Shown here piece by piece: positions 1 through 35,923 of a stretch of 35,923 bases of DNA (position 1 is the stretch's first letter; each line of letters opens with the position of its first letter). Below the pieces are notes generated by a model. The model saw only the letters and a list, made by a program, of their open reading frames with translations, was not told the origin of the DNA and ran no database searches. The position numbers and the translations under genes are program-made. Origin of the DNA: a virus; IMG/VR virus record IMGVR_UViG_3300026097_000052, positions 1-35,923 of that record, one strand, 5' to 3'.

Positions 1-1
1 C

Positions 2-70
2 AATGCTGATCTTTTACTGTGGTCAACCCGCAATGCAAGGTGGTTGGAGGGACAGGATCCCCGGTTGTAA
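2..70 (+). CDS. Possible 3' end of an upstream gene (partial)
   Basis: The frame starting at base 2 is open from the window edge to a TAA at 68-70 and would give the last 22 residues of a protein that begins outside the window. The stop sits 9 nt before the next start, a spacing typical of the tightly packed genes here. Another frame (from base 3) is also open across this stretch and runs on past base 80, so the assignment is tentative. No family can be recognised from so short a tail. The first 80 bases are about 54% G+C by hand count, clearly higher than the genes that follow. Confidence 0.35.
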   Translation, partial: NADLLLWSTRNARWLEGQDPRL

Positions 71-79
71 GGAGAGCGC

Positions 80-1132
80 ATGGCGATTGGTCGTATTAGT
101 GGTCCGCTCTTAAAGGCTAATCTGATACGTGATGGCGTCGATTTAGCATTTGAGACAGACCTTCTCTATTTAGATGTTAACAACGCTCGAATAGGTGTTA
201 ACAATTCTACTCCTACGACCGACCTCGATGTTAACGGTACAACCCGTAGTACAAATCTTATAGTAGACAATCAACTAGATATCGGTAATTTAACTATTAC
301 TGGTAACACTATTAGTACATCTGCTTCAACTATTAATTTTACTGCCGCTGGAGGCGAAGCTGTTGTTTATAATGCTAGATTATTAGTTGATGATATCGAA
401 ATTACAGGCAATACTGTTAAAACTATCAATAGTAACGCAAATTTAGAACTATCTCCAAATGGTACAGGTGAATTAATTATTAATTCGTCAACTACTATAA
501 ATGGAGATTTATATGTTACTGGTAACATAACAACTGATGGTAATGTAACTATTGGTGGAAATATTACAATCGGTGATGAACTTACTGATACACTTACTAT
601 TAATGCTAGTATAACGTCAGATTTAATTCCAGAAACAGACAATGTTTATGATATTGGATCAGTTGGGTTAAGATGGCAAAATGTATATGTTAATAATTTT
701 AACACCAGCTCATTTAACACTCCTACACTAGATGTAGGCGATATTAGTATTAGAGACAACGAGATTTTTACCGACACTGGATTAGATTTAATTCTTTATG
801 GTAATGGTACTGGAGGAGTACAACTAGGTAATTTTAAAATAACTGGTAATGTAATAGAAAATGTTGCAAATAATCAAATTACACAAATTTTACAAACTGG
901 TACTGGTTATTTTAAAATTGATACAACGAACGGATTTGTTCCACCAAGAGGTAACGATGCTCAACGCCCAACAGCATATGCTGTAGTAGGAATGACTAGA
1001 TACAATACAAATTCAAGAGCTCTTGAAGTGTGGACTGGTAGTGCATGGGGTAGTCCTGCAGGTGCTAGTGGAGCAGTTTCAGAAATTATAGCAAATGATA
1101 TTTCAGCATCATTTGCATTGATGTTAGGATAA
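80..1132 (+). CDS. Tail-fibre-like virion structural protein (350 aa)
   Basis: The start is ATG at 80, preceded by GGAG about 6 nt upstream. The protein is low in charge and rich in N, T, G, I and V. Short beta-strand repeats of the NGTGELIINSSTTINGDLYVTG type (around residues 126-149) are followed by VYDIGSVGLRWQNVYVNNF (around 189-207). Both patterns are common in fibre or appendage proteins of marine T4-like phages, where they form intertwined beta structures. The C-terminal part (around 290-327) has a TRYNTNSRALEVWTGSAWGS-like segment typical of fibre tips and attachment proteins. It opens a run of plus-strand structural genes; the next gene begins 4 nt after its stop. The role in tail or fibre structure is inferred from composition and context; the exact virion position is unknown. 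Confidence 0.75.
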   Translation: MAIGRISGPLLKANLIRDGVDLAFETDLLYLDVNNARIGVNNSTPTTDLDVNGTTRSTNLIVDNQLDIGNLTITGNTISTSASTINFTAAGGEAVVYNARLLVDDIEITGNTVKTINSNANLELSPNGTGELIINSSTTINGDLYVTGNITTDGNVTIGGNITIGDELTDTLTINASITSDLIPETDNVYDIGSVGLRWQNVYVNNFNTSSFNTPTLDVGDISIRDNEIFTDTGLDLILYGNGTGGVQLGNFKITGNVIENVANNQITQILQTGTGYFKIDTTNGFVPPRGNDAQRPTAYAVVGMTRYNTNSRALEVWTGSAWGSPAGASGAVSEIIANDISASFALMLG

Positions 1133-1136
1133 TAAG

Positions 1137-1469
1137 ATGCCAACAGTTTTTAGACATACAGTTACAACTGATATAGGTACAACACCAGTTGATGTAGTTC
1201 AAATTCCACCAGGGGTGAGAGCTACAGTTATTGGTTGTAATTTAGCAAATACTACAGATTATGATACTGCTGTGGTTGATTTGTTTGTTGTAGACGAAAA
1301 TTCTACACAAGGATATTATGTAAGGGGTATTGTAATACCTCCAAACTCTGCTATAAAAGTAGTAACACAAGGTGAAAAATTAATTTTACCAGAAACAGCA
1401 GGTTTAAGAATAGCTAGTGACACAGAATCGAGTATCGATGCAACTGTCAGCTATGTTGAGATATCATAA
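1137..1469 (+). CDS. Small beta-sandwich structural protein (110 aa)
   Basis: A short protein predicted to be almost all beta strands, with no signal peptide or membrane segment. It starts at ATG 1137, four bases after the previous stop; AGGATAATAAG upstream supplies a weak ribosome-binding site. The layout resembles the 106-aa protein at 15091: a central strand with CNLANTT/CNRGST, a mid-protein IPPNS/LPNG turn, and a C-terminal alternating-hydrophobic strand. This suggests a shared fold and perhaps distant common ancestry. Small proteins of this type sit between fibre genes in marine T4-like phages and are thought to be virion or fibre-connector components. The function is inferred from context only. 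Confidence 0.65.
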   Translation: MPTVFRHTVTTDIGTTPVDVVQIPPGVRATVIGCNLANTTDYDTAVVDLFVVDENSTQGYYVRGIVIPPNSAIKVVTQGEKLILPETAGLRIASDTESSIDATVSYVEIS

Positions 1470-1478
1470 GGAATAGCA

Positions 1479-1850
1479 ATGGCAAATTCATATTATATAG
1501 GAACAAGTCCAGAAACAGCATTAGGGGATAGTCCTAGATATTGGTATGCTGTTCGCAGAAATGATGACGGTGAATTATTTTTATTAAGAAGCGATCAATT
1601 AAAAGATAAAGATATTGTAACAATAAACAATCCAGGTGGACCATCAGAGAACTTTGAAGATTTTGAGCCTGGAATTGATTATTTTGAAGGTATTAAAGCA
1701 GATCATGAACCAGAGCATGATAATTTATTCTGGACACAATATAGATGGGATAATAGAAGTATTTTGTACTATGTTGACGAGGAAGGTCAATTAGTACAAA
1801 GAATTAATTTTTCTTATACATATCCTGATGGGATTTCAAGCAACGGTTAA
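1479..1850 (+). CDS. Conserved small phage protein, probably structural (123 aa)
   Basis: It starts at ATG 1479 with AAGGA 6-10 nt upstream. The protein is acidic and aromatic-rich: PRYWYAVRRNDDGELFLLRS near residues 19-38, an acidic middle (ENFEDFEPGIDYFEG) and a C-terminal ILYYVDEEGQLVQRINF strand. It has no membrane segment or recognised catalytic motif. It ends 5 nt before the 1858-aa fibre gene, so it is almost certainly co-expressed with it. The function is unknown; a minor virion protein or a fibre-assembly factor would both fit the position. Confidence 0.6.
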   Translation: MANSYYIGTSPETALGDSPRYWYAVRRNDDGELFLLRSDQLKDKDIVTINNPGGPSENFEDFEPGIDYFEGIKADHEPEHDNLFWTQYRWDNRSILYYVDEEGQLVQRINFSYTYPDGISSNG

Positions 1851-1855
1851 AAAAT

Positions 1856-4800
1856 ATGGCAGAGTTTAAAATAAGCAGAATTCGCTACACATGGCGAAAC
1901 GAATGGCAAACATCAACTAGCTACAATCGTGATGATGTGATTAGATACGGTGGATCGTCATGGGTATGTATCAGACAACACACCTCATCAGCATTTACTA
2001 GCGATCAAGAGTTTTTAGCTAATCCTAATGATACGGATTTTAGCCCAGCCTGGGTTAAGATGACCGATGGTTATGAATTCCGCGGCGACTGGCAATCTTC
2101 TACTTTATATAATTTAGGTGATATTGTTGCATACGGCGGCGTTTTGTATCTTTGTATTATATCATATACATCTACGTCAATTTTTGATGAAAATATTGAT
2201 AATTTTGCCGTATACGCAATTAGCGATTCTTGGAATACTGCATGGGTTGCAGAAACTAGATACGGTGTCGGAGATGTTGTTTCGTATAACGGAATTGTAT
2301 ATAGATGTATTCAAGGACATACTTCATCTTCCACAGCTAATGGGTTAGAATTTGATTCAAGCAAGTGGGAAGTTTATTATAGTAACGTTGTTTTTAGAGG
2401 TGAATATGCTAGTTCCATAAGATATCGTCCGAATGACCTAGTAATTTATAACGGAACACTTTTAAGAAACACTATTGGTTATACATCTAGCGATACATTC
2501 TCATCTACATATTGGGATGTTGAATTTCCAGGGTTTGAGTTTAATGAAGATTGGGACAATGCAACTTATTACGGCATAGGAAGTGTTGTCCGTCATGGCG
2601 GATTTCTTTATAGGGGAATTAGATCTAGTTATAATGTTAATCCATCTGAATCTGCCGAACAAGGCGGAAATGCACATTGGGAAATTCTATCAAAAGGAAT
2701 TAACTTTAGAGGTTCATGGAATGTTAATTTAGAATATAAATCAGGAGATGTAGTAAGACGCGGAGGCAATCTATATGTTGCTAAAATTGACACAGGTGTG
2801 GGTGATGGTAGTTCTTTAGACTATCTTGACGATTCAAATTGGGAAATACTGGCACCTTCACAAAATTGGCGTAACTTTTGGAGTGAATCGGTATTATATT
2901 CTGTAAATGATTTAGTAATTTATTTAGGAAACACATATAAATGTAACTTCGAACACACTTCATCGCCAACTAATTTTCCAGGAGATAACGGCGAAGGATT
3001 CTTTTATTGGGATTTAGTTTTACAATCAAGTTCCCCAGCAGGTTTAAAACAACGAGGAGATTTGCTAACTTTTGATCTTTCTAGGGAGGATGTTGGCGAC
3101 GGTAGTACATTTGATCTTACCAGTGTTGAACTCGGAGATGAAGGACAACTCTTAACAGTAAACAACGAAGACAGAATTATTTACAAAGATTACGCTCAAA
3201 TAAATCGTGTTTTTTATGTTTCGCCTAGTGGTATAGACGATCTCACCGACACTCAGAGAGGTGTAAGCCCGTTTAAACCTTGGAAAACTGTTCGATTTGC
3301 CGCAGAACAAGCTGACGATGGATTTGACGGAACAACTACTATAAATGTTGATACAGGCGAGTACGAAGAAATACTGCCGATAATTGTTCCTAAAAAAACA
3401 GTAATATTAGGATCTGAATTAAGGTCAACTACAATTAAACCAAATCAAGCTATAACTGCACTAGAAAATGATGCTTCATATACTATTGCTGTGCTAAACA
3501 GACTATCTTCAATAATAGATGAAATTATTAGAGGTCAGTCGATAACTAAAACTTTTGGTAATACTTTAGATCCTGTAATTCCGACGAGAACAACATCTAC
3601 TCAAGTTCCATTCGATCCACCTAGATTTGAAGGAACTCCTGCTGTAGAAGTTTTTCAAACAGTAACAACAACAAGTGATGTTGTTGGTAATTCTATGGCT
3701 GCTACATCAGTCCAAGATTTAATAGCCGATATCGTAAGTTATATTAATTTTTATGTTAATAGTACAGGCGAAGATCCTGAAATAACTGGGACAAACACCG
3801 CTACCACAGATCAAGCTTATTTAGATACAGCTTTAGTTTTAGAAGCTAATAAAGATTTCCTTGCAGAAGAAGCAGTATTCTTTATGCTAGTGAATTTTAA
3901 TGATTACGATTTTGATTCAGATTTATATCGAAGAGATGTCAGAAGATATGTCGATTCGTGGATATATGATATTACATATACTGGAAATTATAAATCAATT
4001 TTAGCAGCGAGATACTACAGAAATGCTGTATTAGGATCGTTAACTGAGGATATGTTTTACTGTAGAGATGCCACTGGAGTGAGAAATTGTACTCTTAGTG
4101 GACTCACAGGAGCACTAAATCCTGCAAATGTTTTTGATTTATTTAGAAGACCAACCGGAGGATCTTATGTTTCACTTGATCCAGGCTGGGGTCCAGCAGA
4201 TGATAGAACATGGATCACATCACGATCTCCATATATTCAAGGTGTAACGACTATCGGAACCGGATGTATAGGACAAAAAATTGATGGTTCACTACACAAC
4301 GGTGGAAATAAGTCTATAACATCAAACGACTTTACACAGGTATTAAGTGACGGAGTCGGTGCATGGGTATTAAATAACGGTCGAGCAGAATTAGTATCTG
4401 TATTCACATATTATTGCCAAGTAGGTTATCTAGCAGAAGACGGCGGCATTATTCGTTCAACAAACGGCAATTGTTCGTATGGAACATTTGGAGCGATTGC
4501 AGAAGGTATTGATAATACTGAAGTTCCAAGAACAGCAACAGTTAATACTAGAACTGAACAGGCTATAGTTGCGGCAGCATTTAGCGGTGACTTTGTCGAC
4601 GAAATACAACTTATAGAATGGACAAATGCCGGACAAAATTATACACAAGCTACAGCTGATATTATCGGATCTGGAGTAAATGCTGAAGTCAAATTTGAAG
4701 ATTTTAGAGATGATGCAGTATTCCAAGCTAGATTGTTAGATGTTTCTACAAATCCTGCAATTACTAGTATAGGCGGCGGTGGCTTCGGAGTATCACAAAA

Positions 4801-7432
4801 TAATGCTCAGGTGCATGCAACACCTGGAGGAGACGAAACTTCAATTACAATTGCAACTTCTGATGATAATGATGAAGCAGATTATCTAGGAAAGCGTGTT
4901 ATATTAACCAGTGGAGTAGGAACTGGCCAATACGGTTATGTGACAGCCTATAATACAAGCACAAAAGTTGTTTCTGTTGCTAGAGAAAGTGATGATCAAC
5001 CAGGCTGGGATCATGTTGTTCCGGGAACGCCAAACGCTGTCTTTAACACTTCTACGGTGTATAGGATTGAACCAAGAGTAACTTTTTCTGATCCAGGATT
5101 TACAGCAACAGCTCATACATCACCAATAACAACAAACTTTATATCTTCAATATATGGCGAAACAACAGAAACATATAATAATATTACCGGAGATGCCGGT
5201 ACTGGTGATACCATTGGAATTTCACCTGCTACTGCAACTTTTGATATTACAAAAGTAGGAAGAAGCTATGAGGTTGAAATTGACGACGCCGGAGCAGGTT
5301 ATGAAGTAGGAGATGTAATTACTGTTACTGGTGATAATCTAGGAGGTACAACTCCAGAAAATGATCTAGAAATTACTGTGACAGAAATATCCGACGATAG
5401 TACTAATTCAATAATTTCTTTTACCAGCGAAGGTATAGGAGCAAGTGGTAAGTTTATAATATTACCTTCTGACGGCGAAGTAGGAATATATTCAAGCAAC
5501 GGCGAATCGTGGACAGATACTCAATTACCATCGTCAGGCGACTGGACGTGTTTAGCTTCAGGAAACAATAGATTTGTAACTATACAAAATGATAGTAATG
5601 TTGCTGCTTCATCCTTAAATGGGATAGATTGGACAGCTAGATCAATGCCAACATCTCAAGAGTGGAATGCAGTAACTTACGGTGACGGAGTATTTTTAGC
5701 TGTAGCAGGTACTAATGATGCTGGAGCACACAGTACAAACGGGATTTCTTGGACAGCCACAACTTTGCCAGATTCTGATGATTCTACCTTTAATGAATGG
5801 GTAGATGTAACCTACGGAAAAAATAAATTTATTGCTCTTGCGAATAGTAATAATATGGTTGCCGAAGGCGTGTACAACGAAAGTACATCTACATTTACAT
5901 GGGAATCGCACATCATGGATGTAGTTGCGGATAGTAGTCAAAAAGATTGGATATCAATTGCCTACGGAAATAATAGATTTGTTGCGTTATCTACAACTGG
6001 CGAAGTCGCATATAGTTTCCAAGGAACCAATTGGTTATCAGCATTTATGCCTACTCAAGATGGGTCTACTGCACACTATTGGAGAAAAATAGTATATGCA
6101 CAAGGTGTATTTTTTGCAATTGGTGATACCGGATCTCGAGATGTTGCCGGTGATACAACTAGTGGACCTACTACATTTTGTGCTACCAGTCCAGACGGAA
6201 TCAATTGGACAAGCAGAGAATTTACTGAAGAATCTAATTGGAGAACTATTTGTTTTGGTAATCCGTATACTAGTGCAGAAGATTCATCTGTTGGAAAAAA
6301 TACACCTATGTGGATAGCCGCTGCAGATAACTCAAACGTGCTTAACAAAATTAGAACCGGAGCCAGAGCGTTAGGTAGAGTAACAGTTTCTGCGGGAGTT
6401 ATAGGACAGGTAAAATTGTGGAATCCTGGTTCGGGATATAGAGATAACCCATCTATCACGGTATATGATCCTAATTCGACTTCTGACCCAAGTGTTGAAA
6501 ATCGGCTTGCTGACGGAGTACTATCAGAACCTAGCTGGCTCAACAGAGGACTTGGATATAGATCTGCCTCGACAAGAGTTACAATCTCTGGCGACGGGTT
6601 TGCAGATATTATACCTGTAGGAAAATTTGTTACCATTAACGGATTATCGAAATACCCAGGACCCGGAACACAGATCACTTTCGCAGGAAATAGCAAAATT
6701 TACACCATTGTTACAATCACTGAACAAGGCCAATTTGATGAGGGATTACAGGCATTCGTTCGTGTAACGCCAGAATTAAAGGTAATAGACAAACTAGAGC
6801 ACGGAACTACAGCAAGCTTAAGAGAAAGATATGCACAATGCCGAATTACAGGGCACGATTTCTTAGATATTGGTACAGGCAATTTTGAAAATACTAACTA
6901 TCCAGAATTATACTCTACAGGTTTATATGTGCCAGCTCCAGAAAATGAAGTGCGAGAGGATGACGGCGGAAGGGTATTTTATACTTCAACTGATCAAAGC
7001 GGTAACTTTAGAACAGGTGAATTATTTGCAGTAGAGCAAGCAACAGGTATTGTTACAATTAGTTCAGATTTCTTTGATTTATCCGGATTAACAGAATTAA
7101 GGTTAGGTGGTGTAAGACTAGGCGGATCGGGAGCTGTTATTAGAGAATTTTCGACAGATGCAACATTTACAGAAGATTCGAATAATGTAGTTCCAACGCA
7201 AAGGGCAATTGCCGCCTATCTTGCAAGTAGACTAAGTTTAGGCGGATCAGAAATAGCCACTTCTAGTTTTGTTGCTGGTACTGTAAGAGTTGGACCTGAC
7301 TTTATAGGTAATACGGCTGGTTTACGCATTGTGGTACCAGTCAAAGCAGTGTTCGAAGGTGAAACTTCAAAAATACGAGGTTCGATTCTTGCACAAACAA
7401 TGTTCTTTAAAGCATCAAGGACATCCCAGTAA
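1856..7432 (+). CDS. Giant modular tail-fibre protein (1858 aa)
   Basis: The architecture can be read directly. Residues ~8-363 hold seven repeats of a W-x(5)-Y-x(2)-(G/N)D-V/L-V-x-Y-G-G-x-x-Y-x-C type, resembling small chitin/carbohydrate-binding modules (CBM5/12-like). A beta-helix-like stretch starts near residue 451 (VFYVSPSG) and includes EEILPIIVPKKTVILG near 505-520 and a DPGWGP-containing block near 775-885. Residues ~1195-1500 carry six units ending in NG-x-x-W-like motifs (SSNGESW, SLNGIDW, STNGISW and others), consistent with a beta-propeller of Asp-box/sialidase-like shape. The C-terminal ~150 residues (GRVFYTSTDQSGNFRTGELF) are shared with the next gene. It is paralogous to the 2535-aa protein along most of its length. 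It probably binds host-surface glycans as part of a tail fibre. Its start has only a weak ribosome-binding site 5 nt after the previous gene, suggesting translational coupling. Confidence 0.8.
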   Translation: MAEFKISRIRYTWRNEWQTSTSYNRDDVIRYGGSSWVCIRQHTSSAFTSDQEFLANPNDTDFSPAWVKMTDGYEFRGDWQSSTLYNLGDIVAYGGVLYLCIISYTSTSIFDENIDNFAVYAISDSWNTAWVAETRYGVGDVVSYNGIVYRCIQGHTSSSTANGLEFDSSKWEVYYSNVVFRGEYASSIRYRPNDLVIYNGTLLRNTIGYTSSDTFSSTYWDVEFPGFEFNEDWDNATYYGIGSVVRHGGFLYRGIRSSYNVNPSESAEQGGNAHWEILSKGINFRGSWNVNLEYKSGDVVRRGGNLYVAKIDTGVGDGSSLDYLDDSNWEILAPSQNWRNFWSESVLYSVNDLVIYLGNTYKCNFEHTSSPTNFPGDNGEGFFYWDLVLQSSSPAGLKQRGDLLTFDLSREDVGDGSTFDLTSVELGDEGQLLTVNNEDRIIYKDYAQINRVFYVSPSGIDDLTDTQRGVSPFKPWKTVRFAAEQADDGFDGTTTINVDTGEYEEILPIIVPKKTVILGSELRSTTIKPNQAITALENDASYTIAVLNRLSSIIDEIIRGQSITKTFGNTLDPVIPTRTTSTQVPFDPPRFEGTPAVEVFQTVTTTSDVVGNSMAATSVQDLIADIVSYINFYVNSTGEDPEITGTNTATTDQAYLDTALVLEANKDFLAEEAVFFMLVNFNDYDFDSDLYRRDVRRYVDSWIYDITYTGNYKSILAARYYRNAVLGSLTEDMFYCRDATGVRNCTLSGLTGALNPANVFDLFRRPTGGSYVSLDPGWGPADDRTWITSRSPYIQGVTTIGTGCIGQKIDGSLHNGGNKSITSNDFTQVLSDGVGAWVLNNGRAELVSVFTYYCQVGYLAEDGGIIRSTNGNCSYGTFGAIAEGIDNTEVPRTATVNTRTEQAIVAAAFSGDFVDEIQLIEWTNAGQNYTQATADIIGSGVNAEVKFEDFRDDAVFQARLLDVSTNPAITSIGGGGFGVSQNNAQVHATPGGDETSITIATSDDNDEADYLGKRVILTSGVGTGQYGYVTAYNTSTKVVSVARESDDQPGWDHVVPGTPNAVFNTSTVYRIEPRVTFSDPGFTATAHTSPITTNFISSIYGETTETYNNITGDAGTGDTIGISPATATFDITKVGRSYEVEIDDAGAGYEVGDVITVTGDNLGGTTPENDLEITVTEISDDSTNSIISFTSEGIGASGKFIILPSDGEVGIYSSNGESWTDTQLPSSGDWTCLASGNNRFVTIQNDSNVAASSLNGIDWTARSMPTSQEWNAVTYGDGVFLAVAGTNDAGAHSTNGISWTATTLPDSDDSTFNEWVDVTYGKNKFIALANSNNMVAEGVYNESTSTFTWESHIMDVVADSSQKDWISIAYGNNRFVALSTTGEVAYSFQGTNWLSAFMPTQDGSTAHYWRKIVYAQGVFFAIGDTGSRDVAGDTTSGPTTFCATSPDGINWTSREFTEESNWRTICFGNPYTSAEDSSVGKNTPMWIAAADNSNVLNKIRTGARALGRVTVSAGVIGQVKLWNPGSGYRDNPSITVYDPNSTSDPSVENRLADGVLSEPSWLNRGLGYRSASTRVTISGDGFADIIPVGKFVTINGLSKYPGPGTQITFAGNSKIYTIVTITEQGQFDEGLQAFVRVTPELKVIDKLEHGTTASLRERYAQCRITGHDFLDIGTGNFENTNYPELYSTGLYVPAPENEVREDDGGRVFYTSTDQSGNFRTGELFAVEQATGIVTISSDFFDLSGLTELRLGGVRLGGSGAVIREFSTDATFTEDSNNVVPTQRAIAAYLASRLSLGGSEIATSSFVAGTVRVGPDFIGNTAGLRIVVPVKAVFEGETSKIRGSILAQTMFFKASRTSQ
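1877..2944 (+). repeat. Seven CBM5/12-like repeats in the first giant fibre
   Basis: Seven in-frame repeats of about 45-60 residues each contain a leading aromatic pair (for example FRGDW), then Y-x-x-x-D-V-V and a G-G-x-x-Y/W turn. The repeats are diverged at DNA level. Repeats 4-6 lack the closing cysteine (LLRN, LYRG, LYVA). Confidence 0.65.
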
Positions 7433-7435
7433 TTA

Positions 7436-7443
7436 GCTAAATA
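7436..7443 (+). promoter_or_regulatory. Possible late promoter (GCTAAATA)
   Basis: GCTAAATA differs by one base from the T4-type late consensus NATAAATA and lies 19 nt before the ATG of the 2535-aa fibre. The same extended context (TAAATACATT followed shortly by GGAG) recurs before the gene at 15091, where the match is exact. This is the weakest of the promoter candidates. Confidence 0.3.
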
Positions 7444-7462
7444 CATTAACGGAGTTATATAA

Positions 7463-10400
7463 ATGGCAGAATTTAAATTAGGTAGAATTAGATTTGTATG
7501 GAAGGGGGACTGGGCTGCCTCAACTACATACTATGTAGATGATGTTATTAGATATGGTGGCAAAACATACATATGTGCGGTAGGCCACACATCGGCAGAT
7601 AATTTTTATACAGATTTATCTTACAATCCAACTAAATGGAATCAGATGAGCGACGGCCAAGAATGGCGTGCCGATTGGTCAGCTGATAGATTTTACAAAG
7701 TAAATGACTTAGTAAAGTACGGTGGCTTAATTTATATCTGCAACGAATCACACACTTCAGCAGCCACTGTTGATCTTGGATTAGAAGCTGATCAAGCAAA
7801 ATGGACTCTATATGCCGAAGGTTTAGATTGGAAAGGAAGTTGGCAGACATCTACTAGATATAAAGTAAATGATTTAGTCAGATATGGCGGATATACCTAT
7901 GTCTGTAACGAAGGACATGAATCTGCAGCTACAGTTTCTAGTGGTCTAGAAAATGACCAAGCAAAATGGGATTCGTTCAATGAAGGTATTGAATATAAAG
8001 GTACATGGACAGCATCTGGGACAAGATATAAAGTAAACGATGTAGTCCTTAATGGAGGATCGCTGTGGATCTGTAACACACAGCATAGTTCAGCACCATT
8101 GTTTGCGTCAGACGAAGCAAATTGGGATTTCTTTGTTAAAGGATTTGATTTTGAAAATGATTGGAGTAATGTTACAGTCTATCAACCTGGCGATGTTGTT
8201 CGTTACGGCGGAAATCAATACATAGCAAAAACTAACCATTCGAACGAAACACCATCTACAAGCACTTCTAATTGGGATCTTTTTACAGAAGGATTTAACT
8301 TTGTCTCCGATTGGAGCCAAGTAACATCTTATAAAATTGGCGATGTTGTAAGATTAAATGGTTATACATATCTTGCAACCGCTGATAATTCTGATAGTGA
8401 ACCGCCTAGTTCAGATTGGCAACGCCTCAATAGTGGAATCTTCTGGCGAGGTGAATGGGTAGATGATATCGAATATAAAATTGGTGACGCAGTCAGATTT
8501 GGATCCAATACATATATTTGTATTCTAAGTCATAGATCAGAAGGTGATGACGGCTCAACAGTTGGCATTGATATAGAAGGCGGCGGCGACGACAATTCAA
8601 GACCGGATCAAGATGTATCTGGTACATATTGGAATCTTCTTTCTATTGGTACAGAAACTGCGGTTCTTACAACAAGAGGCGATTTAGTCTACTACGGTGG
8701 AGCAGGCCCCACTCGTTTACCAGTCGGATTGGAAGGTCAAGTTTTAAGAGCTGGAGAATTTGATCCAGAATGGGCAACGTTAGGTCAAGTAGATCACGTA
8801 TATTATGTAGCTACTCATGGAACTGATTTACCAGGACCGGTTTGGGGGAACACTCTTGATAAGCCATTTAAAACTATTAGATATGCTTGCGAGCAAGTTG
8901 AAAATGGTCCTAGAAATCCAAATGCAAAGAGATTGTTAGAATTAAACAGAGCATTTATTCAAAGAGAAGTTACTGAGTGGATCCAATATCAAATTGCAAA
9001 TGACATTGCACCTTTTACAAGTTCTTTTGTATATGAAGATTACAAATGTGAAAGAGATATTGGTTATACAGTTGATGCATTAATTTACGATATCTCGCAT
9101 GGAGGGAACGTTAAAACTCGTGGTGTAGCAAATTCACTGGTCGGTGCAATAACTGAAGATAGTCCAGGTGCATATCCTGATCTAAGTGATGAGAAAGACG
9201 AATCAATTGCAGCATATAATTATATGGAAACTATAATTGGCAATGTTCTTTCTCAAGAAGCACCTTCAACAAATTATCAAACAGAAAACGGTGATAACTC
9301 TACAGCAATTGTTGAACAGTTTTTAGATGCAACTATTACTTCTGAATCAGGAGTAACAACAACTATTGCCGGATTGGTCGATATTATTACTAATGCATTA
9401 GAAGACGAAGATGCAAGCAGAGTACCTGCAAGATTTACTCCTTCAAATCTCATTAAAGTTGCAACTGGACAATACAGAGAAGTATTACCAATTATTGTTC
9501 CAGAAAGAACTTGCGTTTTAGGTGACGAACTTCGTTCTACTAATGCAGGACCAGGAGCTGGAACAACAGATATTTCAGATTCTTACTACAGTGTTGAAAC
9601 ATTAGGTCGTTTAGAAGAAATAATAGGAGACATCGTTAAAGGCAACGAAGTTACTGAAACTTCAGGAAATATGGAAGTACAAAGTAGAGATTTTCCATTT
9701 GCTGATACTCCTCAAGAAACAAAACTAAAAAGATTGGTAAGAACTATTCGTCATAGCATAGATTTTAGACTAGGAACTACAAATCTTACTAGTATTACAG
9801 ACCCAACTGGATATGATAGTTCGTATCTTTCAGGATACAGTAACGCTAGAAAAAATATTGAATATAACAAAAAGTTTTTGCAAGAAGAAGTAATATCATA
9901 TATTACTACAAACTATCCATCTGTAAAATATAGCAAAACTATATGTAAGAGAGACGTAGGATATATTATAGATGCATTAATATACGATTTAACCTACGGG
10001 GGAAATACGCAGAGTATAAATGCTGGGTTAGCATACTATGACGGATCGTCTGGAGCTTTGCAAATTGACAGTAGTGAAAAAGCAGCAACACTGGCTTCCT
10101 ATGACTTTTTAAAGACTAGACTACAACAAATTGTAGGATCTACAGTTTTTACACCGTTGCAAAGCGATATAACTCGTTACACAGGATCTGCCGGGTCTGT
10201 GGCTTCTACTAATGCTGTAGGCAGTTTAATGGATATAATTTACAATATTGTAAATGGCGGGACAACCTCTGCACCTAATATTACTGTAACTACAATAACT
10301 ACAGATACTCTCACAACGGGTACTGCACACAATTTGAATGTTGGTGATACATTTACACCTAGAACTACTCAAAACGGTTTGGTTAAAAATACCAAATATT

Positions 10401-13400
10401 GGGTGGTAAATGTTCCTAATACTACTACATTTAAATTAGGAGCATCGTTCGGTGCATCTGCAATAACATTTACAGACGGTACAAGTCTTACACTTGTAGG
10501 AGATGTTGTAGATACGCCTCCTGCTACAAACGGTGTTACAACAACTACAGCATTAATAACAGCGGCTGAAACATTAGATGCTGCTCAAGAAACAATTATT
10601 GAAAATGTTATAGACGATCTTAATCAAGTTGCATACCATACAGATTTTGTAATTAGAAGCAGCAATCTAACCAACGATGATTTTGAAATATATGTCGGTA
10701 AAAACGATATTACACATACATATGTTAGTAACGGAACAGTAACTAAATCAGATGATTCAACGCTCTCAATAACTAACTTTGTGTATAATAATAGTACAGG
10801 GTATGCAACAGTTACTACGTCTACAGATCACGGTTTAGAAGCAGGCGACATTGTTGATATTACTAATGTTGTATTGCAATATACTGATCCAGACAGAAGT
10901 CCTAACACGCAAACAACAGTATATCCTACAACAGACGGTTTCCCTAATGTTGGTATTACTAAAACATTGTATGTGCAAAACAAGTGTTTGAGAGATACAA
11001 GATTGATTTTAGAATCTGTAATGTATGATTTTATGTTTAATAGTAATTTCCAAACATATAAATCTGCATATGCATATTTAAGAGCAAGTGCATCAGAAGT
11101 TTATACATTAAGCCAAAAGAAAATTACTAGAGATGCATTAGCAAATGCCAAAACTGAAGCAACTGCAAATGTTGGAGGAGATTCCACAGCACAATCAAGA
11201 ATTGCTACATTAATGACATTAATTGACGATGTTATCTTTAGCGGTTCTAATGAAGGTTCAAACTGTGCATCGAATTACAGAAACGACGATTATGCATATC
11301 TACAACTAGAAAGAAACAGAGATTTTATAGTTGCAGAAATGACAGCATATATTGCAGATACATTTAGCGATACTGCTACTGCAACTTCAGCATCTGATGA
11401 CGCAATTACCATTACAGATACTAGTTGGTTGAAAAGAAATGCTGCAATTAGATTTAGCGGAAATACACTTGGAGGATTATCTTCAGGTGTAACATACTAT
11501 ATTCAAAATATTGTAAGTTCGACTAAATTTACAGTTGCTACTACCAGATATGCAGCAACAGCATTAGAATTAACAGATGCATCAGGTTCAATGACAGTTA
11601 ATTTACATTATAGTTCTACACAGTGTGAAAGAGATGTGAACAGATATTTAGATGCATTGAAATATGATCTCAAATTTTGCGGAATATTTGTTAATGGAAT
11701 CGCTTTTGCAGAAGATGAGAGTGGAAACTACAAATCATTATTATCGGCGAGATATTATGCTAATAGCGTAATTGGAAGTTTAGAAGAAGACATGTATTAT
11801 CTAAGAGATGCCACTGGTATCCGTGATGCTACACTAGAAGGATTAACTGGAGACTTGTTAGCACCTAACGAATATGGAACAAGTCGGGTAAGTGCAGGAG
11901 CATATTGCAGTTTGGATCCAGGCTGGGGTCCAGACGATTACAGAACTTGGATAATCAATCGTTCTCCTTATGTTCAAGGTATTACAACATTAGGTACCGC
12001 CGCAATAGGACAAAAGATTGATGGTGCTTTACATAATGGCGGCAACGACAGTATTGTATCAAACGACTTTACACAGGTTATAAGTGACGGAATTGGTGCT
12101 TGGATTGCAAACAATGGTAGAGCAGAATTGGTATCTGTATTCACATATTATGCTCACATTGGATACCTAGCAACTGAAGGTGGTAGAATTCGCGGCACAA
12201 ACGGTAATAACTCATATGGTGATTTTGGTAGTTCTGCTGAAGGATTTGACTCAACAGAAACTCCAAATTCGGCAGTAGTTGATAATAGATTCCAATTCAA
12301 CCCAACTATAACATCGGCCGTTACCGATGGCGATGAATATCAAGTATTTGAATTTGATAATGCAGGTATTGATTTCACAGAAGTTACGTATACAATCACA
12401 GGCGGCGGGATCGATGCCGAAGTTGAAGCTAATGAATTTAGAGATGATGCGGTATTTGAAGTAAGATTACTTGATCTAGGAGATGATTCATCAGGGCAAT
12501 TTGGAGGTGAAGGATATTTAACTAATTCTAATACTGCTCAAGCAGGCACTACAACTAGCATCACACTTGCGGCCACAGACGGCGAAACCGCGACAGCTTA
12601 TCCAGGTATGAAGGTAGTGGTTACCGGAGGTACAGGAGCTGGTCAGTATGGTATCGTTAGTACATACAATTCAGGAACCAAAGTTGCTGAAGTAGTAAGG
12701 GAAAGTGACGGTCAAGCAGGATTTGATCATTTTATAAATGGAACCACAATTGTTGCACCTGATGCAAGTTCAACATACACTATGGAACCTGCATTGTCAT
12801 TTACAAGTCCAGGATTTAGTGCTGAAGCAGTTGAATTACACACGTCTGCAACATGGTTAGACGTTGTATATGGAGATACAACTGCTTTTTACTCTGGTAT
12901 ATCCGGAACATACAACGGTGAAGGCACCGGTGCAACATTTGATGTCGTAAGAAACGGATGGAAATATATTCCATCTATTGATAACGCTGGTACAGGTTAT
13001 ACAAGATTAGATACTATCACGCTTGCGGGATCGAATCTAGGCGGTACCGATACAACTAACGACATTGTTATTACAATTACAGCTGTCAACAGTGTTACTG
13101 GTGCCATTTTAGAGTTCGACTGGGAAGGTTATGGAAAAGGTGGTGTCTACATTGCCACTTCCACTTCTGGAACTGCTTCTTATTCCAACGACGGCGAAAC
13201 ATGGCAATCTGTAACATCTATGCCTAGTTCAAACGGATACGCCGGAATTGCATACGGATTATTGGATGATGGATCATCCAATATAAAAACATCTATGTTT
13301 GTAGCAATTGGATCAGGTGACGGATCTGCTAGCAATTATGCTGCATATTCTACAAACGGTGTAGATTGGAATGCAAGTGTACTTCCGGCTTCTGCTACAT

Positions 13401-15070
13401 GGGTAAGTATTGCCTTCGGCGAAGGAAGATTTGTAGCCATAGCTGATGATAGTACAACAGTAGCTATATCTAACGATGGTATAGTCTGGGATGTCACCGG
13501 AACGTTAAATGCTACTGGATTTGAATCAATAGCATATGGTGCTGGAAAGTTTGTAGCAATAAAGTCTGGAGATACAAACGCATTAGAATATTCAACAGAC
13601 GGCGTAAGTTGGTCGCAAGAAGACATGCCAGCAAACAGTAATTGGACATCAGTAGCATTTGGTATGAATACTTGGGTTGCTGTAGCTAGTAACTCTAATA
13701 ACGGTGCTGTAAGCTCAGACGGTATTAACTGGGTTGGAACCACTATTGGATCACCTGATTCAAATGACCCGGCTGGTTTTCAAAATGTTAAATATGGCCA
13801 AGGGTTATTTATGGTTACTTCGACATTAAACGGCCAAACTGGTTATCAATACGTTATGAAATCGGAAAATGGTATTTATTGGACTGATGAAAGTGTTCCA
13901 ACTATTAATCCCGAAGGATCGCCACAAATAGACGGATATAATGCTATTGCATATGGTAATCCGCAAAGAACTGGCAAATGGATAGCAATTTCTAATGATG
14001 CTGGAACTCATGCTGTGAACATACGAACAGGTGCAACAACAAGAGCGAGAGCATTTGTTGCGGAGAATAAAATTTTTGCAGTTCGCATACATGAGCCTGG
14101 TTCTGGATATGACACAGAACCGACAATGACTATTACCGATCCTAACAATATCTTTGAAATGCCTTTTGAAGTAAGAACAGGAACCGGAGTACTTGCCCAG
14201 CCTAACTTTATTAACAGAGGATCTGACTACACTACAGGATCAGTAGAAGTAGATCTTGGAGATGGCTTCGCTGATACATTCCAGACAGGTGGATTTATTG
14301 CGGTTAGAAGAATTACACAAAGACCTGTTGCTGGATCTAATATTGTGTTTAGTCACCTGCCGAATAGAACATTCAAACTTGTAAATGTTTTAACATTCTT
14401 AGGCGAAAATGATGGTGCTTACACAGCATTCTTCCAAGTTAGCCCAGAAATTGCAAATTCTGAATCTCCAGAAAATGCAACATCTCTAACAACTAGAATA
14501 CGATATAGCCAGGTACGTTTGACAGGACATGATTTCTTAGATATTGGTACAGGTAGTTTCACAGAAACTAATTATCCTGGGGAACCACTACAAGCCCCAG
14601 TCCCTGCACAAGAAACTAATGAAAGCAACGGCGGACGAGTGTTCTTTACTTCCACCGACCAAGACGGTAACTTCAGAGTTGGAGGTTTGTTTGCTATCGA
14701 ACAATCTACAGGTGTTGCAACATTGAATGCTGATGCGTTTAATATTTCAGGACTACAAGAACTTAACTTAGGTAACGTTACACTAGGTGGAGGCTCAGCT
14801 ACAGTTACTGAATTTAGTACAGATCCGTTCTTTACAGCAGATTCAGATAACATTGTACCGACACAGAGAGCGATAAAAGCATATATTGCTGCACAGATTG
14901 GTGGCGGCGGTGCATCGCTTAACGTGAACAGTGTCACAGCAGGTTCGATATTCATATCTAGCAATCAAATTTCCCATGTAACGGGCGGCACGATAAATAT
15001 GGATGCAACATTTGAATTTAGAGGCGGTGTCATAGGATTGCCAATTGCCTTTAACTACTTTTTAACATAA
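7463..15070 (+). CDS. Giant modular tail-fibre protein, paralogue (2535 aa)
   Basis: It starts at ATG 7463 after GGAG about 9 nt upstream. Residues ~9-353 hold seven CBM5/12-like repeats (W-x(5)-Y-x-V-N-D-L-V-x-Y-G-G-x-x-Y-x-C). A beta-helix-like region begins near 446 (VYYVATHGTD). It is followed by four copies of a helical C-x-R-D-x(5)-D/E-A/S-L-x-Y-D module starting near residues 529, 828, 1174 and 1387; the 1858-aa paralogue has one (near 691). A DPGWGP block lies near 1486. Six NG/DG-x-x-W propeller-type units span ~1890-2190. The C-terminal GRVFFTSTDQDGNFRVGG block starts near 2392. The extra helical modules explain most of the 677-residue size difference from its neighbour. It is probably a long host-binding fibre or a fibre subunit working with the 1858-aa protein; which part contacts the host is inferred. 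Confidence 0.8.
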   Translation: MAEFKLGRIRFVWKGDWAASTTYYVDDVIRYGGKTYICAVGHTSADNFYTDLSYNPTKWNQMSDGQEWRADWSADRFYKVNDLVKYGGLIYICNESHTSAATVDLGLEADQAKWTLYAEGLDWKGSWQTSTRYKVNDLVRYGGYTYVCNEGHESAATVSSGLENDQAKWDSFNEGIEYKGTWTASGTRYKVNDVVLNGGSLWICNTQHSSAPLFASDEANWDFFVKGFDFENDWSNVTVYQPGDVVRYGGNQYIAKTNHSNETPSTSTSNWDLFTEGFNFVSDWSQVTSYKIGDVVRLNGYTYLATADNSDSEPPSSDWQRLNSGIFWRGEWVDDIEYKIGDAVRFGSNTYICILSHRSEGDDGSTVGIDIEGGGDDNSRPDQDVSGTYWNLLSIGTETAVLTTRGDLVYYGGAGPTRLPVGLEGQVLRAGEFDPEWATLGQVDHVYYVATHGTDLPGPVWGNTLDKPFKTIRYACEQVENGPRNPNAKRLLELNRAFIQREVTEWIQYQIANDIAPFTSSFVYEDYKCERDIGYTVDALIYDISHGGNVKTRGVANSLVGAITEDSPGAYPDLSDEKDESIAAYNYMETIIGNVLSQEAPSTNYQTENGDNSTAIVEQFLDATITSESGVTTTIAGLVDIITNALEDEDASRVPARFTPSNLIKVATGQYREVLPIIVPERTCVLGDELRSTNAGPGAGTTDISDSYYSVETLGRLEEIIGDIVKGNEVTETSGNMEVQSRDFPFADTPQETKLKRLVRTIRHSIDFRLGTTNLTSITDPTGYDSSYLSGYSNARKNIEYNKKFLQEEVISYITTNYPSVKYSKTICKRDVGYIIDALIYDLTYGGNTQSINAGLAYYDGSSGALQIDSSEKAATLASYDFLKTRLQQIVGSTVFTPLQSDITRYTGSAGSVASTNAVGSLMDIIYNIVNGGTTSAPNITVTTITTDTLTTGTAHNLNVGDTFTPRTTQNGLVKNTKYWVVNVPNTTTFKLGASFGASAITFTDGTSLTLVGDVVDTPPATNGVTTTTALITAAETLDAAQETIIENVIDDLNQVAYHTDFVIRSSNLTNDDFEIYVGKNDITHTYVSNGTVTKSDDSTLSITNFVYNNSTGYATVTTSTDHGLEAGDIVDITNVVLQYTDPDRSPNTQTTVYPTTDGFPNVGITKTLYVQNKCLRDTRLILESVMYDFMFNSNFQTYKSAYAYLRASASEVYTLSQKKITRDALANAKTEATANVGGDSTAQSRIATLMTLIDDVIFSGSNEGSNCASNYRNDDYAYLQLERNRDFIVAEMTAYIADTFSDTATATSASDDAITITDTSWLKRNAAIRFSGNTLGGLSSGVTYYIQNIVSSTKFTVATTRYAATALELTDASGSMTVNLHYSSTQCERDVNRYLDALKYDLKFCGIFVNGIAFAEDESGNYKSLLSARYYANSVIGSLEEDMYYLRDATGIRDATLEGLTGDLLAPNEYGTSRVSAGAYCSLDPGWGPDDYRTWIINRSPYVQGITTLGTAAIGQKIDGALHNGGNDSIVSNDFTQVISDGIGAWIANNGRAELVSVFTYYAHIGYLATEGGRIRGTNGNNSYGDFGSSAEGFDSTETPNSAVVDNRFQFNPTITSAVTDGDEYQVFEFDNAGIDFTEVTYTITGGGIDAEVEANEFRDDAVFEVRLLDLGDDSSGQFGGEGYLTNSNTAQAGTTTSITLAATDGETATAYPGMKVVVTGGTGAGQYGIVSTYNSGTKVAEVVRESDGQAGFDHFINGTTIVAPDASSTYTMEPALSFTSPGFSAEAVELHTSATWLDVVYGDTTAFYSGISGTYNGEGTGATFDVVRNGWKYIPSIDNAGTGYTRLDTITLAGSNLGGTDTTNDIVITITAVNSVTGAILEFDWEGYGKGGVYIATSTSGTASYSNDGETWQSVTSMPSSNGYAGIAYGLLDDGSSNIKTSMFVAIGSGDGSASNYAAYSTNGVDWNASVLPASATWVSIAFGEGRFVAIADDSTTVAISNDGIVWDVTGTLNATGFESIAYGAGKFVAIKSGDTNALEYSTDGVSWSQEDMPANSNWTSVAFGMNTWVAVASNSNNGAVSSDGINWVGTTIGSPDSNDPAGFQNVKYGQGLFMVTSTLNGQTGYQYVMKSENGIYWTDESVPTINPEGSPQIDGYNAIAYGNPQRTGKWIAISNDAGTHAVNIRTGATTRARAFVAENKIFAVRIHEPGSGYDTEPTMTITDPNNIFEMPFEVRTGTGVLAQPNFINRGSDYTTGSVEVDLGDGFADTFQTGGFIAVRRITQRPVAGSNIVFSHLPNRTFKLVNVLTFLGENDGAYTAFFQVSPEIANSESPENATSLTTRIRYSQVRLTGHDFLDIGTGSFTETNYPGEPLQAPVPAQETNESNGGRVFFTSTDQDGNFRVGGLFAIEQSTGVATLNADAFNISGLQELNLGNVTLGGGSATVTEFSTDPFFTADSDNIVPTQRAIKAYIAAQIGGGGASLNVNSVTAGSIFISSNQISHVTGGTINMDATFEFRGGVIGLPIAFNYFLT
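7487..8521 (+). repeat. Seven CBM5/12-like repeats in the second giant fibre
   Basis: Seven in-frame repeats parallel those at 1877-2944. Repeats 1-4 and 7 keep the closing cysteine (TYIC, IYIC, TYVC, LWIC, TYIC), while repeats 5 and 6 end in alanine. The motif YKVNDLV/YKVNDVV recurs in repeats 2-4, so these copies look more recently related to each other than those in the first fibre. Confidence 0.65.
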
Positions 15071-15073
15071 ATA
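15066..15073 (+). promoter_or_regulatory. Late promoter candidate CATAAATA
   Basis: An exact match to NATAAATA, the late-promoter form described for T4-like cyanophages. It overlaps the stop codon of the 2535-aa gene and lies 17 nt before the ATG at 15091. Confidence 0.5.
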
Positions 15074-15090
15074 CATTGGAGAAATAAATT

Positions 15091-15411
15091 ATGGCAACAG
15101 GAAGACTAGGAGCACAAGCATTATCATCAGGAGTTGAAACTTCTGTGTATCAGTGCCCAACTAGCACATTTACTGTATTATCACTAAACGTGTGTAATAG
15201 AGGAAGCACAGCTGCGACTATAAGAATTGCAATTAGCACAGGAACATCACCTACAACTGCTGAATATATAGAATATGAAACAGAAATATTACCAAATGGT
15301 GTTCTAGAAAGAACTGGGTTAGTTCTTGATGCGGCAAAATATCTAATTGTACGAGCTAGCAGTAACGATGTAACAGCAGTTGCATACGGCATCGAAACAT
15401 CGACAGCATAA
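15091..15411 (+). CDS. Small beta-sandwich structural protein (106 aa)
   Basis: It starts at ATG 15091 with GGAG about 10 nt upstream, behind a candidate late promoter. The protein is all-beta by composition, with a central VLSLNVCNRGSTAATIRIAI strand pair and a later EILPNGVLERTGLVL segment. This layout parallels the 110-aa protein at 1137, where the equivalent features are CNLANTT and IVIPPNSAIKV. It has no catalytic motif or signal peptide. It sits between the long fibre and the adhesin-type genes, which fits a connector or fibre-associated virion protein. The similarity to the 110-aa protein is judged by eye, so common ancestry is only likely. Confidence 0.65.
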   Translation: MATGRLGAQALSSGVETSVYQCPTSTFTVLSLNVCNRGSTAATIRIAISTGTSPTTAEYIEYETEILPNGVLERTGLVLDAAKYLIVRASSNDVTAVAYGIETSTA

Positions 15412-15421
15412 GGAAAATATA

Positions 15422-15694
15422 ATGGGTAGAAGTGTTCATACAGGTACAGTCGGCGGGGCAGGCGATCTTGGAAGTTTAAATATTGTTGATAATATTTTAA
15501 CAACAAGAGAAACTGACCAACATTTAGATCTTGATCCTAACGGTGAAGGTAGTGTTCGGGTAGTTAACGATATTTCTGCTGGTAGCACGTCTACCGGGTC
15601 TCTTGTTGTAACAGGCGGCGTAGGGATTGGAGAAAATTTATGGGTCGGCGGCGATATTGAAGGAGCCGGTACCATAAACGGAGGTACATTCTAA
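15422..15694 (+). CDS. Short fibre-like structural protein (90 aa)
   Basis: The ATG at 15422 is chosen because AAGGAAAATATA lies immediately upstream. A longer in-frame start at 15380 would overlap the previous gene by 32 nt and has no ribosome-binding site. The residues HLDLDPNGEGSVRVVNDISA and GSLVVTGGVGIGENLWVGGD repeat the pattern of the 350-aa protein at 80 (LELSPNGTGELIIN, GDLYVTGNI), a beta-solenoid-like fibre sequence. At only 90 residues it resembles one detached module of such a fibre. Its stop codon directly abuts the GTG of the next gene, so the two are probably translationally coupled. Confidence 0.65.
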   Translation: MGRSVHTGTVGGAGDLGSLNIVDNILTTRETDQHLDLDPNGEGSVRVVNDISAGSTSTGSLVVTGGVGIGENLWVGGDIEGAGTINGGTF

Positions 15695-16645
15695 GTGCCA
15701 GATATTAAACTTAGATCTAACAATACTCCAGGAGAAACTCCTACAGGTTTAGAACCTGGAGAATTGGCTATTAATACCAATGACGGAACATTGTTTATTG
15801 GAGATGCAGAAGGAAGCTCAGTCAAAATTGTAGGGACCGCCGGAAAATATCCTGCAAATAATGTATCTATTAATGGTGGATCTATTAATAACACTGCAAT
15901 ACAAACAAGTCCTAGTGTTGCTGCAACTAATTTACAAGTTGCTGGCGGTGAAACATTAACAGGTGTTACCTCTGATTTATCATCAACTAGTAATTCAACT
16001 GTTGCAACATCTGAAGCAGTACAAAATTATGTAAATTCTGCTTCAGGTGCTTTGAAAAACATTTATACATTTACTAGCCCAGGAACTTATACAAAAAGTG
16101 GATCAGATGTTACACAATTAAAAGTTATTGTGGTTGGCGGTGGTGGCGGTGGCCGAGGTTATGGCGAAAGCGGAGGTGCCGGCGGCTACGGCGAACGATG
16201 GATCGATGCTACTAGCATATCAACCGAAAGCGTGACCATTGGCGGCGGCGGTGGTGGTGGTGTATACTTCGGCAACTCGCCCGGCGGTGGTACCACAAGT
16301 TTTGGCGGATATGTAAGTGCTAGCGGTGGTTCTGGGGCAAACAACCAAGGAAGCCATATCGGAGGCCAGGGCGGCATTGGCAGTGATGGAAATTTAAATT
16401 TCTGGGGAGGCGGCGGTGTCGGACACCACAACTGTCACACTGCAAGTTATCACAATCCAGGACATGGAGGCAAAAGTTTCTTCGGTGGAGGACAAGCAGG
16501 ACAACACTACACTCCAAGAACTTCTGCAGAAGCTGCTCCGGGAGCAGGCGGAACTGGTTCGAACTGGTACAATAATGGTGCAAACAATTACGATAGAGGC
16601 CACGACGGGCGTGGCGGTATATGTGTAGTATACGAGTACAAATAA
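15695..16645 (+). CDS. Glycine-rich tail adhesin, copy 1 (316 aa)
   Basis: It starts at GTG 15695 directly after the previous TAA; GGAGGT lies 9-14 nt upstream. Residues 1-50 form a fibre head-type segment (PGELAINTNDGTLFIGDAEG) seen at the N terminus of many phage fibres, and a short repeat region follows to ~120. Residues ~147-316 are a polyglycine-scaffold domain: runs of GGGGGG and GGAGGYGE alternate with variable His/Asn/Ser/Tyr-rich loops, ending in ICVVYEYK. Glycine-rich C-terminal domains of this kind are known in phage adhesins, where packed polyglycine helices hold receptor-contacting loops. It is the first of three tandem paralogues (316, 504, 318 aa). The receptor is unknown. Confidence 0.75.
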   Translation: MPDIKLRSNNTPGETPTGLEPGELAINTNDGTLFIGDAEGSSVKIVGTAGKYPANNVSINGGSINNTAIQTSPSVAATNLQVAGGETLTGVTSDLSSTSNSTVATSEAVQNYVNSASGALKNIYTFTSPGTYTKSGSDVTQLKVIVVGGGGGGRGYGESGGAGGYGERWIDATSISTESVTIGGGGGGGVYFGNSPGGGTTSFGGYVSASGGSGANNQGSHIGGQGGIGSDGNLNFWGGGGVGHHNCHTASYHNPGHGGKSFFGGGQAGQHYTPRTSAEAAPGAGGTGSNWYNNGANNYDRGHDGRGGICVVYEYK

Positions 16646-18160
16646 ATGCCAAATATTAAGATAAAAACATCAACCACAGGCGGATCAGTCCCTCCAGATG
16701 GTTCGTTATTGCAGGGAGAATTAGCTGCAAATTTAGCCGATGAAATCGTGTATGTAGGTGATGCTGACGGAGATCCTATTAAAATTGTCGATAGCTTTGG
16801 AAAACAGGACGATAATGCTGTAAACATCACAGGTGGCTCGATCGCAAATACTAGTGTAACTGCAACAAATGTTAACGCCAGTGGAATAGTATTAACCAAT
16901 AGCGAAAGATTATACTACGACGAAGGCACACGAGCAGATTTATTTACCAGCAACTGGAATGATAGTTTTACTACCAATATGGCAGATTTTGGTGGACTAG
17001 GCGATGTCACAGCTCATGGTTGGCAAGCTGGACCTAGAAGTTATACTCTGTCTTTGTCAGGTCTTCCTGCTCACACACAAGTAAGATATCAAGTATATTG
17101 GCATTTAGTTGAATCTGTAGACAACGAACAAAATGCATTATATACCACCGACACAAACGGAGCAGAAGTTACAAGATTAACATTTACTAAAAATTATAGT
17201 ATTATTCCGGCAATTTCTACTAGAGCTACAGGAACAACTGATAGTTGGCATGGCAATCGTTGGTATAGTTATTCTCCATGGAACGGATCACAAAACGGAT
17301 CGTCTCAAGCCAACGGTGCAGGAAGCGGATATTTGATAATTGATACAGGATGGTACGATCATGCAGCCAGTTCATTTAGTGCAAGACATTATACTGCTGT
17401 AGAACAAGCTATTACAGACGAAGCAGTTTACTTAAGTCATGTAAAACTTTGGATCAGAGGACAGAGTCCATCTATTAGCAGTGTTGATACATCTTCATCT
17501 ATAACTAAAACTACAACAGCATTGCCTACATCTGCAGCAGTAAAATCTTATATTGATTCAAATTTAAAGGGCATGGTTAAGAATGTTCTTGTATATGGCG
17601 GCGGATCACATACCTATAACAAATCCGGAAGCGATGTTAAAAAATTAAAGGTAGTTTGCGTTGGCGGTGGTGGTGGCGGCCGAGGCTACGGCGAAAGTGG
17701 TGGTGCTGGTGGCTATGCTGAAAAAATCATTGACGCAAGTAGCGTATCTAGTGTAAGCATCACAGTTGGTGGAGCCGGCGGTGGCGGCAACTATTTCGGT
17801 AACTCGCCAGCAGGTGGTACCACAAGTTTTGGCAGTTATGTAAGTGCTAGCGGTGGATTTGGAGCTAACAATCACGGTAGTCACATCGGCGGACATGGTG
17901 GAAACGGATCCGGAGGTCAGGTTAACAGTTATGGTGGTGGCGGAAAAGGTCACAATAATGGTGTAAATAACCCCAGTAACTCTGCTGTAGGTTGGGGAGG
18001 TCAAGCATACTATGGCGGCTCTAGAAACAGTCATCACAATAGTCCAAGACCAGGTGATCATGGTGCTCCAGGCGGTGGCGGCACTGGTTCCGTTGGAGGT
18101 AGTGGCGGAAGTGGTTCATCTGGAAGAGATGGCGTCTGTATAGTATATGAATTAAGGTAA
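16646..18160 (+). CDS. Glycine-rich tail adhesin, copy 2, with inserted domain (504 aa)
   Basis: The ATG at 16646 follows the previous stop with no spacer and no clear ribosome-binding site, so translation probably depends on coupling. The N-terminal head (GELAANLADEIVYVGDADGD, ~24-43) and the C-terminal glycine-rich domain (~337-504, ending ICIVYELR) match its two neighbours. Residues ~86-272 are an extra domain they lack. It is rich in W, Y, H and S, with a YTLSLSGLPAHTQVRYQVYW strand pair (133-152), WHGNRWYSYSPWNGS (201-215) and a final AVYLSHVKLWIRG strand. This looks like a beta-sandwich, possibly lectin-like, inserted between head and tip. The insertion suggests modular swapping of host-recognition domains. 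Confidence 0.75.
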   Translation: MPNIKIKTSTTGGSVPPDGSLLQGELAANLADEIVYVGDADGDPIKIVDSFGKQDDNAVNITGGSIANTSVTATNVNASGIVLTNSERLYYDEGTRADLFTSNWNDSFTTNMADFGGLGDVTAHGWQAGPRSYTLSLSGLPAHTQVRYQVYWHLVESVDNEQNALYTTDTNGAEVTRLTFTKNYSIIPAISTRATGTTDSWHGNRWYSYSPWNGSQNGSSQANGAGSGYLIIDTGWYDHAASSFSARHYTAVEQAITDEAVYLSHVKLWIRGQSPSISSVDTSSSITKTTTALPTSAAVKSYIDSNLKGMVKNVLVYGGGSHTYNKSGSDVKKLKVVCVGGGGGGRGYGESGGAGGYAEKIIDASSVSSVSITVGGAGGGGNYFGNSPAGGTTSFGSYVSASGGFGANNHGSHIGGHGGNGSGGQVNSYGGGGKGHNNGVNNPSNSAVGWGGQAYYGGSRNSHHNSPRPGDHGAPGGGGTGSVGGSGGSGSSGRDGVCIVYELR

Positions 18161-18166
18161 AAAAAT

Positions 18167-19123
18167 ATGCCAAGTTTTAAATTTAGAAATTCAACAACTC
18201 CAACTTCGCAACCAGCGAATGGAACTTTAACTGAAGGTGAAATTTCTGTAAATATTGCAGATACTAGAGTATTTGAAGGCACAGCATCGAATACTACACA
18301 AAAAATTGTTGATACAGCAGCTGCTCAGGCAGCTAATAATGTTGAATTAACTGGCGGAAGCATCTCAGTTACCAATCTGGGAACTTCAAGTAGTAGTACA
18401 GTGGAAGCTTCTAGTATAACACTAGGCGGAACGGCTATTAATGAAATCTCTGGATATCCAGATAAATCTAGCAGTACAGGTGTCGTAACACAAGATGCAA
18501 TTTTTGGAAGAGTTGAAGAAACCAGTAACAAATTAAAAAATATTTATACATTTACATCACCAGCCACATATACTAAAAGTGGATCAGATGTAAAACGACT
18601 ACATATCTGTGTCTGCGGTGGCGGTGGTGGTGGCCGTGCATACGCTGAATGCGGCGGTGCCGGTGGCTATGCTGAACGAGTTATAGATGCTACAGGAATA
18701 ACAACTGTGAGTGTAACTGTAGGCGGCGGCGGGAGCGGCGGATCATATTTTGGTTTTAGTCCAGGCGGAGGAACCACAAGTTTCGGTAGTTATGTAAGTG
18801 CTACTGGCGGAACAGGTGCAAATGCACACATTCAGCACTGTGGCGGATTAGGCGGTTTAGGCAGCGACGGTGATTTAAACACTCGTGGTGGCGGCGGTGG
18901 CGGCCACAACAATATGGATCAATATTCTAGTAGTTGTGCTCCTGGAGGCCAAGGCGGAATGAGCTTTTTTGGTGGCGGACAACCTGGGGCACACAGTAAC
19001 GGAGCACAGCCGTCGGCTGTAGCAGCTTGGGGTGCTGGCGGTGTAGCTGTTAGTCCTAGTCATAACGGACAAGGTGGAAGAAATGGCAAAGGCGGTATTT
19101 GCATTGTATATGAGTATAAATAA
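18167..19123 (+). CDS. Glycine-rich tail adhesin, copy 3 (318 aa)
   Basis: It starts at ATG 18167 with AAGGT upstream, 6 nt after the previous stop. The head segment is more diverged (GEISVNIADTRVFEGTASNT, 24-43). The middle (~50-145) is a short repeat region leading into KNIYTFTSPATYTKSGSDV, almost identical to the same place in copy 1. The glycine-rich C-terminal domain (~150-318) keeps the GGGGGGRAYAECGGAGGY scaffold and ends in ICIVYEYK, but has different loops (for example NNMDQYSSSCAPGG). An extra pair of cysteines (HICVCGGG and AECGG) is peculiar to this copy. It is probably an alternative or companion receptor-binding tip. Confidence 0.75.
   Translation: MPSFKFRNSTTPTSQPANGTLTEGEISVNIADTRVFEGTASNTTQKIVDTAAAQAANNVELTGGSISVTNLGTSSSSTVEASSITLGGTAINEISGYPDKSSSTGVVTQDAIFGRVEETSNKLKNIYTFTSPATYTKSGSDVKRLHICVCGGGGGGRAYAECGGAGGYAERVIDATGITTVSVTVGGGGSGGSYFGFSPGGGTTSFGSYVSATGGTGANAHIQHCGGLGGLGSDGDLNTRGGGGGGHNNMDQYSSSCAPGGQGGMSFFGGGQPGAHSNGAQPSAVAAWGAGGVAVSPSHNGQGGRNGKGGICIVYEYK
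19115..19122 (+). promoter_or_regulatory. Late promoter candidate TATAAATA
   Basis: An exact T4 late consensus overlapping the stop codon of the third adhesin gene, 18 nt before the ATG at 19141. The bases also encode the final Tyr-Lys-stop, so the match could be partly coincidental, but the spacing to the next start is the usual one. Confidence 0.5.
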
Positions 19124-19140
19124 TATCACAAGGAACAAAA

Positions 19141-19530
19141 ATGAAAAAAGCGTTAGTTGATAAAAGATTTTGGATGGTTGTACAGATACTCGATGAGAAT
19201 GAATCTGAGTTCGAAGTCACCAAAGATTTTCTTTGGGTATCCTGCCCAGATAGATGTGAAACTGGTTGGGAATATGAGGAATCTACTGGTAATTTTATCG
19301 ATCCCCATAGATTTAGCAGAGACGAATTTGGAAATCCTGTAGAACCATTCATGATGCAGCGTATGCGAGCATACCCTAGCACTGGTGATCAGCTAGATAT
19401 GTTGTTTAAAGAAATTCGCGACACTGGTACAATTTCCAAAGATGGCGAATGGTATTCGTCGGTACAATGGGTTAAGGATAATGTCCCTAAACCAGGTGCT
19501 AAAGGCGATCCAGGAAATCACAGTGAATAA
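19141..19530 (+). CDS. Small conserved phage protein (129 aa), possible fibre accessory
   Basis: It starts at ATG 19141 after AAGGA. The N-terminal half begins with a strand/helix region (KRFWMVVQILDENESEFEV). The second half has MRAYPSTGDQLDMLFKEIRD (~75-94), a motif common at the end of small phage proteins encoded next to tail-fibre genes, and then GEWYSSVQWVKDNVPKPG. Some proteins with this motif are annotated as fibre-assembly chaperones or tail-associated proteins, but that role is not demonstrated by the sequence. It is the last plus-strand gene before the oppositely oriented cassette. Its stop codon (19528-19530) abuts the stop of the convergent oxygenase gene with no spacer. Confidence 0.65.
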   Translation: MKKALVDKRFWMVVQILDENESEFEVTKDFLWVSCPDRCETGWEYEESTGNFIDPHRFSRDEFGNPVEPFMMQRMRAYPSTGDQLDMLFKEIRDTGTISKDGEWYSSVQWVKDNVPKPGAKGDPGNHSE

Positions 19531-20121
19531 TTACCATATACCAAAATTAATTATTACTCGATGACCTGTAGTAGGTCTAGTACTAGCGTGATATATAGAG
19601 CCGTCAAATAAGACGGCTCTTCCTTTTTTAGGTGTTACTCTGTTAATAATTTTTAAGTCTTCTTTTTTTACTTTATCCGGCGGAATATCTCGAAAAGTTT
19701 TATCAAAAAATACAGTATCACCGTCAGAATCTGTTACATAATATAGACAAACAAGATGAGCTACTTCCCTATCAACATGCGGATGATCAATACTGCTTTC
19801 CCTGTTAGCAAGAGGTATTGTTAAAAAACTTCGCATGCCTAATATTTCGTTTAATTTAAATCCAATCTTTTCGCATGCTAAATATGCAATTGGTAAAACT
19901 AATCCATATCCTGGACTAATGACGCCCCGTTCTCTGTCCCAAAATTTGTGAGCAAATGCTGGTTTTGCTTCAGGTAAATCAAATTCGTCAAGTGCCTGTG
20001 CATCGTATGTAACGTCTTGCATGTAATGCCAATTCACATTTTCGCTTAACATTTCTTTTTCGATTAAATCCTCATATTGTTTAGGAATAAAATCATCTAA
20101 AATTACAAAATCATCTATCAT
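19531..20121 (-). CDS. 2OG-Fe(II) oxygenase, canonical HxD type (196 aa)
   Basis: The metal triad of the Fe(II)/2-oxoglutarate oxygenase fold is complete: H115-V-D117, H178, and the 2OG-binding arginine R188 in GHRVIINFGIW. The strand GRAVLFDGSIYH (167-178) places the distal histidine. Such enzymes hydroxylate or otherwise oxidise C-H bonds; the substrate cannot be inferred. It is the last gene of the cassette, 10 nt after the previous stop, with AAGG before its ATG. Its 3' end abuts the stop of the convergent plus-strand gene. Codons for residues ~168-176 also form a strong hairpin that looks like a terminator for the opposite strand. Confidence 0.85.
   Translation of the reverse strand: MIDDFVILDDFIPKQYEDLIEKEMLSENVNWHYMQDVTYDAQALDEFDLPEAKPAFAHKFWDRERGVISPGYGLVLPIAYLACEKIGFKLNEILGMRSFLTIPLANRESSIDHPHVDREVAHLVCLYYVTDSDGDTVFFDKTFRDIPPDKVKKEDLKIINRVTPKKGRAVLFDGSIYHASTRPTTGHRVIINFGIW
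19597..19629 (+). terminator. Rho-independent terminator inside an antisense gene
   Basis: AGAGCCGTC (19597-19605) and GACGGCTCT (19612-19620) pair perfectly over 9 bp with a six-base loop and are followed on the plus strand by TCCTTTTTT. The T-tract is only on the plus-strand side, so it would stop transcripts from the structural module about 70-100 nt after the 129-aa gene. It lies entirely within the coding sequence of the minus-strand oxygenase. Confidence 0.8.
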
Positions 20122-20131
20122 GGTGTTACCT

Positions 20132-20713
20132 TTAAATACAATCTCCGTTAAAACTAATTACAATTCTTGGTTTGTTGCTAAAATAATTGTCAGCATCATG
20201 AAGTATACAGCTGGGAAATAATATTAATCTCCCAGGAACAAATGATGCAGTAAATTTATCATCTGCAAACTCTAATCCTGATTTTCTTTCTATGTAATAA
20301 GGGAGATACCAACTATTCAATCCTTTAGAATTTTCGTCGCAATCAACATAAAAAATGCCACTCCATGTGGAATTATGATGATAGTGTGGACGATGAAATC
20401 CGTTTGTTCTAGTTATATGACACCAACTTTCTGTAATTGCAAATTTGTAGTTTGAATTATTTAATTGGTTTACTAAGGTTTCGGTTTCTTGTTGTATCCA
20501 TAATTTTAATTCAACTAATTTTTGATTTTTTTCTAAAAAATCAAAAGAAGATTCCCATAACCCTTCTTTTGCATTAATTGCTATATTTGATTCTATGGTA
20601 TTTGGTTTTTCATTTACTAGGCAAAAATCAATAATAGTTTCTTTATATTGATTAAATTCTTCCCAGTCTGAAATCAATAATGGAATTTTGCCTAGTTGTA
20701 CTTCTTGTCTCAT
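20132..20713 (-). CDS. 2OG-Fe(II) oxygenase-like protein, HxH type (193 aa)
   Basis: The core follows the pattern of the phage/bacterial family of putative 2OG-Fe(II) oxygenases (Pfam 2OG-FeII_Oxy_5-like): RPHYHHNSTWSGIFYVD (108-124), then VPGRLILFPSCILHDA (159-174), then KPRIVISFN (181-189). H110, H112 and H113 cluster at the first metal site, H172 is the distal histidine and R183 is the likely 2OG arginine. There is no HxD/E; the residue two after H112 is N114. The N-terminal ~95 residues are helical. It overlaps the preceding 249-aa gene by 4 nt. The substrate is unknown. Confidence 0.75.
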   Translation of the reverse strand: MRQEVQLGKIPLLISDWEEFNQYKETIIDFCLVNEKPNTIESNIAINAKEGLWESSFDFLEKNQKLVELKLWIQQETETLVNQLNNSNYKFAITESWCHITRTNGFHRPHYHHNSTWSGIFYVDCDENSKGLNSWYLPYYIERKSGLEFADDKFTASFVPGRLILFPSCILHDADNYFSNKPRIVISFNGDCI

Positions 20714-21459
20714 TCGTTTATATCTAAATCTTGCCTGTGTAGTTGATATTCTGGCGTATCTTTAATAAACTTACGCCAGCCAAATCTTGATAATTTTTTT
20801 AAATTTAATATGTTCTTCATTCTTTTTTGATCAGTCAAACTAAAGGATTTACTCAATCCATTTATATTTTCTCTCTTAAATGGTATTATTTGAACTAGAG
20901 GATCACCTAGTTTTATTAAAGTTTTTTTAGGTTTAAATAACATTAAATTAATTGGATTTTGATTTAAATTTACGTCAGTTTCTAATATAGCAGGAAGAGC
21001 TTGATAATTTACATTATTATGAAAAATAGGAATCCACATACAACTATAGTTTGATGCAGTATGAATGTGCCAGGGACTATTTAACTTTACGTCTAACCTT
21101 ACTTCGAATTGATCACCTATAATTGATTGGAATTGATCTTGCGTATGTATTTCATGGCCGTAATCTGAATTACTATACTTCATAGTAATGCTATCATCTT
21201 GAAAATCTATTTCAATATCGCACCATGCTGGTAATATATAGCCTGTTGTTAATAAATTGTTTATAGCAGGACAATTTTTTGCTGTTAAATTTGAAAATAT
21301 TTTATCAGTGTCAAACGGACAAATCTTTCCAGTTGGAAGATCTTTAAACGATTGAGGAATATATTCACTTGCTGGTAGTATTGGCGCATGTGTCCTAATT
21401 GCCCAATCATGACAAGAAAAAGTTATAATAGGTTGTTTTTTTGAAAAAAAACTAGTCAT
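20710..21459 (-). CDS. DUF6065-like protein (249 aa)
   Basis: No catalytic motif is recognised. The sequence resembles proteins grouped as DUF6065, recalled from memory: NCPAINNLLTTGYILPAWCD (62-81), SPWHIHTASNYSCMWIPIF (128-146), LETDVNLNQNPINLMLFKP (159-177) and LGDPLVQIIPFKRE (184-197). These suggest a mostly beta, cupin- or jelly-roll-like core. Phage relatives usually have a similar GxPLxQxIPFKR ending to the core. The 234-aa protein at 26671 shares the same order of blocks. It overlaps the upstream halogenase by 8 nt, so it is probably translated with it. A role supporting the halogenases or oxygenases is only a guess from position. Confidence 0.65.
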   Translation of the reverse strand: MTSFFSKKQPIITFSCHDWAIRTHAPILPASEYIPQSFKDLPTGKICPFDTDKIFSNLTAKNCPAINNLLTTGYILPAWCDIEIDFQDDSITMKYSNSDYGHEIHTQDQFQSIIGDQFEVRLDVKLNSPWHIHTASNYSCMWIPIFHNNVNYQALPAILETDVNLNQNPINLMLFKPKKTLIKLGDPLVQIIPFKRENINGLSKSFSLTDQKRMKNILNLKKLSRFGWRKFIKDTPEYQLHRQDLDINE

Positions 21460-23044
21460 TATAAAATTTATTCTTTAAAAATTCATACAAAGTAGGAGCA
21501 GAATCTACAAAATCTTTTCGATTTTTCAACAGTAGATCCCATAAAGGAAAACAATTCTCCTGTAAATGATTTAAGTAATCATAACTATTGTGTCTAAAAA
21601 ACTGTCTTTTTACATACGATTCATTCATCGGTAAAAAATTCATGCCTGCAGACACACACAGCATTCCGCCCATATCGTTACTGTAATTAGATTCTACATA
21701 TCTTCTATAAATTAAATTATCAATTCCAAACGAACTGTAGATTCCAGTTTGCATAGTTTTTGGATAGTGTTTATTTCTTAAATGTTTCCAATATTCTGTG
21801 TCTTTTCTGTGACTTAATGCATAATGTAGTGCAACAAATTCAGCAAAAGCCTTAAAATCTCCTCTACAAGATTCATTAAATGCAAGTCTGTCAAATTCTG
21901 TAACTTCACCCCTACTTAAGGCTAAACATAAATTTAATAAAAACTCATGCACAGTGTATAGTCCGTTTGATTCTAAAGGTTCAATAAATCCAGCACTAAG
22001 CCCAATAGCACATACATTTTTATTATAAATTTGTTTATGTATTCCTACACGCATTTTAATATTTTTAAATTCTAAAGAATCGACTAACTCTTTAGATTTT
22101 TTATGCGGTCTGTTGTTAATTAAATAATTTTTAAATTGTGATAATGCCTCATCGTCGGAGATAAATTTATCACTATACACATATCCAGTTCCGATTCTGC
22201 TCCATAACGGAATGTTCCAAACCCAACCATTTTCTATAGCTGTACAATTTGTATAAGGTTCTAGTTCTTTTTCTTTATCTTCATATGGGATTCTTGTTGC
22301 CCACGCACTGTTATTAGGAAGGAGATCTTCATAGCTTTCAAATTCCGTTTGAAGAGTTTGTGCTAACAATAAAGATTTAAATCCAGTACAGTCTATAAAC
22401 AGGTCCGCAAATACCTTTTCTCCGTTGTTTAACACAAGATAATCTATACCTTGATCTGATGATTGAATATCAGCCACTGTATCTTGAATTAATTTCACAC
22501 CACGAGGAATAGCATAGTTATTTTTTAACCAGTGTCCAAATTTTGTAGCATCAAAATGATATGCTACATCTCTATCAAAACACCAACCTGCTAGTTCATT
22601 GTTTTTGTTATCGATGATTTTATTTTGTTCAGATAGTGTAACTGCTGGAAAAAATGTTTCTGCAAAATTGGAATTGTCTAGATTAGAATCTAATGATTTT
22701 CTTATAAACCAATCAGACACGCCATTTGGAAAATGCACATTGTCAAAACTTGGATTCCCAAAAGGATAGTGAAATCCTCCACTATTTTCTTTATAAAAAT
22801 CTGTAAATTTAATACTTAACTTATAACTTGCATCGCAGTGAGACATCCAGTCTTCATCTTTAATATCTAATGAATGTAACCATTCGTTGATTTGACCAAT
22901 AGTGCTTTCGCCAACGCCTACAATAGGAACATCTGGACTTTCTATAACAGTAATAGATTTATCTGGAAAATTTTTGATCAAAGTAGCCGCACTCATCCAT
23001 CCAGCACTGCCGCCACCTACTACAACAATGTTATCAATGTTCAT
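21452..23044 (-). CDS. Flavin-dependent tryptophan-halogenase-family protein, copy 1 (530 aa)
   Basis: This has the family hallmarks: the FAD-binding G10-G-G-S-A-G15, GVGES (43-47), the catalytic-type lysine K75 in SYKLSIKF, WVWNIP (274-279) exactly matching the WxWxIP motif, and EPLESNG (355-361), where E358 and S359 correspond to PrnA E346 and S347. Enzymes of this family use FADH2, O2 and halide to make hypohalous acid, which the lysine delivers to an aromatic substrate. Of the three copies here, this one keeps the most key residues. Its length is normal for the family. The start ATG at 23044 has AAAAGGAATCTAA upstream. The substrate need not be free tryptophan: the marine cyanophage halogenase VirX1 acts on many small aromatics and prefers iodide. 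Confidence 0.88.
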   Translation of the reverse strand: MNIDNIVVVGGGSAGWMSAATLIKNFPDKSITVIESPDVPIVGVGESTIGQINEWLHSLDIKDEDWMSHCDASYKLSIKFTDFYKENSGGFHYPFGNPSFDNVHFPNGVSDWFIRKSLDSNLDNSNFAETFFPAVTLSEQNKIIDNKNNELAGWCFDRDVAYHFDATKFGHWLKNNYAIPRGVKLIQDTVADIQSSDQGIDYLVLNNGEKVFADLFIDCTGFKSLLLAQTLQTEFESYEDLLPNNSAWATRIPYEDKEKELEPYTNCTAIENGWVWNIPLWSRIGTGYVYSDKFISDDEALSQFKNYLINNRPHKKSKELVDSLEFKNIKMRVGIHKQIYNKNVCAIGLSAGFIEPLESNGLYTVHEFLLNLCLALSRGEVTEFDRLAFNESCRGDFKAFAEFVALHYALSHRKDTEYWKHLRNKHYPKTMQTGIYSSFGIDNLIYRRYVESNYSNDMGGMLCVSAGMNFLPMNESYVKRQFFRHNSYDYLNHLQENCFPLWDLLLKNRKDFVDSAPTLYEFLKNKFYND

Positions 23045-23078
23045 TTAGATTCCTTTTTTGCTTTATGTAATTATCAGA

Positions 23079-23729
23079 TTAATCTTTTAGAAATAGGTTT
23101 CCTGAAATAGAAATTCTGTTTTTATCGGATGTAAAAAATGGATAGACTAAGTGCTTTATTTTAGAAGGGAAAAAAATAACAGTTCCTTCATGACTCGTTT
23201 CTGGAAAAAATGGCAGAGATTGTATATCTCCTAAAATATTTGTAAAAACGAAATTAAAACTAGTTGCTACAGGGTTATTAGAAACAGATACATGTGATTG
23301 TTCCATTTCTTCTGATAAATCATAAGGAATATCAATCCACGAAACAAAACTGAATACTCCTCGATGATCATGTAACGGATTATACTCATGTTTTTTTTGA
23401 AAATTAATCCAAATTTTTTCTAAACAAAATGATAAAGGCTTTTCAAAAGAATGATTTTGATATATTTCTTGATCGTAGTTCCACGATGTTATATATTGAA
23501 CAGCCATCTCTAACAAATACGGCTCAATATTTTTTTGTGATTTTTCTAAATATACTTGAGTTTCGAGATGTCCTGCTAAATTTTTAAAAATTTTTTCTTT
23601 TTTATCGATGTTTTTTTTAATATGTTGAATTTCTTCTTTAAGGATAGACACTGTATCTTCTGGAAATTTTGATATAGAATATCCATAGTTAGGAAAATTT
23701 TTTTGCTCTATCAAAAAATCATTATTCAT
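23079..23729 (-). CDS. 2OG-Fe(II) oxygenase-like protein, HxH type (216 aa)
   Basis: The C-terminal half follows the 2OG-FeII_Oxy_5-like pattern: NPLHDHRGVFSFVSWIDI (117-134) with H120-D-H122, TVIFFPSKIKHLVYPF (183-198) with distal H193, and R205 in KNRISISGN. G124, not Asp or Glu, occupies the position two after H122. The N-terminal ~75 residues are lysine-rich and helical (KKNIDKKEKIF). It lies between halogenases 1 and 2, overlapping the latter by 8 nt and separated from the former by 34 nt, the longest gap in the cassette. It may therefore work with these halogenases, though no direct sign of a shared substrate exists. Confidence 0.72.
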   Translation of the reverse strand: MNNDFLIEQKNFPNYGYSISKFPEDTVSILKEEIQHIKKNIDKKEKIFKNLAGHLETQVYLEKSQKNIEPYLLEMAVQYITSWNYDQEIYQNHSFEKPLSFCLEKIWINFQKKHEYNPLHDHRGVFSFVSWIDIPYDLSEEMEQSHVSVSNNPVATSFNFVFTNILGDIQSLPFFPETSHEGTVIFFPSKIKHLVYPFFTSDKNRISISGNLFLKD

Positions 23730-25212
23730 TGTCGAAACTTATTTTAGTGAAAGCATTCCGAGACTTTAACATCTCTAATGATTCTCTATGGGTGTACAAT
23801 GTTTGTTCTTGAGTATATTTTTTAAGATCTTCATGACTAGCATTCGATGCGTAAATTATATCGTTGTTTAAAAGATTGAATGTAGATTTTAATTTAGTTC
23901 TATCGAACATGTTTAGACCATGCATAACCATAATCCAATTAATTTGTTTAAATAATAACCATGGTTCAGGAAAGAATATTGGACTAGGCATTGTGCTTTT
24001 AAACAAATCTAAGGTCTCTTTGTTAAACTCTGTTAGTTTTAAATCTTTACAAGATTTCCAAAAATCTGTGTCTCTTCTTTTGGTAATGTAATGTATCTGT
24101 ACAAAATCTATAATATTTTTTGATACTTTATCAAATTCTTTATTATATGTTTCGACAGTTTTTAAATTATTTCGGTCATAAGTTAAGATATGATTCGCTA
24201 AACTTATTGCTTGAACAATAGATGTTCCTATACTGCTTGCTTCTAAAGGCTCAACAAAACTTCCAGAAAGTCCTACAGATACACAATTTTTAACCCAAAA
24301 TTTATCTACATACCCTGCTGTAAATTTAATTTTCTTTCCTATCTCTATAGGATCTGCAAACACAGATTGTGCTTCGGCTATTGCTTGATCTTCTGTAATA
24401 AAATTATCATTATAAACATATCCGTTTCCATAACGATTCTGAGTAGGAATTCTCCACATCCATCCTGAACTCATAGCAGTGCTAATTGTATGGCTTGGAA
24501 TTTCTTCAGTTTTCTCTGTAGGAAATGCAATTGCACTATTCATAGGAAGATACTCGCCACAATCTATCCATTTAACTCCTAATTTTGAGGAAATAACTCG
24601 TTTAAATCCGCTACAATCTATATATAAATCTGAACTAAATTCTCTACCATCATTGCTAATAATTTTATCTACAAAACCATCATTATCAATTACTACATTT
24701 TCAATGACAGCATCGATAATTTTTATGTTTTTTTCTTTACATTTCTTAATTAGAAATTCATTCAATTTATGTGTATTAAAATGAAATTGATATACTGACG
24801 ATTCTAATGGTTCTAAATGCAGAGATTTGTGTATATTAACTGGTACTAAATCGTGATGTGTTTTTCCTTCAGATATTAATCCTTGATAAGATAACGGAAA
24901 TCCACTTCTACTAGGTTTTGTATAAGCATCATGTATACTGTGCATATAATAATCATTGTCGCCGTTCCAATTTACAAATTTAATGCCTGTTTTATATGTT
25001 GCATCTGTTTCATTAACTAATTCATTTACAGAGATACCGCATATAGACATGAATTCAGACCAATGCTCTGTACTACCTTCTCCAACACCTATAATACCTA
25101 TATCGGAAGATTTAACTATAGTTACATCTAATTTTTGATATAGAGATTTTAGTATTAGTGCAGATACAAGTCCAGCCGTTCCTCCGCCTAACACTAATGC
25201 AGATTTAATCAT
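23722..25212 (-). CDS. Flavin-dependent tryptophan-halogenase-family protein, copy 2 (496 aa)
   Basis: It has FAD-binding G9-G-G-T-A-G14, GVGEG (42-46), the catalytic-type lysine K74 in ATYKTGIKFVNW, an exact WxWxIP motif as WMWRIP (251-256), and EPLEASS (321-327). E324 matches PrnA E346, but the following serine is replaced by A325, and the T-G pair near the chloride site of PrnA is S326-S327. The enzyme should still form and position hypohalous acid if reduced flavin is available, though the substitutions could alter halide choice or substrate handling. The RRDTDFWK segment near residues 380-387 also occurs in similar form in both other copies. It overlaps its neighbours by 8 nt on each side. 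Confidence 0.85.
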   Translation of the reverse strand: MIKSALVLGGGTAGLVSALILKSLYQKLDVTIVKSSDIGIIGVGEGSTEHWSEFMSICGISVNELVNETDATYKTGIKFVNWNGDNDYYMHSIHDAYTKPSRSGFPLSYQGLISEGKTHHDLVPVNIHKSLHLEPLESSVYQFHFNTHKLNEFLIKKCKEKNIKIIDAVIENVVIDNDGFVDKIISNDGREFSSDLYIDCSGFKRVISSKLGVKWIDCGEYLPMNSAIAFPTEKTEEIPSHTISTAMSSGWMWRIPTQNRYGNGYVYNDNFITEDQAIAEAQSVFADPIEIGKKIKFTAGYVDKFWVKNCVSVGLSGSFVEPLEASSIGTSIVQAISLANHILTYDRNNLKTVETYNKEFDKVSKNIIDFVQIHYITKRRDTDFWKSCKDLKLTEFNKETLDLFKSTMPSPIFFPEPWLLFKQINWIMVMHGLNMFDRTKLKSTFNLLNNDIIYASNASHEDLKKYTQEQTLYTHRESLEMLKSRNAFTKISFDNE

Positions 25213-26683
25213 AAAGTTTCTTCCAATGTGTGTAATCTAAACAGTTATTTGCAACGGTGTTTGCAATAACATTTAATCTTTCATACTCTTCTTTTACATA
25301 TTTTAATATGTTAGAATTTTTATTATTTAATAATTTAATTAGTTGTTTATTATTTGTTAAACTATAGTGTTGTATTAAAACAGAATAATTTTCTAAAGAA
25401 TATGTTGACATATTTATTTTATCAAAATAACTATTTTTCCAATTTTCTAGCTTTTCTTGTAATGAATCAGTTTTAACATATTCACCATGTTGATGTGCTT
25501 TCCAAAAATCTGTATCATTTCTTTTACATTGATAGTGAGTTAAAATAAAATCTATAGTATCGTCTAAAAGTTTTTGGTATTCTGCATTGTATACTTTTCT
25601 ACAATTTTCTGAGAACATGTTAAGATCCCAGTGTTCAGACAACAATTTCAATTGTAGAGCAATTAATGTATGTCCCGGGGATCCTAATGGTTCTAAAAAT
25701 CCACTGCTTAATCCAATTGCCAAAACATTGTTAACCCACGGAGTTTCAGTTACTGAATTCTCCCAAGTTAGTTTAGCTATTGGTTCTATTTCTTTTCCTA
25801 TTGCAATTTCAATTTCTTTTTTAATATCGTCGGGAGATGCAAAATTATTATCATAAACATAGCCGTTTCCGCTTCTTCCTGATAAACTAACATTAAATCT
25901 CCATCCATTGTTCATAGAAGTAATTTCTGTATACGGATAATGATCCGAATCGTCCCACCAAGCTAATACTGAATTAGTAGGTATATACCTTTCATAATTT
26001 TTAAACTCTACACCCAAAGATTTTCTTAAGATTTTTTGTTGGAAACCAGTACAATCAAAATAAAAATCGTATGTTTTAGAAAAATTTTCAAAATTTAACT
26101 TAGATATACCAAATTTATCAAATTCACATGATAATAGTTTTGATTCAAGTAATTTTATTTCTCTATTCAAACCTTCTGTTTTAAAAAAATCTGCATTTTT
26201 TCTACTATCAAAATGATACATTGGGCTAACAGCTAAGGAATCAGCAGTAAGTGGAGTTAAATTTCTCTCTATTAAAATTCCAGAGATTGCGGTTTTATAT
26301 ATAGGAAGTTCTAATGCAATCATTCCTTTTAAAAAATCGTTATTATCGCCTAATTCGGGATGATCAAAAAGCCATTTATTAAGATAGGTTGAAAACTGTG
26401 GTTGAATATAAAAATCGTTATTTCCATTCCAATTAATAAATTTTCCACCTAATTTGGGAATAGCTTTAACATACGAAATCCATTTTAAAAAATCTATACC
26501 GAGAAATTCTAACAAATTTACAAACGGCGAAGTACAACTTTCTCCCGCGATTATTGGAAGAGAATCCGGGTCTTCAATTACGGTAATATCTAAATTTGGA
26601 TAGTTTTTCTGCAAAAAAAGAGCTGTAAGCCAGCCTGCACTTCCGCCGCCGACAACTGCTACATTTTTTATTACTTCATCCAT
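25205..26683 (-). CDS. Divergent tryptophan-halogenase homologue, copy 3 (492 aa)
   Basis: The FAD-binding G12-G-G-S-A-G17 and the lysine K77 (IPKLGGKFINW) are present, and the full length and the RNDTDFWKAH segment place it in the tryptophan halogenase family. Three hallmarks are altered. WxWxIP reads WRFNVS (261-266). The GVGE loop reads IAGES (45-49). The EPLES motif is EPLGS (331-335), so the glutamate equivalent to PrnA E346 is G334. A flavin monooxygenase with changed chemistry, an inactive partner of the other two, or a halogenase with a different catalytic arrangement are all possible. The gene is intact, with no frameshift, and overlaps both neighbours, so it is not obviously decaying. 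Confidence 0.82.
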   Translation of the reverse strand: MDEVIKNVAVVGGGSAGWLTALFLQKNYPNLDITVIEDPDSLPIIAGESCTSPFVNLLEFLGIDFLKWISYVKAIPKLGGKFINWNGNNDFYIQPQFSTYLNKWLFDHPELGDNNDFLKGMIALELPIYKTAISGILIERNLTPLTADSLAVSPMYHFDSRKNADFFKTEGLNREIKLLESKLLSCEFDKFGISKLNFENFSKTYDFYFDCTGFQQKILRKSLGVEFKNYERYIPTNSVLAWWDDSDHYPYTEITSMNNGWRFNVSLSGRSGNGYVYDNNFASPDDIKKEIEIAIGKEIEPIAKLTWENSVTETPWVNNVLAIGLSSGFLEPLGSPGHTLIALQLKLLSEHWDLNMFSENCRKVYNAEYQKLLDDTIDFILTHYQCKRNDTDFWKAHQHGEYVKTDSLQEKLENWKNSYFDKINMSTYSLENYSVLIQHYSLTNNKQLIKLLNNKNSNILKYVKEEYERLNVIANTVANNCLDYTHWKKLYD

Positions 26684-27375
26684 TTTTTTGGTCTTAATTT
26701 ATTAAAGGTATTATGAATTTTCCAACTTAATCTAGGCATATAATGCTTTAAAGTTAAGCAACTATTAACTGCATGTTCTAATTCATTAGTTCTTTCAATC
26801 TTTTTTAACAAAAATTTATCATTTAAATTTTCTGATCTAAATTTAACATATGCAATCGGTCGTCCTCTTTTTATTTTAACTTTATCCTCTAACATTTCAA
26901 AAGTTGTTACAATAGGCCTCTGCCAAGAATAAATGTTAAATGAGCCAGGAACTAATCTCCAACTATTGTCTATATCATTAAAAGGAGGAATTAATTCTAA
27001 AAATACAGGTTTATCACTGGTAAAAACAAAACTATTGCTTAATGCAACAATTGGTCTTGCTTGCTCGGGATCGAAATCCTGCCAATGAACTCTTATAAAA
27101 GATTCTGACGATTCAAATGGAAGATTGCTGCTTAGTACTTTGTTAGCTTTATCCCATGTTAACTCTATATCTATAGAATTTCTAATTACATATATTTCTT
27201 TTACATACTGCGTGAAAGCTGGACATTTATGATATCTAGACGACGAATTATCCCAAGTATCTAATCTTTCTAATTCAAAATGAGCAAGATCAAACCATCC
27301 AAAATAATTTAAAGCAGTATTAGTGGTATTTTGATTTTTTTCTTGCCAAGGACAATATCCTATTTTAGTTCTCAT
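26671..27375 (-). CDS. DUF6065-like protein, diverged relative (234 aa)
   Basis: The sequence has the same order of blocks as the 249-aa protein at 20710: KCPAFTQYVKEIYVIRNSID (50-69), FVFTSDKPVFLELIPPF (116-132), LVPGSFNIYSWQRPIVTTFE (141-160) and IKRGRPIAYVKFRSE (168-182). Overall identity is low, but the spacing of beta-strand blocks and the final G-x-P-[IL]-[AV] turn agree. It begins with a short W- and N-rich stretch and ends in a basic tail (FNKLRPKKWMK). No catalytic residues are recognised. The gene overlaps halogenase copy 3 by 13 nt and the small Cys4 gene by 11 nt. It is most likely an accessory or binding protein in the same pathway; the function is unknown. Confidence 0.6.
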   Translation of the reverse strand: MRTKIGYCPWQEKNQNTTNTALNYFGWFDLAHFELERLDTWDNSSSRYHKCPAFTQYVKEIYVIRNSIDIELTWDKANKVLSSNLPFESSESFIRVHWQDFDPEQARPIVALSNSFVFTSDKPVFLELIPPFNDIDNSWRLVPGSFNIYSWQRPIVTTFEMLEDKVKIKRGRPIAYVKFRSENLNDKFLLKKIERTNELEHAVNSCLTLKHYMPRLSWKIHNTFNKLRPKKWMK

Positions 27376-27580
27376 AATTTGCAGACCAAAAACCTAACGG
27401 ACACATCATACCTTTTTGACGAAGTTTTCCAGTAAGAGGCTCACCATTAACCTGACAGATATCTTCTCCAGGTTTTTTTGCATAGCAATCGTTGCAAATT
27501 TTTTCTCGTTGCTCGAATACTTCTTGTTTAACTAACAAAAGTCTTTCGTCAAAATGCGTTAATCTAGGTTTTTCTTTCAT
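27365..27580 (-). CDS. Small four-cysteine (zinc-ribbon-like) protein (71 aa)
   Basis: Four cysteines, C29-x2-C32, C42 and C60, in KICNDCYAKKPGEDICQ and MMCPLGFW suggest a single bound zinc or possibly an Fe-S centre. The N-terminal 28 residues are a charged helix. At 71 residues it is too small for an enzyme, so it may mediate protein contacts or, if Fe-S, electron transfer. Similar tiny Cys4 proteins are seen beside 2OG oxygenase genes in marine T4-like phages (from general knowledge). It overlaps both neighbours (17 and 11 nt), so it is a genuine member of the operon. Confidence 0.65.
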   Translation of the reverse strand: MKEKPRLTHFDERLLLVKQEVFEQREKICNDCYAKKPGEDICQVNGEPLTGKLRQKGMMCPLGFWSANYEN

Positions 27581-28298
27581 TGGTTAAGTTCCTTTTTAAA
27601 TCTTCAATGATAAATTCTTGAGTTAAAATTTTATTCTGAAGATGTTCAACTTCGCTGGATACATGTTTATGCAAACTAGTATCGGGATAATCGGTGTTGG
27701 ATTTTAAATATTTTCCAGAATATTTTATGTTAAAAGACATTACAATTCTATTTGTATCAGAACAATTTTCTTCTGTACGATGTCTAATCCATCCAGGAAA
27801 TAATAATAAATCACCAGATTTTACAGAAATTGTGGTTTCAATTTTTTGTTCAATAGGAACAGAATACGGAATATGTGTAATTCCATATTCCATCGGATTA
27901 GTAAAAACAATACCTCCGCTGTTTTTGTCAGCTCGAACATACAGTGTTGCCACCATTGGCATTAAACTATGTGAATGCAATACCGTAAATCCTTCATTGC
28001 CGTGGATATTGGCCCAACATTCGTCGATTTCTGGAGAAAGTCTAGAATCAATATCTAGAATCTTCCAATATAGATTTGCATGATTTATAACTTGTTCAGA
28101 TATCTTTTTAGAAAAAGGTTCTAAGTGTAGACTTGAATTATACCCATATGTACTTTTTGCGTTTTGTTTTTCTAATGGCGATTCTACATTATTAAATTTA
28201 TTAAATTCAGACAGTAAATGAGACTCTATTGATGATAAATCAATATTGTCTTTTAAGTTTATTAAATAAATTGGTAAAGAAAATAAATTATGAATCAT
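27564..28298 (-). CDS. 2OG-Fe(II) oxygenase-like protein, HxH type, with C-terminal helix (244 aa)
   Basis: The core has GFTVLHSHSLMPMVATLYV (103-121) with H108-S-H110, GDLLLFPGWIRHRTEE (162-177) with H173, and TNRIVMSFNIKYSG (182-195) with R184. This matches the 2OG-FeII_Oxy_5-like family. No carboxylate stands two residues after either histidine of the HSH cluster (H110 and L112). Unlike its relatives here, it continues for about 50 residues after the core with a charged helical segment (VEHLQNKILTQEFIIEDLKR), which could form a coiled coil. It overlaps the 207-aa gene by 11 nt and the Cys4 gene by 17 nt. The substrate is unknown. Confidence 0.75.
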   Translation of the reverse strand: MIHNLFSLPIYLINLKDNIDLSSIESHLLSEFNKFNNVESPLEKQNAKSTYGYNSSLHLEPFSKKISEQVINHANLYWKILDIDSRLSPEIDECWANIHGNEGFTVLHSHSLMPMVATLYVRADKNSGGIVFTNPMEYGITHIPYSVPIEQKIETTISVKSGDLLLFPGWIRHRTEENCSDTNRIVMSFNIKYSGKYLKSNTDYPDTSLHKHVSSEVEHLQNKILTQEFIIEDLKRNLTNERKT

Positions 28299-28911
28299 TA
28301 TCTTTAATTTCTAATACATCCGGGTTCTGTTCTAAATACCACTTTTTATTTACAAATGTTTTATAAGATATGTAGTGTCTTAATTTTTTACATTCTCGAT
28401 TAGGAGCCAATCCTCTATGAGGAATATTACTATCAAAAACTAAACAGGTATTTGGCATTGGGTAGTATGTGGCAATAACATTCCCGTAATCGTCAAAAAA
28501 TTGAAATTCACCTCCCCATTCTGGATTCCATTCTTTATTAGGGAAGAAACATAAGGTCATAAATCCGTCACCCATTTCGTTAAATTCAACATCTTTATCA
28601 GTATGAACACCGCCGTCTAATCCAAAAGTTTTTCCACCTGCAATGGCTGAATATAGTTTAAAACTATATTTCTCTGTTTCCGGAGCAGTTTCATTTAATT
28701 TTTCTAAGATGTCATAAAAAATTCGTTCGCTTGCCCACGGTGTCAAAGTTAAATCAGCCATCCAAAATACATTAGAATCTTCATCCCAAAGATCCGGATT
28801 TGTAACTCTCCCAAATTGCCAAATTGGTTTTTCTAACTCGCTACAAGCATTTGCAAAAATATCTTCTCTTACTACATTGTCAAGAAAATAAATTTCTCTA
28901 GGTCGACTCAT
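28288..28911 (-). CDS. 2OG-Fe(II) oxygenase, prolyl-4-hydroxylase-like HxD type (207 aa)
   Basis: It has a complete canonical triad: H103-T-D105 in GGVHTDKD, distal H165 in SNIPHRGLAP, and R178 in KKLRHYISYK for 2OG. The strand NPEWGGEFQFFDDYGN between them is typical of the prolyl-4-hydroxylase-like group (Pfam 2OG-FeII_Oxy_3 and relatives). It probably hydroxylates a peptide or small molecule; nothing in the sequence identifies the substrate. The start ATG at 28911 has a good AAGGAG site and an AATAAATA late-promoter match 24 nt upstream within the previous gene, so an internal promoter may boost expression from here on. Confidence 0.82.
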   Translation of the reverse strand: MSRPREIYFLDNVVREDIFANACSELEKPIWQFGRVTNPDLWDEDSNVFWMADLTLTPWASERIFYDILEKLNETAPETEKYSFKLYSAIAGGKTFGLDGGVHTDKDVEFNEMGDGFMTLCFFPNKEWNPEWGGEFQFFDDYGNVIATYYPMPNTCLVFDSNIPHRGLAPNRECKKLRHYISYKTFVNKKWYLEQNPDVLEIKDNDS

Positions 28912-28912
28912 T

Positions 28913-29548
28913 CTAATCTCCTTGTTCCTTGACGATATTTATTAGTTTTTCAGGGTCTTCACGCCAGTCATGATCAGACCAATTTGAAAAATTCCATTTT
29001 TCTGCTTCTGCATTCGACAATAACTCTTCGTGCTCATCAAATTTATTATTGTCATATTCCCCATTTTTTCTTACATAATGAAAAAATGTTTGATGTTGAA
29101 AGTCTTGCCCTAGCATTGGGTGTCTCATATGCGAAGCCAGTGATCCTTGATATACCAATGCATCACCTATGTCTAAAATAATTTCTTCAAATTCGTAATT
29201 ATTTTTTTGAATATATATAGGCCATATAAATTTTTCATAGTCTAAAGTAATTGTTAAACTTATTTCTGCACCAGGCCTATCTAAATGCGGAGGCATAAAT
29301 TCTTTTTCTTGATAAATTCTAGCATAGGTATAACTTGGCCAAATATCTTCCTCGATCTCTTTTTCAACTTTGGAGCGATATATTTCTAATTCGTCATTAA
29401 AAATTCCGTAGAATGCTGGACTTTTTGGACATAACGGATCAGGAGCACGATATATTCCTTTTAATAGAAGACTTTCTAATTTTCTAGCCATTAAATCACA
29501 ATCTTCTTTAGGAATAAAATTTCTTATAATTTTGTAAAGTTCCTTCAT
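28913..29548 (-). CDS. 2OG-Fe(II) oxygenase-like protein, HLDRP type (211 aa)
   Basis: It carries FMPPHLDRPGAEISLTITLD (84-103) with H88-L-D90, then LDIGDALVYQGSLASHMRHP (125-144), with H140 the likely distal histidine and H143 a possible alternative, and finally FFHYVRKNGEYD. The HxDRP...EIS...GDA arrangement is characteristic of a group of phage oxygenase-fold proteins. In place of the usual conserved arginine near the end, the QTFFHYVRKNG strand supplies R160, which may bind 2OG. It starts with a helical segment containing NFIPKEDCDLMARKLE, common to hydroxylases of this type. It overlaps the preceding 191-aa gene by 4 nt. Confidence 0.78.
   Translation of the reverse strand: MKELYKIIRNFIPKEDCDLMARKLESLLLKGIYRAPDPLCPKSPAFYGIFNDELEIYRSKVEKEIEEDIWPSYTYARIYQEKEFMPPHLDRPGAEISLTITLDYEKFIWPIYIQKNNYEFEEIILDIGDALVYQGSLASHMRHPMLGQDFQHQTFFHYVRKNGEYDNNKFDEHEELLSNAEAEKWNFSNWSDHDWREDPEKLINIVKEQGD
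28936..28943 (-). promoter_or_regulatory. Internal late promoter candidate AATAAATA
   Basis: On the minus strand AATAAATA (read 28943 to 28936) matches NATAAATA and lies 24 nt before the ATG at 28911, a spacing like that of the other candidates. It is embedded in the 3' end of the 211-aa oxygenase gene. In such AT-rich DNA a chance match is possible. Confidence 0.35.
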
Positions 29549-30120
29549 CGTTCTATCCTTACATTAAATGTAACGCTTATTCTTTCATTGTCTGTTGTAT
29601 TATGATAAACAGCATGTTCTAAAAATCCAGGAAATAATATTAACTTGCCTACTTCTGGTTTATAAAAAATACTTGAATCTATTTTTGATGTTAATACATG
29701 AAATCTATTAACCAAAGATGGATTTTTTAGTACTAGATCTCCGTCATCACCGCAAGTTTGATAATAATATACTCCGGAGAGATCGAAATCGTCATGGATG
29801 TGAAAATGCTGGAAATCTAATTTTTTAGAAATATTAATCCAGGATTCTTTGATATAAAAATTATTTGTTATGTTATATGCCTGTAAAAAATTTTTACAAT
29901 GAGTTTTTATAATATCATTAAACTTCGGAGTAGATAATAAAATTTGATCATACTCTCCATATTTAAAAGTTGTAGATACTGTATCTCCCCAAGGATTTAA
30001 TAATTTGTGTTCATTTAAATGTTTTAAATAGTTAAATATTTCTGTTTGAGAAACTAGTAGATCATCGTCTTTTAAAAGATCATAGTAAATTGGAGTAGGA
30101 AAAAAATATTCAACTGGCAT
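29545..30120 (-). CDS. 2OG-Fe(II) oxygenase-like protein, HxHxD type (191 aa)
   Basis: The core reads FHIHDDFDLSGVYYYQ (106-121), GKLILFPGFLEHAVYHN (158-174) and NERISVTFNVR (178-188): H107-I-H109, D111, distal H169 and R180. Alone among the HxH group here, it also has a carboxylate two residues after the second histidine (H109-x-D111), so a normal His-Asp-His triad is possible. The N terminus (MPVEYFFPTPIYYD) has the FPTPIY-type strand that begins many members of this family. It overlaps the 203-aa gene by one base (TAATG) and the next gene by 4 nt. Confidence 0.8.
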   Translation of the reverse strand: MPVEYFFPTPIYYDLLKDDDLLVSQTEIFNYLKHLNEHKLLNPWGDTVSTTFKYGEYDQILLSTPKFNDIIKTHCKNFLQAYNITNNFYIKESWINISKKLDFQHFHIHDDFDLSGVYYYQTCGDDGDLVLKNPSLVNRFHVLTSKIDSSIFYKPEVGKLILFPGFLEHAVYHNTTDNERISVTFNVRIER

Positions 30121-30731
30121 TATTTTTTCTCTATAGCCAAGTTAAATGGAATACTTATTTTTAAATAATTTTTCTTGTGAGCATTATATCCATGAAATAC
30201 ACTAGATTTGAACATAATTAATCTACCTGGCTTGCAATCATATTTGACTAAATCTAGATTCAATAAATTAGCTTGCGGTGCTTTAACTGGTTCGTAATAA
30301 TCTCTATATGGAGATCCTATTTCTAAAAATGATCCTTCTGGAGCATCAATATAAAAAACACCGCTTAATGCTGCCCTTCCGATAGTATTATGAGTATGTA
30401 ACGCATGATAATCATTTTCTGATATAAAATTAATCCATAAATTAGTAAATAAAAAATCTTTTTTATCTAGTAAGCCATATCCTAAAGATTCTGCAAAACA
30501 AACAGCATGGCTTAAAATCATTTCTTTGATACTATTAAACTGTGTGTTTTTATATAGATGACCGTATTCTTCATGCCAGAATGTTGTGTCTAATCTACTT
30601 TCTCCGAAGGGATGCGGATCGTGGTATGTTTTTAACATAATGTCGTGACATGTGTCTTTATACGATATTAATTCATCTACTAAGTTGTCATCGGAATAAT
30701 ATATTGATGTAGGAAACCATGTATCAATCAT
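30120..30731 (-). CDS. 2OG-Fe(II) oxygenase-like protein, HxH type, Lys for Arg (203 aa)
   Basis: It starts MIDTWFPTSIYY, the family's usual N-terminal strand. The core has YHALHTHNTIGRAALSGVF (108-126) with H112-T-H114, CKPGRLIMFKSSVFHGY (166-182) with H180, and YLKISIPFNLAI (189-200). The loop after the HxH is longer than in its relatives. The residue aligned with the 2OG-binding arginine (NERISVTFN in the 191-aa protein) is K191, and the FP pair of the LILFP strand is FK. These changes may weaken 2OG binding or alter cofactor use. It lies one base after the preceding gene's stop. Confidence 0.75.
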   Translation of the reverse strand: MIDTWFPTSIYYSDDNLVDELISYKDTCHDIMLKTYHDPHPFGESRLDTTFWHEEYGHLYKNTQFNSIKEMILSHAVCFAESLGYGLLDKKDFLFTNLWINFISENDYHALHTHNTIGRAALSGVFYIDAPEGSFLEIGSPYRDYYEPVKAPQANLLNLDLVKYDCKPGRLIMFKSSVFHGYNAHKKNYLKISIPFNLAIEKK

Positions 30732-30732
30732 T

Positions 30733-31317
30733 TTATTTAAATCTCGGACCGTTAATCCAAGATACTAGACTTTTTCTAGTACCTTTTGTAACAGGAGTTA
30801 CTTCATGTATTACAAAACTGGGAAATATAATCATGGTTCCTTTTTCTTTAGGTGCAATTACTGGTTCATAAATTGTATTTCTATAAAAGTGTAATTCTCC
30901 ACCTTGATATTCGTCAGGGTCAGATAATTGAATACTTATACTTAATTTACGAAATAAATTTACATCATATCCATCGTCGCTGTGTGCTTTATACCTGCCT
31001 TGATTTTCATCTTTATATTCAGCATACTGCATGATTTCTAAGTCCAATATATGAAATTTATAGAATTGGTCATTTAATGCTGATGCGATATTAGAAATTT
31101 TTTCATAAATTTGTGTAGATTCGTCAGTAACTGGAATCCAAGTTATATCGCTTTCTCTATAATTTTCATCTATTATTCCTTTATCTAATTCACCTTTTCC
31201 TGATTTTTGATCTTTACATAGAGATTCAACTAATATTAATTCTTCATCTGTAAAAATATTTTTTGCATACGCAAATGGTTCGTGTGTATAATGTTGATCT
31301 TTAATTAACCAAGTCAT
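30733..31317 (-). CDS. 2OG-Fe(II) oxygenase, PKHD-hydroxylase-like HxD type (194 aa)
   Basis: The triad is canonical: H112-S-D114 in YKAHSDDGYD, H171 in FPSFVIHEVTPVTKG, and R181 in TRKSLVSWINGP. The LSISIQLSDPDEYQGGELHF strand pair (125-144) and the ending SWINGPRFK are typical of PKHD-type hydroxylases (Pfam 2OG-FeII_Oxy_3 group). A beta-strand-rich N-terminal half precedes the core, with no signal peptide. It overlaps the first cassette gene by 17 nt. The substrate is unknown; relatives include peptide and small-molecule hydroxylases. Confidence 0.84.
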   Translation of the reverse strand: MTWLIKDQHYTHEPFAYAKNIFTDEELILVESLCKDQKSGKGELDKGIIDENYRESDITWIPVTDESTQIYEKISNIASALNDQFYKFHILDLEIMQYAEYKDENQGRYKAHSDDGYDVNLFRKLSISIQLSDPDEYQGGELHFYRNTIYEPVIAPKEKGTMIIFPSFVIHEVTPVTKGTRKSLVSWINGPRFK

Positions 31318-31897
31318 AATTTGTACCTATTGTATCAAAACTAATAATATATCTTAAATCCGCTGTGTTATTAACAGTGTAATGCATTAACCAACTCGGA
31401 AAAATTATCAACATGCCTTCAACAACACCAAGTTCAAAGTTTTGTCTATTGTATTCTGTTTGAAATTCGCTTATTTCATTAACTTTAAAAGGATTACATG
31501 GATTATCCACAGCAAATACTCCACCATCGCCATATATTTTAGGATAAAAAACACCACTAATAAGACTCATTTCGTGTCTATGTGATCGAATATGCCCAGC
31601 TTTTCGATATACATTACACCAACTATATGAAATTTTACATGATAATAATCCTGTAGTACTAGTATAATCATCTATACATTTTTGAATACACCCTTGTAGA
31701 TTAGGTAATTTTTTTAAAAAAAAGTTAGATTTGCTTCTATCACCGTTTTCTATTAATCCATTTTTAATTTTAGATTCATTATCTATAAGGGCAGGTATCT
31801 TAGTAAATTCTTCAGTGTTATAATCATGTAAGTCGTATGTCTTTACTAAAACTGGAAATAAACTATGATTTATTTTTGAAAAATTATCCATAGTCAT
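31301..31897 (-). CDS. 2OG-Fe(II) oxygenase-like protein, HxH type, first cassette gene (198 aa)
   Basis: The core reads GHIRSHRHEMSLISGVFY (101-118), VEGMLIIFPSWLMHYTVNN (159-177) and LRYIISFDTIG (181-191): H106-R-H108, H172 and R182. M110, not Asp or Glu, stands two residues after H108. Two starts are possible. The ATG at 31897 overlaps a TATAAATA element and has no ribosome-binding site. The ATG at 31891 (protein beginning MDNFSK) falls where transcription from that element would be expected to begin, so the message could be leaderless. It is the most upstream gene of the cassette. Confidence 0.77.
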   Translation of the reverse strand: MTMDNFSKINHSLFPVLVKTYDLHDYNTEEFTKIPALIDNESKIKNGLIENGDRSKSNFFLKKLPNLQGCIQKCIDDYTSTTGLLSCKISYSWCNVYRKAGHIRSHRHEMSLISGVFYPKIYGDGGVFAVDNPCNPFKVNEISEFQTEYNRQNFELGVVEGMLIIFPSWLMHYTVNNTADLRYIISFDTIGTNYDLVN

Positions 31898-31904
31898 ATT
31901 TATA
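31897..31904 (-). promoter_or_regulatory. Cassette late promoter candidate TATAAATA
   Basis: Read on the minus strand (31904 to 31897) this is an exact T4 late consensus. It overlaps the first ATG of the cassette. If it sits at -13 to -6, the transcript would start at 31891, the A of the second in-frame ATG. Confidence 0.45.
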
Positions 31905-31930
31905 GAAGAACGGATAACCTATAAAATTTT

Positions 31931-31938
31931 AATAAATA
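31931..31938 (+). promoter_or_regulatory. Late promoter candidate AATAAATA
   Basis: A match to NATAAATA 26 nt before the GTG of the 820-aa structural gene, in the 67-nt divergent intergenic region. A second AT-rich element, TATAAAAT at 31920-31927, is a weaker alternative. Confidence 0.45.
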
Positions 31939-31964
31939 CTAACAAATGGCAAGGACTTATATCA

Positions 31965-34427
31965 GTGGCTAATTTTCCCATAATAAATAATTTAAGAATT
32001 GTCCCTAGAGATTCAGAATTTCTTGATCGAAAATTAGGATCTAGAGGCGAAATTTACTTTGATAAAGATACAAAAACACTAAGAATCTACGACGGATTAA
32101 CCGCTGGCGGCATTCCTTTATCTAAAGCCGATTTAACTAATGTTCAGGTAAACGATTTTGTAGATCTTCTCCATAGATCTAATACAGCAATTGTAGAATA
32201 TGTTGTAACTGTAGGCGGAGCTCAAGGAGCTGATACAGGAAATAAATATTTTCTAAACGATGCATATCGTCCGGAACTTGATTTTGTTATTGGTTATACT
32301 TATATTTTCAATCAAAACGATCAAACAAACGTATACTATCCGAACGACGACGGCGGAACAATTAATCAACATCCTCTAAATTTTTCATCAAATGATCCTA
32401 ATGGTGAATTAGGATCCGGAACTACTTATACTGACGGAGTAGTTTATAAACTAGACGATATCGTTGTAACCAAAGCTCAATACTGGAGTGGATTTTCATC
32501 CGCAACAACTAGAGAAGTTAGAATAACAATTACCAAAGACACACCTTCGGTATTATATTATTGGTGTCAAAATCACTTAAACATGGGACATGATATTGCT
32601 GTTTCAAATCCAGGCAGCGGAAGCGGAGGGAACAGTTTTTCTATAGTTAGAGTTCCAGAACAAACAGATATAGTTGCTGAATCAAGTCAAGATTTTATAA
32701 CATTCATTGGAACAAATGGAATAGATATTACCACTAACTCTGCCACTGACACTGTAACTTTTAATAGTACCGGAATCTTAGATCTAATCAGTGCTAACGA
32801 TGGTTTATCGATATCGGGAGATTCGTCCGGCACTTATACTATTGCAAACACTGGAGTTTTATCTTTAGAAGCAGGATCTGGAATTGATATTTTAGATGAT
32901 TCTAGTGGCGGCTATACAATAACCGCGGCAGTTACAGACTTCAAGAGTATTGCGGTCGCAGGACAGACTACTATCTCTGCTACACAAATCGACGATACTT
33001 TAACATTTAGTGGTGTGAATTTAACCATTACCACAGACGAAGAATCAAAATCTATAATATTTACCGCTCCTCAATCAGTTACAACAGCGTTTAAAACCAT
33101 ATCAGTGTCAGGTCAGTCTGATGTTATTGCCGATTCAGCTGAAGATGTATTGCAATTAGTGGCTGGCCCAAACATTTCAATTACAACAAGTGCCGGCGGT
33201 GATTCTATAACAATTTCAGGAACCGCTGGAGATGGAGAAGCAAGCGGAGTAAGCACAGGTGAAGCAAATCGATTAGCATATTATTCGACTACTGGACAAG
33301 TTATTCAAGATACCGGAGCTCAATTAACTTGGGATGGAACAATTCTTAGTTTAAACGGAAGTCCAGTTGTTACACAAGCAACTGAATCTAAAACAGAAAT
33401 ATTTATTGCAGCTGATGATTCTACTATTAGAGTTGTACGTGATCAAGAAAGTATTAAGTTTATAGGCGGAACTGGAATATCTACAGCAAGCGATATTGAC
33501 GGTAATATTACTATCGCAAACGACTCCCCAAATGTAGATCAAAATGTGTTTACATCGATTGCAGTTGCCGGACAAACAAATATTACAGCCGATAGCACAA
33601 CAGATACTCTTACATTAGTTGCCGGCTCCAATATAACAATCACTACAGATCCAGATACTGATTCACTTACGATTGCTGCCTCTGGCGGAGGAGTTTCGTC
33701 TGATAGCTTCGCAACTATATCTATTGCCGGACAGGATGATGTCGTAGCAGACTCGTCATCGGATACTTTAACACTAGTAGCAGGTCTAGGAATATCACTT
33801 ACTAGCGATGCTTCGACTGATAGCATCACAATTGCTAGTTCTAGTGCTAGCCAAAATTTATTCGAAACAGTATCTGCAGACGCTGGATCGACTACTGCTA
33901 ATACCGCAACAGATACTTTAAGTATAAGAGGCGGCACTGACATTTCTACATCTATTACAGGTGATATTTTAACTATTAATTATTCAGGAACGGCTGCTGA
34001 AAATTTTGACGATTTAACAGATGTTTCAGACGCCGGATTAACCGTTGATAAAATATATCTTCCTGCAATTACCATGCTAGAAGTTACAAATATCGGAGCA
34101 AGCTCGTATAGATTTGACCAATACGGAACTACAGATAATCCAACAATATATGCTATAAATGGCACAACTATTGCATTTCATCTAAATGTCATTGGCCACC
34201 CATTTTTAATACAAGATAGTACAGGTACAAATTATGACACCGGTCTAATACACGTTGGCATTGACGGAACTGTGAGCACCGGATCGTCGGCTCAAGGAAA
34301 AACCAGCGGAACGCTGTATTGGAAAATACCGACAGCTATTAGTTCCCCACCTGGATATAGATATCAATGTAGTATACATACAGCTATGGTAGGATCTATT
34401 ACCATTAAAAACTTTGGATCTATTTAA
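31965..34427 (+). CDS. Repetitive virion structural protein with two cupredoxin-like segments (820 aa)
   Basis: The start is GTG 31965 with AAGGA 10-14 nt upstream; the nearest upstream ATG (31946) is in another frame and stops after eight codons. Residues 1-60 contain GEIYFDKDTKTLRIYDGLTA, a head segment of marine T4-like fibre proteins. Residues ~77-212 form a cupredoxin-like segment with H136 and C201-x2-H204-x2-M207. Residues ~226-672 hold about seven ~43-residue repeats of the I-S-V-A-G-Q-x-D-I-x-A-D...T-L-x-L-V-A-G-x-x-I-x-I-T type. Residues ~680-820 form a second cupredoxin-like segment with H745 and C802-x2-H805-x2-M808. It is probably a fibre or whisker-type component. Its stop overlaps the convergent 90-aa gene by 8 nt. 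Confidence 0.78.
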   Translation: MANFPIINNLRIVPRDSEFLDRKLGSRGEIYFDKDTKTLRIYDGLTAGGIPLSKADLTNVQVNDFVDLLHRSNTAIVEYVVTVGGAQGADTGNKYFLNDAYRPELDFVIGYTYIFNQNDQTNVYYPNDDGGTINQHPLNFSSNDPNGELGSGTTYTDGVVYKLDDIVVTKAQYWSGFSSATTREVRITITKDTPSVLYYWCQNHLNMGHDIAVSNPGSGSGGNSFSIVRVPEQTDIVAESSQDFITFIGTNGIDITTNSATDTVTFNSTGILDLISANDGLSISGDSSGTYTIANTGVLSLEAGSGIDILDDSSGGYTITAAVTDFKSIAVAGQTTISATQIDDTLTFSGVNLTITTDEESKSIIFTAPQSVTTAFKTISVSGQSDVIADSAEDVLQLVAGPNISITTSAGGDSITISGTAGDGEASGVSTGEANRLAYYSTTGQVIQDTGAQLTWDGTILSLNGSPVVTQATESKTEIFIAADDSTIRVVRDQESIKFIGGTGISTASDIDGNITIANDSPNVDQNVFTSIAVAGQTNITADSTTDTLTLVAGSNITITTDPDTDSLTIAASGGGVSSDSFATISIAGQDDVVADSSSDTLTLVAGLGISLTSDASTDSITIASSSASQNLFETVSADAGSTTANTATDTLSIRGGTDISTSITGDILTINYSGTAAENFDDLTDVSDAGLTVDKIYLPAITMLEVTNIGASSYRFDQYGTTDNPTIYAINGTTIAFHLNVIGHPFLIQDSTGTNYDTGLIHVGIDGTVSTGSSAQGKTSGTLYWKIPTAISSPPGYRYQCSIHTAMVGSITIKNFGSI
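32640..33980 (+). repeat. Seven ~43-residue beta repeats in the 820-aa protein
   Basis: Units begin near residues 226, 326, 376, 474, 529, 582 and 633. Shared features are a first strand (TISVSGQSDV, SIAVAGQTNI, TISIAGQDDV), an A-D-S-x-x-D turn, a second strand (TLTLVAG) and I-x-I-T-x-D. The fifth and sixth units are the closest to each other, and the fourth is the most degenerate. The array is probably an elongated beta-solenoid or triple-stranded beta fibre. Confidence 0.65.
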
Positions 34428-34692
34428 TACTGTTTTTGTAATCTTTTATAATTTTATGTATGTTAGATCTAATATTAGACAGTTCTTGCCGAGATTCACC
34501 AACTAAATCGGGCATTATATGTTGTGTGGCTAACTTTGCATGTTCGATATCAATTTTTTTTACTATTCCCAATAGTTGTTCCAGCAGGTTTTCTAACTCT
34601 GCTTTTGCTCGCATATTTTCCATTGATTCGGCAACGGTCTTCCATTCATTATATTCTTTTTGAAACTTTTCACTCTTTTCAAGAGATACCAT
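34420..34692 (-). CDS. Small coiled-coil protein of unknown function (90 aa)
   Basis: The protein is almost entirely helical and charged. Heptad-like stretches appear in EKFQKEYNEWKTVAESMENM and AELENLLEQLLGIVKKIDIE, followed by a second helix (SRQELSNIRSNIHKIIKDYK). There is no membrane segment or metal-binding motif. It overlaps the upstream Nudix-like gene by 14 nt and the convergent 820-aa gene by 8 nt. It may be an assembly factor or minor structural protein; the function is unknown. Confidence 0.6.
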   Translation of the reverse strand: MVSLEKSEKFQKEYNEWKTVAESMENMRAKAELENLLEQLLGIVKKIDIEHAKLATQHIMPDLVGESRQELSNIRSNIHKIIKDYKNSIK

Positions 34693-35062
34693 GTTCTAAC
34701 TCCATAATTGTTTCTATCTTGGTTCTGATTAGAGTATTATTTAATGTGTTTTTTAATCCGTTGTGTAAATTTTTTGGCATTTTATTTAAACTACACCAGC
34801 ATATTGTAGAACTTGCTGTTGATAAAAATTCTTCTTCCACTAAACAAACATATGTGCCATATTCAAATCCACGATCTTGACTCAAATACAATTCTATAGG
34901 AAGGATTTTACCACGGCTGTAACTGGTTAGCAGTTCTTCAGCATCGGCTAACAGTGTGCTAGTTCTTGGAAATGTGGGAACAGTCCACTTTTGATCTTCT
35001 AAAATCAGTAGTAGTCGTTCTGTAGATTTTGCTAGAAATAACAGTCCGGCTCTTTGTTGCAT
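34679..35062 (-). CDS. Nudix-fold-like protein without a Nudix box (127 aa)
   Basis: The order of elements resembles the small Nudix proteins of marine T4-like phages: an AGLLFLAKSTERLLLILED strand pair (5-23), a middle helix (LLADAEELLTSYS), YGTYVCLVEEEF, and SLNKMPKNLHNGLKNTLNN near the C terminus. The catalytic Nudix box (G-x5-E-x7-R-E-x2-E-E) cannot be found where it belongs; the region reads WTVPTFPRTSTLLADAEELL. It is therefore probably not a nucleoside-diphosphate hydrolase, but may keep the fold as a binding or structural protein. The assignment rests on pattern memory and could be wrong. Confidence 0.5.
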   Translation of the reverse strand: MQQRAGLLFLAKSTERLLLILEDQKWTVPTFPRTSTLLADAEELLTSYSRGKILPIELYLSQDRGFEYGTYVCLVEEEFLSTASSTICWCSLNKMPKNLHNGLKNTLNNTLIRTKIETIMELEHGIS

Positions 35063-35073
35063 ACTATTAGTTA

Positions 35074-35923
35074 TTATGCGTTTACATCAAATCGCCAAAA
35101 ACCTGGTGCATATTCGCCTTCGAAACTCTTAAGCCATTGCTCTCCGTCCCATTTGTATTGCACACCAGTGCGGAGATTTTGTATGTAAGACGGCGACGGT
35201 GCAGAACTTGGATTGAATATTTCTGTCCATTTTGCTCCATCCCATTCTACAATACTGTTGGCTACTAATCTATAACTTGTTTGTGTGCTTCCGTCTGTGC
35301 CTTTCCAACCTTCTGGACCGTCAACATTATCGATATCACCTATTGTTTCTAATAACAGATATCTAGTACCTACCGGAATATTACCTAATCCATTCCAGTT
35401 CTTAACAGGATTAAATGTAAGAGGATTAACAATAGCATCTATTGTGCCTCTTGCTTCTACACCTGTAACTGTGCTTGGTATTAGTGTATTTGTAGGTATT
35501 GTGTCTTCGTCGAATGTAACTACGAGTGTGTCTGGGTTTACAGGATTAATTGCATATGTACCTACCAAATCATATCCGTTAGGTTGTGTAAAATATATGT
35601 TACTTCCCGGCCTGATTCCACCTTTGATATTTAGAATTGATTCCCAGTTAACTTCGTCGCCTATTTTTGTTTCTAATCCTAGTTCTGTTGCTCGTTGAAC
35701 AATATCTGTTTTATCTAACAGTGTAATATTATAGTCGTACGGTTGACCGTTATTGGATTTAAGCAATAATACACCATAATCAAATCCAGGTGTAACAACC
35801 TGTGCGTCACCGTTCTGTTGATCGAACACAATGTTTTCTAAATTCTGTATGTCACCTGATTCTGTAAAGATGTTAGAAATTATAGTTTGTACAATACCGA
35901 GACGTTTGACTTTTGCAGGAGGC
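35074..35923 (-). CDS. Virion structural protein, C-terminal part (runs off the window)
   Basis: The frame stays open from the stop at 35074-35076 to the window edge, giving at least 282 residues of a longer protein. A possible GTG at 35829 is not chosen, because upstream codons remain open and protein-like (VKRLGIVQTIISNIFTESGD, a helix-like region). The visible part includes YGVLLLKSNNGQPYDYNITL, GIRPGSNIYFTQPNGYDLVG and a C-terminal SYIQNLRTGVQYKWDGEQWL with GEYAPGFWRFDVNA. Tandem W-D-G-x-x-W segments (VEWDGAKWTEIF, YKWDGEQWLKSF) are typical of fibre- or baseplate-associated proteins in marine T4-like phages. The exact virion role is unknown. Confidence 0.65.
   Translation of the reverse strand, partial: PPAKVKRLGIVQTIISNIFTESGDIQNLENIVFDQQNGDAQVVTPGFDYGVLLLKSNNGQPYDYNITLLDKTDIVQRATELGLETKIGDEVNWESILNIKGGIRPGSNIYFTQPNGYDLVGTYAINPVNPDTLVVTFDEDTIPTNTLIPSTVTGVEARGTIDAIVNPLTFNPVKNWNGLGNIPVGTRYLLLETIGDIDNVDGPEGWKGTDGSTQTSYRLVANSIVEWDGAKWTEIFNPSSAPSPSYIQNLRTGVQYKWDGEQWLKSFEGEYAPGFWRFDVNA

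Follow-up and report, generated by a model that had tools for sequence, protein, structure and literature searches.

Gene content of the locus

The window analyzed here, i.e., the whole 35.9-kb record (35,923 nt) of a marine virus of bacteria, may be a fragment. It contains a minus-strand run of 16 ORFs (positions 19531-31897; 71-530 aa), mostly with few-base overlaps or short gaps between them, that faces the genes for two long fibres and for three glycine-rich fibre-tip paralogs. The long tail-fibre proteins (1856..7432 and 7463..15070, plus strand) are paralogs with 41% identity, and both carry CBM_5_12 modules. Glycine-rich fibre-tip adhesins 1 (15695..16645), 2 (16646..18160) and 3 (18167..19123) are encoded on the same strand, the first two belonging to PHROG 863 and the third to Pfam Gly_rich_2, with a PF21722 match of 32 bits against a cut-off of 24.3. 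The predicted model of adhesin 3 best matched the Pam3 fibre (chains 7ypx/7yfw; Foldseek E-value 1.9e-8, probability 1.00), although with TM-scores of 0.48/0.59 to that fibre its topology is approximate. A sequence search of the PDB gave no match for the adhesin or for the small PHROG 1787 protein encoded beside it (19141..19530, plus strand). The latter usually lies directly 3′ of adhesins and, judging by this position, is possibly a fibre chaperone. A gp9-like baseplate wedge/tail-fibre connector (31965..34427, plus strand) occupies the far flank of the run. These flanking genes agree with the structural region in which the initial annotation had placed the run.

As that annotation had also described, three genes of the run encode halogenases, each matching Pfam Trp_halogenase (PF04820; E-values of 1e-69 to 5e-106, 236-356 bits against a cut-off of 21): g13 (21452..23044), g11 (23722..25212) and g10 (25205..26683), all on the minus strand. 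The motifs checked were GxGxxG, the catalytic Lys, WxWxIP and the catalytic Glu. All four are intact in g13 and g11, and the divergent g10 keeps the catalytic Lys and Glu but has WRFNVS in place of WxWxIP. Phylogenetic analysis placed g13 within the VirX1 clade, a 55-row, essentially all-virus group (SH-aLRT support of 99), alongside rows of the Syn9/Syn10 type. The top PDB match of g13 was VirX1 (6QGM, E-value 5e-112), the flavin-dependent halogenase of cyanophage Syn10, with which it has its motifs in common. Both g10 and g11 fell in a second all-phage group (P-SSM2/S-H38-like; support of 84), and a scan of IMG/VR found no relatives of g10. In keeping with the annotation, no flavin reductase (PF01613) was detected in the window, nor in 15 related phage records, and a host flavin is therefore assumed for the halogenases.

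Ten proteins of the run are 2OG-oxygenase-like, an assignment made on family and motif grounds. The Pfam cut-offs were passed by eight of them, all on the minus strand: six of the PF13759 type, g1 (31301..31897), g3 (30120..30731), g4 (29545..30120), g7 (27564..28298), g12 (23079..23729) and g15 (20132..20713), and two of PF13640, g2 (30733..31317) and g6 (28288..28911). On the same strand, g16 (19531..20121; PHROG 274) scored just below its cut-off (24.8 vs. 27 bits), and g5 (28913..29548) had no Pfam match but was included through PHROG 2954 (labelled ferrochelatase; E-value 7e-36) and an HxD...H motif, so that the ten oxygenase-fold proteins of the annotation were all recovered. An HxD motif is found in g2, g5, g6 and g16, whereas all six PF13759-type proteins, and 124 of 131 of their relatives, carry HxH in place of the HxD/E of ordinary 2OG enzymes. 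The gene counts themselves, which the annotation had considered unusual, are not exceptional: four or five halogenases are present on some other contigs, and published cyanophages have ten or 24 2OG genes (PMC9964418, PMC9602691).

The remaining genes, also on the minus strand, encode two DUF6065-like proteins, g14 (20710..21459) and g9 (26671..27375; PHROG 17480), and a small Cys4 protein, g8 (27365..27580; PHROG 13558). Neither g14 nor g9 matched Pfam by itself, but PF19541 was reached by 5 of 23 g14 relatives, in line with the earlier DUF6065-like label. The predicted model of g14 (pLDDT 78) matched dUTPases at Z-scores of up to 12.3, suggesting a dUTPase fold, and no relatives of g14 were found in the IMG/VR scan. 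A part for the DUF6065-like proteins in flavin supply was considered and dropped, as nothing supported it. PADLOC returned no defence-family match for six cassette proteins. A RiPP or NRPS/PKS gene cluster was likewise rejected: Pfam gave no NRPS/PKS match among the 16 genes, and the run has no small ORF other than that of the Cys4 protein.

Linkage of halogenases to fibre-tip adhesins

When IMG/VR was searched with an adhesin-only query, itself built from halogenase-bearing loci, a halogenase adjoined the adhesins in 73 of 76 loci from the best 80 of 140 matches, at a median distance of 619 bp. The contigs of the three loci without a halogenase stop at the adhesin, and within the same best 80 of 140 matches the gene was present in every locus where the contig continued for 2 kb or more (71/71). 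In contrast, loci of a sister adhesin subtype never had a halogenase (0/51; 0/45 with at least 2 kb following), while 38 of the 51 still had downstream 2OG genes. This difference between linked and unlinked adhesins was kept after redundancy was removed, with 50 vs. 19 groups at 90% identity and 26 vs. 4 at 70%. Complete isolate genomes with at least two strong PHROG 863 copies had a halogenase directly after them in 8 of 8 cases, and the linkage was kept despite inversion of the cassette between the window type and the Syn10/P-TIM40 type. Orthologous runs occupy the same place in loci L010-L012, L090/L091 and L197-L209, the halogenase accompanying the adhesins even among widely diverged loci. 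Where 5 kb or more followed, five loci had a halogenase beside the adhesins and no 2OG gene; it is thus the halogenase that is the constant partner. The annotation had treated the sixteen genes as one system. The neighborhood is indeed conserved and its genes occur together, but there is no fixed sixteen-gene machine, as the 2OG and DUF6065 genes are present in some loci and missing from others.

Phage halogenases outside these loci adjoin glycine-rich fibre-like proteins of other kinds as well. Viewed from the halogenase, a glycine-rich fibre-like protein of any kind was encoded within 5 kb in 28 of 46 non-redundant phage loci vs. none of 58 bacterial loci. The other 18 phage loci, among them those of S-B64, S-MbCM6, S-PM2, Syn1, P-SSM2 and HTVC008M, had no glycine-rich protein within that distance, one of them (L090) only because it is cut. 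In S-B64, a VirX1-clade halogenase lies far from that phage's non-linked adhesin.

Linked and unlinked adhesins also differ at two residues. Tyr194 of adhesin 3 (codon 18746-18748) and Glu161 are present in 132 of 132 halogenase-linked adhesins, whereas all 35 unlinked adhesins have Asn at the former position and Ala/Gly at the latter; since the two subtypes are sister clades, such fixed differences may be due to ancestry or structure. The candidate tyrosines in adhesins 1 and 2 are Tyr191 (codon 16265-16267) and Tyr383 (codon 17792-17794), respectively. A crude regular expression showed no equivalent tyrosine cleanly in other glycine-rich proteins.

A possible role in fibre-tip modification

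As a halogenase lies beside every such tip with enough neighboring sequence, the tip protein is probably what these enzymes chemically modify. The annotation had left the choice between a metabolite, a host-surface molecule and the fibre open, and the linkage data favor the phage's own fibre proteins. Judging from sequence comparisons, we give a probability of roughly 50% to a halogenase that modifies the fibre-tip adhesin, probably at the conserved tyrosine, with the 2OG proteins as accessory hydroxylases; in light of shared ancestry and of halogenases located away from such adhesins, this modification is something that we infer. The cassette would then be a module with which the phage chemically modifies its own receptor-binding fibre tips: g13, working on host-supplied reduced flavin, would act during virion assembly and halogenate an aromatic side chain of the neighboring glycine-rich adhesins. 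Tyr194 of adhesin 3, invariant in halogenase-linked adhesins, would be the best target candidate. Further residues of the three tips or of the long fibres might be modified by g10, g11 and the ten 2OG-like proteins, and these added modifications would widen the chemistry of the receptor-binding surface. Any roles of the DUF6065-like, Cys4 and PHROG 1787 proteins in adhesin modification are guesses.

Elsewhere, flavin-dependent halogenases are known to act on peptides and some proteins. SrpI (PMC10286304, PMC10858898), ChlH and MibH halogenate residues in ribosomal peptides, and ChlH also some proteins (PMC12518702). In these cases the substrate is a small peptide of the precursor or assembly-line kind, mostly modified at tryptophan, and in none of them a viral structural protein. 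That the peptide-level targets we found described are tryptophan or assembly-line tyrosine counts against an adhesin tyrosine as substrate. VhaA, which belongs to the pathway of the NRPS product vancomycin, requires prior tyrosine hydroxylation (PMC12615548).

Tight linkage to one adhesin type is likewise expected if the enzymes alter the host surface or receptor, e.g., as a barrier to superinfection, and stay with the adhesin because both need to match the same receptor. We consider this unlikely: these halogenases act on aromatic rings, which are rare in surface sugars, the window showed no glycosyltransferase or sugar gene, and the tyrosine that differs with halogenase linkage is left unexplained. 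Nevertheless, the region corresponds to a published host recognition cluster, where pelagimyophage glycosyltransferases are proposed modifiers of the host surface (PMC7029224), and in S-SSM7 carbamoyltransferases and sugar-phosphate genes adjoin halogenase and 2OG genes. Host-recognition regions are also known to be hypervariable (PMC7029224), and adhesins, halogenase and oxygenases might be exchanged as one host-recognition cassette with no functional coupling, the halogenase target lying elsewhere. One ancestral arrangement is common to most loci, and DUF6065-like and halogenase genes are found elsewhere in cyanophage genomes too. This explanation is rather improbable in view of the full retention of the halogenase among the best 80 of 140 matches, across 26 adhesin groups at 70% identity and through both inversion and 2OG loss, and of an unlinked subtype that shares the 2OG genes and not the halogenase.

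The homology to tryptophan halogenases, the many small aromatic substrates taken by VirX1 (PMC8407142) and the antibiotic protection proposed for cyanophages (PMC2984593, PMC9964418) would fit a halogenated metabolite in free form, for instance halotryptophan or an antibiotic-like molecule protecting the infected cell. Such a product would not predict a position beside one adhesin type, and with neither NRPS nor PKS genes nor any other biosynthetic partner in the cassette, and a VirX1 clade that is essentially virus-only in the tree, we regard it as quite improbable. A host-takeover role of the 2OG proteins, in 2-oxoglutarate/nitrogen signalling or DNA repair, has been proposed for cyanophages (PMC3037559; PMC2984593) and would make the halogenases a separate matter. 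It appears very improbable here, as consuming 2-oxoglutarate does not require ten diverse copies, the usual HxD/E is missing from the six PF13759 types, and the location beside fibre genes is not accounted for.

Relation to known systems and promoter motifs

The gene set is not new, since halogenase/2OG cassettes occur at the same site in sequenced Kyanoviridae, namely Syn9, Syn10, S-RIM44, P-RSM6, P-TIM40, S-CREM1, S-WAM1, S-SZBM1 and Sf-FP1. These cassettes also follow glycine-rich tip genes and a small PHROG 1787-like protein, and share the order of a VirX1-clade halogenase, often a DUF6065-like gene, and then a 2OG run; in Syn10, the tips are followed by two halogenases and then by DUF6065-like and 2OG genes. 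They have one or two halogenases on the fibre strand, whereas the window has three on the opposite strand, the divergent g10 among them. A glycine-rich distal domain like that of the window tips is present in cyanophage Pam3 gp24, where a receptor-binding function has been proposed for it (PMC9608196), and in Salmonella phage S16 gp38, which was not among the structure matches listed for the adhesin 3 model. We found no description of a halogenase/2OG cassette for either protein in the literature.

For the strictness of the adhesin tie we found no earlier report in the literature; nor did we find one of fibre halogenation. In cyanophages, halogenases and 2OG proteins are usually counted among metabolic genes whose use is unclear, and the Kyanoviridae cassettes have been treated as auxiliary metabolic genes. 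From the same comparisons we tentatively propose, at a little under even odds, that marine phages halogenate and hydroxylate their own receptor-binding tips, tuning host recognition through a chemistry that goes beyond the 20 amino acids, and that the widespread VirX1-clade halogenases are adhesin-maturation enzymes rather than auxiliary metabolic ones. If true, this would to our knowledge be the first case of a viral structural protein halogenated by an enzyme, and a new layer in the host choice of ocean phages. VirX1 is valued in biotechnology as an iodinating enzyme and has been tested on small aromatics (PMC8407142); we found no report of its natural substrate or of an adhesin link, and the latter would give it a testable natural substrate.

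A sigma-70 scan of the window was near chance. The motif TATAAATA was considered as a late promoter and rejected, having no statistical support with 3 occurrences vs. 7 expected. Its sites overlap the start of g1 and lie 24-33 bp before positions 15091, 19141 and 31965.

The cassette and its known relatives

In the 35.9-kb virus record, sixteen minus-strand ORFs (g1 to g16, numbered from the 31897 end) occupy 19531-31897, as the initial annotation had stated, and its three halogenase homologues were recovered as g10, g11 and g13 (PF04820). Its count of ten oxygenase-fold proteins is upheld by family matches and motifs: eight scored above the Pfam cut-offs for 2-oxoglutarate-Fe(II) oxygenases (2OG), g16 fell slightly below, and g5 was recognized by PHROG 2954 and an HxD...H motif. 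The DUF6065-like pair, g9 and g14, matched PHROG 17480 and PHROG 7084, respectively, and relatives of g14 matched DUF6065; g8 is a small Cys4 protein. The cassette does lie inside a structural region, with fibre genes on one side and a gp9-like baseplate protein on the far side. The genes that it faces encode two long fibres, paralogous to each other and carrying CBM_5_12 modules, and three paralogous glycine-rich proteins, 52-54% alike (the fibre-tip adhesins; 15695-16645, 16646-18160 and 18167-19123, plus strand), and a small PHROG 1787 protein lies on its fibre side. The G+C content is ~29-31% in the run; the fibre genes on its left reach 35-44%, raised by their glycine codons. Late-promoter-like words (TATAAATA/ATAAATA) were observed at or just ahead of gene starts at 31897-31904 (minus strand), 19115, 15067 and 31932, one of them running into the g1 start codon; their overall counts in the window were below chance expectation.

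This kind of cassette is already known from Kyanoviridae isolates. Syn9, Syn10, S-RIM44, P-RSM6, P-TIM40, S-CREM1, S-WAM1, S-SZBM1 and Sf-FP1 share a gene order running from a long fibre through glycine-rich "tail fiber assembly" proteins and a small protein to one or two halogenases and then several 2OG genes, frequently with a DUF6065-like gene in between. The top structural relative of g13 is the flavin-dependent halogenase VirX1, which comes from cyanophage Syn10 (PMC8407142). Of 22 complete phage records, 5 contain PHROG 7084, the family of g14, and in every one of them it starts no more than ~150 bp after a halogenase of this kind. Published roles for these genes are metabolic, namely antibiotic protection, nitrogen signalling and DNA repair (PMC2984593, PMC3037559, PMC9964418, PMC9602691), and the region has been called a host recognition cluster (PMC7029224). 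In the haloarchaeal virus HRTV-11, ~1.4 kb separates a DUF6065-like gene from genes for adhesin and tail fibre.

Linkage of halogenase and adhesin

When IMG/VR was searched with the adhesin alone, using a query built from halogenase-bearing loci, a halogenase adjoined the adhesins in 73 of 76 loci among the best 80 of 140 adhesin matches, a count that, like all linkage counts here, is inflated by shared ancestry; the remaining three contigs stop at the adhesin. Among the same best matches, every locus that continued for 2 kb or more past the adhesins had a halogenase (71/71; median distance, 619 bp). The control query came from Syn33, whose adhesin belongs to a sister subtype (in the one pair that was compared, identity was ~49% across 142 residues); 0 of its 51 loci had a halogenase, and 38 had 2OG genes. 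Thinning to 70% identity left 26 linked versus 4 unlinked groups and did not change the outcome. Linked adhesins occur mostly in threes and unlinked adhesins singly. The linkage is kept despite inversion, the cassettes of the window and of loci L197-L209 being on the opposite strand relative to Syn10-type phages. Since five loci have a halogenase beside the adhesins without any 2OG gene, the constant partner of the adhesin is the halogenase, with 2OG and DUF6065 genes as accessories.

Among all phage halogenase loci, 28 of 46 had a broadly similar glycine-rich protein within 5 kb, versus 0 of 58 bacterial ones; the halogenases of S-B64, S-MbCM6, S-PM2, Syn1, P-SSM2 and HTVC008M are distant from such adhesins. 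In S-SRM01 (4854-9462 of locus L106), a halogenase is flanked by a tail-fibre gene on one side and, on the other, by one annotated as gp37-gp38 adhesin tip complex, and no 2OG gene is annotated in the 15-kb stretch.

The fibre tip as candidate substrate

A comparison of 132 linked with 35 unlinked tip domains (numbering of 18167-19123) identified two non-glycine residues, Glu161 and Tyr194, that are invariant in the former and absent from the latter, where position 194 is Asn in 35/35 and position 161 holds Ala or Gly. Chemically, tyrosine makes sense as the target of an electrophilic halogenase. The glycine-rich part has no conserved tryptophan, and position 135 is a poorer candidate because it is Trp or Tyr in linked but Trp in unlinked adhesins. 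As the two subtypes are sister clades, the Glu161/Tyr194 contrast is a pointer to a candidate target, not proof. The best match of the adhesin model (pTM 0.60; pLDDT 78 overall and 90-97 across a large part of the tip domain) was the fibre of cyanophage Pam3, whose glycine-rich domain has been proposed as receptor-binding (PMC9608196).

In the mechanism we propose, the halogenase would, late in infection, take host-reduced flavin and halogenate the newly made fibre tip, and the hydroxylases and other halogenases would decorate additional sites. Host-reduced flavin is proposed because no flavin reductase gene was found in the window, as initially noted, or in 15 related phage records. The enzymes might instead act in receptor masking, a role that likewise predicts adhesin-halogenase linkage. 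This alternative, together with the distant halogenases, shared ancestry, the query drawn from linked loci and the use of the best 80 of 140 matches, leads us to put the probability that the adhesin is the halogenase substrate at about one half.

Halogenase, 2OG-like and DUF6065-like proteins

In the halogenase tree, the clade that contains g13 is essentially viral, with a single row bearing a bacterial MAG label, and g10 and g11 fall within a second all-phage group of lower support, the nearest to each being a gene of a single related locus (L090). The WxWxIP motif is missing from g10, which may carry out different chemistry. Some phages have four or five halogenases, as seen in the related contigs L201-L206, L221 and L249; in L201-L206, four stand in a row adjoining the adhesins. 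A 51%-identical VirX1-clade halogenase was seen at 7980 of an 84-kb contig (L117) that may be viral despite its label as a Deltaproteobacteria MAG.

The PF13759-type "2OG" proteins of the cassette (g1, g3, g4, g7, g12 and g15) bear an HxH motif, as do 124 of 131 relatives. HxD/E is usual in 2OG enzymes, and its replacement by HxH hints that the metal site or the chemistry differs. The PHROG labels "ferrochelatase" (2954, the family of g5; 28913-29548) and "DNA endonuclease V" (274) seem to be mistaken, because members bear the HxD...H motif of 2OG enzymes. A dUTPase fold is predicted for g14 (20710-21459), whose model (pLDDT 78) matched dUTPases with Z up to 12.3. Relatives of g14 contain GVVDTD- and GTPIAQ-like stretches reminiscent of dUTPase motifs.
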